Below are positions 1 through 64,000 of a DNA stretch of 64,000 bases, piece after piece. The notes beneath the pieces were generated by a model that was not told where the DNA came from, did no database searches, and saw only the letters and a program-made list of their open reading frames with translations. The position numbers and the translations under genes are program-made. Source of the stretch: Aquabacterium commune (lineage in GTDB: Bacteria; Pseudomonadota; Gammaproteobacteria; Burkholderiales; Burkholderiaceae_C); assembly GCF_004362855.1 (NCBI RefSeq), contig NZ_SNXW01000003.1:310001-374000 (forward strand), in the 5' to 3' direction. Position 1 is the first letter of the stretch. The number at the start of each line of letters is the position of its first letter.

Positions 1-1
1 G

Positions 2-631
2 GTGGCCGAGGTCGAAGCGCTGGCCGCCCCGCTGCAAGCCATGCACATCGCCGAATTGCCCAGGCCGACCAAGGGCGGGGCCAAAGCCGGTGCCAAGGGC
101 GACTGCCAGCCAGACGCTGCGACCACCGCGCGCGCGCTGGCCACGCTGCTGGCGCCTGCCGTGCAAGGCCATGACATCGGGTTGATGTCCGAGGCCGGCC
201 TGCCGGGCGTGGCCGACCCGGGCGCGGCCGTGGTGCGCGCTGCCCACCAACTGGGCCTGCAGGTGGTGCCGATGTCGGGGCCGAGCTCGCTGGTGCTGGC
301 GCTGGCGGCCAGCGGCTTGCAGGGCCAGAGCTTCGCCTTCGTCGGCTACCTGCCGGTGGATGGCAGCCAGCGGGCGCAGCGCATCCGTGAGTTGGAGTTG
401 GCCTCGCGCAAGGCGCAACAAACGCAGCTGGTGATCGAGACGCCCTACCGCAACCCCGCGCTGTGGCAGGCCCTGCTGGCCCATTTGCAGCCGCAGACCT
501 GGCTGAGCGTGAGCTGCGGCCTGACGCTGGACGGCGGCTTCAGCCACACCGACACCGTGGCGCACTGGCGCAACCGGCCCCTGGATTTGCCCACGGATGT
601 GCCTGCCGTGTTTTCCTGGCTGGCCGTCTGA
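2..631 (+). CDS. SAM-dependent methyltransferase, tetrapyrrole-methylase (RsmI-like) family, 5' partial
   Basis: The visible 209 residues match the C-terminal two thirds of the tetrapyrrole methylase/RsmI fold. There is a SEAGLPGVADPG segment, typical of the RsmI active-site region, followed by GPSSLVLALAASG and FVGYLP motifs. The RsmI family 2'-O-methylates C1402 of 16S rRNA, but short paralogues of this kind are common in Burkholderiales and their substrate is uncertain. The frame is open to the left edge; the first GTG lies inside the conserved domain, so the true start and roughly 50 N-terminal residues are outside the window. The family assignment is fairly safe; the exact role is not. 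Confidence 0.75.
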   Translation: MAEVEALAAPLQAMHIAELPRPTKGGAKAGAKGDCQPDAATTARALATLLAPAVQGHDIGLMSEAGLPGVADPGAAVVRAAHQLGLQVVPMSGPSSLVLALAASGLQGQSFAFVGYLPVDGSQRAQRIRELELASRKAQQTQLVIETPYRNPALWQALLAHLQPQTWLSVSCGLTLDGGFSHTDTVAHWRNRPLDLPTDVPAVFSWLAV

Positions 632-699
632 TGGCGGCGCATGCGCTGGCCCTGGACTTGAAGCATGTGAATGACACCACTTCTTGACACAATCACGGC

Positions 700-1233
700 A
701 TGCTCGCCGATGCCCCTGCCCCCAACCCCAAAGCCCCCATGACCGCCCACCACGCCGTGCCCGCCGCGGCCCACCACCCTGAACCGAGCGAGCTGGCCCT
801 GCGCCTGGGCTATGCCGGCCTGATCCCCTTCGCGGCCGGTGCCGTGTTCGTGTGGCTGCTGGTCGGGCGCATCGACGACGAACCCTTTGCTTTCGTCGTG
901 CGCGCACTGGCCAGCTATGGCGCGCTGATCGTGTCCTTCCTGGGCGGCATGCGCTGGGGCCTGGTCATGGGCAGCTCCGAAGCCGGTGCGCTCTCGCCGG
1001 GCTACCAGCGCCGCGCCCTGTGGACAGGCATCGCGTTCTCGCTGGCCGCCTGGCTGGCCTTGCTGATGCCGCCGCACGCTGGCCTGGTCGTGATGGGCGC
1101 CCTGCTCATCGCCTGCTACCTGCTGGACCGCAAGCACTACCTGGAGCTGGGCGTGTCGGGCTGGCTGACGCTGCGCTTTCGCCTGACGGTGGTGGCCAGC
1201 CTGAGCTGCTTCCTGGCCGCCGCGCAAATCTGA
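700..1233 (+). CDS. DUF3429 family integral membrane protein
   Basis: This 177-residue protein resembles the DUF3429 family. A hydrophobic LGYAGLIPF segment opens the conserved part and is followed by a SFLGGMRWG motif and three or four further membrane segments. The family has no established function. An in-frame ATG at 739 would remove a Pro-rich 13-residue leader and may be the real start, since no clear ribosome-binding site precedes either one. A TTGACA-like hexamer lies at 684-689, too close to serve a start at 700 unless that start is downstream. The gene sits between the methyltransferase and the M61 peptidase, all on the same strand. Confidence 0.7.
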   Translation: MLADAPAPNPKAPMTAHHAVPAAAHHPEPSELALRLGYAGLIPFAAGAVFVWLLVGRIDDEPFAFVVRALASYGALIVSFLGGMRWGLVMGSSEAGALSPGYQRRALWTGIAFSLAAWLALLMPPHAGLVVMGALLIACYLLDRKHYLELGVSGWLTLRFRLTVVASLSCFLAAAQI

Positions 1234-1271
1234 GCCCCAAGCCGCACATCCTTCCCCCCGAAAAGCCCTGC

Positions 1272-3110
1272 ATGATCGAATTCCGCGTCGAGGTGGCCGA
1301 TGTCCACAGCCACCGTTTCCTGGTCACGATGCGGGTGGCCAAGCCCGCGGCTTACCAGCGCCTGCGCCTGCCCGCGTGGATCCCTGGCAGCTACCTGATC
1401 CGGGAGTTTGTCCGCCACCTGTCGCCACTGAGCGCCGAGCAAGGCGGTCAAGCGCGCCCGGTGATGCAGATGGACAAGGCCACCTGGGAGGTCGCCACGG
1501 AAGGCCGCGGCGCGCTCACGGTGCGCTACGAGGTCCATGCTTTCGACACCTCGGTGCGCGCGGCCTTCCTGGACGCGCAACGCGGCTTCTTCAACGGCAC
1601 CAGCGTCTTCCTGCAGGCCGAGGGCTTCGAAGACCAGCCCCAGCGCGTGACGCTGGCGGGCCTGCCGCGCGGCTGGCAAGTGGCCACGGCGCTGCCGGCG
1701 ATCAAGGTCAATGCGCAAGGCGCGGGCGTGTACGAAGCGCCCGACTACGACGCCCTCATCGACCACCCGGTCGAGATGGGCACCTTCTGGCGCGGCGAGT
1801 TCACCGTGCGCGGCGTGCGCCACGAGTTCGTGGTGTCGGGCGCCAGCGCGGATCTGGATGGCGAGCGCCTGCTGGCCGACACCCGTCGCATCTGCGAAGC
1901 GCAGATCCTGTTCTGGCACGGCCGGCGCAAGCCCGACTTCGACCACTACGTCTTCATGCTCAACGCCGTGGAAGATGGCTACGGTGGCCTGGAGCACCGC
2001 CAGAGCACCGCGCTGATCTGCGCGCGCAAGGACCTGCCCCGCCAAGGCCGCCCGGTGCCCACCGACGCCTACACGACGCTGCTGGGCCTCATCAGCCACG
2101 AGTACTTCCACACCTGGAACGTCAAGCGGCTCAAGCCCACGGCCTTCGCGCCCTATGACCTCACCACCGAGAACCACACGCGCATGCTGTGGTTCTTCGA
2201 AGGCTTCACGTCCTATTACGACGACCAGTTCCTGCTGCGCACCGGCCTCATCGACGGCCCCACCTACCTGAAGCTGGTCACCAAGGCGATCAACCAGGTG
2301 CGGACCACGCCCGGGCGCTTCAGCCACAGCGTGGGCCAGGCCAGCTTCGACGCCTGGACGCGCTACTACCGCCCCGACGAGAACACCGCCAACGCGACGG
2401 TCAGCTACTACACCAAGGGCGCCTTGGTCGGTCTGGCGCTGGACCTCAGCCTGCGCCTGCTGCCCGCCACCGAAGCGGGCCAGCCCTCGCTCGATGGCGT
2501 GATGAAGGCCTTGTGGGCCTTGCGCCGCCCCATCACCGAAGCCGATGTGGCCCAGGCCCTGAGCGACGTGGCCGGCCGGCCGCCGGACACCGACGCCTTG
2601 CAGAACGCCGATGCCGCCGCCGACAGCTGGCAGGCCCTGTTGCACCGCTGGACCGAGGGGTGCGACGAGCTGCCCCTGCCCCGCCTGCTGGCCGCCCACG
2701 GCGTGCAATGGCTGAGCAAGGCCGCACCGCTGCCGCAGCGCCTGGGCGTGCGCTTGTCCGAAGCGCAGGGCGTGCTCAAGGTGCAAGCCGTGATGCGCGG
2801 GGGCCTGGCCGAAGCCGCCGGCATGAGCGCAGGCGACGAGTGCCTGGCCCTGGACGGCTGGCGCCTGCGCCGCATCGACGACCTGGTGCAGTGGCACGAC
2901 GCCGCGCGCGCGCAAACCCTGCTGGTCTGCCGAGACCAGCGCCTGCTGACCTTGCCCCTGAAAGCGCTGGGCGCGCCCGTGGCCGCGAAGGCCTCTGACG
3001 CGCCGCTGTGCGCGGCCGATGTCGTCGGGCTGACCCTGGCCGATGTCTCGGTCGCCAGCGCAGGCGCAGACACGGCCAAGCGCCGCGAAGCGTGGTTGGG
3101 CCGCCGATGA
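1272..3110 (+). CDS. M61 family metallopeptidase (glycyl aminopeptidase-like) with PDZ domain
   Basis: This is a 612-residue zinc peptidase of family M61. The zinc motif HEYFH is at residues 276-280 and is followed by the family-typical TWNVKRLKP stretch; a glutamate in FFEGFTSYYDD supplies the third ligand. The N-terminal 170 residues form the beta-rich M61 N domain (LPAWIPGSYLIREF), and the last 110 or so residues look like a PDZ domain. Characterised M61 enzymes are aminopeptidases that prefer N-terminal Gly or Ala. No signal peptide is visible. The ATG at 1272 starts exactly at the conserved N domain; upstream in-frame sequence overlaps the DUF3429 gene and is rejected. The stop overlaps the next start as ATGA, implying coupling. 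Confidence 0.85.
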   Translation: MIEFRVEVADVHSHRFLVTMRVAKPAAYQRLRLPAWIPGSYLIREFVRHLSPLSAEQGGQARPVMQMDKATWEVATEGRGALTVRYEVHAFDTSVRAAFLDAQRGFFNGTSVFLQAEGFEDQPQRVTLAGLPRGWQVATALPAIKVNAQGAGVYEAPDYDALIDHPVEMGTFWRGEFTVRGVRHEFVVSGASADLDGERLLADTRRICEAQILFWHGRRKPDFDHYVFMLNAVEDGYGGLEHRQSTALICARKDLPRQGRPVPTDAYTTLLGLISHEYFHTWNVKRLKPTAFAPYDLTTENHTRMLWFFEGFTSYYDDQFLLRTGLIDGPTYLKLVTKAINQVRTTPGRFSHSVGQASFDAWTRYYRPDENTANATVSYYTKGALVGLALDLSLRLLPATEAGQPSLDGVMKALWALRRPITEADVAQALSDVAGRPPDTDALQNADAAADSWQALLHRWTEGCDELPLPRLLAAHGVQWLSKAAPLPQRLGVRLSEAQGVLKVQAVMRGGLAEAAGMSAGDECLALDGWRLRRIDDLVQWHDAARAQTLLVCRDQRLLTLPLKALGAPVAAKASDAPLCAADVVGLTLADVSVASAGADTAKRREAWLGRR

Positions 3111-4321
3111 ACGACAAACGCAAGCGGCCATTGAGCAGCCGCGCAGGCGTGGTCGCACTGCTGGCCGCCGCCGTGGTGCTGGCCCACGTGCTGCTGACGG
3201 GCGCGGTGCTGCAGGAGATGCAAGGCCTCAAGCCGGCCGATGCCAGCATCAAGCGCATGGACGCCACCTACGTCAGCGAAGTTCGCCTGACCGAGCCGCC
3301 CGCCGCCCCACCCGCGCCGGCCATGGTGCAAGCCGCAGCGCCCCAGGCTGCCGCCGCCGCGCCGAAGAAGGCAAAACCCAAGCCCACCAAGCCCCCCAAG
3401 GTGGCCAAGGCGGCCTCACAGCCTGACGAGGCCGCCTCCAAGCCCGAGGTGCTGGCCGACGCCGCCAGCGCGACACAGCCCTCGCCCGAGCCTGCCGCAT
3501 CCGCCGCCGCAACATCGGCACTGGCGGCATCGGCATCCGCCAACGCACCCGCCAGCACAGCCAACAGCGCGGTGGCCGCGGCCAGCGTCCCCAGCATGGG
3601 CGCCAGCGGTCCGAACAGCGGCCGCGCCTTCGTCTGGCCCCAGGCCACCAAGGTCAGCTACAAGCTGGAGGGCTACTTCCGCGGCCCCGTGTCGGGCCAG
3701 GCCTCGGTGGAATGGGTGCGCCAGGACAGCCGCTACCAGGTCCACATCGACGCCAGCATCGGCCCCAGCTTCGCGCCACTGGGCTCCTGGCGCCTGACCA
3801 GCGAGGGCGAGATCCAGCCGCAGGGCCTGCACCCCAAGCTGTACGAGAACACCAACCGCCTGCTGATCAAGACGTCCGCCCCGCGGCTCATCAAGCTGGA
3901 GGAAGACGAGGTCACCCACCCCGACGGCAAACGCTACCCGCGCCCGCCCGAGGTGCAGGACCCGGCCAGCTTCATGATCCAGCTGGCCTACCAGTTCACG
4001 CTCCGCCCCGACCTGCTCAAGCCGGGCAGCAGCTTCGCGCTGAACGTGGTCACGCTGCGCAAGCTGGAGCAGCTGACCTTCGACGTGGTCGGCAACGACG
4101 TGGTGCGCACCCCGATTGGCGACGTGCCGACGGTGCATGTGCGGCCGCGCAAGACCGTCACCGATGGCGGCGCCCTGCCTGCCGACGTGTGGTTCGCGCC
4201 CGGCCTGCAGTACCTGCCGGTGCGCATCTACATCAAGATGAGCGACGACGTGTACATGGACATGCAGATGAACCGCGCGCCCCAGCAGGCGCCGGGAGAA
4301 GGCGCCCCGCCCGCGCCGTGA
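3107..4321 (+). CDS. DUF3108 domain-containing protein, membrane-anchored
   Basis: This 404-residue protein begins with a short basic stretch and one hydrophobic segment at about residues 13-35, a likely uncleaved signal anchor. A long Ala/Pro/Lys-rich linker (about 60-160) resembles a periplasm-spanning region. The last 230 residues match the DUF3108 domain, with a KLEGYFRGPVSG entry strand and a YQFTLRPDLL segment. The family is of unknown function; members are usually periplasmic. The start codon overlaps the stop of the M61 peptidase gene (ATGA), so the two are probably translated together and may act together. It converges on dsbC, leaving only 15 bases between the genes. Confidence 0.7.
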   Translation: MNDKRKRPLSSRAGVVALLAAAVVLAHVLLTGAVLQEMQGLKPADASIKRMDATYVSEVRLTEPPAAPPAPAMVQAAAPQAAAAAPKKAKPKPTKPPKVAKAASQPDEAASKPEVLADAASATQPSPEPAASAAATSALAASASANAPASTANSAVAAASVPSMGASGPNSGRAFVWPQATKVSYKLEGYFRGPVSGQASVEWVRQDSRYQVHIDASIGPSFAPLGSWRLTSEGEIQPQGLHPKLYENTNRLLIKTSAPRLIKLEEDEVTHPDGKRYPRPPEVQDPASFMIQLAYQFTLRPDLLKPGSSFALNVVTLRKLEQLTFDVVGNDVVRTPIGDVPTVHVRPRKTVTDGGALPADVWFAPGLQYLPVRIYIKMSDDVYMDMQMNRAPQQAPGEGAPPAP

Positions 4322-4336
4322 GTCGGTGATCCGGGC

Positions 4337-5092
4337 TCAGCCGCCGGTCTTGGCGCTGGCCTTGACCATGCGCTGCTCCAGCGTGGCCGCGTTGGCGGCA
4401 CCGGGCAGTCGGCTGCCATCCTCGAAGAAGATGGCCGGCGTGCCATTGACGCGCAGCTTTTGCGCCAGCGCCAGGTTGCGCTGGCCCGGCGAACCGCAGG
4501 CGCCCATGGCCTTGGGTGGCGTCACGCCTTGCAGCATCCAGTCCAGCCAGGCCTGGGTGCGGTCGCGCGAGCACCAGAGGTTGTCAACCTTGGCGCGCGA
4601 ATCCTCGCCCAGGATGCCGATCAGGTAGGTGTGGACGGTCACGTCCTTGAGCTTCTGGACATCGCGCTCCAGCTGCTTGCAGTAACCGCAGTTCGGGTCG
4701 GCGAAGATCACCAGGCGGCGCTTGCCCGTGCCCGACTTCCACACGATCGCGTCCTTGACCGGCATGCTGGCCACGTCCACGCGGTTGATCTCGTCCAGGC
4801 GCTCTTCGGTGAGGTTGCGCTGGCTGCGCGTCTCGATGAGGTGGCCCTCGATCAGGTACTCGCCGGCGGCATCGGCGTAGAACACATTGCTGCCGGCCTT
4901 GAGCTCGACCAGGCCGTTGATGGGCGAGGTGCGGGCCGAGTCCACCGGGGGCAGATCGGGCAGGCGCTGCGCCAGCTTTTGTTTGATGGCGGCCAGTTGC
5001 GCGGCAGACAGCTCGCCCGACTGGGCATCGGCCACGCCCAGCAGGCTCAGGCAGAGCCCGGCGGCCAGCAGGCTTCGGAAAATCGGTTTCAT
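4337..5092 (-). CDS. dsbC: DsbC-type thiol:disulfide interchange protein (periplasmic isomerase)
   Basis: The protein has 251 residues, a signal peptide (residues 1-23, ending ADA), a short dimerisation domain and a thioredoxin-fold domain with the CGYC active site at residues 135-138, preceded by FADPN. A cis-Pro loop is present at NGTPAIFF. DsbC isomerises wrong disulfides in periplasmic proteins and is kept reduced by DsbD, which is not in this window. The ATG at 5092 has an AGGA six bases upstream. The gene lies 59 bases downstream of the UbiH-family gene on the same strand, an arrangement often seen in Burkholderiales, so the two are probably co-transcribed. Confidence 0.88.
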   Translation of the reverse strand: MKPIFRSLLAAGLCLSLLGVADAQSGELSAAQLAAIKQKLAQRLPDLPPVDSARTSPINGLVELKAGSNVFYADAAGEYLIEGHLIETRSQRNLTEERLDEINRVDVASMPVKDAIVWKSGTGKRRLVIFADPNCGYCKQLERDVQKLKDVTVHTYLIGILGEDSRAKVDNLWCSRDRTQAWLDWMLQGVTPPKAMGACGSPGQRNLALAQKLRVNGTPAIFFEDGSRLPGAANAATLEQRMVKASAKTGG

Positions 5093-5151
5093 GCGGGATC
5101 CTGAAGGAGGAGTGAAAAGGGAAATCAGGCAGGCATCGGCACAGGCGAGCA

Positions 5152-6378
5152 TCAGCCGCCCAGCGCCCGGCCCACCAGCCAGGTTTTGATGGGGCCCAGC
5201 TGTTCGACCAGGCGCATGCCGGTGTTGCGCACCGCCTTGAGCGGCCCGCGCTCGTCGGCGAACAGTTGCAGCATGCCATCGGTGAGGGTGGCCATGCTGC
5301 GCGTGGGCCATTCGCGGCGGCGGGCGTAGCGGCGCAGGGTGCGTTCGTCGCCGGCCGTGCGCCAGGGCTCCTGCAGGCGGGCATCGCGCAGCACCGACAC
5401 CAGGGTATCGACATCGGCCAGGCCCAGGTTGAGGCCCTGTCCGGCCAGCGGGTGCATCTGGTGGGCCGCATCGCCCAGCAAAACCCACCCCGGCCCCGTC
5501 CAGCGCTCGGCCTGGGCCAGGGCCAGCGGCCACGAGGCCACCTCGGAGGCCAGGCTCAGTTCGCCCACCTGCGCCAGGGCCTCGGGCTGGGACTGCGCAA
5601 TGGCTTCGCGCAAGGCCGCTTCGAAAGCAGCGGGCGGCAGGTCCAGCAGCTCGCTGGCGCGGGCCTCGGGCACCGACCAGACCAGGCCGTAAGACGCCTC
5701 GGGCTCGGGCTGGTTGAAGGGCAGCAGGGCCAGCACGTCGGGCGCGCGGAACCACTGGCGCGCCACGCCCTGGTGCGGGCGGCTGGCGCGCAGGCGGGCG
5801 GCGACGCCCCAGTGGCCATAGTCCTGGCGGTCGAACGACACGCCGAGCGCGCGGCGGGTGTCGGAGTGCTTGCCTTCGCAGATGGCCAGCAGGTCGCAGG
5901 GCACGGGCGCGCGGCCGTCTTGCAAGGGCGGCACCACCGTGACGCGCGGGGCGTAGCGCAGGGCCTCGCTCAAGAGGCGCTCCAGGGCGCCGGCATCGGC
6001 GATCCAGGCCAGCTCGGTCAGGTGCTGCTGCCAGGCGGAAAAGGCCAGGGCGCCGCCGTCGTCACCGCGGATCTGCATGTCGAAGACCGGAGCCGACCAC
6101 TCGCGCAAGGCCGGCCAAACCCGCAGGCGGGTCAGCAGCGCGATGGCCCTGGCGTTGAGCGCGTAGGTGCGCACGTCGGCCGAATGCTGTGCGGCGAAGG
6201 CTTCGGCGCGCGCCCAGGCCACCGAGAAGCCTTCGGCCGACAAGGCCAGGGCGAGGGCCATGGCCACGGCGCCGGAGCCGCTCACGCAGACATCGGCGCG
6301 GCCGGATGCGGATGTCGCGGACGTGGCGAACGTCAATGCACGCGAGGAGGTGGGCACAGGCGGGGTCGATGGGGTCAC
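5152..6378 (-). CDS. UbiH/UbiF/VisC/COQ6 family FAD-dependent hydroxylase
   Basis: This is an aromatic-ring flavoprotein monooxygenase of the ubiquinone-hydroxylase family. The N-terminal FAD-binding GSGAVAMALAL motif and the second FAD motif GDAAHQMHPLAGQG followed by LNLGLADV are both clear, and the length of about 408 residues fits the family. Such enzymes hydroxylate the ubiquinone ring; which position cannot be read here. The start is uncertain. The open frame runs about 70 codons further upstream without family similarity, so I chose the GTG at 6378, about 30 residues before the FAD motif. A TTG at 6336 is an alternative. dsbC follows on the same strand. Confidence 0.8.
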   Translation of the reverse strand: MTPSTPPVPTSSRALTFATSATSASGRADVCVSGSGAVAMALALALSAEGFSVAWARAEAFAAQHSADVRTYALNARAIALLTRLRVWPALREWSAPVFDMQIRGDDGGALAFSAWQQHLTELAWIADAGALERLLSEALRYAPRVTVVPPLQDGRAPVPCDLLAICEGKHSDTRRALGVSFDRQDYGHWGVAARLRASRPHQGVARQWFRAPDVLALLPFNQPEPEASYGLVWSVPEARASELLDLPPAAFEAALREAIAQSQPEALAQVGELSLASEVASWPLALAQAERWTGPGWVLLGDAAHQMHPLAGQGLNLGLADVDTLVSVLRDARLQEPWRTAGDERTLRRYARRREWPTRSMATLTDGMLQLFADERGPLKAVRNTGMRLVEQLGPIKTWLVGRALGG

Positions 6379-6608
6379 GGCGGGCGGGGCGGGCAAGGCA
6401 ACAGGGGCGAACAGGGTCACGGCGCGGCGGGCAAGGCAAGCGGCAAGCTCGGGCGGCCACGCAAACCGGTGTTCCGGGGCAGCCGTTAATCTAACGCGCT
6501 TTCCAGTCTGGGCGGCGCGGCGCCCGAGCGCGACCACCGCTGGCGCGGATTTCCTGGGACATCGGCCGTTGTGGGCCGCCCGCAAGCCGTGGGGTGCCGC
6601 CGGCCACC

Positions 6609-6881
6609 CCTTGTCAGCGACACGCCGAGTTCACCGCCCTTGCGCCCGACCCACATCGGCTGGCGCGCGACCGACATCGGCTTGCGCCCGAGTCATTCCG
6701 CGACACACGCCGCCCACATCGGCCCGCGCCTGCAGCGCCACAGCCTGGCGCGCCACCCGGGTCGGCTCGCGCATGCACCTCGGTGGGGCACGCGCCACAC
6801 GGAACGCCTTGCGCGCAACCCAAGTCGGCCGGCGCACCGCTGTGCACCGCTTGCGCACCCCTCGCCCAGCCTTGCACGCGA
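6609..6881. repeat. array of degenerate ~21-bp repeats in the 683-bp gap before ychF
   Basis: The gap 6379-7061 has no convincing gene. Within it, roughly thirteen degenerate units of 21 bp run from 6609 to 6881. Clear units begin at 6651, 6672 and 6714; all three carry CATCGGC near their start, followed by a (T/C)(T/G/C)GCGC core. Weaker units keep the (T/G)GCGC half at the same spacing, with a one-base phase shift near 6750. Read on the plus strand, the array gives a seven-residue pattern (HIG/DIG...), but with no ribosome-binding site or homology, so I do not call a protein. Confidence 0.6.
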
Positions 6882-6885
6882 GGGT

Positions 6886-6916
6886 TTGGCCGCTGCATCG
6901 CCGGGGTCATTACAAT
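6886..6916 (+). promoter_or_regulatory. candidate ychF promoter
   Basis: A near-consensus -10 hexamer TACAAT lies at 6911-6916. The best -35 candidate is TTGGCC at 6886-6891, with a longer than ideal 19-base spacer. It would give a 5' leader of about 135 bases before ychF. It sits directly after the 21-bp repeat array. Confidence 0.35.
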
Positions 6917-7061
6917 CACCACCTGCAAACCGGGGCCCAACGGGTCGCCACGACACCGCGTCGTCGCCTTGTCCACCCGGCCTCCCAACACCCGGATCAG
7001 GCACGTCCGCCACGCAGGGGCCTCCAGGCCCCGTCCGCGACCGATCCACAAGGAAATTTCC

Positions 7062-8156
7062 ATGAGCCTCCAATGCGGCATCGTGGGCCTGCCCAACGTC
7101 GGCAAGTCCACCCTCTTCAACGCGCTGACCAAGGCCGGCATCGCGGCTGAAAACTACCCCTTCTGCACCATCGAGCCCAACGTCGGCGTGGTGGAAGTGC
7201 CCGACCCGCGCCTGCAGCAGCTGGCCGAGATCATCAGCCCCGAGCGCATCGTGCCGGCCATCGTCGAGTTCGTGGACATCGCCGGCCTGGTGGCGGGCGC
7301 CTCCCAGGGCGAAGGCCTGGGCAACCAGTTCCTCAGCCACATCCGCGAAACCGACGCCATCGTCAACGTGGTGCGCTGCTTCGAAGACGACAACGTGATC
7401 CACGTGGCCGGCAAGGTGGACCCCATCGCCGACATCGAGGTCATCCAGACCGAGCTGTGCCTGGCCGACCTGGGCACCGTGGAAAAAAGCCTGCACCGCT
7501 ACAACAAGGCCGCGCGCTCGGGCAACGACAAGGAAGCCGCCGCCCTGGTGAAGGTGCTGGAGAAGTGCCAGGCGGCCCTGGACCAGGCCCAGCCGGTGCG
7601 CTCCATCGACTTCAGCAAGGAAGAGCTGGTCATCCTCAAGCCGCTGTGCCTGATCACGGCCAAGCCGGCCATGTTCGTGGGCAATGTGTCGGAGACCGGC
7701 TTCGAGAACAACCCCTTCCTGGACCGCCTGCGCGAATACGCCGCGGCGCAAAAGGGCGAGGTCGTGGCGATTTGCGCCAAGACCGAGGCCGAGCTGTCCG
7801 AGATGGAAGACGAAGACCGCGCCATGTTCCTGGCCGAAATGGGCCAGACCGAACCCGGCCTGAACCGCCTGATCCGCGCGGGCTTCAAGCTGCTCGGCCT
7901 GCAGACCTACTTCACCGCGGGCGTCAAGGAAGTGCGCGCCTGGACCGTGCCCATCGGCGCCACCGCCCCGCAAGCGGCCGGCGTGATCCACACCGACTTC
8001 GAGAAGGGCTTCATCCGCGCCCAGACCATCGCCTTCGACGATTTCATCCAGTACAAGGGCGAAGCCGGTGCCAAGGACGCGGGCAAGATGCGCGCCGAAG
8101 GCAAGGAATACATCGTCAAGGACGGCGACGTGTTGAACTTCCTGTTCAACGTCTGA
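7062..8156 (+). CDS. ychF: redox-regulated ribosome-binding ATPase YchF (Obg-family GTPase fold)
   Basis: The 364-residue product is almost the length of E. coli YchF (363). The P-loop [14 protein letters not shown] is at residues 8-21, followed by the [11 protein letters not shown] switch region and [10 protein letters not shown], and it ends with the typical TGS-domain tail [18 protein letters not shown]. YchF belongs to the Obg-type GTPases but prefers ATP; it binds ribosomes and affects oxidative-stress responses. An AGGAA lies just upstream of the ATG. The gene stands alone between the repeat array and cheW. Confidence 0.96.
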
Positions 8157-8173
8157 GACAGATTGGCACCACC

Positions 8174-8216
8174 AGGGGGGCGGCTTCGCGGCATGCGGGG
8201 TCGCCCCCTTCAGTTT
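8174..8216 (+). terminator. possible intrinsic terminator after ychF
   Basis: GGGGGCG at 8176-8182 pairs with CGCCCCC at 8202-8208 around a 19-base loop, followed by a TTCAGTTTT tract. The large loop and interrupted T run make this only a fair candidate. Confidence 0.35.
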
Positions 8217-8287
8217 TCCGGCAGGTCGGCCGATATGGCACGTGAGACCACTTTGTGGCCCCCCTCACCACCCCACAGAGGACCGAC

Positions 8288-8884
8288 ATGGACACCCTGC
8301 AAGCCGTCGCACCCCAGACCGCCACGCCCGCGCGCGCCGACAGCGCCTCCGCCCCGTCCGGTTTCGGCATGCGCCAGAACACCGCGCGCCAGGTGCGCCA
8401 CGTGCCCGCAGGCCGTGAATACCTCACGTTCCGCCTGGGCACTGAAGAGTACGGCATCGACATCCTGAAGGTTCAGGAGATCCGCTCCTACGAGCAGCCC
8501 ACCAAGATCGCCAACGCGCCCGCCTACCTCAAGGGCGTGGTCAACCTGCGCGGCGTGATCGTCCCGATCGTGGACCTGCGCGTGAAGTTCAACTGCGTCA
8601 ACGACGACGGCCAGACCGACATCAACAGCTTCACCGTGGTGATCGTGCTGAACGTCAAGGGCCGCGTGGTCGGTGCCGTGGTGGATTCGGTCAGCGACGT
8701 GATGCAGCTGTCGGAGCAGATGATCCAGCCGGCGCCCGAGATGAGCGCGTCCATCGTGGACACGACCTACATCACCGGCATCGCCAACGTGAGCGACCGA
8801 CTGCTGATCCTGATGGACATCGAGTCGCTGATGGGCAGCGCCGAGATGGGCCTGATCAACAGCCTGACGCCCACCCCGCAGTGA
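8288..8884 (+). CDS. cheW: chemotaxis adaptor protein CheW
   Basis: The 198-residue protein has a disordered, Ala-rich N-terminal tail of about 45 residues and then a complete CheW domain: [35 protein letters not shown] and [11 protein letters not shown]. CheW couples chemoreceptors to the CheA kinase at the inner membrane. The ATG at 8288 is preceded by AGAGGA and chosen over an upstream in-frame GTG. No other chemotaxis genes are in the window, so this is an orphan cheW, possibly serving receptors encoded elsewhere. Confidence 0.92.
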
Positions 8885-8921
8885 CATCGCGCTGACCTCG
8901 CCTTGCCCGTGAGGCCAAGGC

Positions 8922-8940
8922 GTCAGTCAGTCAGTCAGTC
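8922..8940. repeat. short GTCA tetranucleotide repeat
   Basis: GTCA is repeated about 4.5 times in the 50-bp gap between the convergent cheW and permease genes. It overlaps the stop codon of the permease gene, whose stop is the first TGA provided by the repeat on the minus strand. Confidence 0.7.
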
Positions 8941-11544
8941 CAGTTGGCGCAAGGTCTGCGCCACCGGGCGTCCCAGCACGCCCCGCAGCGTCCACCAGCC
9001 GGCCACCCAGGCCAGCACGGCGCCCACCGCGGCCCCGATCAAGGGCCACACCAGCGGGGGCTGCCAGGGAAAATCGAAGACCTTGGACGACAAGGCCCAG
9101 CCCACGCCCAAGGCCGCCACCGAAGCCAGCGTGCCCGCCAGCGCGCCCAGGCCGATCAGCTCGAAGCGCTGCACCTGGGCCAGCAGCTTTTGCGTCGCCC
9201 CCAATGAGCGCAAGATGGCCCACTCCCGGGCGCGGCGTTCGCGCGAGGTCATCAGCCCGGCCATCAGCACGATGAGGCCCGCGGCCAGGGTGAAGACGAA
9301 GAGGAACTCGACTGCCGTGATCACCTGCGTCAGCACCGACTGCAGCTGCGCCAGCGTGGCCGAGACGTCCACCACCGTGACGTTGGGGAACTGCTGCACC
9401 AGCAGGCTGTCCAGCTTGGCGCCAGGCGGCATGCGGAAGGCCGTGATGTAGCTCACGGGCCACTCGGGCATCTGGCGGGACGGCGCCATCACGAAGAAAT
9501 TGACGCGCATGGACGACCAGTCCACCTTGCGCAGGCTGGTGATGCGGCCCTCTTCGACGTGGCCGGCCATGTCAAAGCGCAGGCGGTCGCCCAGCTTCAG
9601 GCCCAGGGTCTTGGCCAGGCCTTCCTCGACGCTGTAGGCGCCGGGCTCTTCGGGCAGGTAGCGGCCCGACACCACCGTGTTGTGGCTGGGCGCGCGGGCC
9701 GCATGGCTGAGGTTGAACTCGCGGTCCAGCAGGCGCTGGGCGCGCTCTTCGGTGTGGTCCTTGGGCTGGACGGCCTTGCCATTGATGGCCACCAGGCGCG
9801 CGCGGCTCATGGGGTACCAGTCGAAACCCGCCACACCGGCTTCGCGCAGGGTGCGCTGGAAGGCCTCGACCTGGTCGGGCTGGATGTTGATGACGAAACG
9901 GTTGGGGGCGTCGGGCGGGGTCGCCGAACGCCAGCTGGCGATCAGGTCGGTGCGGATGAGCACCAGCAGCATCAGCGCCAGCAGGCCCACGCCCAGGGCA
10001 CAGACCTGCACGATGGTGTGCCCCGGCTGGGCCGTGAGCTGGCGCGTGCCCAAGGTCCACCAGGTGGGCATGCGCCCGGCCAGGCGCTGGGCCAGCATGC
10101 GCAAGGCCTGCACGGCCAGGCCGCCCAGCACCGCGAAGGCCAGCATGGCGCCGGCGAAACCGCCCAGGGCGATGCCACCGAGCTGGATGTCGCGCGCCAC
10201 GGCCATGAGCAGGCCCAGCAGGGCCGCCCCACCGAGCACGCCCATGCCCAGCGACAAGGGCCGCAAAGCGCCCAGCTCGCGGCGCAGGACACGCAGCGGC
10301 GGCACACGCGCCAGTTGCAGCACGGGCGGCAGGCCAAAGCCCACGGTCAGCAAGACGCCCACGCCCAGCCCCAAGGCCACGGGCTGCAGACCGGCCGCAG
10401 GCAGGGCCACCCCCACCAGACCGGCCAGCAGGTCAACGAACACCAGGTGGAAGGCCCAGCCCAGACCCAGGCCCAGCACGCTGGCCAGCACGCCCATGAA
10501 CAGGAACTGCCAGGTGTAGGCCCAGGCCATGGTGCGCTGGGGCACGCCCAGCACGCGCAGCAAGGCGCAGTCGTCCAGGCGGCGCTGGGCGAAATCGCGG
10601 GACACCAGCGCCACCGCCACCGCCGACAGCAAGGCCGCCAGCAGGGCCACCAGGCGCAGGAACAGGCCGGCGCGGTCGAGGGTGGCGCGCATTTCGGGGC
10701 GGCCCTGCTCCAGCGTCTCGACGCGCACACCGCGGGCGCTGCGGGCCAGGGCCTGGCTGTCGCTCACGAAGCGTGCCAGCAGGGGCGCCTCGGTGCGTGC
10801 CACATCGCGCGAGGGGCGGTCGGCACCCGCCACCAGCAGGCGGTAGGTCACGCGGCTGGCCGGCTGGACGAGCTGGGTGGCCGGCAGGTCGGCCTCGCGG
10901 ACCATCACGCGCGGCGAAAAATTCATGAATCCGGCGCCACGGTCGGGCTCCGAGGCGATGACGGCATCGATCACGAAACTCGCCTCGCCCAGCCAAACGC
11001 GGTCGCCCACCTTCAGCCTGAGCCCCAGCAAGAGCCCCGGGTCCACCCAGGCGTGACCAGGCGGCGGCCCACCGATGGCGCCAGGGCCGGTCGCTTGCAC
11101 ACTGCCATCGGCCGACAGGCGACCCAGGGTGAGCCGACCGCGCAGCGGGTGCCCGGGGCTGACCGCCTTGATGGCAGCGAGCTTGGCCTCGCCGCCTTGC
11201 TCGTCTGGCGCGCGCGCCATGCTGGCGAACACCGCCGTGCGGGCCGTGCGCAAACCCGCTGCGATGGCGCGCTTGGCGAACTCGTCCGGCACGGGCTGGT
11301 CGGCCACCACCACGGCATCGCCACCCAGCAGCTGGGCCGCGTCCCGGCTCAGGCCCCGCTCGATGCGGTCTGCGAAGAAGGCCACCGCCGTCAGCGCAGC
11401 CACCGCGAGCACCACGGCCAGCAAGAGGAAGCGCATGCTGCCGGCCCGCAGGTCGCGCCGGGTCTGGACCAGGGCCCAGCGCCAGGCAGACACAGAGACA
11501 GCGGCAGAGGTGGCTGGCAAGGAGGGACTGGGCGATACCGGCAT
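8935..11544 (-). CDS. FtsX-type ABC transporter permease (YbbP-like)
   Basis: This is an 869-residue inner-membrane protein of the duplicated FtsX/MacB-permease architecture, like E. coli YbbP. A first membrane helix sits at about residues 40-62, a large periplasmic domain follows, then two groups of helices with FtsX-type signatures (DCALLRVLGVP; REWAILRSLGAT). YbbP normally works with an ATPase, YbbA, and is often next to a TesA-like lysophospholipase. Neither partner is adjacent here, so the ATPase must be encoded elsewhere. The ATG at 11544 gives an ordinary N-terminus; upstream in-frame sequence overlaps the divergent dioxygenase gene. Confidence 0.85.
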   Translation of the reverse strand: MPVSPSPSLPATSAAVSVSAWRWALVQTRRDLRAGSMRFLLLAVVLAVAALTAVAFFADRIERGLSRDAAQLLGGDAVVVADQPVPDEFAKRAIAAGLRTARTAVFASMARAPDEQGGEAKLAAIKAVSPGHPLRGRLTLGRLSADGSVQATGPGAIGGPPPGHAWVDPGLLLGLRLKVGDRVWLGEASFVIDAVIASEPDRGAGFMNFSPRVMVREADLPATQLVQPASRVTYRLLVAGADRPSRDVARTEAPLLARFVSDSQALARSARGVRVETLEQGRPEMRATLDRAGLFLRLVALLAALLSAVAVALVSRDFAQRRLDDCALLRVLGVPQRTMAWAYTWQFLFMGVLASVLGLGLGWAFHLVFVDLLAGLVGVALPAAGLQPVALGLGVGVLLTVGFGLPPVLQLARVPPLRVLRRELGALRPLSLGMGVLGGAALLGLLMAVARDIQLGGIALGGFAGAMLAFAVLGGLAVQALRMLAQRLAGRMPTWWTLGTRQLTAQPGHTIVQVCALGVGLLALMLLVLIRTDLIASWRSATPPDAPNRFVINIQPDQVEAFQRTLREAGVAGFDWYPMSRARLVAINGKAVQPKDHTEERAQRLLDREFNLSHAARAPSHNTVVSGRYLPEEPGAYSVEEGLAKTLGLKLGDRLRFDMAGHVEEGRITSLRKVDWSSMRVNFFVMAPSRQMPEWPVSYITAFRMPPGAKLDSLLVQQFPNVTVVDVSATLAQLQSVLTQVITAVEFLFVFTLAAGLIVLMAGLMTSRERRAREWAILRSLGATQKLLAQVQRFELIGLGALAGTLASVAALGVGWALSSKVFDFPWQPPLVWPLIGAAVGAVLAWVAGWWTLRGVLGRPVAQTLRQLD

Positions 11545-11613
11545 GTGGACCAAGGCGAGGGGACTTGCGCAAAGGGGAGGCACATGATGGCAGCTTTCGC
11601 GCACACTTGCCGC

Positions 11614-13556
<1,943 letters not shown>

Positions 13557-13584
13557 TCAGTTGGGTGACGAACCGGGAACCGAC

Positions 13585-14664
13585 TCAGGCCGCCTCAGGC
13601 GCGCGCTCGGGCCGCTGGTGCGCCAGGCGCATCACCTCGGACGGCAGATGGTGTTTGAGCGTGTGGTCGGACCACACCTGGCGCCAGCGCCGCGCGCCGG
13701 GCAGGCCGTTGTAAAGCCCCAGAATGTGGCGGATCACCTGGTGCCAGCGCACCTCGCCGTGCGCCCAGCCTTGGGTGCGTGCCATCTCGCGCTCGACGTA
13801 GGCGACCATCTCGGCCTCGACGGCCTCGCGCGTGAGCGCCTCGCTGCGGGCCGGCTGGCCGAAGAAGAGCTCGTCCCACTCCGACAGGATCCAGGGCGTG
13901 TGGTACGCCGCGCGGCCCACCATGACGCCATCCAGCGCCACGCCGTCGAGCACGGCGCCGGGCTGCAGTTGCGCCAGGCTGGCGGCGTTGTCGGCCAGAC
14001 CGCCGTTGAGCACGATGGTCAGCTGCGGGAAGTCCTGCTTGAGGCGGTGCACCACGTCGTAGCGCAAGGGCGGGATCTCGCGGTTTTCCTTGGGGCTCAG
14101 GCCCTTGAGCCAGGCATTGCGCGCGTGCACGATGAAGACATGGCAGCCGACATCGGCCACCGTGCCCACGAAGTCGCGCACAAAATCGTAAGACTCGCCC
14201 TGGTCGATGCCGATGCGGTGCTTGACCGTGATGGGCACCTTCGGGTCGCCACCGACGGCATCGATCATGGCCTTGACGCAGTCGGCCACCAAGGTGGCCT
14301 CGTTCATCAGGCAGGCGCCAAAGGCACCCCGCTGCACCCGCTCGCTGGGGCAGCCGCAATTGAGGTTGACCTCGTCATACCCCCATTGCTGGGCCAGTTT
14401 CGCGCAGTGGGCCAGGTCGGCGGGCTCGCTGCCACCGAGTTGCAAGGCGACGGGGTGCTCGCGCTCGTCGTAATCCAGGAAACGGTGCATGCCGCCGTGC
14501 ACGATGGCACCGGTGGTCAACATCTCGGTGTAGAGCCGCGCGTGCGGGCTCAGCAGGCGGTGGAAGTAGCGACAGTGTCTGTCAGTCCAGTCGAGCATGG
14601 GTGCCACGCAGGCGCGCCAGGGTGACAAGGTTTCTTCAGGGGGCAAAACAACAGACACGGGCAA
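13585..14664 (-). CDS. dusA: tRNA-dihydrouridine(20/20a) synthase
   Basis: DusA reduces uridine to dihydrouridine in the D loop of tRNA using FMN and NADPH. The 359-residue sequence has VAPMLDWTDRHCRYF at the start, the catalytic Cys in NLNCGCPS, the KHRIGID motif and a GRAAYHTPW phosphate-binding segment, all matching DusA rather than DusB or DusC. The start is uncertain: the frame opens with TTG at 14664 and a GTG two codons later at 14658, and no ATG lies upstream of the conserved core. It marks the left edge of the NRPS/PKS region. Confidence 0.92.
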   Translation of the reverse strand: MPVSVVLPPEETLSPWRACVAPMLDWTDRHCRYFHRLLSPHARLYTEMLTTGAIVHGGMHRFLDYDEREHPVALQLGGSEPADLAHCAKLAQQWGYDEVNLNCGCPSERVQRGAFGACLMNEATLVADCVKAMIDAVGGDPKVPITVKHRIGIDQGESYDFVRDFVGTVADVGCHVFIVHARNAWLKGLSPKENREIPPLRYDVVHRLKQDFPQLTIVLNGGLADNAASLAQLQPGAVLDGVALDGVMVGRAAYHTPWILSEWDELFFGQPARSEALTREAVEAEMVAYVEREMARTQGWAHGEVRWHQVIRHILGLYNGLPGARRWRQVWSDHTLKHHLPSEVMRLAHQRPERAPEAA

Positions 14665-15009
14665 GCAAACTTGGGAATATCGGATAACCGAGCTTAAGAC
14701 AAATCAGCAACACTCGGCTGGAAAATGAGGGCACCTTCAAACTGGGGGCTGATACACGAAGTTACTACCCTCACAATGACATCAAAAGGGAGATGCCGAT
14801 GGCGTGCGTATGTATCAATGTGCAATTTTCACATATTAGCAAAACGCACGACAAGGCGTCATCGTCCCTGCAGCGTGGGCATCCTTGCGCTGCACCCATT
14901 CAAGCGCAGCCCGATCTGGCCGAAATGAACACGGAGAGCCTGCCCACTTTGCGCCTCGCGCAAAAGCGCGTCCGATTCACCCTGGCGGTTCGGATGCGGG
15001 GGCAGTGAA
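14665..15009. promoter_or_regulatory. AT-richer divergent control region between dusA and the NRPS/PKS gene
   Basis: This 345-bp stretch is visibly less GC-rich than its surroundings. It should hold the dusA promoter (minus strand; a TTGTCT with TATTCC 17 bases downstream is visible near 14680-14710) and the promoter of the megasynthase operon. A small palindrome TCGG-ATAA-CCGA sits at about 14681-14692. I see no lux-box-like element and no clear sigma-70 promoter for the plus strand. The right half contains a small open frame described separately. Confidence 0.5.
14799..15008 (+). CDS. possible small leader ORF directly upstream of the NRPS/PKS gene
   Basis: An open frame of 69 codons starts at ATG 14799, six bases after an AAGGGAG ribosome-binding-like sequence; another ATG two codons earlier directly abuts that sequence. 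Its stop ends one base before the NRPS/PKS start codon, which would suit translational coupling. I recognise no family. The third-position G+C is low in the first half, unlike real genes around it, so it may be chance or a leader peptide. The C-terminal 27 residues, from an internal ATG at 14926, are basic (LRLAQKRVRFTLAVRMRGQ). Confidence 0.3.
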   Translation: MACVCINVQFSHISKTHDKASSSLQRGHPCAAPIQAQPDLAEMNTESLPTLRLAQKRVRFTLAVRMRGQ

Positions 15010-18000
15010 ATGACCTCCATTCAACATTTGCCAGGCATGCCACCCGCCGCACATTCCACAAACCCTCTGCCGTTTTGCCAGATTCGCCAGGCACTGCGCC
15101 AGACTGCCGCTCGCCAGCCCGACGCCATCGCACTGGAAGGGCTGGGGGTGTGCTGGACGTACCAGGCCCTGGCAGCGCATGTTTCGCAAAGGCACGATGC
15201 CTGGTTGGCGGCAGGATTGCGCCCCGGCCAGCGCCTGGGCATCGCGGCCACCCGCAGTGCGGACACCATCGTGTCCATCCTGGCGGCCATCGAAGCCGGC
15301 CTGGCTTATGTTCCGCTGGATCTGAGCTACCCCGCCGAGCGCCTGCAAGCCATGTTGCAAGATGCCCAGGTGCGCGCCGTGGTGGGCGAAGCGAGCGCCT
15401 TGCAAAGCTTGCGGGCGCTCGTGCCCGACCTGCCCACCCTGGCCGCCCCCGCGCCGGTGAGCGTCCCGCCTCATGCCGACACGGGTGATCTGGCCTATGT
15501 GCTGTTCACTTCGGGCTCCACAGGGCGCCCCAAAGGCGTGGCCATGGGCTGCCAACCGCTGGCGCACCTGATTGGCTGGCACGTGGCACACCCACGTCTG
15601 GGCCAGGCCGCCCGCACTTTGCAGTTCGCCCCGCTGTCCTTCGACGTCCACTTCCAGGAAATCGCCTCGACCGTGGCCACCGGCGGCACGCTGGTGCTGG
15701 TGTCCGACGAAGCGCGGCGCGACCCGGCCCGGCTGCACCAGGCCCTGGCCGAGATGCAGGTGTCGCGCCTCTACCTGCCCTACGTGGCCCTGCAGATGCT
15801 GGCCCAGGCCGATGCAGAGGCCGTGGCCAGCACCGACGGCGCCCCCCTTCATCTGCAGGACGTCGTGAGCGCCGGCGAGCAATTGCAGATCACCCCCGAC
15901 ATCCGCGCCCTGTTCGCCCGGCAGCACGGTGCCGTGCTGCACAACCATTACGGCCCGACCGAAAGCCACGTCGTCACCGCCCACGAGCTGGCGGGCGATC
16001 CGCAGGCCTGGCCGGACATCCCACCCATCGGGCAAGCGCTGCCACACGTCGCGGTGTGGCTGCGCCCGGTGGCCGACAACAACGGCACCGGTGAAGACGC
16101 CAAGCAGGCCGCCGCCGCGCAAGCAAACACTGTGCAGAACGGCGGCGCCGCGACCGAAGGCGAGCTGCTGCTCGGTGGCGACTGCCTGGCCGCAGGCTAC
16201 CTGGGCCGCGCCGACCTCAGCGGCGAGCGCTTCCTCGACGCCGTGGACGACCACCCCGGCCGCTGGTACGTCACCGGCGACCTGGTGCGCATGGACGCAT
16301 CTGGCGTGTTGACCTACCTCGGCCGCGCCGACCAGCAGCTCAAGGTGGACGGCTTTCGCATCGAACCCGGCGACATCGAACTGGCCCTGATGGCCCACCC
16401 CACGCTTCAGGATGCCGTGGTCACGGCCCCGCAGGATGCCGATGGCAGCCGCGTTCTCACGGCACACGTGGTGCTGCGCCCCGGCGCTCAGGCCGATGCC
16501 AGCGCACCGCCGGTGGCCGAATGGCGCCACTGGCTGCGCAGCCGTGTGCCCGAGTACATGATCCCGGTGCGCTTCGCCGTGCTGGCGCGCCTGCCCACCA
16601 CACCGAGCGGCAAGATCGACCGGCGCGGGCTGCCGCCGGTGGCCCTGAACACGCATGCCGGCACGCAAGCAGGCACCTCGCTGCCGCAGAGCGCCAATGC
16701 GGCGGGCCGCCCTGGCGACGTGATCCGCGCCGTCTGGCAAGAACTGCTGGGCCTGCCCCAGCTGGACGACGACGCGCAGCTGTTCGACTTGGGCGCGCGC
16801 TCCCTGATGGTGATGCGCTTTGTGGCCCGCATGAAAGAAGCTGGCATCAAGCTCAGCGTGGCCGACGTCTATGACCGACCCAGCGTCTCAGGCCTGACCG
16901 CGCTGGCCACGCGCGGATCTGGCCCCAGCGCTGCAACGCGCAAGGCGGGCGGACAGGTGGGCGGACAAGCGGGCGGACACACCGGCGAAGGCATGGCCAT
17001 CGTCGGCATGGCCGTGCGCGTGGACGATGCGCATGACCTCGACACCTTCTGGCAGCACCTGCTGGACGGCAAGGAGGCCATCCGCCGTTTCCGCTCTGAA
17101 GACATCGACCCCTCGGTGCCCGAAGCCTTGCGCAGCCAGCCGAACTTCGTGGCGGCGCGCGGTGTGTTGTCGGATGCGGATTGCTTCGACGCCGGCTTCT
17201 TCGGCATCTCCGCCCGAGAAGCCCGCCTGCTGGACCCGCAGCAGCGCATCTTCCTGGAGCTGTGCTGGACGGGCCTGGAGCACGCTGGCATCGACCCCAC
17301 GCGCTCGGCCGACCGCGTCGGCGTGTACGCGGGCGTGGCCAACAACGGCTACCTGCCGGCCATGCGCGCCGAGGACCCGGGCCTGATCGCCCAGGCCGGC
17401 GAGTTCACCACCATGCTGGCCAACGAGAAGGACTACGTGGCCACGCGGGTGGCGCACCGGCTGAACTTCCACGGCCCGGCCGTGGCCGTGCACACGGCGT
17501 GCTCGACCTCGCTGGTGGCCGTGGCCCAGGCCTGGCACGCGCTGGCGCAAGGTCAGTGCGATGTGGCGCTGGCCGGCGGCGTCACCGTGATCGTGCCGCA
17601 AGCCGGTGGCTACCTCCACGTGGAAGGCGGCATGGAATCGGCCGACGGCCGCTGCCGTCCGTTCGACGCGCAGGCCTCGGGCACGGTGTTCGGCAGCGGC
17701 GGTGGCGTGGTGGTGCTCAAGCGCCTGTCGCAGGCCCTGGCCGATGGCGACACGGTGTATGGCGTCATCCAGGGCGTGGGCCTCAACAACGATGGCGGCG
17801 ACAAGGCCAGCTTCACGGCCCCCAGCGTGAGCGGTCAGGCCCAGGCCATCCGCATGGCACTGGCACACGCCGAGGTCGATGCGCGCAGCATCGGCTACGT
17901 CGAAGCGCATGGCACGGGCACGGCCCTGGGCGACCCCATCGAGGTGGCGGCGCTCACGCGGGCCTGGTCCGAGGACACGGCCGACACCGGCTTTTGCCTG

Positions 18001-21000
18001 CTGGGCTCGGTCAAGGGCCATGTCGGTCACCTGGTGGCCGCCGCAGGCGTGCTGGGCCTGATCAAGGCCACGATGGCGCTGCACCGCGAGTGCGTGCCGG
18101 GCACCCTGCACTTCGAGCAGCCCAACCCGCAGATCGATTTCGCCAGCACGCCGTTCCACGTCAGCGCACAGGCGCAGGCCTGGCCACGGGCAGACGCAGG
18201 CGATGCGTCTGGCGCGACGCCGCGCCGGGCCGCCGTGAGCTCCTTCGGGGTGGGCGGCACCAACGCCCATGTGATCGTGCAGGAAGCGCCTGCGGCCGCC
18301 TTGCGCAATGTGCAGGCGCCAGCTGAAACCGATCAGCCCGATCAACCCGCATCGCTGCAGCTGCTGCCGCTGTCGGCCAAGCACCCGGACGCCTTGCGCC
18401 AGCGTGCCGCGGACCTCGCTCGCCACCTGCAAGAGGTGCAACACCGCCAGCCAGCGCTGACGTTGAGCGCGGTGGCGGCCACCCTGATGCGCGGTCGCCA
18501 GGCCATGCCGCTGCGGACATCCGTGGTGGCGTCCACCGTGGCCGAGGCCATTGAAGCGCTGCAGAAGGTGCAAGGGCACAGCACCAGCCTGCGCACGCCG
18601 CGGCTGGTCTTCCTGTTCCCGGGCCAGGGCTCGCAGCACCCCGGCATGGCCCGCGGCCTGTGCGAAGCCTTGCCGGCCTTCCAGGAAGCCTTTGAGCAAT
18701 GCCTGGCCGCAGCGCCCGAGGCTTTGGCACAAACGCTGCGCCACTTGCTCACGCAGGCCAGCCCGGACGATGCCCAGGCAGCGGAGGCGCTGGCCGAAAC
18801 CCGCCATGCGCAGCCGGCCTTGTTCGCCGTGTCCTACGCGCTGGGCGCCTGGCTGGACAGCCTGGGCTTGAAGCCACAGGCCATGATCGGCCACAGCATC
18901 GGTGAATATGCCGCGGCTTGCCATGCCGGCGTGATGGATGTGGGCGATGCCATGCGGGCCGTCATCGCCCGCGGTGAAGCCATGTTCGCGCAACCGGGCG
19001 GCGCGATGCTGGCCGTTCGCACGGACGCCAACACCCTGACAGCCTTGCTGCCCGCCACGGTGGACATCGCCGCGCTGAACGCGCCGCAGCTCACGGTGAT
19101 CGCTGGGCCGCATGCCGACATCGCGGCAGTGGCCACCACGCTGGAAGCGCGCGACATCGGCGTGACGCGCCTGAAGGTCTCCCATGCCTTCCACAGCGCG
19201 TCCATGGACGGCGCACTGCCGCGCGTGCACGCCGCACTGGCCCAGGCACGCTTGCAGCCGCCCCAGGTCACGGTGTATTCGTGCATCAGCGGCGCGCCTT
19301 TGCGTGCGGACGAAGCCATCGATCCTGGCTACTGGGCCCGCCAGGTGCGCGCCCCCGTGGCCTTCAGCCGCGCCGTGCTGGCCGAGCAGGCTCAGGGCCA
19401 GACGGTGTTCGTCGAGGTCGGCCCCGGCCAGGCCCTCACGGCCCTGCTGCGGCAACACCGCGATGGCAGCGCCCCCCCCTCGCCCACCGTGCCGCTGCTG
19501 AGCTCGGCCCAAGCGGCGGTCCAGAGCACCACCCAGGGCACCGTCCGAAGCACCCACGAGCCGGCTCGCCATGCCATGCAGGCGCTGGGCCAGTTGTGGG
19601 CCATCGGCGCCGACATCGCCTGGCCTGTGCCAGCGCAAAGCCCCCGCCTGGCTTTGCCAAGCTACCCCTTCCGACGCGACGTGCACTGGTTCACCCGCAG
19701 TGCCGCCGCCACAGCACACATCTCCCCATCCTCCAGCCCCTCTCTGCCGCTTGCCATGAACAGACTGCCCCGCATCGAGCAAGAAATCGCCCGCATCCTC
19801 AGTGAGGTGGCCGGCCTGCCGCCGGAGTCCGCCCAGCGCGACGCCACCTTCGTGGACCTGGGGCTGGATTCGCTGTCACTGACCCAGGCAACCCTGGAGT
19901 TCGAAAAGACCTTCGGCATCAAGCTGCGCTTCCGCCGCCTGCTGGAAGACCTGGACACCCTGGCCAAGCTGGCCACTTTCTTCGATGGCCAGTTGCCTGC
20001 GGACCGGTTCGCGCCGCCAGCTGCGGTGGCCTTCACAGCACCCGCGGCACCTTTGGCACCTGTGCCTGTCGCTGCGGCCATGCCTGCGGCCGGCGACAAC
20101 GCTTTGCAGCAGCTGATTCAGCAGCAAATGCAGCTCATGTCGCAGCAGCTGGCCTTGATGTCTGGGCAAGCTGCCGTGCAGCCTCATACCGCAGTACCTG
20201 CCCCAGTGCCTGCCACCTTGGCCCAGGCCGCCCCCCCGGCGCTTGTCGCGCCAGCCCACGCTGAGCAACCCGGCAAGAACGCCCTGCTGGAGAAGCCCTT
20301 CGGCGCATCTGCACGCATCGTGCTGAGCGCGCAGAACGATGTCACGCCCGCACAGCAGCAATGGATCGATGACTTCATCCAGCGCTACAACGCGCGCACC
20401 GGCCGCTCCAAGGCCTTCAGCCAGGCGCACCGCAAGGTGATGTCCGACCCGCGCGTGGTGACCGGCTTCAACCCGCTGTGGAAGGACCTGGTCTATCCCA
20501 TCGTGGCCGACCGCTCCGAGGGCGCCCGCATCTGGGACATCGATGGCAACGCGTACATCGACCTGCTGTCCTGCTTCGGCGCGAACCTGCTGGGCTACAA
20601 GCCCGCCGAGGTCACGCAGGCCATGATCGAGCAGCTACAGCGCGGCATCGAAGTGGGCCCGCAGCACCCCATGGCCGCCGAGGTGGCCCAGCTCATCTCC
20701 GACCTGACCGGCATGGAGCGCGTGGCCTTCTGCAACACCGGCTCCGAAGCCGTGATGGGCGCCATGCGCATGGCCCGCACGGTCACGGGTCGCAAGAAGA
20801 TCGCCATTTTCAACAACAGCTACCACGGCATCTTTGACGAGGTCATCGTGCGCGGCACCAAGCAGCTGCGCTCGCTGTCGGCCGCACCCGGCATCCTGGC
20901 CAACGCGGTGGAAAACATCCTGGTGCTGGACTACGACAGCACCGAATCGCTGGAGGTGCTGCGCCAATGTGCACACGAGCTGGCGGCCATCATGATCGAG

Positions 21001-24000
21001 CCGATCCAGAACAAATACCCGACGCTGCAGCCCACCGCGTTCGTCAAGCAACTGCGCGAAATCGCCACGCAAGGCGGCGCGGCGCTGATCTTCGACGAGG
21101 TGGTGACGGGCTTCCGCGTGGCCCCGGGCGGCGCCCAGGAGTTCTACGGCGTGCGCGCCGACATCGCCACCTACGGCAAGATCATCGGTGGTGGCCTGCC
21201 CTTCGCCGCAATCGCCGGTGGCAGCCTGTGGATGGACGCGCTGGACGGCGGCCACTGGCAGTACGGCGACGACTCCTACCCCGAAGCGGGCGTGACCTAC
21301 TTCGCCGGCACCTTCGTGCGCCACCCGCTGGCCCTGGCCGCGGCACGCGCCACGCTGCAGCACCTGAAACGCGGCGGGCATGCGCTGTACCAGACGCTCA
21401 ACGCACGCACACAGCGCATGGCCGACAAGCTGAATGCCGCGTTCGCTGCACGCAACGCGCCGGTCAAGGCCGTGCACTGTGCCACGCTGTGGCGGCTGTC
21501 CTGGGACGACAACACCCGCCACATCAGCCTGTTCTATTACCTGGCGCGGTTCCACGGCCTGCACCTGTACGAGCAATTCGGCCACTTCGTGACCGAGGCG
21601 ATGAGCGACGCCGACACCGACCTCATCGCCGACACCTTCATCCGCGTGCTCGACGAGTTGATGGCGCAGGGCTTGATCGCAGCCCGCGAGGGTGGCGTCC
21701 CGCTGGCGCACACTTCGACTTCGACTTCGATCTCGACCTCGGCCTCGGCCACATCCTCGGCCCTGGCGCCAGGGCAGACCGAGCGCTGGCTGGCCGCCAT
21801 GTACGACCCGGCGGCACGCCTGGCCCTCAATGAATCTTTCTGCGTGACCTTGAAAGGCCAGGTGAATGCCGCGGCGCTCAAGCAAGCACTGCAGGACGTG
21901 CTGCAACGCCACGATGCCTTCAAGCTGAGTTTCGACCTGGACCAGCCCCGCCAGACGCGCCATGCAGACACCCAGGTGCCCATTGCCGAAATCGATCTGC
22001 GGGCCTGGCCCGACGGCGATCAGGCCCTTGACCAGCACGCCTGGCAGGCCAGCGCCACCGACTTCCCCCTCGACCAGGCGCCGCTGGCGCGCGCCAGCAT
22101 CCTGAGCCTGGCCGATGGTCGCGTGGTGGTGCACGTCGTGGCCAGCCACCTGGTCTTCGATGGCTGGGCCTCCAGCGTGTTCAATGCCGAATTGGCCCAG
22201 GCCTACCGCGCCCGCAGCCAAGGCCAAGCGCCACAATGGTCACCCGCCGCATCGCCTCTGCAGTTCGCCGACGCCGAGCATGCCCGCTTTGCTGGTGCCG
22301 ATGGCCAAGCCAGTGTGAGCCACTGGAAACAGGTGCTCCAGGACTTGCCACCCGCCGTGGCGCTGGGCGACCGGGCTCCGACCGGGCCGCGCACCTTCGC
22401 AGCCGACACCGTTCGCGCCCGCATTGACGGGACTGCGCTGCTGCAACTCAAGGCACAGGCCAAGGCCCACGACGCCACTTTGTTCCAGTGGCTGCTGCAA
22501 TCCGTGGCGGACTTCATCGCCCAGGAAAGCGGCCAAAGGGACATCGTGGTCAGCATCCCATATGCCGCCCAAAGCCTGGCGCGCCATGCCCCGCTGCTGG
22601 CCGATGGGGTGCTGGACCTGCCATTGCGCCTGCAGACGCGTGAGGGCGAATCCGTCAGCGAGCGCGTGCGCCGCACCAAAGGCGCGCTGATGGACGCCAT
22701 GGACCACCCGCTGATGACGCAAGGCACAGCCGCCCGTGCGCTCGGTCTGCAAGCCGAGGGCAGCCGCCCGGCCCTCACGTCGATCTACTTCAATCTCAAC
22801 CCCAAGGTCGATCTGTCGGCCTGGGCGCCCCTGGAAGCGACCATGCACGAAGGCCGCAAACGCGGCCTGCTGAGCGAGGTTTTCTTCAATTTCTATGAGC
22901 AGCCCGATGCGCTGACACTCGACCTGCACCACAGCACCGAGTACCTGAGCCCGGCCCGCGCACAGGCACTGGTGGACCGGCTGATGGACCTGCTGGCACC
23001 GGCAAACGCCAGCCCTCAGATGGCGCTGGATGCACGCTTGCGCGCATGGAACCAGACCGACCGCGCGCTGGCGAGCCCCGCCCGTGTGGAGGCCTGGTTG
23101 TCGCACCAGGCGCAGCGCTCGCCATCGTCCACCGCCATCGTGACCCACGAAGGCAGCCTCAGCCACCAGGCGCTGGCGTCACAGTCCAACCGCATCGGGC
23201 GCATGCTGCAGAGCCTCGGTGTGGGGCCTGGCCACCGTGTGGGCATCAGCCTGCCACGCGGTCGCCACCTGCTGCCCGCGCTGCTCGGCGTGCTCAAGTC
23301 CGGCGCGGCCTACGTCCCGATGGACCCGGGCTTTCCGGCCGAACGCCTGCAGATGATGGCGCAAGACGCCGCGCTGAGCCGGGTCATCACCCACTCGTCC
23401 TGCGCCCACGCCAGTGGCTTGCCCGACGCCATGCAATTGCAGCTCGACCGCGACGCTGCGCTGCTGGACGCCCTCAGCGACGCCCCGCTGCCCCCACAGA
23501 CCGACGCGGAGGCCCCCGCCTACGTGATCTACACCTCTGGCTCGACCGGGCGCCCCAAGGGCGTGGCCGTGCCTCACCGCGCGGTGTGCAATTTCCTGGC
23601 GTCGATGGCGCGTGAGCCGGGCCTGCAAGCGTCCGACCGCCTGCTCGCTGTCACCACCTTGAGCTTCGACATCGCTGTGCTGGAGCTGTTGCTGCCGCTG
23701 CATGTCGGTGGCACCGTGGTGCTGGCCACACGTGACCAGGCCATGGATGGCGAAGCCTTGATGGCCCTGGCTGCGCAGCAAGGCGTCACCGTCATGCAGG
23801 CCACACCCACCACCTGGCACCTCCTGCTGGACGCAGGCTGGCAGCCACCCCGTGGCTTCCGAGCCCTGGTGGGCGGCGAACCCTTGCCCGCTGCACTGGC
23901 TGCGGCCTTGCTGGCCAAGGGCTGCGACGTCTGGAACATGTACGGCCCGACGGAAACCACCGTGTGGTCCACGCTCTCGCACGTGACCGACCCGGCGGCC

Positions 24001-27000
24001 AAGATCTGCATCGGACGCCCGATCGACAACACCCAGGTCTGGGTCCTTGACGAGGCGCTGCGGCCACTGCCGATCGGCGCCGAGGGCGAGCTCTGCATTG
24101 GCGGCGAGGGCGTCGCACTGGGCTACGACGGGCGCCCGGACCTCACCGCCGAACGCTTCGTGACGCTGCCCTGGGCCCCCGGTGCGAGCCGCCCGGTTTA
24201 CCGCACCGGCGACCTCGGCCGCTGGCGCGAGGACGGTCAACTCGAGCACCTGGGCCGCATGGACTTCCAGGTCAAGATCCGCGGCTACCGCATCGAGCTG
24301 GGCGAAATCGAGGCTCAGCTGGAGCAGCTCGCCGGCGTCTCGCGCGCCGTGGTGGTGGCCCTTGAAATCACACCCGGCGACATGGCCCTGGTCGGCTATG
24401 TCGTGCCTCAGGCTGGCGCGGCACTGGACACCGCCGCGCTGCGCTCGGCCTTGCGCCAGACGCTGCCCGACTACATGGTGCCGCGCACCGTGCTGGCCCT
24501 GCCGACATTGCCCTTGTTGCCCAACAACAAGATCGACCGCAAAGCACTGCCCGTGCCCGCTGCGGCGATTGCGGTCACGGCGGCCGCTGAACCCACACCG
24601 GCGGCCACCGCAAGCACACCGGCCTCGGCCTCGACCTCGACACCGGGCCCGGCTGCGCAAGCCATCGACACGGTCGCCCGTGAGATGGGGCAACTGCTCG
24701 GTCGTGAGCGCCTGGCCGACACGGACCACTTCTTCGAGCAAGGCGGGCACTCGCTGATGGCCGCCAAGCTGTCGGCTTCGCTGGCCAAGGCCCTGGGACA
24801 GCGCCCCGGCCTGCGCCTGATCTTCGACAACCCCACCCCGCGCCAGCTGGGCCAGGCCCTGTGGCAGATGACAGCGTTCCAGCCTGCGGTCACATCGACC
24901 GGCCCGGACACCGCCGACACCATCCCCATCCGGGCAGACCAGTCCACCGCGCCGCTGTCGCAGATGCAAGAGCGCGTCTGGTTCCTCGAGAACCTCACGC
25001 CGGGCACCGTCGTTCACAGCATCCCCACCGGACACCGCCTCCTGGGACCTCTGAATGTGGAAGCCTTCAACCGGGCCTGGCAGCTGCTGGTGCAACGCCA
25101 GAGTGTGTTGCGCACCGTGGTCGAACGGGGGCCTGAGGGCGATGTGCAGCGCATCCTGCCCGAGCTGCCCTTCAGCCTCATCCCCTTCGACGACTTCAGC
25201 CAGCTGCCGCCCGACGAGCGCAAGCCCGCGATGAACAAGGTCATCGCCCAGCTGGTCGAGACGCCCTATGACCTGGAGAAGGGGCCCCTCTTCACCGCCA
25301 GGCTGTTCCGCCTCTCCCCGGATGAGCACGGCCTGCTGTTCCAGGCGCACCACCTGGTCTGGGACGCGTGGTCCTTCGACCTCTTGTACGTGGACCTGCC
25401 CGAGCTCTACAGCGCCTGCCTGGAAGGCCGCGAGCCACACCTGCCGCCCTTGACCGTGAGTTACGGGGACTTCGCCGCCTGGCACAACGCCTGGATGGCC
25501 GGCCCCGAACTGCAGCGCCAGCTGGGCTACTGGCGCGAGCAGCTCACACCCCTGCCGCCACCACTGGCATTCCCGATCGACCACCCGCGGCCGCCCGTGA
25601 TGTCGGGCCGTGGCGGATCCTTCCAGTTCAACCTGGCCAAGGACATCACCGACGCACTGCGCGCCCAAGCCCAGCAGAACGGACGCACGCTCTACATCAC
25701 CTTGCTGGCCGCCTACGCCCTGGCCCTGCACCGCGTGAGCAAGCAGGACGACTTCGTCATCGGCACCCCCGTGCGCGGCCGTGAACAGCCCGCCCTGGAA
25801 CACCTGATGGGCTTCTTCGTCAACATGCTGCCCTTGCGCATGCAGCCGCGTGCCGACATGACGCTGGCCGACTGGCTCGCTGCCGTGCACCGCCAGGTGG
25901 TCGATGCGTTCTCCTACCCCGACGTGCCTTTCGACCACCTCGTGCATGTGATGCAGGTGCCGCGCGACCGCAGCCGCCCGCCCATCCACCAGGTCAGCTT
26001 CTCCTACCAGGACGTGCGCGAACGCACCACCCGCTGGGGCAACGTCGATCACCAGCGCATGCCCACCCCGATGCTGGGCGCAGCCCAGGACCTGGCGCTG
26101 TGGTGCGTTGAAACGCGCAACCACGTCGAGTTCGTCTTCACCTTCAACGCCGATGTGCTGGAGACCGCTTCGGTGGGTCACTTCGCCAAGAGCCTGGAGC
26201 AGCTCCTGCGCGATGTCGTGACCGACCCCGACCGCCCGCTGTCGGGCTACGATTTTTCACCCGGCTCGGTGCAGACCGATGCCACGCCAGCGCTGAACGC
26301 CCCCCCGACCGCACCTGCAGCGGCCGCATCGCCCGCAGCCAAGGGCAGCAGCCTGGAGGAGACGATCGCCGAGGTCTGGCGTGGCCTGCTGGGCTTGCCA
26401 CAGTTCCTGCTGGACGACGACTTCTTCGACCGCGGTGGCCACTCCCTGCTCGTGATGCGGGCGGTGACCCAGATCCGCGCCCGCACCGGCCAGTCGGTGA
26501 CGGTCCACACCATCTTCGACAACCCCACGCCCCGAAAGCTGGCACAAGCCCTGGGCGGGCACGCCGGCGTTTTGCCGACCCCGCCGTCGGACCCAGGCCC
26601 GGTGATTCCGCACCGGCCAGAGCAGGACACGGCCCCGCTGTCGCAGATGCAGCAGCGCGTCTGGTACCTGGAGAACCTGAACCCCCACGGCGTAGCCCAC
26701 AACATCCCGTCCGCCCACCGGCTGATCGGCCCCCTGGACACCGACGCGCTGAATCAGGCCTGGCAACAGCTGGTGACGCGGCAGGCCGCCTTGCGCACGG
26801 TGATCGAGCGCACACCCACCGGCGACCGCCAACGCATCCTGCCCGCACAGGGCGCATCCGCCATCGCGCTGGAAGACTTGAGCGCACTGAGCCAGCATGA
26901 ACGTGAGGCCGCCCTGAACGCTCGGATCGCGGCGCTTTCGCGCGAGCCCTTCGACCTCGAAAAAGGCCCCCTGGTCGCCCTGCGCCTCTTCAAGCTGGGC

Positions 27001-29871
27001 ACGCAAGACCACGTGCTCTTCCTGCTCGTCCACCACCTGATCTGGGACGGCTGGTCCTTCCAGGTCTTCAACGACGAGCTCTCCGAGCTCTACGCCGCCG
27101 CGCTGGCGGGCCGCCCAGCCGAACTGCCCGCCTTGCCGGTCAGCCACGGTGACTTCGCTGCGTGGCACCAGCAATGGATGAGCGGGGAAGAACTGCAACG
27201 CCAGACCGCTTTCTGGCGGGAGCAGTTGACCCCGCTGCCCGCGCCGCTGGCCCTGCCCACCGACCATGTCCGCCCCGCGGTGATGTTGGGTCAAGGTGCT
27301 TCGCTCGTGTTCCGCCTGGACCCTCAGACCACCCAGACGCTCAGGGCTGCAGCGCAAGGCACAGGGCGCACCCTCTTCAGCACCCTGCTGGGCGCCTTCG
27401 GCCTGTTGCTGCACAAACTCACGGGGCAGGACGACCTGGTGATTGGCACCCCGGTCCGCGGTCGTGACCACCCCGAACTGGAGTCGCTGATCGGCTTCTT
27501 CGTCAACACGCTGCCCGTGAGGCTGCGCCCTCGCGCCGACGCGACGGTCGGCGAATGGCTTGCGCAGGTGCAGCGCCATGTGATCGACGCCCTGTCGCAC
27601 CCGGACGTCCCCATGGACCACCTGGTCCGCACACTGCGCCCCCCCCGCGACACCAGCCGTTCGCCGCTGTACCAGGCCCTGTTTTCGTACCAGGACGCCC
27701 GCGAGCGCAGCGCCGCGTGGGGCAACTTGACCCACCAGCGCCACGACACCCCCATGGTCGGTGCCGCCCAGGATCTGGGCCTGTGGTGCGTTGAAACGCC
27801 AGACGACATCGAGTTCACGCTCAGCTACGACACCGGCCTGTTCAGCGAAGCCAGCATCCAGCTCTTTGCCGAGCGCCTGTCAGACCTGCTGCACCGCCTG
27901 GGCAGCCTGACCGACACCCGCGTGCTGCACGTGTCCTTGTCGTCCCAGCGCGAGCTTCAAGCCCTGCGGCAGTGGAACGACACCGCCACCGTGTGGCCCG
28001 AAGCCACCAACCTGGTGGACCTGCTGATGCAGCAACAGCACGCCCACAGCAACGACATCGCCCTGAGCCAAGCCGGCGAACGCCCACTCTCCCACGCGGA
28101 GCTCTGGGCCCGCGCCCAGCAGATCGCCCACCACCTGCGCGCGCAAGGCCTGGGCCGCGGCGACCTGGTTGGCGTCTGCATGCCCCGGTGCCCCGACTTG
28201 CTGACCAGCTTGCTGGGTGTGCTGCTGGCCGGAGCCGCCTACGTGCCGCTGGACCCCCACTACCCGGCAGAGCGCCTGGCCCACATGGCCGAAGATGCCC
28301 GTCTGGCCTGGGTCATCAGCCGCTCAGACGCCGTGCACGCCCTGACATGGCCCCGCGACAAGACCCTGCTGACCGACCTCGACGACCTGCGCATCCAGCA
28401 GCAACCCACCACCGCTGGCGCACCCGATGCTCAGCGCGATGCCACCCTGGTCGATCCCGCCTACGTGATCTACACCTCCGGCTCCACCGGCAAGCCCAAG
28501 GGCGTGGTGGTGCCGCATGGCGCCGTGGTGAACTTCCTGCGCAGCATGGCGCGCGAACCCGGGCTGCAAGCCCGCCAGCGCCTGTTGGCCATCACCACAC
28601 TGAGCTTCGACATCTCGGTCCTGGAACTGCTTCTGCCCTTGATGGTGGGCGCCGAAGTGGTGCTGTGCCGTACCGAGGACACCCGGGCCCCCTTCCTGCT
28701 CAAGGCCCTGCTCGAAGACAACATCGACGTCATGCAGGCCACCCCCAGCACCTGGCATGCCTTGATCGATGCGGGCTGGCGTGGCCACGCCGGCTTCACG
28801 GCCCTGGTCGGTGGGGAAGCACTGTCGGCTCGGCTGGCATCGGACCTGCTGACCCGCAGCCAAGCCGTCTGGAACATGTACGGCCCCACGGAAACCACGG
28901 TGTGGTCCACCTGCTGGCAGGTCAAAAGCCCCGAGCAAGGCGTGCGGATTGGCCAGCCCATTGCCAACACGCAAGTCCACATCCTCGACGCGATGGGCCA
29001 GCCTTGCCCCATCGGCTGCCCGGGCGAGCTCTGCATCGGCGGCGATGGCGTGACCTTGGGCTACCTCTACCGCCCAGAACTCACCGCCGAACGCTTTGTG
29101 CAAGACCCGTTCCAGTCGAAGCCAGGCGCCCGCCTCTACCGCACGGGCGATCTGGCCCGCTGGTGTGCCGACGGCGAACTCGAGCACCTGGGGCGCCTGG
29201 ACCACCAGGTCAAGGTCCGCGGCCACCGCATCGAACTCGGGGAAATCGAAGCGGCGCTGCTTGCCATCCCCGCCCTGTCGCAAGCCGTGGCAGTGACACG
29301 CGAGGACCATCCGGGCGATGTCCGCCTGGTGGCTTACGCCGTGCCCACCGACCGGCAGGCACCCCCTGCAGACACGCAGACCCTGAAGGCGCAGCTCGCC
29401 CTGACCCTGCCGGACCACATGCTGCCCCAGCACATCGTGCTGCTGGACGCGCTGCCCCTGCTGCCCAACGGCAAGGTGGACCGCGCAGCGTTGCCGCGCC
29501 CAGCGGCAGCCCCCGCCAACCACCCGGCGACCGCCGAGTCCAAACGCCATCCAACCACCCCGCTGGCCCAGGCCATGGCCAGCATCTGGCGGGAATTGCT
29601 CGACACCGAAGACGTCGGCCTGGACGACAACTTCTTCAACCTGGGCGGCCATTCCTTGCTGGCCATGCGGGCCGTGACCGAGATCAAGCACCGCACCGGC
29701 GTGACGATCAACGTGCGGCGCTTGATCTTCGAAACCCTTGGACAACTGGCCGCCACCGATGCCCCCGCCACCCTGGCTGATGCGCCAGCTGCGCGCCAGC
29801 CCGAAGCGCCGAGCAGCCCAGCCCGCAGCACCGCCCGAGAAGGCTGGCTCAGCCGATGGCTGGGCCGATGA
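15010..29871 (+). CDS. hybrid NRPS/PKS megasynthase: A-T-KS-AT-ACP-AMT-C-A-T-C-T-C-A-T
   Basis: One 4,953-residue protein. Domains by rough residue range: A1 20-545 (FTSGSTG near 166, K535); T1 570-640 (S598); KS 660-1095 (C831, H967, H1007); AT 1200-1490 (S1296, HAFH 1392-1395, the malonyl-CoA type); ACP 1590-1665 (S1621); class III aminotransferase 1765-2225 (PLP Lys 2057); C1 2245-2660; A2 2685-3185; T2 S3248; C2 3310-3750; T3 S3812; C3 3870-4310; A3 4325-4840; T4 S4882. By comparison with the GrsA pocket, A1 reads D-V-Q-Y-V-A-H-V-V (proline type); A2 and A3 both read D-I-L-Q-L-G-M-V-W (glycine type). The PKS module has no ketoreductase, which fits an aminotransferase acting on a beta-keto thioester as in mycosubtilin synthetase. 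C2-T3 has no A domain and there is no C-terminal thioesterase. Linkers are Ala/Pro/Ser/Thr-rich. The stop overlaps the next gene (ATGA). Confidence 0.95.
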   Translation: MTSIQHLPGMPPAAHSTNPLPFCQIRQALRQTAARQPDAIALEGLGVCWTYQALAAHVSQRHDAWLAAGLRPGQRLGIAATRSADTIVSILAAIEAGLAYVPLDLSYPAERLQAMLQDAQVRAVVGEASALQSLRALVPDLPTLAAPAPVSVPPHADTGDLAYVLFTSGSTGRPKGVAMGCQPLAHLIGWHVAHPRLGQAARTLQFAPLSFDVHFQEIASTVATGGTLVLVSDEARRDPARLHQALAEMQVSRLYLPYVALQMLAQADAEAVASTDGAPLHLQDVVSAGEQLQITPDIRALFARQHGAVLHNHYGPTESHVVTAHELAGDPQAWPDIPPIGQALPHVAVWLRPVADNNGTGEDAKQAAAAQANTVQNGGAATEGELLLGGDCLAAGYLGRADLSGERFLDAVDDHPGRWYVTGDLVRMDASGVLTYLGRADQQLKVDGFRIEPGDIELALMAHPTLQDAVVTAPQDADGSRVLTAHVVLRPGAQADASAPPVAEWRHWLRSRVPEYMIPVRFAVLARLPTTPSGKIDRRGLPPVALNTHAGTQAGTSLPQSANAAGRPGDVIRAVWQELLGLPQLDDDAQLFDLGARSLMVMRFVARMKEAGIKLSVADVYDRPSVSGLTALATRGSGPSAATRKAGGQVGGQAGGHTGEGMAIVGMAVRVDDAHDLDTFWQHLLDGKEAIRRFRSEDIDPSVPEALRSQPNFVAARGVLSDADCFDAGFFGISAREARLLDPQQRIFLELCWTGLEHAGIDPTRSADRVGVYAGVANNGYLPAMRAEDPGLIAQAGEFTTMLANEKDYVATRVAHRLNFHGPAVAVHTACSTSLVAVAQAWHALAQGQCDVALAGGVTVIVPQAGGYLHVEGGMESADGRCRPFDAQASGTVFGSGGGVVVLKRLSQALADGDTVYGVIQGVGLNNDGGDKASFTAPSVSGQAQAIRMALAHAEVDARSIGYVEAHGTGTALGDPIEVAALTRAWSEDTADTGFCLLGSVKGHVGHLVAAAGVLGLIKATMALHRECVPGTLHFEQPNPQIDFASTPFHVSAQAQAWPRADAGDASGATPRRAAVSSFGVGGTNAHVIVQEAPAAALRNVQAPAETDQPDQPASLQLLPLSAKHPDALRQRAADLARHLQEVQHRQPALTLSAVAATLMRGRQAMPLRTSVVASTVAEAIEALQKVQGHSTSLRTPRLVFLFPGQGSQHPGMARGLCEALPAFQEAFEQCLAAAPEALAQTLRHLLTQASPDDAQAAEALAETRHAQPALFAVSYALGAWLDSLGLKPQAMIGHSIGEYAAACHAGVMDVGDAMRAVIARGEAMFAQPGGAMLAVRTDANTLTALLPATVDIAALNAPQLTVIAGPHADIAAVATTLEARDIGVTRLKVSHAFHSASMDGALPRVHAALAQARLQPPQVTVYSCISGAPLRADEAIDPGYWARQVRAPVAFSRAVLAEQAQGQTVFVEVGPGQALTALLRQHRDGSAPPSPTVPLLSSAQAAVQSTTQGTVRSTHEPARHAMQALGQLWAIGADIAWPVPAQSPRLALPSYPFRRDVHWFTRSAAATAHISPSSSPSLPLAMNRLPRIEQEIARILSEVAGLPPESAQRDATFVDLGLDSLSLTQATLEFEKTFGIKLRFRRLLEDLDTLAKLATFFDGQLPADRFAPPAAVAFTAPAAPLAPVPVAAAMPAAGDNALQQLIQQQMQLMSQQLALMSGQAAVQPHTAVPAPVPATLAQAAPPALVAPAHAEQPGKNALLEKPFGASARIVLSAQNDVTPAQQQWIDDFIQRYNARTGRSKAFSQAHRKVMSDPRVVTGFNPLWKDLVYPIVADRSEGARIWDIDGNAYIDLLSCFGANLLGYKPAEVTQAMIEQLQRGIEVGPQHPMAAEVAQLISDLTGMERVAFCNTGSEAVMGAMRMARTVTGRKKIAIFNNSYHGIFDEVIVRGTKQLRSLSAAPGILANAVENILVLDYDSTESLEVLRQCAHELAAIMIEPIQNKYPTLQPTAFVKQLREIATQGGAALIFDEVVTGFRVAPGGAQEFYGVRADIATYGKIIGGGLPFAAIAGGSLWMDALDGGHWQYGDDSYPEAGVTYFAGTFVRHPLALAAARATLQHLKRGGHALYQTLNARTQRMADKLNAAFAARNAPVKAVHCATLWRLSWDDNTRHISLFYYLARFHGLHLYEQFGHFVTEAMSDADTDLIADTFIRVLDELMAQGLIAAREGGVPLAHTSTSTSISTSASATSSALAPGQTERWLAAMYDPAARLALNESFCVTLKGQVNAAALKQALQDVLQRHDAFKLSFDLDQPRQTRHADTQVPIAEIDLRAWPDGDQALDQHAWQASATDFPLDQAPLARASILSLADGRVVVHVVASHLVFDGWASSVFNAELAQAYRARSQGQAPQWSPAASPLQFADAEHARFAGADGQASVSHWKQVLQDLPPAVALGDRAPTGPRTFAADTVRARIDGTALLQLKAQAKAHDATLFQWLLQSVADFIAQESGQRDIVVSIPYAAQSLARHAPLLADGVLDLPLRLQTREGESVSERVRRTKGALMDAMDHPLMTQGTAARALGLQAEGSRPALTSIYFNLNPKVDLSAWAPLEATMHEGRKRGLLSEVFFNFYEQPDALTLDLHHSTEYLSPARAQALVDRLMDLLAPANASPQMALDARLRAWNQTDRALASPARVEAWLSHQAQRSPSSTAIVTHEGSLSHQALASQSNRIGRMLQSLGVGPGHRVGISLPRGRHLLPALLGVLKSGAAYVPMDPGFPAERLQMMAQDAALSRVITHSSCAHASGLPDAMQLQLDRDAALLDALSDAPLPPQTDAEAPAYVIYTSGSTGRPKGVAVPHRAVCNFLASMAREPGLQASDRLLAVTTLSFDIAVLELLLPLHVGGTVVLATRDQAMDGEALMALAAQQGVTVMQATPTTWHLLLDAGWQPPRGFRALVGGEPLPAALAAALLAKGCDVWNMYGPTETTVWSTLSHVTDPAAKICIGRPIDNTQVWVLDEALRPLPIGAEGELCIGGEGVALGYDGRPDLTAERFVTLPWAPGASRPVYRTGDLGRWREDGQLEHLGRMDFQVKIRGYRIELGEIEAQLEQLAGVSRAVVVALEITPGDMALVGYVVPQAGAALDTAALRSALRQTLPDYMVPRTVLALPTLPLLPNNKIDRKALPVPAAAIAVTAAAEPTPAATASTPASASTSTPGPAAQAIDTVAREMGQLLGRERLADTDHFFEQGGHSLMAAKLSASLAKALGQRPGLRLIFDNPTPRQLGQALWQMTAFQPAVTSTGPDTADTIPIRADQSTAPLSQMQERVWFLENLTPGTVVHSIPTGHRLLGPLNVEAFNRAWQLLVQRQSVLRTVVERGPEGDVQRILPELPFSLIPFDDFSQLPPDERKPAMNKVIAQLVETPYDLEKGPLFTARLFRLSPDEHGLLFQAHHLVWDAWSFDLLYVDLPELYSACLEGREPHLPPLTVSYGDFAAWHNAWMAGPELQRQLGYWREQLTPLPPPLAFPIDHPRPPVMSGRGGSFQFNLAKDITDALRAQAQQNGRTLYITLLAAYALALHRVSKQDDFVIGTPVRGREQPALEHLMGFFVNMLPLRMQPRADMTLADWLAAVHRQVVDAFSYPDVPFDHLVHVMQVPRDRSRPPIHQVSFSYQDVRERTTRWGNVDHQRMPTPMLGAAQDLALWCVETRNHVEFVFTFNADVLETASVGHFAKSLEQLLRDVVTDPDRPLSGYDFSPGSVQTDATPALNAPPTAPAAAASPAAKGSSLEETIAEVWRGLLGLPQFLLDDDFFDRGGHSLLVMRAVTQIRARTGQSVTVHTIFDNPTPRKLAQALGGHAGVLPTPPSDPGPVIPHRPEQDTAPLSQMQQRVWYLENLNPHGVAHNIPSAHRLIGPLDTDALNQAWQQLVTRQAALRTVIERTPTGDRQRILPAQGASAIALEDLSALSQHEREAALNARIAALSREPFDLEKGPLVALRLFKLGTQDHVLFLLVHHLIWDGWSFQVFNDELSELYAAALAGRPAELPALPVSHGDFAAWHQQWMSGEELQRQTAFWREQLTPLPAPLALPTDHVRPAVMLGQGASLVFRLDPQTTQTLRAAAQGTGRTLFSTLLGAFGLLLHKLTGQDDLVIGTPVRGRDHPELESLIGFFVNTLPVRLRPRADATVGEWLAQVQRHVIDALSHPDVPMDHLVRTLRPPRDTSRSPLYQALFSYQDARERSAAWGNLTHQRHDTPMVGAAQDLGLWCVETPDDIEFTLSYDTGLFSEASIQLFAERLSDLLHRLGSLTDTRVLHVSLSSQRELQALRQWNDTATVWPEATNLVDLLMQQQHAHSNDIALSQAGERPLSHAELWARAQQIAHHLRAQGLGRGDLVGVCMPRCPDLLTSLLGVLLAGAAYVPLDPHYPAERLAHMAEDARLAWVISRSDAVHALTWPRDKTLLTDLDDLRIQQQPTTAGAPDAQRDATLVDPAYVIYTSGSTGKPKGVVVPHGAVVNFLRSMAREPGLQARQRLLAITTLSFDISVLELLLPLMVGAEVVLCRTEDTRAPFLLKALLEDNIDVMQATPSTWHALIDAGWRGHAGFTALVGGEALSARLASDLLTRSQAVWNMYGPTETTVWSTCWQVKSPEQGVRIGQPIANTQVHILDAMGQPCPIGCPGELCIGGDGVTLGYLYRPELTAERFVQDPFQSKPGARLYRTGDLARWCADGELEHLGRLDHQVKVRGHRIELGEIEAALLAIPALSQAVAVTREDHPGDVRLVAYAVPTDRQAPPADTQTLKAQLALTLPDHMLPQHIVLLDALPLLPNGKVDRAALPRPAAAPANHPATAESKRHPTTPLAQAMASIWRELLDTEDVGLDDNFFNLGGHSLLAMRAVTEIKHRTGVTINVRRLIFETLGQLAATDAPATLADAPAARQPEAPSSPARSTAREGWLSRWLGR

Positions 29872-30680
29872 GCGCGTTTGACATGACACCCTTTTTTTTC
29901 GGCCCCACGGAGCGTCGGCTCTATGGTGTGTACCACCCGCCCGCCCCCGCCCAACGCACAGCACAGCAAGTGCTCCTGTGCCCGCCCTTCGGCCAAGAGG
30001 CCGTCCGGGTCCAGCTGCTGCACCGTTTGCTGGCGGATCAACTCGCACGCCAAGGCATCCACGTGATGCGCTTTGACTACCACGGCACGGGAGAGTCAGC
30101 GGGTGCCGACGCCGATGCCACCCTGACCGAGTGGTGCGATGACATCCTCACGGCCCACGACGAACTGAGCCGGCGCACCCGTGCGCACAGCACCACCTGG
30201 CTGGGCAGCCGCCTCGGGGGCACCCTGGCCATGATGGCATCCAGCATGGGCAAGGGCACACCAGAGCGCATCGTGCTGTGGGAGCCCATCCTGGACGGCC
30301 CACGCTACCTCCATGAATTGGGCAAGGCCCACGCTCAACACAGCTTTTCACCGTTCATCCATGCCCAACGTCCTGCCGAGCAGGTGAAAGACGAAGTCCT
30401 GGGCTTCGCGGTCAGCGAAACATGGATCCGGCAACTGCAAGCCGTGGGAGCGGCGCAGCTGAACCCGACCTGCGCCGAGGTCTGCGTGCACATTGCCTCA
30501 CAGGAGGGTGCAGTCACCCTGGGCCTGGCCAAGCGCTTGCAAGCCCGAGGCGTGGCGTGGCAGCACCTGAACACGCCGACCCGCATCGACTGGTTCCAGG
30601 AGGAAGCCAGGGGAAGCACTGTCGCACCACCTGAACTGCTGCGCCTGCTCGCATTTGCTGCCACGGGAGCTGCGGCATGA
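29868..30680 (+). CDS. alpha/beta-hydrolase-fold protein with Arg at the nucleophile position (exosortase hydrolase-2-like)
   Basis: A 270-residue alpha/beta-hydrolase-like protein. An oxyanion-strand region (VLLCPPFGQE), a FDYHGTGES segment and a nucleophile-elbow-like GSRLGG are visible. Aligning the last with GxSxGG puts Arg115 where the catalytic Ser should be. From memory, the same GxRxG signature occurs in hydrolase 2 of the exosortase A (PEP-CTERM) gene sets (TIGR03101-like). It may therefore be a non-classical enzyme or a scaffold. Its start overlaps the megasynthase stop and its end overlaps the next gene, both as ATGA, so all three are tightly coupled. Given the missing thioesterase, a role in product release or editing is an inference. 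Confidence 0.7.
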   Translation: MSAFDMTPFFFGPTERRLYGVYHPPAPAQRTAQQVLLCPPFGQEAVRVQLLHRLLADQLARQGIHVMRFDYHGTGESAGADADATLTEWCDDILTAHDELSRRTRAHSTTWLGSRLGGTLAMMASSMGKGTPERIVLWEPILDGPRYLHELGKAHAQHSFSPFIHAQRPAEQVKDEVLGFAVSETWIRQLQAVGAAQLNPTCAEVCVHIASQEGAVTLGLAKRLQARGVAWQHLNTPTRIDWFQEEARGSTVAPPELLRLLAFAATGAAA

Positions 30681-31516
30681 CCGAACACATCCTGAGCTTC
30701 GGCCCCGCCAACCGCCTGGTGGGCACGCTCATCCAACCGACCGGAGAGCCCCGCGCCACAGCCATCCTGCTGCTCAATGCGGGCGTGATCCCGCGCATGG
30801 GACCACACCGCATCAACGTCAAACTGGCACGCGAACTGGCATCGCAGGGCTTCACCGTGCTGCGCATGGACCTGTCAGGGCTGGGTGACAGCCTGCCCAG
30901 CGATGCGGCGCTCACCTTCGAGCAACAGGCCGTGTCCGACCTGAAGGCCGCCATGGACCACTTGCAGCGCCTCACATCCGTCCAGCAATTTGCGCTGGCC
31001 GGCATTTGCTCTGGAGCCCACCACGGCATTGCCGCGGCCATTGCCGACGAGCGCCTCAAGGCCCTGTGGCTCATGGACACCCATGCCTACCCGACGCGCA
31101 AAACACTGTGGGTGCGCGCGCGCCGCCAGTTGCAGCTGGATTTCACCGGCACCCTGGCACGCTGGACAAAGAAGGCTGCGCAGTTGCTCACCTCGCGCCT
31201 GCGCCCTGCCCCCACGGCACAGCGTGAGCAGGCTTTGCTCAACGACAATGCCTACCCCACGCCACCCAAAGCCGAGTTCGCACAGCGCATCCAGGCGCTG
31301 ATCGACCGGCAGGTTCGCCTGCAACTGGTGTACTCCGGCGACATGTTCTGGCGCTACAACCACGACAGCCAGTGGCGGGATGCGTTCCGCGGCCACGGCG
31401 CCGTCGCCACGGTGCCCTGCGACCTCTTGCCCGACATGGACCACACAGCCACGACCCTGCATGCACAACGCCGATTGATCGGGTCGGTGACCCGGTTTGC
31501 CGCCCTCCTCGCCTGA
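30677..31516 (+). CDS. alpha/beta hydrolase with Cys nucleophile (exosortase hydrolase-1-like)
   Basis: A 279-residue alpha/beta-hydrolase-fold protein. The elbow motif is GICSGA, which places Cys111 at the usual Ser position; His256 in DMDHTAT is the likely catalytic histidine, and LRMDLSGLGDS is typical of the fold. Cys-type elbows occur in exosortase-associated hydrolase 1 proteins (TIGR03100-like) and in some thioesterases of assembly lines. It overlaps the preceding GxRxG gene by four bases, repeating the paired arrangement of hydrolases 1 and 2 in exosortase loci. Acting on a carrier-bound thioester in place of an integral thioesterase is a reasonable inference but not shown by the sequence. 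Confidence 0.72.
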   Translation: MTEHILSFGPANRLVGTLIQPTGEPRATAILLLNAGVIPRMGPHRINVKLARELASQGFTVLRMDLSGLGDSLPSDAALTFEQQAVSDLKAAMDHLQRLTSVQQFALAGICSGAHHGIAAAIADERLKALWLMDTHAYPTRKTLWVRARRQLQLDFTGTLARWTKKAAQLLTSRLRPAPTAQREQALLNDNAYPTPPKAEFAQRIQALIDRQVRLQLVYSGDMFWRYNHDSQWRDAFRGHGAVATVPCDLLPDMDHTATTLHAQRRLIGSVTRFAALLA

Positions 31517-31528
31517 CGCTCAGCCACC

Positions 31529-32398
31529 ATGACACCCTGCTTCGCCGACGACCTCCAAAGCGCGCTGCTGGACCGGCAGCCGTTCAAGTTCCACCACAAG
31601 CTGCTGGGTCACCCTGCCTTGGCGCTGGACAACCTCTCGCGCGTGCTGCCCAAGCTGCCGCCGCAGCAAGTGATGTACTCGAAAGGCCTGCTCGATGTGG
31701 AAGCGGACTTCGAATCCACCTTCCGCAAAAAGCCCCAAGACCGCTCGCTGGAAGAAACCATCGAGTCCATCCGGACCCGTGACTCCTACATCATGGTGCG
31801 CTCCCCCGAGACCGACCCATCCTTCCTTGACCTGTACCAGTCGCTGTGCTCCGAGGTGTCATCCCTGATGAAATCGCGCGGGGTCGGTGACATGCCCGTG
31901 GGCGCGCAGCTCTACCTGTTCATCGCCTCGCCGAACAGCGTGACGCCCTTCCACATCGACCGTTACTCGACCTTCCTGATGCAGTTCCGCGGCAGCAAGA
32001 CGGTGACCGTCGCCCAGCCCTGGGATGACCGCGTGGTCTCGCAGCCAGACCGCGAGGCCTACGTCGTGCGCCAGAACACCAAGCTGCCGTGGTCACCACA
32101 AACCGACCAGATCTCCACCGCCTTCGAATTCAGCCCCGGTGAGGCGCTTCACATCCCCTTCGTGGCCGGCCACCATGTGCGCAACGGCCCCGAAGACGTG
32201 TCGATTTCCATGTCCATCATCTTCAACACCCGCGAGAGCATCCGCTGGCGCGATGCCCTGTCCTTCAACCACGTGATGCGCAAGCAGCTGCAACGCGTGC
32301 GCATGGGGCCCGGCAAAGTGGGCCAGTCGGCCTGGCAGGACGCCCTCAAATCGCGCATGTGGCACGGCTATTTGAAGGCACGCGGCTTCGAAGACTGA
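31529..32398 (+). CDS. JmjC/cupin-8-type Fe(II)/2-oxoglutarate-dependent oxygenase
   Basis: This 289-residue protein carries a cupin/JmjC core. TPFHIDRY supplies the HxD iron ligands (His142, Asp144) and the HIPFVAGHH segment supplies the distal histidine (His208, or 215/216). The strand FLMQFRGSKTVTV between them fits the JmjC-like hydroxylase fold. Such enzymes hydroxylate amino-acid side chains, and in biosynthetic clusters they often modify a residue of the product or its carrier-bound precursor. It follows the second hydrolase by 12 bases, so it is most likely in the same operon as the megasynthase. The substrate is unknown. Confidence 0.75.
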   Translation: MTPCFADDLQSALLDRQPFKFHHKLLGHPALALDNLSRVLPKLPPQQVMYSKGLLDVEADFESTFRKKPQDRSLEETIESIRTRDSYIMVRSPETDPSFLDLYQSLCSEVSSLMKSRGVGDMPVGAQLYLFIASPNSVTPFHIDRYSTFLMQFRGSKTVTVAQPWDDRVVSQPDREAYVVRQNTKLPWSPQTDQISTAFEFSPGEALHIPFVAGHHVRNGPEDVSISMSIIFNTRESIRWRDALSFNHVMRKQLQRVRMGPGKVGQSAWQDALKSRMWHGYLKARGFED

Positions 32399-32407
32399 GC
32401 CCTGGGC

Positions 32408-33502
32408 TCACTGCATGTCGAAGCGACCGTCCGGGTCCACGAAGCGAACCAGCTCATCGGTCTCCAGCGGTGGGATGCCCAAGCCCCAGCGCTGGTTGAG
32501 CAAATTCACCAGCGCCTGCGCCCACAAGGCGTTCCATGCGCTGCCGGCGTGGCCATCGCTCAAGGTGGCATGCTGAGGCTCGTCGCCACCGGTGTTGCTG
32601 ACCTCGAAATGACGGCCAAAGCGCACCTTGCGGTAATCGGGCACCCCCGAGACGCGGCGAGACCCCCAGCGCTCGGCAAACCAGGCCTGATCGTCGAAAA
32701 AGGCCATGTTCGCATCCCCCTGCACGATCGCCTTGAGGCCAGCATCGAAGCGCGCCATGCCCTGGTGGATGTTGGCCTGGGCTTGTGCGGATTGCCATCG
32801 CGCGTGGAATTTCTCCCACTCCGCGTTGTTGAAGATGCCAACCAGCACGATGCGCAGATCCGGCCAGGCTGCCCGCAAACTCTGCACGGAGCGTCCGATG
32901 TGCTGCACGCAAGCGTCGATGCGCGCCACGGTCGGGGCATCTCCAGGGTCACGCGACAAAGCGTCCAGGCTCTCCAGATTTCCGAAATCGTTGGTGCCGA
33001 TGCGGATCAGCACCACGCCATGCTGCCAGCGCTCAGGCGCTTCCTGCATCAAGGTCAGCAGGCGAGCCGTCTGGTTCTGAGGGGTTTCGGTGAGGGTGGC
33101 GCAAACCGACCCGGAGTACGCCAGGTTGAAGCGGTGGTCCTGCTTGGCCGGGAAGCGGCCGTCCAGGCCCAGGGCATCCCGCAAGGACGACAGGCGGCGA
33201 TAGCGCGTGCCCCACTCGCCCCACGGACCGGGGTCCAACTGCTCGGCCCGCAAGTGGGCCAGCACCTCGGTCCATTGCCAGCTCCGATGGCGCAATGCAC
33301 CGCCGCGGGCTTCGGGCCGACGGCCGAAGCTCAGGTCATCGTGGTAGGCGTGGCTGTCGGAATCGCCCAGCACGGCAAAGCGAACAGCCTGGCTTTTGGC
33401 AGGCGGCAGCATCGCCAGCCGCAAGCGCTCGTCCAGGCGCAAGAGGATGAACAAAACCGAGAGCAGGAGCACCCCCAGCGTCAGCAAGAAGACCTTTTTC
33501 AC
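32408..33502 (-). CDS. SGNH/GDSL-type hydrolase with N-terminal membrane anchor
   Basis: A 364-residue protein with a hydrophobic N-terminal segment (residues 4-22), probably a signal anchor or signal peptide, and an SGNH core: the GDS nucleophile motif in VLGDSDSHAYHDD, GTND at the block III position, and a C-terminal LSDGHAG with the Asp-x-x-His pair. SGNH enzymes are esterases or acyltransferases, often working on sugars or lipids outside the cytoplasm. It is convergent with the oxygenase gene, only nine bases apart, and divergent from the methyltransferase gene. The start is a GTG. Membership in the biosynthetic cluster is inferred from position only. Confidence 0.75.
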   Translation of the reverse strand: MKKVFLLTLGVLLLSVLFILLRLDERLRLAMLPPAKSQAVRFAVLGDSDSHAYHDDLSFGRRPEARGGALRHRSWQWTEVLAHLRAEQLDPGPWGEWGTRYRRLSSLRDALGLDGRFPAKQDHRFNLAYSGSVCATLTETPQNQTARLLTLMQEAPERWQHGVVLIRIGTNDFGNLESLDALSRDPGDAPTVARIDACVQHIGRSVQSLRAAWPDLRIVLVGIFNNAEWEKFHARWQSAQAQANIHQGMARFDAGLKAIVQGDANMAFFDDQAWFAERWGSRRVSGVPDYRKVRFGRHFEVSNTGGDEPQHATLSDGHAGSAWNALWAQALVNLLNQRWGLGIPPLETDELVRFVDPDGRFDMQ

Positions 33503-33616
33503 GACGTCCTGGCCCCATATCTGTGCCGTTGCGCCCCCGCCCTCAGGGTGCGCAGCGCGCGTTTCGGGTGTATCTTATCTCCCGCCCAAGCACCTCCGCG
33601 AGCCCCCTGATCGACC

Positions 33617-34414
33617 ATGCCACTGGCCCTCATCAAACGACTGCCGCTGATCAGAAGCTGGTTGCACCGCCGTGCCATCCGCAAGTACTTCTCACCTCGC
33701 GGCAGCGGCTGCCACAGCGGTCATTTCAGTTCGTTCGCTCAAGCGCGCGCCTGGCTGCCCCCGTCACCCGAATTCAGCCACGACAAGTTCACCGACGAAT
33801 ACGTCCATGAACGCTCCCGGCGCATCTGGGCCTTCGACTACCCGGTGCTTTTCTGGCTGCGCGAGGCATTTGCAGGTGGCAGCAGCACGGTACTCGACAT
33901 CGGGGGCTCCATCGGCAACCAGTACTACGCATACCAGCGCTACCTGCGTTACCCAGAGGCGCTGCAGTGGCGCGTCCAGGAACTCAGCGCCTTCATCGGA
34001 CAAGGTCGCGAACTGGCCCAACAGCGGGGTGCCGCGGCACTGTCCTTCTCGGATGCATGGCCTGCCGAATGGCTGGACAGCGAGGTCTGGCTGGCCGCGG
34101 GCGTGCTTGAGTTCATGGAGTCCCAGGATCTCCCATCGTTGCTGGCACGCTGTGCACGCAAGCCACGTCACATCCTGCTCAACAAGCTGCCGCTGAGCGA
34201 GTCCCCCGCGTTTGTCTCCAGCCAGAACATCGGTTTCGGCTCCTACGTGCCTCACCATGTGTTCAACCGCCGGGACTTCATCGGCGCCATTGAGTCCCTC
34301 GGCTACGAACTCGTGGACACCTGGGACGTTCCGGAGCGCAGCTTCCAGTCGCTGGGCTTTGACGAGGATGCGTTCGATGTTTACAGCGGCTTGTATTTCC
34401 GTGCGACGCACTGA
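33617..34414 (+). CDS. putative SAM-dependent methyltransferase, TIGR04325 family
   Basis: The 265-residue protein has an SAM-binding-like VLDIGGSIGNQYY motif and a GHFSSFAQARAWL segment near the N-terminus, which I recognise as features of the TIGR04325 putative methyltransferase family found in polysaccharide and secondary-metabolite loci. No member has a firmly established substrate to my knowledge. The stop codon shares one base with the start of the phosphopantetheinyl transferase gene, so the two are coupled. A 114-bp gap separates it from the divergent SGNH gene and should hold its promoter; a TATCTT hexamer is visible near 33572. Confidence 0.68.
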   Translation: MPLALIKRLPLIRSWLHRRAIRKYFSPRGSGCHSGHFSSFAQARAWLPPSPEFSHDKFTDEYVHERSRRIWAFDYPVLFWLREAFAGGSSTVLDIGGSIGNQYYAYQRYLRYPEALQWRVQELSAFIGQGRELAQQRGAAALSFSDAWPAEWLDSEVWLAAGVLEFMESQDLPSLLARCARKPRHILLNKLPLSESPAFVSSQNIGFGSYVPHHVFNRRDFIGAIESLGYELVDTWDVPERSFQSLGFDEDAFDVYSGLYFRATH

Positions 34415-35109
34415 TGTGGGACGTCCACCGCGCCCGTGTCCACTGGCCACGTCTGACGCCCATGCCTCTTGCGCAGGTCTGGCTTGTCCGGCTGCCTGAC
34501 GACGACCAGGTCGTCAGCGCCGAGACCGAGGCTTGCCTGAGCCAGGAAGAGATCCAGCGCGCACGCCGATTCACGCAGCCGCGCCACGCCCAACGCTACA
34601 TCGCCGCCCACGCGGCACTGCGGACGCTGCTGGCCGAGACCCTTCGCTGCGCTCCGCACGAACTCGCTTGGCAGACAGATGCCGACGGCAAGCCACACTT
34701 GTCGCAACACCCGCTGCAGTTCAACCTCTCCCACAGCGATGTCTGGGCCCTGGTGGCCACCCACCCCACCCTGGCCCTGGGGGTGGACCTGGAAACACAC
34801 CAACCTTGGCAAGACATGGACGGCCTCGCTCTCGCCATCTTTCACCCAGACGAGGCATCGGCATGGCGACAGCTGCCCAAGGCGACTCGGGCCCGGGCCC
34901 TGCATGTCGCCTGGACGCGCAAAGAAGCCTGCCTCAAGGCCCTGGGCACAGGCCTGCGCCTTGCGCCAGAACAGGTGTGGGTCGGCATGGCTGACGCCCC
35001 CAGGCAGGGCCGTTGGCGCCGGGACGGTGGTCACACCGTTGACTGGTGTGACCTGCTCCTGCCCCTGCCCACACCCCACTCGGCGTGCCTGGCCTGGGTC
35101 CAGCCCTGA
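34414..35109 (+). CDS. Sfp-type 4'-phosphopantetheinyl transferase
   Basis: A 231-residue Sfp-type enzyme that transfers the phosphopantetheine arm from coenzyme A to a conserved serine of carrier domains. Motifs in order: RYIAAHAALR, FNLSHSDVWAL, LGVDLE (magnesium-binding Asp/Glu) and WTRKEACLKALGTGL. It is the natural activator of the five carrier domains of the megasynthase upstream. It is coupled to the TIGR04325 gene by overlap. It ends 20 bases before the convergent HIBCH-type gene and marks the right edge of the cluster. Confidence 0.92.
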   Translation: MWDVHRARVHWPRLTPMPLAQVWLVRLPDDDQVVSAETEACLSQEEIQRARRFTQPRHAQRYIAAHAALRTLLAETLRCAPHELAWQTDADGKPHLSQHPLQFNLSHSDVWALVATHPTLALGVDLETHQPWQDMDGLALAIFHPDEASAWRQLPKATRARALHVAWTRKEACLKALGTGLRLAPEQVWVGMADAPRQGRWRRDGGHTVDWCDLLLPLPTPHSACLAWVQP

Positions 35110-35129
35110 CAGGTCGTCAGGGCGAAACC

Positions 35130-36272
35130 TCAGAGGTCTCGCAAGGGATGCGCCGCGGGGGGCCAGACCTGATGGAAGAACCCCTCGACCTCGGCAGCAT
35201 CCACATCCGCGATCCGTGCGGGATGCCACAGTGCCGCACGCCCCTTGTCAACGACCAGTGCCTGCACGCCCTCCAGCACCTCGGCACACCGGACCTGCCC
35301 ACCTGTGTCGCGCGGCTTGAAGGCGTTGCGCACCAGCGTGCGCTCCATGCGGAAGACGTCGGCCAGCGGCATGCTGCGAGCCCGACGAACCTGCGCCAAG
35401 GTCACCGCCATCATCAGCGGCGAATTGCCCGCCATGTGGCTCAGGGTGGCACGCGCCCAATCGCTGTTGTCGGCCTGCAGAGATGCGTGGACGTCAACCA
35501 GGGTGTGCAAGCTGAAATGCCGATCGATGGCTTCCAGGCGCGCTGTCACGGTCGCCGCAGGCAGTTGGTCCAGTCCGTGCGCAGCCACATGCGCCTGCAC
35601 GCGCGCCATCAAGGCATCGCCCGACGCCACCGGGTTGCCCCGCAAGCCCTGCAGCAAGTCCGACAAGGACGCCGCCCGAGCATGAACATCGGCCAGGCCA
35701 ACGCTCAGTGCATCCGTCACATGCAGGTGCGGCCCCACCACCCCCAGGTATTCGCCCAGAGCGCCAGCACAGCGCGACAGGAAATAGCCGCCACCCACGT
35801 CCGGGAACAGGCCGATGCGGGTCTCCGGCATGGCCATGCGCAGTGTCTCGGTGGCCACACGCAGACGGCATCCTTGTGCCAGGCCCATGCCGCCCCCCAT
35901 GGTCACGCCCTCCATCCAGGCAATGGTGGGTTTGGGGTGTGCGTGGATGAGGTGGTCCAGCGCATATTCCTCCGTGAAGAAATCCTCGACTTCGGGGTTG
36001 CCAGCCCGGGCCGCCTCCAGCATGAAACGGATGTCGCCCCCTGCGCAGAAATGCGTCACCGGGTGCTTGCCAGCCCCGGGCTCACGGGCAGAGCCACGCA
36101 GCAGCACGCCATGGACAGCCCTGTCCTGCGCCCAGCCGCGCAGCACCACCGTGAGCTCACGGACCATCTCCAGCGACAAGGCGTTGAGCGCTTGCGGACG
36201 GTGGAGGGTGATGACACCCAGCCCCCCGACCACCTCGGTGAGGATGGGAGATGAAACACCAACTGGGGACAT
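35130..36272 (-). CDS. enoyl-CoA hydratase/isomerase family protein, 3-hydroxyisobutyryl-CoA hydrolase type
   Basis: A 380-residue crotonase-fold protein of the ECH_2 group. Evidence: TLHRPQALNALSLEMV, the oxyanion-hole region HFCAGGDIRFM, MEGVTMGGGMGLAQGCR and the catalytic Glu in PETRIGLFPDVGGGYFLSR. The length and long C-terminal part fit 3-hydroxyisobutyryl-CoA hydrolase of valine degradation rather than plain enoyl-CoA hydratases of about 260 residues. No other valine-degradation genes are adjacent. It lies downstream of typA but beyond a strong terminator, so it probably has its own promoter. Confidence 0.85.
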   Translation of the reverse strand: MSPVGVSSPILTEVVGGLGVITLHRPQALNALSLEMVRELTVVLRGWAQDRAVHGVLLRGSAREPGAGKHPVTHFCAGGDIRFMLEAARAGNPEVEDFFTEEYALDHLIHAHPKPTIAWMEGVTMGGGMGLAQGCRLRVATETLRMAMPETRIGLFPDVGGGYFLSRCAGALGEYLGVVGPHLHVTDALSVGLADVHARAASLSDLLQGLRGNPVASGDALMARVQAHVAAHGLDQLPAATVTARLEAIDRHFSLHTLVDVHASLQADNSDWARATLSHMAGNSPLMMAVTLAQVRRARSMPLADVFRMERTLVRNAFKPRDTGGQVRCAEVLEGVQALVVDKGRAALWHPARIADVDAAEVEGFFHQVWPPAAHPLRDL

Positions 36273-36325
36273 GCTGCACCTTGGTTTTCAGGCCTTGAGG
36301 GCCATTCGGTTTGTGGGGACAGGCG

Positions 36326-36353
36326 AAAAAAAGGGCCGACAGTGCGGCCCTTT
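36326..36353 (-). terminator. intrinsic terminator downstream of typA
   Basis: GGGCCG at 36333-36338 pairs with CGGCCC at 36345-36350 around a six-base loop. On the minus strand the stem is followed by seven T residues (complement of the A run 36326-36332), directly after the typA stop. Confidence 0.85.
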
Positions 36354-36364
36354 CATGGAGGGGA

Positions 36365-38191
36365 TCAACCCCCCTTGTTCGCACGCTTGCGGTCGTGCTC
36401 TTTCAGGAATCGCTTGCGCACCCGGATGCTCTTGGGCGTGATCTCGACGAGTTCGTCGTCGTCGATGAAGTCCACGCCGTATTCCAGCGTCAGGTCGATC
36501 GGCGGCGTGATCTTGACGGCGTCTTCCTTGCCCGAGACGCGGAAGTTGGTCAGCTGCTTGGTGCGGGTGGCGTTCACCACCAGGTCGTTGTCTCGGCTGT
36601 GGATGCCGACGATCATGCCTTCGTACACCGGGTCGTTCGGCTTGACGAACATGCGGCCGCGGTCGTCCAGCTTGCCCAGGGCGTAGGTGAAGATTTCACC
36701 GTCGTCCATGGAGATCAGCACGCCGTTCTTGCGGCCACCGATCTCGCCCTTGTGCGGCTCGTAGCCGTCGAAGATCGAAGCGATCAGGCCCGAACCACGG
36801 GTCAGGTTCATGAATTCGTTGCTGAAGCCAATCAGGCCACGCGCAGGGATGCGGTATTCCAGGCGCACACGGCCATGGCCGTCCGGCTCCATGTTGACCA
36901 TTTCGCCCTTGCGCAGCCCCAGGGCCTGCATCACGCCGCCCTGGTGATCTTCTTCGACGTCGGCGGTCACCAGCTCCATCGGCTCGCACTTCTCGCCGTC
37001 GATGTCCTTGAACATCACGCGGGGCTTGGACACGGCCAGCTCATAGCCTTCGCGGCGCATGTTTTCCAGCAGGATGGTCAGGTGCAATTCGCCACGACCG
37101 CAGACCTCGAAGATGCCGTCTTCGTCGGTTTCCTTCACGCGCAGGGCGACGTTGTGCTGCAGTTCCTTTTGCAGGCGGTCCCAGATCTGGCGGCTGGTCA
37201 CGAACTTGCCTTCACGACCGGCCAGCGGCGAGTTGTTCACGCAGAAGTTCATGGTCAGCGTGGGCTCGTCCACCTTCAGCATCGGCAGCGGGGCCGGGTT
37301 GGTCGGGTCGGTCACGGTCACGCCGATGTTGACGTCCTCGATGCCGTTGATCAGCACGATGTTGCCCGGGCCGGCTTCGGTGACCTGCACGCGGTCCAGG
37401 CCCTGGAAGGTCAGCACCTGGTTGATGCGACCCTTGATGGGCTTGCCCTCGGGGCCTTCCATCACGACCACGTCCTGGCCGGGCTTGGCCGTGCCCTGGC
37501 TGATGCGGCCCACGCCGATGCGGCCCACGAACGTGGAGAAGTCCAGTGCGGAAATCTGCAGCTGCAACGGCGCCTTGGGGTCGCCCGTCTGCGCAGGCAC
37601 GTGCTTGAGCACGGTGTTGAACAGGGCCGACATGTCGTTGCCCCACTTCTCACCCGGCTTGCCTTCTTCCAGCGAGGTCCAGCCGTTGATGCCGGATGCG
37701 TACACCACGGGGAAGTCCAGCTGCTCGTCGGTGGCGCCCAGCTTGTCGAACAGGTCGAAAGCAGCGTTCACGACGGCGTCCGGCTTGGCGCCGGGCTTGT
37801 CCACCTTGTTGACCACGACGATGGGCTTGAGGCCCAGGGCCAGCGCCTTCTTGGTCACGAAGCGCGTTTGCGGCATCGGGCCTTCTTGCGCGTCGATCAG
37901 CAGCACCACGCCGTCCACCATGGACAGGGCGCGCTCGACTTCACCGCCGAAGTCCGCGTGGCCCGGGGTGTCAACGATGTTGATGTGCGTGCCTTCCCAG
38001 CTCACGGCGCAGTTCTTGGCCAGGATGGTGATGCCGCGCTCACGTTCGATGGCGTTGTTGTCCATCACGGTATCGACGACCTTTTCGTGGTCGGCGAAGG
38101 TGCCGGATTGGCGCAGAAGTTGGTCCACCATGGTTGTTTTGCCATGGTCAACGTGGGCGATGATCGCGATGTTGCGAATAGGGGTGGTCAT
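36365..38191 (-). CDS. typA: translational GTPase TypA/BipA
   Basis: The 608-residue product is the usual TypA/BipA length. The G1 motif [15 protein letters not shown] is at residues 12-26, followed by [10 protein letters not shown] (switch/G2), [12 protein letters not shown] (G3) and NKVDKPGA (G4), and it ends with the TypA-specific C-terminal domain. It acts on the 70S/50S ribosome and is linked to ribosome assembly, cold and stress responses. It follows truB by 21 bases on the same strand and ends at a strong intrinsic terminator. Confidence 0.97.
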
Positions 38192-38212
38192 GGGAATCTC
38201 ACTCGTCAGAAA

Positions 38213-39262
38213 TCAAATCGGGTGGTCAGGCGGGGTGGCCTGATCCAGCATGCCCTGCACTTCCAGGGGGCTGAGCAGGCGGGTGGGGATGAGTTCGCCG
38301 CCTTGGATGCGGGCACTGCCCAGCAACACGTGGCGGCCGGCAGAGGCAGAGGCAGGTACAGGGCCATAGACGCGCACTTGCGGTGCATCGCCCAGGGTCA
38401 CGCGGCGGCGCAGGCCGGTCAGGAAACGCGCGGCATCTTCTGCTGGCAGCTGCACCTCTGGCCAGTCGGACAGCAGCACGTCGGCGGGCAACAGGTGGGC
38501 GTCACGCTCACTTTCGGTCATGGCCTGGAGCGCCTCCAGCGTCACGGCGCCCTGCAGGCTCACGCCGCCACTGCCGGTGCGGCGCAGGCCGATGAGGTGG
38601 GCGCCACAGCCGAGCTGCTCGCCGATGTCCTGCGCCAGGGTGCGGATGTAGGTGCCTTTGCTGCAGCGCACGTCGATCTCCAGCACATCACCTTGCACGC
38701 GCAGGATGTCAATGCCGTGAATCGTGACCCGGCGTGGCGCACGCTCGATCTCGATGCCTTCGCGGGCGTACTCGTACAGCGCACGTCCCTGGTGCTTGAG
38801 CGCCGAATGCATGGGCGGGATCTGGTCGATCTCGCCGGTGAAGGCGTCGCAGGCCGCGCGCAGGCGCTCGGGCGCCGTCATCTCTGGCGTGACCTCGCGG
38901 GTGCGCAGCACCTCGCCTTCGGCATCGCCCGTGGCGGTGGTCTGACCCAGCAAGACAGTGGCGGTGTAGCGCTTGTCAGCGTCCAGCGAGACTTGCGAAA
39001 ACTTGGTGGCCGCGCCAAAGCACAGCGGCAGCAGGCCGGTGGCGAGCGGGTCCAGCGTGCCCGTGTGGCCGGCTTTCTCGGCACGCAGCAGCCACTTGAC
39101 CTTCTGCAGCGCGTCATTGCTAGAGAGGCCCAGCGGCTTGTCCAGCAGGATCACGCCGTGCAGGTGGCGGCGCGGCATCTTCGGTGCCCTGGGCGCACGC
39201 GGGCCGCGCGCCTCGCGGCGCACCTCGGCAGTGTCCTCGCGCTGAACCAACAGATCGCTCAC
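38213..39262 (-). CDS. truB: tRNA pseudouridine(55) synthase TruB
   Basis: TruB makes pseudouridine 55 in the T loop of tRNA. The 349-residue protein carries [14 protein letters not shown] and the catalytic Asp in [14 protein letters not shown], then [16 protein letters not shown] and a C-terminal PUA-like region. The start is GTG at 39262, overlapping the rbfA stop by four bases (GTGA), which indicates translational coupling. An Arg/Pro-rich extension of about 28 residues precedes the core. This is the standard infB-rbfA-truB order. Confidence 0.96.
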
Positions 39263-39654
39263 GGTTTCGTGGCCTCCGGACCGGCTTCATCGGCGTCCTT
39301 GGCCTTGTCGGCCACGGCGCGGTTGATCAAGGCGCTGAGTTCCGCCGCACGCTCGGTGGTGCGGTCGAAGTGGAAATGCAGCGTCGGCACGGTGTGGATC
39401 TGCAGGCGCTTGAACAGGCCATTGCGCAAGAAACCCGCGGCCTCGTTCAAGCCGGCCTCGCACTCGGTCGGGTCACCGATGAGCAGCGAGAAAAACACCT
39501 TGGCATGGGCGTAGTCGGGCGTCACTTCCACGTTCTGGATGGTGACCATGCCGATGCGCGGGTCCTTCAGGTCGCGGATGAGCTCGGCCACATCGCGCTG
39601 GATCTGGTCAGAGACGCGGTTGCTGCGGTTGGGGGCGGAACGTTTGTGGCGCAT
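39259..39654 (-). CDS. rbfA: 30S ribosome-binding factor RbfA
   Basis: RbfA is a small KH-fold protein needed for late 30S subunit maturation. The 131-residue product begins [20 protein letters not shown] and contains [11 protein letters not shown] and the FFSLLIG and [11 protein letters not shown] segments typical of the family, with an acidic C-terminal tail. I chose the ATG at 39654; the open frame extends 13 codons upstream with no family match. Between infB and this gene there is a strong hairpin. Confidence 0.93.
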
Positions 39655-39690
39655 GGTGCGGTGTCGTGTCGGTGGGCGGCCCCTCAAGCG

Positions 39691-39717
39691 CAAACCCCGC
39701 CTGGGCTTCAGGCGGGG
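39691..39717 (-). terminator. strong hairpin between infB and rbfA (terminator or processing site)
   Basis: CCCCGCCTG at 39695-39703 pairs perfectly with CAGGCGGGG at 39709-39717 around a five-base loop; on the minus strand it is followed by TTTG. The short T run suggests partial termination or an RNA-processing site within the operon rather than a full stop. Confidence 0.55.
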
Positions 39718-39770
39718 ATGCAGGCCGGGCTGGCGTCAACCAAGCCCTGCTCAGGGGGAGCATCTGCAAA

Positions 39771-42700
39771 TTACAGCGTGCGAGCCACTTCCTTGATTTC
39801 GAAGAACTCGAGGACGTCGCCTTCCTTGATGTCGTTGTAGTTCTTGATGCTGAGGCCACACTCGAAGCCTTCCTTGACTTCCTTGGCGTCGTCCTTGAAG
39901 CGCTTGAGGCCTTCGAGTTCGCCGGTGTAGATGACCACGTTCTCGCGCAGCAGGCGCAGCTTGGCAGTGCGACGCACCACGCCGTCGGTGACCATGCAAC
40001 CCGCGATCGTGCCGATCTTCGAGGCCACGAAGACCTGACGGATCTCGGCAGAACCGATGACTTCTTCGCGCTGCTCGGGCGCCAGCATGCCGCCCATCGC
40101 TGCCTTCACATCGTCCACGGCGTCGTAAATGATGTTGTAGTAGCGCAGGTCCACGCCATTGTGCTCGGCCACCTTGCGGGCATTGGCGTCCGCACGGGTG
40201 TTGAAGCCAATGATGACGGCCTTCGAAGCGATCGCCAGGTTGACGTCCGACTCGGAGATGCCACCCACGGCGGCGTGCACGATCTGCACCCGAACCTCGG
40301 GCGTTGACAGCTTGAGCAGCGAAGCGGCCAGCGCCTCCTGCGAGCCTTGCACGTCGGCCTTGATGATCAGCGCCAGGGTCTGGACGTCGCCGCCTTGACC
40401 CATTTGCTCGAACATGTTCTCCAGCTTGGCGGCTTGTTGCTTGGCCAGCTTGACGTCGCGGTACTTGCCTTGGCGGAAGGTGGCGATTTCGCGGGCACGG
40501 CGCTCGTCCGACAGCACCATGAACTCGTCACCAGCGCGCGGCACTTCGGTCAGGCCCTGGATTTCCACAGGGATCGACGGGCCAGCCTCGTTGGCGGCCT
40601 TGCCGTCCTCGTCCAGCATGGCGCGAACACGGCCGTACGACGCACCTGCCAGCACGACGTCGCCGCGCTTGAGGGTGCCCGACTGCACCAGCACGGTGGC
40701 CACAGGGCCGCGGCCCTTGTCCAGACGCGCTTCGATCACCAGGCCCTTGGCCATGGCTTCCTTCGGTGCTTTCAGTTCCAGCACTTCGGCTTGCAGCAGC
40801 ACCTGCTCCAGCAGTTCATCGATGCCCTGACCCATCTTGGCCGACACAGGCACGAAGGGCGAATCACCGCCGTAGGCTTCCGGCACCACCTGTTCGCCGA
40901 CCAGTTCCTGCGTCACGCGTTCGGTGCTGGCGCCGGGCTTGTCGATCTTGTTGATGGCGACCACGATGGGCACGCCAGCCGCCTTCGCGTGGTGGATGGC
41001 TTCCTTCGTTTGCGGCATGACACCGTCGTCGGCTGCCACCACCAGGATGACGATGTCGGTGGCCTTGGCACCACGGGCACGCATGGCCGTGAAGGCCTCG
41101 TGACCCGGGGTGTCGAGGAAGGTGATCATGCCGCGCGGGGTGTCCACGTGGTACGCACCGATGTGCTGCGTGATGCCGCCGGCTTCGCCTGCCGCCACAC
41201 GCGAGGTGCGGATGTAGTCCAGCAGCGAGGTCTTGCCGTGGTCCACGTGGCCCATGACGGTGACCACGGGGGCACGGGGGAAGGCCTCGGCCGTCTGTTC
41301 GGCGTGTTCTTCCTCGAGGAAGGCATCGGGGTCGTCCAGCTTGGCGGCGAGCGCCTTGTGGCCCATTTCTTCCACCACGATCATGGCGGTTTCCTGGTCC
41401 AGCTGCTGGTTGATGGTGACCATCTGACCGAGCTTCATCATCTGCTTGATGACCTCGGAGGCCTTCACCGACATCTTGTGGGCCAGATCGGCCACCGAGA
41501 TGGTCTCGGGGATGTGGACCTCGATGATCTGCGGTTCGGTCGGTGCCACGAAGGTGGACTGGTTGTCGCCACGGTCGCCACCACGGCGACCGCCGCGGCC
41601 ACCCGGGGCCTTCCAGCTGTTGCTGCGTGCGCCATCGCTGCGGCCCTTGCCGGCCGGTGCGCCACGCTTTTTGTCGTCGCCCGCCCAGCTGGAAGACAGC
41701 TTCTCGGACTTGATCGACTTCTTGTCACCCGGCTTGGCGGCCGTGCTGCCCGGTGCCGCGGGGGCACCCGGTGCGCCCTTGGGCTTGTGGATGGTGCCCT
41801 TGATGCCTGCGGCATCGGCGGCCGGCTTGACCTCTTCGGGCTTCTTGGCCGTCAGCACCTTCTTGGGCGCGTTCATCATCGCGCGGATGGCGGCGGCTTC
41901 GGCCTCGGCGGCCTTGCGGCGGTTGGCCAGATCGGCCAGGCGCTTTTGCTCTTCGGCTTCGATGTCGGCGGCCTTGACCACGCGCACGGCCGGTGCCTTG
42001 GGGGCTTCGACGGCAGGCGCAGCGGGAGGCTGCACCGCGGCAGGTGCTGCGGCTGGCACGGCGGCTTCAGCGGCGGCCTGGGCCACCGGCTCGGCAGGCT
42101 TGTCGGCAGCGGCCTTGGTTGCACCGCTGCGGGCACCGCGGGCGCCACGCTGGGCAGCGGCCGTCAGTGCAGCGGCTTCGGCGCGCGCCACTTCCTGGGC
42201 AGCAGCGCGCTTGGCAGCGGCAGCTTCTTTGACCGCCGCGGCGTCGGGGGCAGCGCCCTCGGCGGCGGGTTCGGCCGTCGTGGCTTGTGCCGCAGCGGCT
42301 TCGCGGGCGGCCTGCTCGCGCGCTGCGGCTTCGGCAGCGGCCTGGCGGGCAGCGGCTTCAGCGGCGGCGGCTTCGCGGGCTTCGCGCTCGGCACGTTCCT
42401 GCGCTTCACGTTGGCGGCGGGCTTCGGCCAGCTGTTCTTCCTGAGCGCGCAAGGCATCGGCCTGGGCACGCGCTTCTTCTTCGCGGCGGGCCAGCTCGAT
42501 CTCGGCTTCGTTGACCTCTTCCGGGCCGCCCGCCTCGTCGCGCTTGACGAACACACGCTTCTTCTTGACTTCGACCTGGATGGTGCGCGCCTTGCCGGAG
42601 GCATCGGCTTGCTTGATTTCGGTGGTCGACTTGCGGGTCAGCGTGATTTTCTTGCGGTCGGCCCCGGTCGAGCCGTGGGCGGTGCGCAGGTGATCGAGCA

Positions 42701-42836
42701 GACGCTCTTTGTCGGCCTCCGTCAGCACGTCGTCGGTTGCCGCCTTGGGCACGCCGGCAGACTGAAGCTGTTCCAGCAGTGTCGCAGCCGGGCGATTCAG
42801 CTCCGCGGCGAGTTGTGCGACGGTGGTCACGGCCAT
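39771..42836 (-). CDS. infB: translation initiation factor IF-2
   Basis: IF-2 brings initiator tRNA to the 30S subunit. The 1,021-residue protein has the N-terminal IF2_N domain ([20 protein letters not shown]), a second copy of the small N-terminal fold near 470, and the GTPase motif [14 protein letters not shown] near residue 527, followed by [15 protein letters not shown] and NKIDKPGA. Between residues 90 and 450 lies a very long Ala/Glu/Arg-rich linker, likely coiled or disordered, longer than in E. coli (890 residues in total). It is the third gene of the rimP-nusA-infB operon. Confidence 0.97.
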
Positions 42837-42905
42837 TGTGTAGATCCTTGCGATGAGCTTGCTTGAGTGGTGTCGGATGCGGTGGTCGGGCGGGTTCTGG
42901 CTGCG

Positions 42906-44381
42906 TCAAGCAAACCAGTGTTCGCGGGCCTTGATGATGAGCGCGCGCGCCTGATCCTCGGACACTCCGGTGATCTCGGTCAGCTCGTCCACTGCGAGGT
43001 CGGCCAGGTCGTCACGGGTGTGGATACCAGCATCGGCCAGGCTGGCGATCAGCTCCGGCGTCAGGCCTTCCAGACCCTTGAGGCTTTCCGACAAGGCTTC
43101 GACTTCTTCTTCCTTGGCGATTTCCATGGTCAGCAGCGCATCCTTGGCTCGGGTGCGCAGTTCGTTGACCGTGTCTTCGTCGAAAGAGGCAATCTCCAGC
43201 ATTTCCTGCAGCGGCACGTAGGCCACTTCTTCCAGGCTGGAGAAACCTTCTGCGATCAGGATGTCGGCAACTTCCGCGTCCACGTCGAGCTTGTCAACGA
43301 AGATCTTGCGGATGGAGTCGGATTCGACAGCCTGCTTCTGTGCCGACTCTTCAGCCGACATGATGTTGATGCGCCAGCCGGTCAGCTCGGCCGCCAGGCG
43401 GACGTTCTGACCGCCACGGCCGATGGCGATGGCGAGGTTTTCCTCGTCCACCACCACGTCCATGCCGTGCTGTTCTTCATCGACAAAAATGGATTGCACA
43501 TTGGCCGGAGCCAGGGCGCCAATCACGAACTGGGCGGGGTCTTCCGACCACAGCACGATGTCCACGCGCTCGCCGGCGAGCTCGTTGGTCACGGCGGTGA
43601 CGCGCGAACCACGCACGCCGACGCAGGTGCCGATCGGGTCAACACGCTTGTCGTGCGACAGCACGGCGATCTTGGCGCGCGAGCCGGAGTCCCGGGCGCA
43701 GCTCTTGATCTCCAGCAGGCCTTGCTCGATTTCGGGCACTTCCTGGCGGAACAGCTCGATCATGAAGTCGGGCGAGGAGCGCGACAGCATGATCTGGGGG
43801 CCACGCTGGGTCGGGTCCACGCCCAGGATGAAAGCGCGCACGCGGTCACCGGAGCGCAGGTTTTCCTTGGGGATCATCTCGCCGCGCTTGAGGCGGCCTT
43901 CGACGCGGCCCGACTCGACGATGATGTCGCCCTTGTCCAGGCGCTTGACGGTGCCCACGAAGATCCGCTCGCCGCGCGAGAGGAAATCGTTGAGCAACTG
44001 TTCGCGCTCGGCGTCACGGATCTTTTGCAGGATGACCTGCTTGGCAGCTTGCGCACCGATGCGGCCGATGGGCACGGACTCGATCGACTCTTCGATGTAG
44101 TCACCGACTTCGATGTCGGCGATGCGGTCGATGGCGTCCGACAGGATTTCTTCGGCTTCGGGGTTCTGCAGACCGGCCTCGTCGGGCACGACCAGCCAGC
44201 GGCGGAAGGTCTCGTACACGCCGCTTTCGCGGTCGATGGCGACGCGGATGTCCACCTCACCCTGGTAGAGCTTCTTGGTGGCAGAGGCCAGGGCGGATTC
44301 GACCGCGCCAAACACCACGTCACGGTCCACGCTCTTCTCACGGGAGATGGCGTCCACCAACATCAACAGTTCACGATTCAT
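42906..44381 (-). CDS. nusA: transcription termination/antitermination factor NusA
   Basis: NusA binds RNA polymerase and controls pausing, termination and antitermination. The 491-residue protein has the N-terminal polymerase-binding domain, S1 domain ([16 protein letters not shown]), KH domains ([24 protein letters not shown]) and two C-terminal acidic helix-hairpin repeats, the arrangement of proteobacterial NusA. The start overlaps the rimP stop as ATGA, and infB follows 69 bases downstream. Confidence 0.97.
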
Positions 44382-45031
44382 TTGTTCTGACCTCCGAGTT
44401 CTTGCGCCTCATCGACGGCAACGTCTGCCGGGGTTGCCGCCCGGCGCACACGACCCTTGAAACTCACTTCCGGCACCAGACGGGCCTCGCGGATTTCATC
44501 GAGCGTGAAACCTAAAACTTCATACACATCCTGCGGTGCAGCAATGCCCGCGGCTTGATCTTTGGCCAGCTTCTTGGCGGCCGTTTTCGACAGCGGCTTG
44601 TCGGCATCGGCCGGCTTGAGCACCAGCCCCCACGCCTGGCCCGAGGCGATGCTGGCTTCGTCGCCGTCCTGCGAGGTGCACAGCACGCCGCTGTATTTCT
44701 TGCGGCCCTTGAACGGGGCCTTCAACGAGATCTCGACCTGCTCGCCCAGGAAACGCTCGAAATGCGCCGGCGTTTTCAGCGGGCGGTCCACGCCGGGGGA
44801 GGACACCTCCAGGCGGCTGTAATCGGCATCCACCGTTTCCAGGGCGTACTGCAACTGGCGGTTGACCTTTTCGCAGTCGTCCACGGTCACCAGCTCACCC
44901 GGCAGGTCGTAGGCTTGCTCGGGCAGGCGGTCGATGTAGACGCGCAGCAGCCCATGCGTACTGCGCTCGCAGTCCACAAGCTCGTAACCCAAACCGGTCA
45001 CGGTGGTTTCAACGACATTCAGCCAGGTCAT
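44378..45031 (-). CDS. rimP: ribosome maturation factor RimP
   Basis: RimP assists early 30S assembly. The 217-residue sequence shows the typical [12 protein letters not shown] and [36 protein letters not shown] regions, here given in part: SSPGVDRPL is the family hallmark. The length exceeds E. coli RimP (about 150) because of a Lys/Ala-rich insertion and an acidic tail. The ATG at 45031 is chosen because the family begins there; the open frame upstream is in the leader. First gene of the rimP-nusA-infB operon. Confidence 0.92.
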
Positions 45032-45089
45032 CCGATCCAGGGGCTTCCAACAAAAAACGCCAGCAACATGCCAGCAAAAACGGTCAAGC

Positions 45090-45116
45090 AAAAAAAAAGG
45101 GCTGGAGTGATCCGCC
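45090..45116 (-). promoter_or_regulatory. terminator-like hairpin in the leader of the rimP-nusA-infB operon (possible attenuator)
   Basis: On the minus strand, GGGCGGA and TCCAGCCC form a stem with one bulge and a four-base loop, followed by eight T residues, about 60 bases before the rimP start. If the operon promoter lies upstream of it (45117-45399), it would act as an attenuator. The rest of this 368-bp divergent gap up to fabI shows no gene; no tRNA-Met (metY) precedes rimP as in E. coli. Confidence 0.5.
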
Positions 45117-45399
45117 CATTCTGAAGTCTGCCGACCCAACGCCACACCCGGAGACGCCGATCGAAGACCCGCACCGCCCGGTGCCACACCAGGTGACCAA
45201 CACGAGACGAACCGCCCCCGACACGCCCGCACTGGATGTTCACGGGTGAACAGGGCCAATGCAAGGCGCCACCAAAAGCAGCCAATCTCGGATTTTACCC
45301 CGATGAAGGCGCCTCAGCAAGGCTTGTGCCCGAAATTCTGTTGAAGGCCGTGTCCGTGCCAGAATCCTGCCCTGGTAATGACCTCATTTGGAGCCCCCC

Positions 45400-46191
45400 A
45401 TGGGATTTCTCGCCGGCAAACGCCTGTTGATCACGGGCCTGCTGTCCAACCGTTCCATCGCCTACGGCATTGCCAAAGCATGCCAGCGCGAAGGTGCCGA
45501 ACTCGCCTTCAGCTATGTGGGCGAGCGTTTCAAGGACCGAATCACCGAGTTCGCCAAGGAGTTCAACTCCGAGCTGATCTTCGATTGTGACGTGGGCAGC
45601 GACGAGCAGATCGCCGCCATGTTCGCCGACCTGGCCAAAACCTGGCCGACCTTCGACGGCTTCGTGCACTCCATCGGCTTCGCCCCGCGCGAAGCCATCG
45701 CGGGTGACTTCCTGGAAGGCCTGTCGCGCGAAGGCTTCCGCATCGCCCACGACATCTCGGCCTACAGCTTCCCGGCCATGGCCAAGGCCGCCCTGCCCTA
45801 CCTGAACCCGCAGGCCGCCTTGCTGACGCTGTCCTACCTGGGCGCCGAGCGCATCGTGCCGGCTTACAACACCATGGGCCTGGCCAAGGCTTCGCTGGAA
45901 GCCAGCGTGCGCTACACCGCCGCCAGCCTGGGCCCCAAGGGCATCCGCGTCAACGGCATCTCGGCCGGGCCGATCAAGACGCTGGCCGCATCCGGCATCA
46001 AGGGCTTCGGCAAGATCCTGAGCGTGGTCGAGCAGAACGCCCCGCTGCGCCGCAACGTCACCGTCGAGGACGTGGGCAACGTGGCCGCCTTCATGCTGTC
46101 GGACCTGGCAGCCGGCGTGACCGCCGAGATCACCTACGTGGACGGCGGCTTCAGCCACGTCATGGGTGGCTTGGGCGACCTCGCCGAGTGA
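45400..46191 (+). CDS. fabI: enoyl-[acyl-carrier-protein] reductase (NADH) FabI
   Basis: FabI performs the last reduction of each fatty-acid elongation cycle. The 263-residue protein (E. coli FabI: 262) is an atypical short-chain dehydrogenase with the Tyr-x6-Lys pair in [13 protein letters not shown], the family-typical [13 protein letters not shown] segment and the NADH-binding [14 protein letters not shown] start. GGAG lies six bases before the ATG at 45400. It is a single-gene unit, divergent from rimP and followed by a clear terminator. Confidence 0.96.
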
Positions 46192-46216
46192 GCGCTTGCT
46201 GAAGCAGCACGCACCA

Positions 46217-46237
46217 GGGGCCTTCAGGCCCCTTTTT
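46217..46237 (+). terminator. intrinsic terminator after fabI
   Basis: GGGGCC at 46217-46222 and GGCCCC at 46227-46232 form a stem with a TTCA tetraloop, followed by five T residues. It touches the stop codon of the convergent AraC-family gene. Confidence 0.9.
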
Positions 46238-47274
46238 CATGGCTGGCCGTGACCGCGGTCGTGGCTGACGGTGTGCCGCTGCCGCCAGGCCGCCGGCGTC
46301 ATGCCCGCGTGCTTCTTGAACAGGCGCCCGAAGGCCACGCGGTCGTGGTAACCCACGGCCTCGGCGACCTCGGCCACCTGCAGCCGGGCTGTTTCGAGCA
46401 GGTCCTGGGCACGCGCCAGCCGCAGCGCTTGCTGGTACTGGAGGGGCGTGGTGCCCGTGGCGGCCAGGAAGCGCCGCTGCAAGGTGCGCACGCTGACGTG
46501 GATGGCCTCGGCCAGTGCTTGCAGCGACAAGGGCGTGGCGACGTCGGCCTCGATGCGGTCCTGCAGCCGACGGATGTCGGCATCGGTGTGGCGGCGCCAG
46601 CCCGGTGGCGGCATGTAGAGCGATTGCGGCCCGCGGTCGAGCTCGGTGACCAGCATGCGGGCCAGTGCCCGTGCGGTGTCACGGTCGGCCAAGGTCTGCA
46701 CCGCACGCAAGCAGGCATCGACACCGGCCAGCGAACCGCCGGAACACACGATCCCATCGGCCTGGGTGAGGTTGCTGTCGGGCTGGACCTGCACGCCGGG
46801 GTGGCGGGCCTGAAGCTCATCGGCCAGCATCCAGTGCGTGGTGGCCACCTGGCCGTCCAGGCGCCCCGTCGCGGCCAGCAGGTACACGCCCGAACACAGC
46901 GTGGCCACGCGCACGCCCGCGGGCAAGGCGCCCAGAGCCGCGATCACCTTCGGGTGCGAGGCCGCCGCTTCGGGCCCTTGCGTCCACAGTGAGGGGATGA
47001 CGACCAGCTCGGCCTCCTGCAGGCGCTCCGGTCCGCCTTCGACCGCCAGCAGACCATCCGGGTGCGGCACACCGAGGCCGTCCTCGCTGACGCGGATCAG
47101 CTCGAAGCGGTGGGCACCCGGCAGCTGGTTGCCCATGCGGAAGACGTCCAGCACCAGGCCGACGCTGCCCAGGCTGTGCTGCGGGCACACCACCACGGCC
47201 ACGCGGTGGACCTGGCGGGGCGGCCTGGCATTGGCCGCTGGGCGCGCGGGGATGGGTGACAGCAACTTGTCCAT
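46237..47274 (-). CDS. GlxA-type transcriptional regulator: DJ-1/PfpI domain fused to AraC helix-turn-helix
   Basis: The 345-residue regulator has an N-terminal DJ-1/PfpI-like amidotransferase-fold domain (about residues 22-185; AVVVCPQHSLGSVGLVLDVFRMGN, abbreviated here as its opening strand, and ATLCSGVYLLAATG) and a C-terminal AraC/XylS double helix-turn-helix (about 240-335; VSVRTLQRRFLAATG, AVGYHDRVAFGRLFKKHAGMTP). GlxA-like proteins usually activate a nearby gene in response to a small metabolite. The divergent glutathione-transferase genes, starting 92 bases away, are the likely target. I chose the ATG at 47274; the upstream open frame lies in the shared promoter region. Confidence 0.88.
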   Translation of the reverse strand: MDKLLSPIPARPAANARPPRQVHRVAVVVCPQHSLGSVGLVLDVFRMGNQLPGAHRFELIRVSEDGLGVPHPDGLLAVEGGPERLQEAELVVIPSLWTQGPEAAASHPKVIAALGALPAGVRVATLCSGVYLLAATGRLDGQVATTHWMLADELQARHPGVQVQPDSNLTQADGIVCSGGSLAGVDACLRAVQTLADRDTARALARMLVTELDRGPQSLYMPPPGWRRHTDADIRRLQDRIEADVATPLSLQALAEAIHVSVRTLQRRFLAATGTTPLQYQQALRLARAQDLLETARLQVAEVAEAVGYHDRVAFGRLFKKHAGMTPAAWRQRHTVSHDRGHGQP

Positions 47275-47366
47275 ATCAGCCTCAAAGATGTCTTTGACGA
47301 CAATAGCATGCGCCGAACCCGCCGCACAGAATCGTTCACATCCCCATCCTTGCCCTGGAGTTCGAT

Positions 47367-48293
47367 GTGAACGAGTTGATCCTGCACCACTACAACGAAT
47401 CACCCTACGCCGAGAAGGTGCGCGTCTTGCTCGGGCACAAAGGCCTGGCCTGGCGCTCGGTGAAGGTGCCGCGCGTGGCGCCCAAGCCGGACCTCGTCAC
47501 GCTGACCGGCGGCTACCGCAAGGTGCCGGTGCTGCAAATCGGTGCCGACGTCTATTGCGACACCCACCTCATCGCCGAGGTGCTGGAGGCTCGCCACCCT
47601 GAGCCCAGCATCCGCACCGAGCCCGGCCGCTTCACCGACATCGTTGAGCACTGGGTGGACACCAACCTGTTCGCCCGCGCCGTGGGCTACACCTTCGGCG
47701 CTTTGGCCGACTTCCTGCCCGATGCCCTGCTGGCCGACCGCGCTGCGCTGCGTGGCGCACCGCTGGAGCGTGAAGCGCTGAAAGCCGCCCTGCCCCTGGC
47801 CACGCAAGAGCTGCACACCCAGCTGACCTGGCTGGAAACGGCCCTGTCGGCGGCGCACACGGACGGCACCCCCTTCGTGAATGGCGCGCGCCCCGGTGGC
47901 GGTGATTTCACGCTCTATTCGACGCTGTGGTTCCTGGCCAATGGCCGCTTTGACTTCTCCGGGCTGCCCTCGGTGGCCGCGTGGATGGCCCGCATGGCCG
48001 CCTTCGGCCACGGCAAGCCGGAAGATTGCAGCGCAGAAGCGTCCTTGCTGGAGGCCGCGGCGGCCCTGCCTGCTCCCCTGCCCACCGACAGTGTCTCGCC
48101 CGACCCCAGCGGTGTGGCACTCGGCCAGCAGGTGCAGATCACCCCCGAGCAACTCGGCCACGGCACCAGCGTGCAGGGCGAATTGGTCGCCATCAACGCA
48201 CGCCGCCTGACGCTGCGCCTGCACACCGACCGCTGCGGCGAGGTGCACGTGCACTTCCCCCGCCTGGGCTACCGACTGCGCACCGCGGGCTGA
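47367..48293 (+). CDS. glutathione S-transferase family protein with C-terminal extension
   Basis: A 308-residue protein. Residues 1-75 form a thioredoxin-like GST N-domain (LHHYNESPYAEKVRVLLG, KVPVLQIG), followed by an all-helical GST C-domain and an unusual 60-residue C-terminal beta-rich extension rich in VQG and LRLHTD elements. A role in detoxification or thiol chemistry is likely, but the substrate is unknown. The start is GTG at 47367, after TGGAG. It is divergent from the AraC-type regulator and followed three bases later by a second GST-like gene. Confidence 0.8.
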   Translation: MNELILHHYNESPYAEKVRVLLGHKGLAWRSVKVPRVAPKPDLVTLTGGYRKVPVLQIGADVYCDTHLIAEVLEARHPEPSIRTEPGRFTDIVEHWVDTNLFARAVGYTFGALADFLPDALLADRAALRGAPLEREALKAALPLATQELHTQLTWLETALSAAHTDGTPFVNGARPGGGDFTLYSTLWFLANGRFDFSGLPSVAAWMARMAAFGHGKPEDCSAEASLLEAAAALPAPLPTDSVSPDPSGVALGQQVQITPEQLGHGTSVQGELVAINARRLTLRLHTDRCGEVHVHFPRLGYRLRTAG

Positions 48294-48296
48294 ACC

Positions 48297-49073
48297 ATGG
48301 CAAAGACGATGCCCCCACTGACGCTGTACACCTTCGCCATGTCGCACTACAGCGAGAAGGTCCGCTGGACGCTGGACACGAGCGACATCCCCTACCGCGA
48401 AGTCTGTCTGAGCCCGGCCTTCCACATCGCACCGGCCCTGCGCATGGGGCGACGCGGCCAGACGACGCTGCCGATCCTGCAAGCAGGCCAGGAAGCCATC
48501 CAGGACAGCCCGCGCATCCTGGCCTGGCTGCAGCAGCACCGCGGCCCGCTGCCGGTGATGCCCGTGGCCGTGACGCGGCCCATGCGCGAGGTGGAGCAAC
48601 GCTTCGACGCCATCGGCAAGGACGTCGCCCGCTACCTTTACGCCCACAGCTTCGGCAGCGCGGACGCCCACATCGTCAAGCTCTGGACCGACCACGCCTC
48701 GCCCTGGCAAGCCGCCATCATCCGCGCCACCTACCCGCTGATGCGCTGGGTGTTCAAGCAAAAGCTGCACATCCGCCCGGCGCGCGTGGCCTTGGCCGAA
48801 GACCGCATCCGCCTGGCCATGGACTGGCTGGACCGCGAAATCGCCGATGGCCGACATTACCTGGTGGGCGATCGCCTCACCGTGGCCGACATCACCGCCG
48901 CTGCGCTGCTGGCGCCCCTGGCCTGCCCGAGCCAGCACCCGGTGTATGGCGATGCCGCTTACCGCGAAGGCATGAAGCAAGCCGTGGCACCCTGGCGCCA
49001 GCGCCCGGCGATGGCCTGGGTGAGGTGGATGTACGACAACCACCGCGGACCCATGAAGGGTGGCGTGTTCTGA
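48297..49073 (+). CDS. glutathione S-transferase-like protein
   Basis: This 258-residue protein has a GST N-terminal domain (LYTFAMSHYSEKVRWTLD, TLPILQAGQEAIQDS) and a helical C-terminal domain with the DRLTVADITAAALLAPL segment that is usual near the end of GSTs. The Ser/Tyr near the N-terminus (SHYSEK) is the probable glutathione-activating residue. It starts three bases after the preceding GST gene, so both are in one operon, probably controlled by the divergent GlxA-type regulator. An ATG four codons downstream (48309) is an alternative start. Confidence 0.82.
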   Translation: MAKTMPPLTLYTFAMSHYSEKVRWTLDTSDIPYREVCLSPAFHIAPALRMGRRGQTTLPILQAGQEAIQDSPRILAWLQQHRGPLPVMPVAVTRPMREVEQRFDAIGKDVARYLYAHSFGSADAHIVKLWTDHASPWQAAIIRATYPLMRWVFKQKLHIRPARVALAEDRIRLAMDWLDREIADGRHYLVGDRLTVADITAAALLAPLACPSQHPVYGDAAYREGMKQAVAPWRQRPAMAWVRWMYDNHRGPMKGGVF

Positions 49074-49134
49074 CCACGGCGCGCTTGGCTTCTCAGGCGG
49101 TGCTGGCAGAATGGACCGAAAGGAGACTTCTGCC

Positions 49135-49437
49135 ATGAACCGTCAGGAACTGAACGCGCTGCTGGAAAAACTGCACGCCGAACTGGCCGCGAGCCCGCAG
49201 GTGGACGATGCCTTGAAGCAATCCTTGCAGGCACTGGACCAGGACATCCAACGGGTGCTGAGCCAGGCACCCACCGAGGCCGCCGCCACCGCATCTGCCG
49301 AAACCACCGAACCCGGCGATGAGCCCGACATCAACGCCCTGGCGCAGGCCCTGGAGGCCAAGCTCGAAGCCGGCCACCCCTATCTGGTGAACACCTTGCG
49401 CGAGCTGATGGACCGCCTGGGCAAGATGGGCATCTGA
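49135..49437 (+). CDS. DUF4404 family protein
   Basis: A 100-residue acidic helical protein. The ELNALLEKLHAELAAS start and the LEAGHPYLVNTLRELMDRLGKMGI end match the DUF4404 family, which has no known function. AAAGGAG lies ten bases before the ATG at 49135. It follows the second GST gene by 61 bases and converges on yejF, 27 bases away. Confidence 0.75.
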   Translation: MNRQELNALLEKLHAELAASPQVDDALKQSLQALDQDIQRVLSQAPTEAAATASAETTEPGDEPDINALAQALEAKLEAGHPYLVNTLRELMDRLGKMGI

Positions 49438-49464
49438 GCCCTTCGCTCCGTCCACATCAGTCCA

Positions 49465-51117
49465 TCAGATCAGGTCTGCCACCAGGCTGGCCGAGATCAG
49501 CCCCTGCGTGTACGGGTGCTTTGGCGCACCCAGAACCTGCTGGGCACTGCCGTGTTCGACGATTTCGCCAGCCTTCATCACGATGACCTCGTGCGCCATG
49601 GCCGCGACCACCTCCACGTCGTGGGTGATGAGCAGGTAGCTCAGGCCACGCTCGCGCTGCAGCCGTTGCAGCAAGCCCAGGATCTGCTTCTGGATGGTGA
49701 CGTCGAGCGCGCTGGTGGGCTCGTCGAGCACCAGCACCTGGGGCTCCAGCACGAGCGCGCGCGCCATGGCCAGGCGCTGGCGCTGCCCGCCCGAGAAGGC
49801 GTGCGGGTAGCGCTGCAGCAGGCCCGGGAACTGCGCCTCGCTCAAACCGACCTCGTCCAGCACGGCGATGACCCGCGCCTGGCGCTGCGCCGCCGTCAAG
49901 CCGGGCTGGTGGACCTCCAGGCCCTCGCCAACGATTTCTTCCACCGTCATGCGCGGTGACAGCGACGAGAACGGGTCCTGGAACACCACCTGCACGGCGC
50001 GGCGCAAGGGGCGATCGGCCTTGGCGCGGAACTGCCATTGGCCGCCGGCCACGCTGAGTTCGCCTTCGAACGGCTGCAGGCCGAGCGCGGCCAGGGCCAG
50101 CGTCGATTTGCCCGAGCCCGACTCGCCGATCACACCCAGCGTGCGCCCGGCCGGCACCTCGAAGGAGGCGCCCTTGACCGCGTCGAACCAGGCGCGGCCG
50201 AACCAGCCCGCCAGGCCCGGCTTGGGCACGGGGTAGCGCACGTTCAGCTTGCGCCCGGCGATGACCGGCGGCGCAGGGTTGTCGGGCAGTGGCTGCGGGT
50301 CGCGCTGCGGGCGGCTGTCCAGCAGCTTGCGGGTGTAGGCGTGCTGCGGCTTGGCAAACACCTCGGCCACCGGCCCGGTCTCGACGATCACACCGTGTTC
50401 CATCACGGCCACGCGGTCCGCGAAGCGGCGCACGAGGTGCAGGTCGTGGGTGATCATCAGCACGGCCATGCCATGCGTGCGTTGCAGGTCGCTCAGCAGG
50501 CCCAGGATCTGGCCGCGCACGGTCACGTCCAGCGCGGTCGTGGGCTCGTCGGCCAGCAGGATCTGGGGTTGGCAGGCCAGGGCCATGGCGATCATGGCGC
50601 GTTGCCGCTGCCCACCTGAAAGCTGATGCGGGAAGCTGCGCGCGCGGCGTTCTGGCTCGGGGATGCCCGTGGTGGCCAGCAGCGTCACGGCCTTCGCCCA
50701 GGCCTGGGCCCGCGGCACGGCCTGGTGCAACTCGATGACCTCGGCGATCTGGTCGCCGATGGAGAACAGCGGGTTGAGCGCCGTCATGGGCTCCTGGAAA
50801 ATGACGGCGATGTCGCGGCCACGCACGCCGCGCAGCTCGCGCTCGGGCAGGGTCAGCAGGTCGCGGGGGCCCGGTGTGGCGCCATCGGCGCTGTCCTTGC
50901 CGTGGAACATGGCGCGGCCGCTGACGCGGGCATCGGCCACCAGGCGCAAGAGGCTCATGGCCGTGATGGACTTGCCCGAGCCGGACTCGCCCACCAGCGC
51001 CAGTTTCTCGCCACGGGCCAGGCTCAGACTCACGCCGTGCACGACTTCGCGGTCGCCGAAAGCGATGCGCAAGTCCTGCACATCGAGCAGCAAGGCGTCG
51101 GTGTTGCGCTCACTCAT
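49465..51117 (-). CDS. yejF: peptide ABC transporter ATP-binding protein YejF (two nucleotide-binding domains)
   Basis: The 550-residue cytoplasmic ATPase has two complete ABC domains in one chain: Walker A GESGSGKS at about residues 39-46 and again near 327, signature LSGGQRQRAMIA and FSGGQRQRLAMA, Walker B ILLADEPTTALD and VLVLDEPTSALD. This fused form is typical of YejF-type members of the oligopeptide/nickel transporter family. The ATG at 51117 overlaps the yejE stop (ATGA). Last gene of the ldcA-yejABEF operon. Confidence 0.93.
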   Translation of the reverse strand: MSERNTDALLLDVQDLRIAFGDREVVHGVSLSLARGEKLALVGESGSGKSITAMSLLRLVADARVSGRAMFHGKDSADGATPGPRDLLTLPERELRGVRGRDIAVIFQEPMTALNPLFSIGDQIAEVIELHQAVPRAQAWAKAVTLLATTGIPEPERRARSFPHQLSGGQRQRAMIAMALACQPQILLADEPTTALDVTVRGQILGLLSDLQRTHGMAVLMITHDLHLVRRFADRVAVMEHGVIVETGPVAEVFAKPQHAYTRKLLDSRPQRDPQPLPDNPAPPVIAGRKLNVRYPVPKPGLAGWFGRAWFDAVKGASFEVPAGRTLGVIGESGSGKSTLALAALGLQPFEGELSVAGGQWQFRAKADRPLRRAVQVVFQDPFSSLSPRMTVEEIVGEGLEVHQPGLTAAQRQARVIAVLDEVGLSEAQFPGLLQRYPHAFSGGQRQRLAMARALVLEPQVLVLDEPTSALDVTIQKQILGLLQRLQRERGLSYLLITHDVEVVAAMAHEVIVMKAGEIVEHGSAQQVLGAPKHPYTQGLISASLVADLI

Positions 51118-52205
51118 CGTGCTTCTTCCTTGCGCGGGTCGAGCGCATCGCGCAGGGCGTCGCCCATGAAGGTCAGCAACAGCAGCGACAGCACCAGCAC
51201 GGCGAAGGTGGACAGCGAAATCCACCAGGCGTCGAGGTTGTTCTTGCCTTGCAGCAAAAGCTCGCCCAGGCTGGGCGTGTCGGACGGCACCCCCAGGCCG
51301 AGGAAGTCCAGCGAGGTCAGCGCCAGGATGGCCGCGCTCATGCGGAAAGGCAGGAAGGTGACGACCGGCGTCATGCTGTTGGGCAGGATGTGACGGCGGA
51401 TGATTTGCCAGTTGCTCTGGCCCATGGCGCGGGCGGCGCGCACGTGGTCGAGCTGGCGGTTGCGCAGGAACTCGGCGCGCACATAGTCAGACAGGCCGAT
51501 CCAGCCGAACAGGCTCAGCAGCACCAGCAGCAGCCAGATGCTGGGCGTGAACACCGCCGAGAAGATGATCAGCAGGTAAAGCTCGGGCATGGAGCTCCAG
51601 ACCTCGATGAAGCGCTGGAAGAACAGGTCGGTGCGCCCACCGTGAAAGCCCTGCACCGCCCCGGTCAGCACACCAACCACCACACCGATGAGCGTGAGCG
51701 CCAGGCCGAACAGCACCGAGACGCGAAAGCCATACAGCAGGCGGGCGAACACATCGCGGCCGCGGTCGTCCGTGCCGAGCCAGTTGTCGGCCGACGGTGG
51801 CGCCGGGTTGGGCGACTTGGCAAAATAATTGATGGTGCGGTGGTGCGAGCGGTTGACCGGGTAGATGGCGAAATTGCCCGGCCGCTTGAACTGCGCGGCG
51901 ATGAAGGGGTCGAGGTAGTCGGTGGGGCTGTCGAAGTCGCCACCGAACACCGTCTCGGGCACGTTTTCCACGATGGGGAAGTACCAGTGGCCCTGGTAGC
52001 GCGCCACCAGGGGCTTGTCGTTGGAGACCAGCTCGGCGCACAGGCTCAGCACCATCAGCACCGTGAACAGCAGCAGGCTCCAGTAACCCAGGCGCTGCTG
52101 TCGGAAGCGCAACCAGGCGCGGCGCGATGGCGATGGCGATGGCGAAGCTGCAGCCACTTGAGGCGTGGCCGGTGCGCCAGATGCGGGGGACATCTCTTGG
52201 CTCAT
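51114..52205 (-). CDS. yejE: peptide ABC transporter permease YejE
   Basis: A 363-residue inner-membrane permease of the DppC/OppC type. After a short Ser/Pro/Ala-rich cytoplasmic tail, the first membrane helix is at about residues 40-60, a periplasmic loop carries the YejE-typical YFAKSPNPAPP and LGTDDRGRDVFARLLYG segments, and five further helices contain the EAA loop (RAARAMGQSNWQIIRRHILPNS). The start overlaps the yejB stop by four bases. The tail includes a short run of GATGGC repeats in the DNA. Confidence 0.93.
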   Translation of the reverse strand: MSQEMSPASGAPATPQVAAASPSPSPSRRAWLRFRQQRLGYWSLLLFTVLMVLSLCAELVSNDKPLVARYQGHWYFPIVENVPETVFGGDFDSPTDYLDPFIAAQFKRPGNFAIYPVNRSHHRTINYFAKSPNPAPPSADNWLGTDDRGRDVFARLLYGFRVSVLFGLALTLIGVVVGVLTGAVQGFHGGRTDLFFQRFIEVWSSMPELYLLIIFSAVFTPSIWLLLVLLSLFGWIGLSDYVRAEFLRNRQLDHVRAARAMGQSNWQIIRRHILPNSMTPVVTFLPFRMSAAILALTSLDFLGLGVPSDTPSLGELLLQGKNNLDAWWISLSTFAVLVLSLLLLTFMGDALRDALDPRKEEAR

Positions 52206-53242
52206 GCGTCCAGCCTCACGCGCGGGTCCACCCAGACGTAGCACAGGTCGCTGATGAGTTTGGTCACCAGGCCGATGAGTGTGAAGAGGTAAAGCGTGCC
52301 CAGCACAACGGGGTAGTCGCGGCGCATGACGGACTCGTAGCTCAAGAGGCCCAGGCCATCGAGCGAAAAGAGCGTCTCGATCAGCAGCGAGCCCGTGAAG
52401 AAGGCACCGATGAAAGCGGCAGGGAAGCCCGTCACCAGCGGGATGAGGGCATTGCGCATGACGTGCTTCCACAGCACCTTGCGCTCGTCCAGGCCCTTGG
52501 CCCGGGCGGTCAGCACGTACTGCTTGCGGATTTCGTCGAGGAAGGCGTTCTTCGTGAGCATGGTGACCACGGCGAAGCTGCCCAGCACGCTGGCCGTGAC
52601 CGGCAAGGCGATGTGCCAGAGGTAGTCCGTGATTTTCGCGGCCCAGCTGAGCTCATCCCAGTTCGGCGAGGTCAGGCCGCGCAGCGGGAACCATTGCAGG
52701 AAGCTGCCGCCGCCGAACAGCACCAGCAGCGCCACGCCCAGCACGAAGCCAGGGATGGCATAGCCCACCAGCACGAGCAGGCTGGTGACCATGTCGAAGC
52801 GCGAGCCCGCACGCACCGCCTTCGCGATGCCCAGCGGCACCGAGACCAGGTAGCTCAGGAAGAAGGTCCACAGCCCCAGGCTGATGGAAACGGGCAGTTT
52901 CTCCTGGATGAGCGCCCACACCGACTTGTGGTGCACGAAGCTTTCACCCAGATCGAAGCGCGCGTAGGACGTCAGCATGGCCAGGAAGCGCTCAGGCGCG
53001 GGCTTGTCGAAGCCATAGAGCTTCTTGAGCTCCTCGACCTGCGCCGGGTCCACGCCCTGGCGGCCACGGTAGCTGGCGTCCGGACCGGCCCGCTCGCCAC
53101 CGCTGGTGCGGTTGCTGAGCTGCGACATCGCCTGCTCCACCGGCCCGCCCGGCACGAACTGGATGACCGCGAAGGTCAGCAGCAGCACGCCCAGCAGGGT
53201 CGGCACCATCAGCAACACGCGCTTGAGGATGTACACCCACAT
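52202..53242 (-). CDS. yejB: peptide ABC transporter permease YejB
   Basis: A 346-residue permease of the DppB/OppB type: first helix at residues 8-28 (RVLLMVPTLLGVLLLTFAV), a periplasmic insertion with YGFDKPAPERF, then helices with an EAA-like loop (TARAKGLDERKVLWKHVMRNALIPL) shown here in part as RAKGLDERKVLWKHVMRNA. With YejE it forms the membrane channel of the transporter. It starts one base after the yejA stop and overlaps yejE, so all genes are tightly coupled. Confidence 0.93.
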   Translation of the reverse strand: MWVYILKRVLLMVPTLLGVLLLTFAVIQFVPGGPVEQAMSQLSNRTSGGERAGPDASYRGRQGVDPAQVEELKKLYGFDKPAPERFLAMLTSYARFDLGESFVHHKSVWALIQEKLPVSISLGLWTFFLSYLVSVPLGIAKAVRAGSRFDMVTSLLVLVGYAIPGFVLGVALLVLFGGGSFLQWFPLRGLTSPNWDELSWAAKITDYLWHIALPVTASVLGSFAVVTMLTKNAFLDEIRKQYVLTARAKGLDERKVLWKHVMRNALIPLVTGFPAAFIGAFFTGSLLIETLFSLDGLGLLSYESVMRRDYPVVLGTLYLFTLIGLVTKLISDLCYVWVDPRVRLDA

Positions 53243-53243
53243 G

Positions 53244-55091
53244 TCAGCGACTCCACCAGCAACGCAAGGCCCATTGCTCGGGGCGATAGAAACTGGGCGT
53301 TTCCGGCAGCACGAAGCGCCCACCCCGGTAGGCCACGCGGAAGGTGCCCGAGTACCAGTGCGGCACGGCGTAGTGGCTGTGGCGCAGCACGCGGTCCAGC
53401 GCCCGCACGGCCGTGACCAGCTCGGGCCGCGTCTTGGCCGCCGACACCTTCTCGATGAGTGCGTCCACCGCCGGGTCGCTCACGCCATTGAGGTTGTCCG
53501 CCCCCTCCACCTGGGCCAGCGAGGAATGGTAGAACTGGCGCAACTCGGAGCCCGGCACCAGGCGCCCGGGCAAGGCCAGGCTCATCATCTCGAACTCGTA
53601 GCGCTTGACGCGCTTTTCGTACACGGCGTAATCGACCACGCGGTAGTTGGCCGCGATGCCCAGCTTCTCCAGGTTGCGCAGCAGCGGCGTCACCACGCGG
53701 CCCATGCTCGGCGAGTTGTCGAGGAACTCGATGGTCATGCGCTCGCCATGGGCATTGCGCAGCTGGCCGTCTTTCAGGGTCCAGCCAGCTTGCTGCAACA
53801 AGTCCCGCGCCAGGCGCAGGTTGTCGCGCAGCGAGCCGGGCGGCGTGGTCGTGGGCGGCACGGGCACAGGCTGCGTCAGCACCGCGGGCGCGAGCTTGTC
53901 GCGCAGGGGCGTCAGCAGGGCCAGCTCGGCCGCATCGGGCAGGCCCTTGGCCTCGTACTCGGAGTTGGTGAAGTAGCTGCCCACGCGTTTGTAGATGCCG
54001 TAGAAGAGCTGGCGGTTCATCCACTCGAAGTCCATGGCCAGGCCAATGGCGCGGCGCACGCGGGCGTCCTGGAACTTGTTCAGGCGGGTGTTGAAGATGA
54101 AGCCCTGGAAATTGGCCGAGTTGCGGTGCGGCAGCGTGGCTTTGATCAGCTCGCCCGAATCGAACTTGCGGCCCCGGTACTGGCGCACCCAGTCCTTGGA
54201 GATGTAGGACTCGATGAAATCGAACTCACCGGCCTTGAAGCCCTCGAAGGCGGTGACGTTGTCCAGGTACATCCGGTAGGTGATGCGGTCGAAGTTGAAC
54301 TGACCGCGGCGCACATTGAGGTCGGCGCCCCAGTAGGCCCTGTCGCGCTCGTAGGTGATGTCGCGCCCGGGCGTGACCTTGCCGATGCGGTAAGGGCCGG
54401 AGGCAATCGGGTGTTCGGTGACGATCTGATCGAAGGGCTTGGCCTTGCCGCTGACCATGCCCCATTGGCGGCTGAACACGGGCAGCTTGCCCACTTGCAG
54501 TGGCAGTTCGGCGTCGGGCTGGCGGAAGTCGAAGCGGATGCTGCGCTCGCCCAGCACCGTGACTTTGCTGACGGCCGAGAAAAAAGCCGGGTATTGCGGC
54601 GCAGCCTGTTTGCTCGTCAGCACCTCGAACGAATGCTTGACGTCGGCGGCCAGCACCGGGTCACCATTGTGGAAACGCGCTTTGGGGTGGAGGCGGAAGG
54701 TCACCGACATGCCATCCGGCGCCACGCTCACGTCTTCGGCCAGCAGGCCATAGGCGGTGGCGGGCTCGTCGAAGTTGCCCTCCAGCAGGGTCTCGAAGAC
54801 CAGCGTTTCCAGGCCAGGCGGCGCCGTGCCCTTGAGCGTGAAAGGGTTGTACTTGTCGAAGCTGCTGGCCTGCGTGGGCGCCACCAGCGAGAAGTTGCCG
54901 CCCTTGGGCGCCTTCGGGTTGACGTAGTCGAAGTGGTCAAAACCCGCCGGGTACTTGATGTCGCCGAACTGGGCGTAAGCGTGGGCGGCCCAGGACGGGC
55001 TGGCGCACATGGCGGCCGCAACGGCCGCCGTCGCGGCGGCCAGCACCCTGGCCCAGCCAGTCCATCTCCCCCAGCTCACCGTGAGGTGCAT
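53244..55091 (-). CDS. yejA: extracellular solute-binding protein YejA (SBP family 5)
   Basis: A 615-residue periplasmic binding protein. A signal peptide spans about residues 1-38 (hydrophobic ARVLAAATAAVAAAM, cleavage near SWAAHA), followed by the family 5 fold: GDIKYPAGFDHFDYVNP, LVFETLL, DGMSVTFRLHPKARFHNGDPV in part, and ASGPYRIG. Relatives deliver peptides to YejBEF, including antimicrobial peptides and muropeptides. The ATG at 55091 follows AAGGA by six bases; an ATG at 55121 has no ribosome-binding site. It is 52 bases downstream of the LD-carboxypeptidase gene. Confidence 0.92.
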   Translation of the reverse strand: MHLTVSWGRWTGWARVLAAATAAVAAAMCASPSWAAHAYAQFGDIKYPAGFDHFDYVNPKAPKGGNFSLVAPTQASSFDKYNPFTLKGTAPPGLETLVFETLLEGNFDEPATAYGLLAEDVSVAPDGMSVTFRLHPKARFHNGDPVLAADVKHSFEVLTSKQAAPQYPAFFSAVSKVTVLGERSIRFDFRQPDAELPLQVGKLPVFSRQWGMVSGKAKPFDQIVTEHPIASGPYRIGKVTPGRDITYERDRAYWGADLNVRRGQFNFDRITYRMYLDNVTAFEGFKAGEFDFIESYISKDWVRQYRGRKFDSGELIKATLPHRNSANFQGFIFNTRLNKFQDARVRRAIGLAMDFEWMNRQLFYGIYKRVGSYFTNSEYEAKGLPDAAELALLTPLRDKLAPAVLTQPVPVPPTTTPPGSLRDNLRLARDLLQQAGWTLKDGQLRNAHGERMTIEFLDNSPSMGRVVTPLLRNLEKLGIAANYRVVDYAVYEKRVKRYEFEMMSLALPGRLVPGSELRQFYHSSLAQVEGADNLNGVSDPAVDALIEKVSAAKTRPELVTAVRALDRVLRHSHYAVPHWYSGTFRVAYRGGRFVLPETPSFYRPEQWALRCWWSR

Positions 55092-55143
55092 GCCCAATCC
55101 TTGCTCCGTGATCCCACGCATCGTTGCAACAGCGTGCTGCAGG

Positions 55144-56088
55144 TTACCAGAGCATGAACGCGTCACGCGCTTGCACCGACAGCGTCACCTTGCGTCCCAC
55201 CGGCAGGCACACCTTGGTCGGCACATGGCCGAAAGGCAGGCCCGTCAGGATGGGCGTGGTGGTGAGGCTGCGCAGGTGCGCGATCGCGGTCTTGAGCGTG
55301 TAGCCACGGTCCAGCGGGGACTTGCGGTACTCGGTGAAGGCGCCCAGCACGATGGCCTTCTGTTGCGACAGCACGCCCGCCTGGTGGAGCTGCAGCAAGG
55401 CGCGCTCGACGCGGTAGGGGTGCTCGTTGACGTCCTCCAGGAAGAGGATGCCGTTGCGCACCTTGGGGAAATGCGGCGTGCCCAGCAGCGCCTGCAACAC
55501 GGCCAGGTTGCCGCCCCACAGCCGGCCGGACACCTCGACGCCATCGAAGCCCTGCTCGGTGCGGAAGCCCACGGCCTCCAGCTTGCCGGTCACGGCCTCC
55601 ACGAAGCATTCCTGGGTGACATCGTCACCGCCCTCGGGGGAGTCGGCACGACCGAAGTCGTCGCAGGCCATCGGACCGGCCCAGAAGCCGGCGCTCACGC
55701 CCTCGCCGGGCTGGGCGGGGCCTGCCGCGCCATGGGCCAGCGCGGCCAGTTGCAATGCGGTGACGTCGCTGTAGCCCACCCAGGCGGTGCCGCGCTCCAC
55801 GCTGCGGGCCAGCAGCGCCCAGTCGAGCTGGTCGAGCAGGCGGGTCAGGCCATAGCCGCCGCGGGTGGCCAGGGCCACATCGGGCGCGGCCTCGGCCACG
55901 CGGTGCAGCGCGTTCAAGCGGGTGGCATCGTCCCCGGCGAAGCGCTGGTGGCGGGTCAGTGCAGAGGCATCGACCTCAGGGGCAAAGCCCAGGGCCTGGA
56001 GGCGCTTGGCGGCCTTGCGAACAGGTGCGACCACGGGCACGATGCCCGCAGGGCTGTGGATGATGAGGGAGGGAGCGGCTTCGGTCAT
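55144..56088 (-). CDS. ldcA: muramoyltetrapeptide (LD-)carboxypeptidase, peptidase family S66
   Basis: The 314-residue cytoplasmic enzyme removes the terminal D-Ala from murein tetrapeptide during cell-wall recycling. Family S66 features: RGGYGLTRLLD, the nucleophile Ser107 in GYSDVTAL, LWGGNLAVL, the catalytic Glu in FLEDVNEHPYRVERAL and GLPFGH. There is no signal peptide, as expected. It is the first gene of an apparent operon with yejABEF, which suggests that the transporter brings in the peptides it trims. The start at 56088 is chosen at the family N-terminus; an open frame extends 25 codons upstream. Confidence 0.9.
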   Translation of the reverse strand: MTEAAPSLIIHSPAGIVPVVAPVRKAAKRLQALGFAPEVDASALTRHQRFAGDDATRLNALHRVAEAAPDVALATRGGYGLTRLLDQLDWALLARSVERGTAWVGYSDVTALQLAALAHGAAGPAQPGEGVSAGFWAGPMACDDFGRADSPEGGDDVTQECFVEAVTGKLEAVGFRTEQGFDGVEVSGRLWGGNLAVLQALLGTPHFPKVRNGILFLEDVNEHPYRVERALLQLHQAGVLSQQKAIVLGAFTEYRKSPLDRGYTLKTAIAHLRSLTTTPILTGLPFGHVPTKVCLPVGRKVTLSVQARDAFMLW

Positions 56089-56176
56089 GGCGACATTGTC
56101 ACCGACGCCAGCCGTGCCCTGGGCCTGGCCAGCGCAGACGCCGAGCGCTGCACTCAGCGGCATCAGCTTGGCAGGC

Positions 56177-56305
56177 TCAGCGCGGCAGGAAATGCAGGCG
56201 CAAGCGCGCGCGCCACAGCGCCACGCACTCGCTCAGGCCGGTGAGCAAGGCCAAGCTGAGCGCGGCGAGCCTGAAAGCCGCATGACCGGCGCGAATCCGT
56301 TGCAT
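56177..56305 (-). CDS. possible small protein of 42 residues
   Basis: An ATG-started frame encodes 42 residues with a basic start (MQRIRAGHAAFRLAA), a hydrophobic middle (LSLALLTGLSECVALW) and an Arg-rich end. Its composition looks protein-like and it sits alone in the 371-bp gap between ldcA and the M14 gene, upstream of ldcA on the same strand. No good ribosome-binding site is visible. It may be a short membrane-associated protein; I do not recognise a named family with confidence. Confidence 0.35.
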   Translation of the reverse strand: MQRIRAGHAAFRLAALSLALLTGLSECVALWRARLRLHFLPR

Positions 56306-56323
56306 CTGTGGGTCTTGGAAAGG

Positions 56324-56359
56324 GTGTGAAGTTGTCACACTAAGTGGATGTCATGACAT
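56324..56359. promoter_or_regulatory. two palindromes upstream of the M14 peptidase gene (candidate operator)
   Basis: GTGTGA (56324-56329) and TCACAC (56335-56340) form an inverted repeat with a five-base centre, and ATGTCATGACAT (56348-56359) is a perfect 12-bp palindrome. The first is one base short of the CRP/FNR-family spacing TGTGA-N6-TCACA. Both lie between divergently oriented genes, where a regulator would bind. Confidence 0.45.
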
Positions 56360-56459
56360 TTCCGTGACGAATGACCTGAGCCCGCTGTCGCGCCTCTGAC
56401 ATGCTGTGCGGCTACCTTGCCAGCAGCCTGGTGGCCTGCAGCCCCTTCCAACCCGCACC

Positions 56460-57527
56460 GTGGATGCCACTTTGACCGAACGCTCCTCCCTGCCAGAACT
56501 GGACGAGTTGCACCGGCTGATCGAGATGGGCGGGGAGCACCTGCGGGTGCGCACCCTGGGCAAGGTCGATGCCAGCGGCCGCAGCTTCGACCTGCTGTCC
56601 ATCGCCATGGGCAACCCCTCGCCCGATGCTCCGGCCATCGGCTACTTCGGCGGCGTGCACGGGCTGGAGCGCATTGGCGCGGAAGTCGTCATCGCCTACC
56701 TGGGCAACCTCGTGCAGCGCCTGAAGTGGGACAGCGTCCTGCACCACCAGCTCGCCAGCGTGCGCATGGTCTTCATGCCCATGGTCAACCCCGGCGGCAT
56801 GTGGCTGAACACGCGCGCCAACCCCCAAGGCATCGACCTGATGCGCAACGCGCCGCTGTGCTCGCAGGAGTCGGTGCCCTTCCTGCTGGGCGGCCAGCGC
56901 CTGAGCCCCGCCCTGCCCTGGTACCGCGGCGCTGAAGGCCAACCCATGCAGGACGAGGCCCAGGCCCTGTGCGACGTGGTCATGGACGAACTCTGCAGCC
57001 GCAGCTTCAGCATGGCGCTGGACTGCCACTCCGGCTTCGGCGTGCAAGACCGCCTCTGGTTCCCCTTCGCGCACACCGCGCAACCCCTGCACCACCTGGC
57101 CGAAATCCACGCCCTGCACCGCGTCTTCGGCCAGACGCACGCGCACCACAACTACGTGATCGAGCCGCAAAGCCTGCAGTACCTGACGCACGGCGACCTC
57201 TGGGACCACCTCTACCTGCAATGCCGCGAGCGCCACCCGCAGCACGTCTTCCTGCCCCTGACGCTGGAGATGGGCTCCTGGATGTGGGTGAAGAAGAACC
57301 CGCGTCAGCTGTTCAGCCGCCACGGCATCTTCAACCCCTTGATCGCGCACCGGCAACAGCGCGTGCTGCGCCGTCACATGGCCTTGCTCGATTTCGTCGG
57401 GCGCGCGGCCGCCAGCCAGGCCCGCTGGATGCCCGAGCCCTCCGAACGCGCCTTGCACGAGCGCCAGGCCCGCGCACGCTGGTACCCCGAGCTGCCCCGC
57501 CCGACGCGGGTCTCCGTGCCGGCATGA
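56460..57527 (+). CDS. M14 family zinc carboxypeptidase
   Basis: About 355 residues with the M14 carboxypeptidase core. The zinc ligands are in GGVHGLERIGAE (HxxE) and ALDCHSGFG (His); NPGGMWLNTRANPQGIDLMRN resembles the substrate-binding region (here in part NPGGMWLN) and the catalytic Glu is in LTLEMGSW. No signal peptide is visible, so it is probably cytoplasmic; the physiological substrate is unknown. The start is uncertain: GTG at 56460 begins close to the conserved part, while GTG at 56406 is the furthest upstream. Its stop overlaps the next gene as ATGA. Confidence 0.8.
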   Translation: MDATLTERSSLPELDELHRLIEMGGEHLRVRTLGKVDASGRSFDLLSIAMGNPSPDAPAIGYFGGVHGLERIGAEVVIAYLGNLVQRLKWDSVLHHQLASVRMVFMPMVNPGGMWLNTRANPQGIDLMRNAPLCSQESVPFLLGGQRLSPALPWYRGAEGQPMQDEAQALCDVVMDELCSRSFSMALDCHSGFGVQDRLWFPFAHTAQPLHHLAEIHALHRVFGQTHAHHNYVIEPQSLQYLTHGDLWDHLYLQCRERHPQHVFLPLTLEMGSWMWVKKNPRQLFSRHGIFNPLIAHRQQRVLRRHMALLDFVGRAAASQARWMPEPSERALHERQARARWYPELPRPTRVSVPA

Positions 57528-58366
57528 GCCAGGCCATGGCCACAGTGCCGGTCACAGCACCATCGACCTGGGTCCTGCTGCGCGGCCTGACACGCGAGCA
57601 AGGCCACTGGGGCGACTTCCCCGCCCAGCTGCAAGCCGCCCTGCCCCCGGGCAGCCAGGTGATCACGCCCGACCTGCCCGGCAACGGCGCCTTGTGGCGA
57701 ACGCGCAGCCCGGCCAAGGTGCCCGAGATGGTCGATGCCTTGCGACAGCAGCTGCAGGGCCTGGGCGCCCGCGGGCCATGCCATGTGCTGGCGATGTCGC
57801 TCGGCGCGATGGTCACGGTGGACTGGATGCACCGCCATCCCGAAGAAGTGGCCGACGCGGTGCTCATCAACACCAGCCTGCGCCCCTACAGCCCACCGTG
57901 GCGGCGCCTGCAACCGAGGCACTACCCGACCATCCTGCGGCTGCTGTTGACGCAGGCGAAGGCCAGGGACTGGGAAAACGCCATCTTGCAGATGACGACC
58001 CGGCACCCCGCGGTGGCCACCGAGGCCTTGCTGAGCCACTGGCTGCAACTGCGCCAGCAGCACCCTGTGGCCACGGCCAACGGCTTGCGCCAGCTCTGGG
58101 CGGCCACCCGCTACCAGGCGCCGCGCAGCGCGCCGCCCGTGCCCGTGCTGCTGCTCAATGGCGAGGGCGACCGCCTGGTCCACCCCTCGTGTTCAAGCGT
58201 GCTGGCGGCCAGCTGGGGTGCGCCCCTGCTCAGACATCCCACGGCGGGGCATGATCTGCCGCTGGATGCGGGGCCGTGGGTGGTGCAGCAGGTGCTGCAG
58301 TGGCGGGCGATCCGACAGCCGCCGCAGGCACCGATGCCGATGCAGATGCCGATGCCACCGGCTTGA
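57524..58366 (+). CDS. alpha/beta hydrolase
   Basis: A 280-residue alpha/beta-hydrolase-fold protein. The nucleophile elbow AMSLGA carries Ser at the expected place (AxSxG variant of GxSxG), VLLLNGEGDRLVHP holds the likely acidic residue and AGHDLPLD the catalytic His. LLRGLTREQGHWGDF and PDLPGNG fit the start of the fold. It is coupled to the M14 peptidase gene by an ATGA overlap. The last 45 codons overlap rdgC on the opposite strand; they are rich in Pro, Met and Gln. Confidence 0.8.
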   Translation: MSQAMATVPVTAPSTWVLLRGLTREQGHWGDFPAQLQAALPPGSQVITPDLPGNGALWRTRSPAKVPEMVDALRQQLQGLGARGPCHVLAMSLGAMVTVDWMHRHPEEVADAVLINTSLRPYSPPWRRLQPRHYPTILRLLLTQAKARDWENAILQMTTRHPAVATEALLSHWLQLRQQHPVATANGLRQLWAATRYQAPRSAPPVPVLLLNGEGDRLVHPSCSSVLAASWGAPLLRHPTAGHDLPLDAGPWVVQQVLQWRAIRQPPQAPMPMQMPMPPA

Positions 58367-59297
58367 GCGTGCCCGCCGACGCCATCGTCAGCGACTCGCC
58401 GCCCAGCGCCTCCAGCAGGTCCGGGATCATCTGCACCAACTCGCCCGTCGAGATGGCCACATCGGCCTCGAAAGCCTCGGCCTTGTCGGCCTTGCTGCCG
58501 GCAGATTTCGACGCCTCGCCTTCGAACACCACGTCCAGGAAAGCGAGCTTTTTGATTTGCAGCGACTCGGTCAGCACCAGGGACACGCGGTCGCGCCAGG
58601 TCATGGCCACGCGCGTGGGCACCTTGCCGGCCTGGATGTGCTGCTTGACCTCGTCGGTGTCCAGCGGGTGGCGGGCGTAGCGCACCACCGACTTCATCTC
58701 GTCCGGGGATTTGAGCTCGCACTCGCGGTCGATGCTGAACTGGTAAGGTGGCTCGCCCGTGCCCAGCCAGTGCGCCATGGCCACGGCCGGCGACATCTCG
58801 GTCTGGATCAGGCTCAGCGCCAGGCCATCGAGCGCCTTGACCAGCAACGTGACCACCTCGTCGGCACGGGCCTGGCTGCCGCAGTCCAGCACCAGCAGGC
58901 GGGACTTCGGCGAGATCCACACCCAGGTCGCGCCCTGCTTGGTGAAGGCCATGGGCAGCAGCTCCAGCAGCGCCTGCTCCTTGAGCTCCTTCGTCTGCTT
59001 CTTGCCGGGCTTGCGGCCGGTCTGCTGTTCGATTTGCTCGGCGATTTCCTCGGTGCGTCGCTTGACCACCGAGCCCGGCACCACGCGCTGCTCGCTCATG
59101 AGCTTGAGCACCCACTGGCCACCCACCACCTCGACCATCGGGGCGTGGGCCTCGCCACGGGGCTCGGTCCAGCCCACAGACTTCTGCTGCGTGGCGCCAC
59201 AGGGCACGAAGCGGGCCTTGGCCAGCTCGGATTCCAGCTGCGCGGGTTGGGCCGACCAGCCTTCGCCGATGCGGTAGACGATGAGGTTCTTGAACAT
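58230..59297 (-). CDS. rdgC: recombination-associated protein RdgC
   Basis: RdgC is a ring-shaped DNA-binding protein that limits RecA activity. The 355-residue product begins MFKNLIVYRIGEGW and contains GATQQKSVGWTEP, TEEIAEQIEQQTGRKPGKK (in part) and LDTDEVKQHIQAGK, all typical. E. coli RdgC has about 303 residues; the extra length here is a low-complexity Ala/Pro/Ser-rich tail (about 310-355), which is the part that overlaps the convergent alpha/beta hydrolase gene by 137 bases. The start at 59297 matches the family N-terminus. Confidence 0.93.
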   Translation of the reverse strand: MFKNLIVYRIGEGWSAQPAQLESELAKARFVPCGATQQKSVGWTEPRGEAHAPMVEVVGGQWVLKLMSEQRVVPGSVVKRRTEEIAEQIEQQTGRKPGKKQTKELKEQALLELLPMAFTKQGATWVWISPKSRLLVLDCGSQARADEVVTLLVKALDGLALSLIQTEMSPAVAMAHWLGTGEPPYQFSIDRECELKSPDEMKSVVRYARHPLDTDEVKQHIQAGKVPTRVAMTWRDRVSLVLTESLQIKKLAFLDVVFEGEASKSAGSKADKAEAFEADVAISTGELVQMIPDLLEALGGESLTMASAGTLKPVASASASASVPAAAVGSPATAAPAAPPTAPHPAADHAPPWDV

Positions 59298-59334
59298 GGT
59301 TGAGGCTGTGCAACTACGATACAAAACTGAAAAG

Positions 59335-59364
59335 AAAAACCCCTGCAAGCAGAACTTGCAGGGG
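59335..59364 (-). terminator. intrinsic terminator after tRNA-Ser
   Basis: CCCCTGCAAG (59340-59349) pairs perfectly with CTTGCAGGGG (59355-59364) around a five-base loop; on the minus strand it is followed by a T run (complement of 59335-59339). Confidence 0.9.
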
Positions 59365-59374
59365 CTTCCTGTTT

Positions 59375-59465
59375 TGGCGGAAACGGAGGGATTCGAACCC
59401 TCGATGCGCTTTTGGCGCATACTCCCTTAGCAGGGGAGCACCTTCGGCCACTCGGTCACGTTTCC
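59375..59465 (-). tRNA. tRNA-Ser (anticodon GCU)
   Basis: On the minus strand the sequence runs from GGAAACG at 59465 to its pairing partner CGTTTCC and discriminator G at 59378, followed by an encoded CCA (59377-59375). The anticodon stem CTCCC/GGGAG encloses the loop with GCT. A long variable arm (TATGCGCC...GCGCAT) and GGTTCGAATCC T arm are present, as expected for serine tRNA. It reads AGC/AGU codons. Confidence 0.96.
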
Positions 59466-59470
59466 AGCAG

Positions 59471-59484
59471 CAATTCGAATTGTA
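59471..59484 (-). promoter_or_regulatory. tRNA-Ser promoter -10 element with palindrome
   Basis: On the minus strand TACAAT (59484-59479) lies about 14 bases before the tRNA 5' end. It overlaps the perfect palindrome CAATTCGAATTG (59471-59482). A good -35 element is not obvious. Confidence 0.4.
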
Positions 59485-59507
59485 GTCCAGAAAGACCGGG
59501 CCACAGC

Positions 59508-59530
59508 GCGTGTTGTTCAAAACAACACGC
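59508..59530. terminator. perfect 10-bp inverted repeat between lysC and tRNA-Ser
   Basis: GCGTGTTGTT (59508-59517) and AACAACACGC (59521-59530) form a hairpin with a three-base loop just downstream of lysC. There is no T run after it on the minus strand, so it may terminate weakly, protect the lysC transcript end or be a protein site. Confidence 0.45.
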
Positions 59531-59559
59531 CCGATCACACGCCCAGCTTCGCGACAAGG

Positions 59560-60816
59560 TCAGGCCTTGACCTCGTCCAGACCGAAGGCCTTGTGCAACG
59601 CGCGCACGGCCAGCTCCAGGTACTTCTCGTCGATCACGACCGAGGTCTTGATTTCCGAGGTCGTGATCATCTGGATGTTGATGCCTTCGTCCGACAGCGT
59701 CTTGAACATCGTGGACGCGATGCCCACGTGGCTGCGCATGCCGATGCCGACGATGCTGACCTTGGCGATCTTGGCGTCACCCACCACTTCACGCGCGCCC
59801 AGCGCCGGCACGACCTGCGTCTTCAGCAGCTCCATGGCGCGGGCATGGTCGCCACGCGGCACGGTGAAGGAGAAGTCGGTCTTGCCATCGTGCGAGACGT
59901 TCTGGATGATGACGTCCACGTCGATGTTGGCCTCGGCCACTTTGCCCACGATCTGGTAGGCGATGCCGGGGGTGTCGGGCACGCCGACCACGGTGATCTT
60001 GGCTTCGTCGCGGGTGAATGCGATGCCAGAAACGACGGCTTGTTCCATTTTCTCGTCTTCCTCAAAACTGATGAGCGTGCCCGACTTGGCTTCCACGTCC
60101 AGGTCGATGTCCCAGGGCGTGAAGCTGGACAGCACGCGCAAGGGCACACGGTATTTGCCGGCGAATTCCACCGAGCGGATCTGCAGGACCTTGGAGCCCA
60201 GCGAGGCCATCTCCAGCATCTCTTCGAAGCTGATGGCGTTCAGGCGGCGGGCTTCGGGCACCACGCGGGGGTCGGTCGTGTAAACGCCGTCCACGTCCGT
60301 GTAGATCAGGCACTCGTCGGCCTTCATGGCGGCCGCCACGGCCACGGCCGAGGTGTCGGAGCCGCCACGGCCCAGGGTGGTGATGTGACCGTTCGGGTCC
60401 ACGCCCTGGAAGCCGGTGATGACCACCACCTTGCCGGCGGCCAGATCGGCGCGCACACGGGCATCGTCGATGCTCTCGATGCGGGCTTTGGCGAAGGCCG
60501 AATTCGTCTTGATGGGCACCTGCCAGCCGGCGTAGCTGACCGACTCCAGGCCCTCGGCCTGCAGCGCGATGGCCAGCAAGCCCGACGAGACCTGCTCGCC
60601 AGTGGCGGCGATCATATCGAGCTCGCGGGCGCTGGGGTCCGGGGAGAGTTCCTTGGCCAGGCCGAGCAGGCGGTTGGTTTCACCGCTCATGGCCGAGGGC
60701 ACGACCACGAGTTGGTGACCCGCACGCACCCACTTGGCCACCCGCTTGGCGACGTTGCGGATGCGCTCGGTGGAGCCCATCGACGTGCCGCCGTATTTGT
60801 GAACGATCAGTGCCAT
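59560..60816 (-). CDS. lysC: aspartate kinase
   Basis: Aspartate kinase phosphorylates L-aspartate in the first step of Lys, Thr and Met synthesis. The 418-residue monofunctional enzyme begins [15 protein letters not shown] and contains [26 protein letters not shown] and two C-terminal ACT domains ([32 protein letters not shown]), which usually mediate feedback inhibition by lysine and/or threonine. An alternative upstream frame start at 60867 lacks family similarity. It is downstream of accA and tilS on the same strand and upstream of tRNA-Ser. Confidence 0.97.
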
Positions 60817-60936
60817 GTCAGATGTTGTTGGAGGCCATCGCGCGCCCTGTGCGGCCACAAAAGCCAACGCAACAACGCAGGCCTTGGCGACCGCACCTGC
60901 CCCGTCACCCAGGATGGTGGCGGGTTCGGCGCGCGA

Positions 60937-62373
60937 TCAAACCTCGCATTTTAGCGCCGCCGCTGGCTCGGCGTCGAGCCGATGCCAACTCATCGCCCAT
61001 TGGGGCATGCCCGGGGGCGCCCAGCAGCGGGCGTCCAGGCCCAGTCCGGGCACGAACAGCAGCCGATCACCCGCCCAGAACAAGGGCGCACCGCGCTCCC
61101 AGGCCGGCACACCCAGCATCTGGAACTGTTTTTTCAACGCGCGAGGTGGGCGGCCGGGCCCTGCTTGGAAGCGCTCGCCACCGGTGCGCGACGCCACGGT
61201 CATGTCCAGCAGGTGCTCGGGTGCCACGCCGCCTTGGGTGCAGGGCAGCACACGCAGCATGCCGCCCCACGCGGGCAAGGGCCAGTCGCCAGGTGCGTCG
61301 ATGCAGACAGGCTGCGCCGCGGCGGCAACGCCCTCGCCCTCACCCTCGCCTTCCCGTCGAGCCGGCTGCGCAGCAGGCGCCCATCGCAATCGACCCCGGT
61401 AGAGGCCCAAGCCGAGTGCTGGCCACACGCCACACGCATCCTCCAGCTTGGGCGCATGGGCCAGCATGCGCGGCAACTCGTCGGCCAGCCGCAGCGTCCA
61501 CTGGGCCGACAAAGCCTGGCCGCTGACCGAAGCGAACCAATGCCGCAAGGACTCTCGCCGCTCGGCCGGCGTCCAGCGCGCCCACAGGCCCACGTTCATC
61601 GCAGCCACGTCATCGGGCGCCTGCAGCACCGCCAGCGCCTGGGACTGCCAACTGCGCAGGGGTACCAGGGCGTCTGCCAACCGGGCCGCCGACGCCGCCA
61701 GCGCCACCTCGGCCTGCGGGAAAGCTGCCTGCAAAGCGGGCCACACCGCCAAGCGCAAGCGGTTGCGGGCGAAGCGCAGGTCGCTGTTGCTCTCGTCGTC
61801 AATGTGGCTCAGGCCATGCGCCGCCACGTAGGCCTCGATCGCCTCGCGCGGGTGGTCCAGCCAGGGGCGCACCCAGCGCACGCCATTGCGCCAATCGTCT
61901 TGGGGCATCGCGGCCAGGCCGGCCAAGCCGCCGCCACGCAGGGCTTGCAGCAGCAGGGTCTCCGCCTGGTCACGGCGGTGGTGGGCCAGCAAAAGCATGT
62001 CGGCACCGGCCTCGACGGCCATCTCGTGCAGGGCCTGGTGGCGCAGCGCGCGGGCCTCGGCCTCCACGCCCTGCCCCGCATCGGCTGCCAAGCGGACATG
62101 GCGCGCCACCAGGCGCACAGGCAGGCCATCGGCGGCCCAGGCGTCGCAGGCGGCCTGCGCATGGGCCAGCCAGGCATCGGCATGCGGGCTCAGGCCGTGG
62201 TGGACGTGCAGGGCCACGACGCACAGGGCCCCGCCCCCGAGCGGCGCAACGCCGGCATGGCCTGGCGGGTTGGCCAGCATCTCGCGGTTTGCCTCGCGTG
62301 CCGCACACGCCGCGGCGTGCAGCAAGGCGGTGGAGTCACGCCCGCCGCTGTAGGCCACGGCCACGCAAGGCAT
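60937..62373 (-). CDS. tilS: tRNA(Ile)-lysidine synthase TilS
   Basis: TilS modifies C34 of the AUA-decoding tRNA-Ile to lysidine. The 478-residue protein has the PP-loop SGGRDSTALLHA at residues 9-20, LHVHHGLSPHADAW and AHHRRDQAETLLL in the N-terminal catalytic domain, and TilS-type substrate-binding C-terminal domains (MTVASRTGGERFQAG, ALKKQFQMLGVPAWER). A short run of GEGEGEG in the middle of the C-terminal half reflects a low-complexity DNA tract. It starts 10 bases after the accA stop. Confidence 0.93.
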   Translation of the reverse strand: MPCVAVAYSGGRDSTALLHAAACAAREANREMLANPPGHAGVAPLGGGALCVVALHVHHGLSPHADAWLAHAQAACDAWAADGLPVRLVARHVRLAADAGQGVEAEARALRHQALHEMAVEAGADMLLLAHHRRDQAETLLLQALRGGGLAGLAAMPQDDWRNGVRWVRPWLDHPREAIEAYVAAHGLSHIDDESNSDLRFARNRLRLAVWPALQAAFPQAEVALAASAARLADALVPLRSWQSQALAVLQAPDDVAAMNVGLWARWTPAERRESLRHWFASVSGQALSAQWTLRLADELPRMLAHAPKLEDACGVWPALGLGLYRGRLRWAPAAQPARREGEGEGEGVAAAAQPVCIDAPGDWPLPAWGGMLRVLPCTQGGVAPEHLLDMTVASRTGGERFQAGPGRPPRALKKQFQMLGVPAWERGAPLFWAGDRLLFVPGLGLDARCWAPPGMPQWAMSWHRLDAEPAAALKCEV

Positions 62374-62383
62374 GGGCGGCCGC

Positions 62384-63355
62384 TCAGTGCTCGGTCGTGT
62401 CGTTGAAGCGGCCCATGGCCTGCAGGCGCTCGTAGCGTTGCTGCAGCAGGTCTTTGACCTTGATGTCGCTGACCTGGCGCACGGCGTCCGTCAGGCCGCG
62501 CTTGAGGTTGGCAGCCGCTTGCTTGTGGTCGCGGTGTGCGCCACCGACGGGCTCGGAGATGATCTTGTCGATCAGGCCCAGGGCCTTGAGGCGGTGGGCC
62601 GTGATGCCAAGGGCTTCGGCCGCATCGGAGGCCTTGTCCGAGGTCTTCCACAGGATGGAGGCACAGCCTTCCGGCGAGATCACCGAATACACCGAGTACT
62701 GCATCATCAGGACCTGGTCGGCCACGCTGATGGCCAGCGCACCGCCCGAGCCGCCCTCGCCAATGATGGTGGTGATGATGGGCACTTCCAGCTTGGCCAT
62801 CTCGAAGATGTTGCGGCCAATGGCCTCGGACTGGTTGCGCTCTTCGGCACCGATGCCGGGGTAGGCGCCCGGGGTGTCCACGAAGGTGAAAACGGGCAAG
62901 CTGAACTTCTGCGCGGTTTCCATCAGGCGCAGGGCCTTGCGGTAGCCCTCGGGGCGCGACATGCCGAAGTTGCGGGCGGCGCGCTCCTTGGTGTCGCGGC
63001 CCTTCTGGTGGCCCAGGACCATGCAGGGCATGCCGTTGAAGCGCGCCAGGCCACCGACGATGGAGAGGTCGTCGGCGAAATGGCGGTCACCGTGCATTTC
63101 CTGGAAATCGGTGAACAGCTCGTTGACGTAGTCCAGCGTGTAGGGGCGCTGCGGGTGGCGCGCGATCTGCGTGACCTGCCACGGCGACAGCGTGGCATAG
63201 ATGTCTTTGGTCAGCTGCTGGCTCTTCTTGCTCAGCCGGTCGATCTCTTCGGAGATGTCCACCGCCGATTCGCTCTGCACATAGCGCAGTTCTTCGATCT
63301 TGGATTCGAGCTCCGCGATGGGCTGCTCGAATTCGAGGAAGTGTCGTTTGCTCAT
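62384..63355 (-). CDS. accA: acetyl-CoA carboxylase carboxyltransferase subunit alpha
   Basis: AccA and AccD form the carboxyltransferase that makes malonyl-CoA, the first committed step in fatty-acid synthesis and also the extender unit used by the PKS module in this window. The 323-residue protein begins [19 protein letters not shown] and contains [30 protein letters not shown] (in part) and [10 protein letters not shown], all diagnostic. AAAGGA precedes the ATG. It follows the glycosylase gene by 72 bases. Confidence 0.97.
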
Positions 63356-63427
63356 GGCTGGTTTCCTTTGTGTCAGCGTGGCCGCCAGGCGCTTCAGGCT
63401 CGTGACCTGCGCCTGGCCATCGAGAAA

Positions 63428-64000
63428 TCAATAGGCCACGGGAAGGGGGTCGAGGCTGCGCCACAGGTACCAGGTGCCCACCGTTCGGAAGGGCGACCAG
63501 GCTTCGGCCACGTCGCGCGCCTCGGCACGCGAGACGGGCTCACCGCTGAAATAGCTCTGGCTGATGCCTTTGATGAGGCCGAGGTCGTCGAGCGGCAGCA
63601 CGTTGGGCCGCATCAGGTGAAAGATGAGGAACATCTCGGCCGTCCAGCGACCGATGCCGCGGATGTCCACCAGTTCGTCGATGATGGCTTCGTCTTCCCA
63701 AGCCTGCCACTGCGCCACGTGGACGCGCTCTTCGGCGAAATGGCGGGCCAGGTCGAGCATGTACTCGACCTTTCGCGCAGACAAGCCCGCCTGGCGAAGT
63801 TGCTCAGGCGTTTTGGTCAGGAGTTCGGTGGCGCTCAGCGGGCCGCGGTCACTGCCAGGGCTGCTGCCCTCGACACCTGGCAGGCCCAGCACGGCCAGCA
63901 GGCGCTCCCAGACCGACTGCGCCGACTTGACCGAGATTTGCTGGCCCACGATGGAGCGCGCCAGGGTGGTGAAGGCGTCACCCCGACTTTCCAGGCGCGC
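63428..64000 (-). CDS. DNA-3-methyladenine glycosylase II-like protein (HhH-GPD family), partial at window edge
   Basis: The visible 190 residues contain ARSIVGQQISVKSA, LSARKVEYMLDLARHF and the helix-hairpin-helix DIRGIGRWTAEMFLIF, followed by the catalytic Asp in LPLDDLGL, all as in AlkA/MAG-type base-excision glycosylases. The frame stays open through GTG at 63949 to the right edge, so the true start and N-terminal part are outside the window. It probably excises alkylated purines. It is upstream of accA on the same strand. Confidence 0.88.
   Translation of the reverse strand, partial: ARLESRGDAFTTLARSIVGQQISVKSAQSVWERLLAVLGLPGVEGSSPGSDRGPLSATELLTKTPEQLRQAGLSARKVEYMLDLARHFAEERVHVAQWQAWEDEAIIDELVDIRGIGRWTAEMFLIFHLMRPNVLPLDDLGLIKGISQSYFSGEPVSRAEARDVAEAWSPFRTVGTWYLWRSLDPLPVAY

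Follow-up and report, generated by a model that had tools for sequence, protein, structure and literature searches.

The synthetases of the iturin/mycosubtilin family are primed by a fatty-acyl-AMP ligase, and a thioesterase domain ends their assembly line; MycA is fatty-acyl primed, and in microcystin biosynthesis the starter of McyG is a phenylpropanoid. In the consulted sections of PMC9783101, McyE is given as KS-AT-ACP-AMT-C-A-PCP-C, and McyG begins with A-PCP-KS-AT. The microginin synthetases (mic) have one PKS module with an AMT before the NRPS modules, octanoate being primed by a separate FAAL and ACP and a beta-amino-alpha-hydroxydecanoate unit being made (excerpts of PMC12250027 and PMC2739229). 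For CorA, which makes coralinone, the available part of PMC10979478 reports that the PKS part extends a dipeptidyl thioester with malonyl-CoA in vitro.

We analysed a stretch of 64,000 nucleotides of Aquabacterium commune (hereafter the window) from a genome of 4.2 Mb in 39 contigs. The features are listed below from left to right; the domain borders inside the synthetase are approximate, and the counts given for some neighbours refer to 17 fetched genus loci, some of which end early.

13585..14664, minus strand: dus (tRNA dihydrouridine synthase), left flank, edge of the empty site
15010..29871, plus strand: NRPS/PKS hybrid synthetase, uninterrupted ORF of 4953 aa, A-T-KS-AT-ACP-AMT-C-A-T-C-T-C-A-T
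15067..16929, plus strand: A1-T1 loading module, code DVQYVAHVVK (proline)
16972..20004, plus strand: KS-AT-ACP, single malonyl extension, from Pfam and motifs
20347..21669, plus strand: AMT, class-III PLP aminotransferase, relative of the MycA AMT
21757..24909, plus strand: C1-A2-T2, A2 code DILQLGMVWK (glycine type)
24937..26559, plus strand: C2-T3, module without an A domain
26617..29769, plus strand: C3-A3-T4, A3 code DILQLGMVWK (glycine type)
29856..30680, plus strand: hyd1, alpha/beta-hydrolase fold, distant TIGR03101 relative, elbow GSRLG with no Ser or Cys
30677..31516, plus strand: hyd2, alpha/beta hydrolase, distant TIGR03100 relative, Cys elbow GICSG
31529..32398, plus strand: JmjC/cupin-8 protein, HxD...H kept
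32408..33502, minus strand: GDSL/SGNH-like hydrolase, in 10 of 17 genus loci
33617..34414, plus strand: methyltransferase of the TIGR04325 family (173.9 bits, cut-off 80), in 8 of 17 genus loci
34414..35109, plus strand: 4'-phosphopantetheinyl transferase, in 15 of 17 genus loci
35130..36272, minus strand: enoyl-CoA hydratase/isomerase family protein, right flank, edge of the empty site

The domain order was established from Pfam and from segment searches, and it agrees with the initial annotation, which had placed all 14 domains in one gene and had seen no thioesterase. In fact, Pfam finds in the open frame three AMP-binding, three Condensation and five PP-binding domains, the N- and C-terminal parts of the KS, an AT and an Aminotran_3, and no thioesterase domain in the 4953 residues. 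The core motifs, all of which had been said to be present, were indeed found: TACSTS, EAHGTGT and KGHVGH in the KS, GHSIG with HAFH in the AT (the latter presumably marking a malonyl type), YGKIIGGG around the PLP lysine of the AMT, three copies of the A core TSGSTGxPKG and all five carrier serines, with an intact motif in T3. That claim stops short in one module, in which a T follows directly after C2, with no A domain between. The condensation motifs read SHLVFDG in C1, HHLVWDA in C2 and HHLIWDG in C3; the first two are slightly off HHxxxDG, with the second His and the Asp kept in both. Within the protein, C2 and C3 are 58% identical, and A2 and A3 54%. A frame or assembly artefact was considered and rejected, since the same 14-domain order recurs in four other genomes (loci L017, L018, L022 and L023). 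Elsewhere in the window's genome, outside the cluster, a lone short condensation-domain match of 36.5 bits was seen in a 488-aa frame (G000:C5:6601-6975, L004).

The substrate codes were read from a MAFFT alignment, at what we take to be the GrsA positions. The code of A1, DVQYVAHVVK, has Asp at position 235 and bears out the amino-acid priming by an integral A-T pair that had been proposed at the outset. This code is tabulated as Pro in the consulted part of PMC9113097, and the identical codes of A2 and A3, DILQLGMVWK, differ by one residue from the DILQLGMIWK of Gly domains in PMC12283262; the related DILQLGVI is assigned to Gly in PMC5466765 (both papers seen in excerpt). Such codes predict substrates imperfectly. 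The Pro-type A1 code was found in all 16 genus loci with a readable A1. The first A domain after the AMT is more variable, with DILQLGMVWK in 11 of 17 genus loci, a code that we assume to be Ser-type in four and DMPQMGLVYK in two; outside the genus, a DILQ-type code occupies this position in 38 of 66 loci, among the matches listed.

The AMT is related to that of mycosubtilin, in line with the initial annotation, which had likened the middle part (KS-AT-ACP-AMT-C-A) to the mycosubtilin/iturin synthetases: it aligns with the MycA AMT (PDB 6kfm) with 398 bits over residues 5-452 of 466. It is a PLP class-III enzyme fused between an ACP and a C domain, the position found in beta-amino-acid-forming PKS/NRPS hybrids, and the synthetase would be expected to work like the beta-amination modules of McyE, MycA and microginin. 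MycA shares with it the beta-transamination before C-A-T and the homologous AMT; however, MycA is fatty-acyl primed, whereas in the window an A-T pair loads an amino acid, judging by its code. Where the iturin/mycosubtilin family has its ligase, the synthetase has an A1 with a proline code, and in place of a terminal thioesterase there are hydrolase-fold proteins in the neighbouring genes. With the microginin synthetases it has in common the one PKS-AMT module ahead of the NRPS modules, but its starter is an integral amino-acid A-T instead of the octanoate FAAL and ACP. Since amino-acid priming is at odds with the starter of both families, we place the synthetase outside them. In microcystin synthesis the starter and the AMT module lie on separate proteins (McyG and McyE) with more PKS modules between, whereas here they are in one protein, and the phenylpropanoid of McyG contrasts with the proline predicted from the code. 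CorA is, like the synthetase, a single NRPS/PKS protein, but its order, A-T-C-A-T-KS-AT-ACP-TE, is missing the AMT, and the beta-keto acid decarboxylates (PMC10979478, in the part available).

The domain order, the codes, the motifs and the conserved neighbours can be read from the sequence itself; from them we infer the chemistry, the loading in trans, the release and the tailoring, in a path that we hold to be probably, though by no means securely, correct. A1-T1 would load L-proline, to which KS-AT-ACP would add one malonyl unit, giving a beta-keto thioester. The AMT, having its PLP lysine motif, is predicted to convert the keto group of this thioester into an amine, leaving on the ACP a 3-amino-3-(pyrrolidin-2-yl)propanoyl unit, that is, a beta,gamma-diamino acid with a vicinal diamine. 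Glycine would then be attached by C1-A2-T2; C2-T3, which has no A domain to activate a residue itself, would add one as well, most likely glycine supplied from A2 or A3, and C3-A3-T4 would attach the final glycine. The product would be a peptide headed by 3-amino-3-(pyrrolidin-2-yl)propanoate, likely released in trans, most probably by the Cys-type hydrolase hyd2 with hyd1 as an apparently non-catalytic partner; the JmjC protein and the methyltransferase may tailor it.

The start of hyd1 overlaps the stop of the synthetase by 16 bases, and both hydrolase genes come after the synthetase in 16 of the 17 genus loci, the JmjC gene in 14. In the clustering of neighbours the biggest clusters were mostly frame shadows of the synthetase, and only clusters of real proteins were used. 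Measured against the exosortase-A pair, hyd1 scores 90.8 bits where TIGR03101 has a cut-off of 202.75, and hyd2 78.8 where TIGR03100 has 168.45; since both are far below, the proposed role in release rests on position and motif. The presumed nucleophile elbow of hyd2 has a Cys in the window, and the same holds for 30 of the 31 further rows aligned (one of which, L040, repeats L031), with GxCSA in place of GxCSG in four; the remaining row, L021, is unreadable there, though tblastn does find hyd2 in that locus. By contrast with this Cys-type partner, the corresponding elbow of hyd1 showed Ser or Cys in none of 30 readable rows. The structural matches of hyd2 are general alpha/beta hydrolases only. 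The JmjC protein is likely an Fe(II)/2-oxoglutarate oxygenase, the HxD and the distal His being present in 23 of 23 aligned rows; a search for a solved relative returned none at E 0.01.

The AMT was found in 19 of 42 genomes of the genus, the window's own included, with identities of 77-100%, and the best 80 of 584 confirmed stretches lie in Bacteroidota, Lysobacterales, Burkholderiales, Rhizobiales, Planctomycetota, Verrucomicrobiota, Acidobacteriota, Myxococcota and cyanobacteria. In an AMT tree of 102 rows, labelled automatically among the matches listed, an A and a KS precede the AMT within one ORF in 66, an A-bearing gene adjoins it in 13, a KS alone is present in seven, the ORF is without a KS in 15 (several of these are cut by contig ends) and one row is MycA. 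The labels are to be read with some caution, as the upstream A of L088 sits in a C-A-T-C-C-T gene, the code of L097 is unreadable and L040 is a repeat of L031. Thus, the architecture, first described as unfamiliar, is not rare as far as its six-domain head is concerned; the exact order of all 14 domains was, among the loci examined, confined to Aquabacterium, and the parts of the open-access literature consulted contain no description of it, the relatives named there being microginin, puwainaphycin, microcystin, coralinone and foxicin. The synthetase belongs to a large, little-studied family, and heads primed by an amino acid are found in further phyla too, with starter codes that vary: among 61 labelled rows outside Aquabacterium (again among the matches listed, with L097 unreadable and L088 doubtful), 20 begin with DVQ, 18 are Val-like and the others are scattered. 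One such code, DAFWLGGTFK, is given as Val in the table consulted from PMC9113097. If the chemistry holds, the head module would supply beta,gamma-diamino acids bearing many different side chains, because the starter code varies so widely across the relatives.

Outside Aquabacterium the family is linked to genes for polysaccharides. In 26 of 41 genomes the best AMT locus has a PF02397 sugar transferase at a distance of at most 50 kb, 2.57 being expected at random places. These genomes, mostly of isolates, were chosen ahead of the result and come from 39 of the 80 named loci (the best 80 of 584 confirmed stretches) together with L034 and L035; each genome entered with its best AMT locus even if it has several, and five weak or second-fragment PF02397 rows, none on a counted AMT contig, were left out. 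As a control we used hemL, present in 37 of the 41 genomes (the four without it are Rhizobiales) and linked in 0 of 37; within 25 kb the figures were 18 of 41 for the AMT and again 0 of 37 for hemL. Other NRPS contigs of the same genomes, collapsed by hand at E up to 1e-70, were linked in 2 of 30 cases, or in 2 of 16 without genome G118, which supplies 14 of the 30 (from 30 listed candidates); one of these control contigs, G081:C20, itself carries a 42% identical AMT. Genes for EPS were recognised beside four of the homologues. The Pseudomarimonas homologue is proline-coded too, and 8 of the 10 adjoining proteins scanned match a family: a UDP-glucose dehydrogenase, a nucleotide-sugar epimerase, a sugar transferase, three glycosyltransferases, a polysaccharide deacetylase and an asparagine-synthase-like protein. 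Beside the homologues from Rhizobium, Dyella and Variovorax, 7 of 10 proteins fit a polysaccharide locus (Poly_export, Wzz with a glycosyltransferase, DegT, a sugar transferase, an epimerase, a UDP-glucose dehydrogenase and Wzc), and three Rhizobium ones do not.

The linkage suggests, at the level of the family, that the diamino peptides end up on an exopolysaccharide or serve in its making, and prompts one to ask if what an NRPS/PKS line makes becomes part of a surface polymer. The suggestion carries less weight for Aquabacterium itself, where the linkage is absent: inspected by hand, none of the 19 carriers has PF02397 within 50 kb, several of the contigs being short. A product that is instead an ordinary diffusible secondary metabolite (a metal binder through the vicinal diamine and the peptide nitrogens, an enzyme inhibitor or an antibiotic), with the linkage elsewhere reflecting islands shared by chance or history, is a serious alternative, which we regard as plausible though somewhat short of probable. 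In its favour are that missing linkage, the location of the Aquabacterium cluster at the dus/enoyl-CoA hydratase site or at another one, and the 15 of the 41 other genomes in which PF02397 is not found within 50 kb (12 have none on the AMT contig, and three have it 142-337 kb away). It accords poorly with the rarity of linkage for the other NRPS contigs of the same genomes and with the lack of a TonB receptor among 20 window proteins scanned, which are part of the window's genes. Beside this last result we note an FtsX-like permease protein of 936 aa at 8935-11745 on the minus strand, beyond dus and add, upstream of the cluster. Combining the polysaccharide linkage with the predicted chemistry, one may imagine a widespread class of NRPS/PKS enzymes making amino-acid-derived vicinal-diamine peptides, which a pair of Cys hydrolase and pseudo-hydrolase would transfer onto exopolysaccharides to give cationic or zwitterionic surface polymers, with the tail serving as a natural unit of exchange at the AMT|C boundary and with our synthetase as the proline-primed Aquabacterium branch; as a whole, this picture is speculative and we consider it unlikely to hold in every part.

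The genomic site was compared by hand across the 19 carriers and 23 non-carriers. The cluster lies between dus and the enoyl-CoA hydratase gene in nine carriers (G000, G026, G041, G023, G028, G016, G001, G033 and G005). In four others (G034, G015, G004 and G013) no more than 40 bases separate these two genes, and a different contig carries the cluster; G039 and G008 resemble them but have gaps of 0.8 and 6.7 kb, and in the last four the site cannot be judged. Among the non-carriers, dus and the hydratase gene are within 170 bases in nine (G017, G022, G012, G029, G037, G007, G040, G025 and G021) and 1.9-11.9 kb apart on one contig in three (G035, G002 and G038); in two they are split between contigs, and for nine there was no match to one or both. 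Repeats of at least 14 bases were found inside neither cluster-edge stretch, each edge taken alone.

An alternative reading concerns the module without an A domain. C2-T3 could be skipped, or be a structural or tailoring platform, and the peptide would then have two glycines and not three; we consider this possible but rather less probable than not. Besides the missing A domain, such a reading is suggested by the slight departure of the C2 motif, HHLVWDA, and by the sister enzymes L024, L025 and L033, which are without T3-C3 and read C-A-T-C-A-T. On the other hand, the serine motif of T3 is intact, and in L022/L023, the one compared pair that shares the window's architecture, no domain has a lower dN/dS than C2 (0.056), a value that a dead module would not show.

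Loading of T3 from another A domain, as in the proposed path, can be viewed beside the fate of the last A domain in the genus, followed in the window and the 17 fetched loci (18 in total). Five have the 14-domain order (the window, L017, L018, L022 and L023) and three read C-A-T-C-A-T with an intact last A. In eight, the stretch of the last A has lost the TSGSTG core, the FDI and the A8 motifs, with weak remnants of other motifs retained in L020; L029 has no A before the last T, and in L019 the last A is unreadable. Decay or loss of the last A is thus seen in 9 of the 17 other loci (8 + 1), and there C and T remain. In pairwise comparisons of dN/dS (Nei-Gojobori, seven pairs, without a significance test), three close pairs gave 0.20-0.25 in the decayed stretch and 0.02-0.17 in the remaining domains compared, and L020/L021 gave 0.98 and 0.22-0.43; in L030/L026 the decayed stretch, at 0.50, is not singled out, A2, whose specificity differs, having 0.64 and C1 0.42. 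Where both members of a pair keep the last A intact (two pairs), that domain had 0.13. The decay of the terminal A with C and T kept and the dN/dS values of the stretch concerned agree with loading by a different A domain, and the loci in which this decay recurs while C and T stay intact form a natural series on which cross-module carrier loading could be tested. In L029 (G030), residues 947-2013 form one C-A-A-T module with a Ser-type and then a Gly-type A, followed by C-T without an A; the C-A-A-T is possibly a recombination intermediate.

The trees of the head (A1 to AMT) and of the tail (C1-A2) are in conflict. The head of L021 groups with L022, L023 and L025, and its tail with L019 and L020; the heads of L031 and L032 group with L026-L028 and L030, and their tails with the window's group. 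AU tests, for groups named after the trees had been seen, reject the swapped groupings (tail, p = 4.7e-5 and 1.4e-9; head, p = 7e-143 and 2.4e-7). Along L021 and L022 the per-window identity is 74-99% to about residue 2200, where the AMT ends, and then drops to 34-68%. Taken together, the conflict, the tests and the drop in identity indicate at least two exchanges at or near the AMT|C1 boundary, and this site of natural tail exchange is a testable joint for assembly-line engineering. The elbow of hyd1 reads GMGLG in the loci with diverged tails (L020, L021, L026-L028 and L030) and GxRLG in the window's group, so that the hydrolase pair seems to travel with the tail.

Finally, an iturin/mycosubtilin-type lipopeptide synthetase primed by a fatty acid, which the kinship of the AMT with MycA and the order KS-AT-ACP-AMT-C-A-T might suggest, is highly improbable, the Pro code of A1 with Asp at position 235 leading us to reject fatty-acyl priming and nearly all the amino-acid-primed rows falling, in a quick AMT tree, into one group apart from MycA and 10 of the 12 cyanobacterial rows. 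That group comprises 88 rows, and the odd A-T-KS row L097 is also outside it. Among the wider relatives of the synthetase, the second gene of the Pedobacter locus L047 showed, when read by eye, a SAM-methyltransferase-like insert within a glycine-type A domain, and split A domains (C-A-A-T) were observed in L045, L056, L063, L076 and L092.
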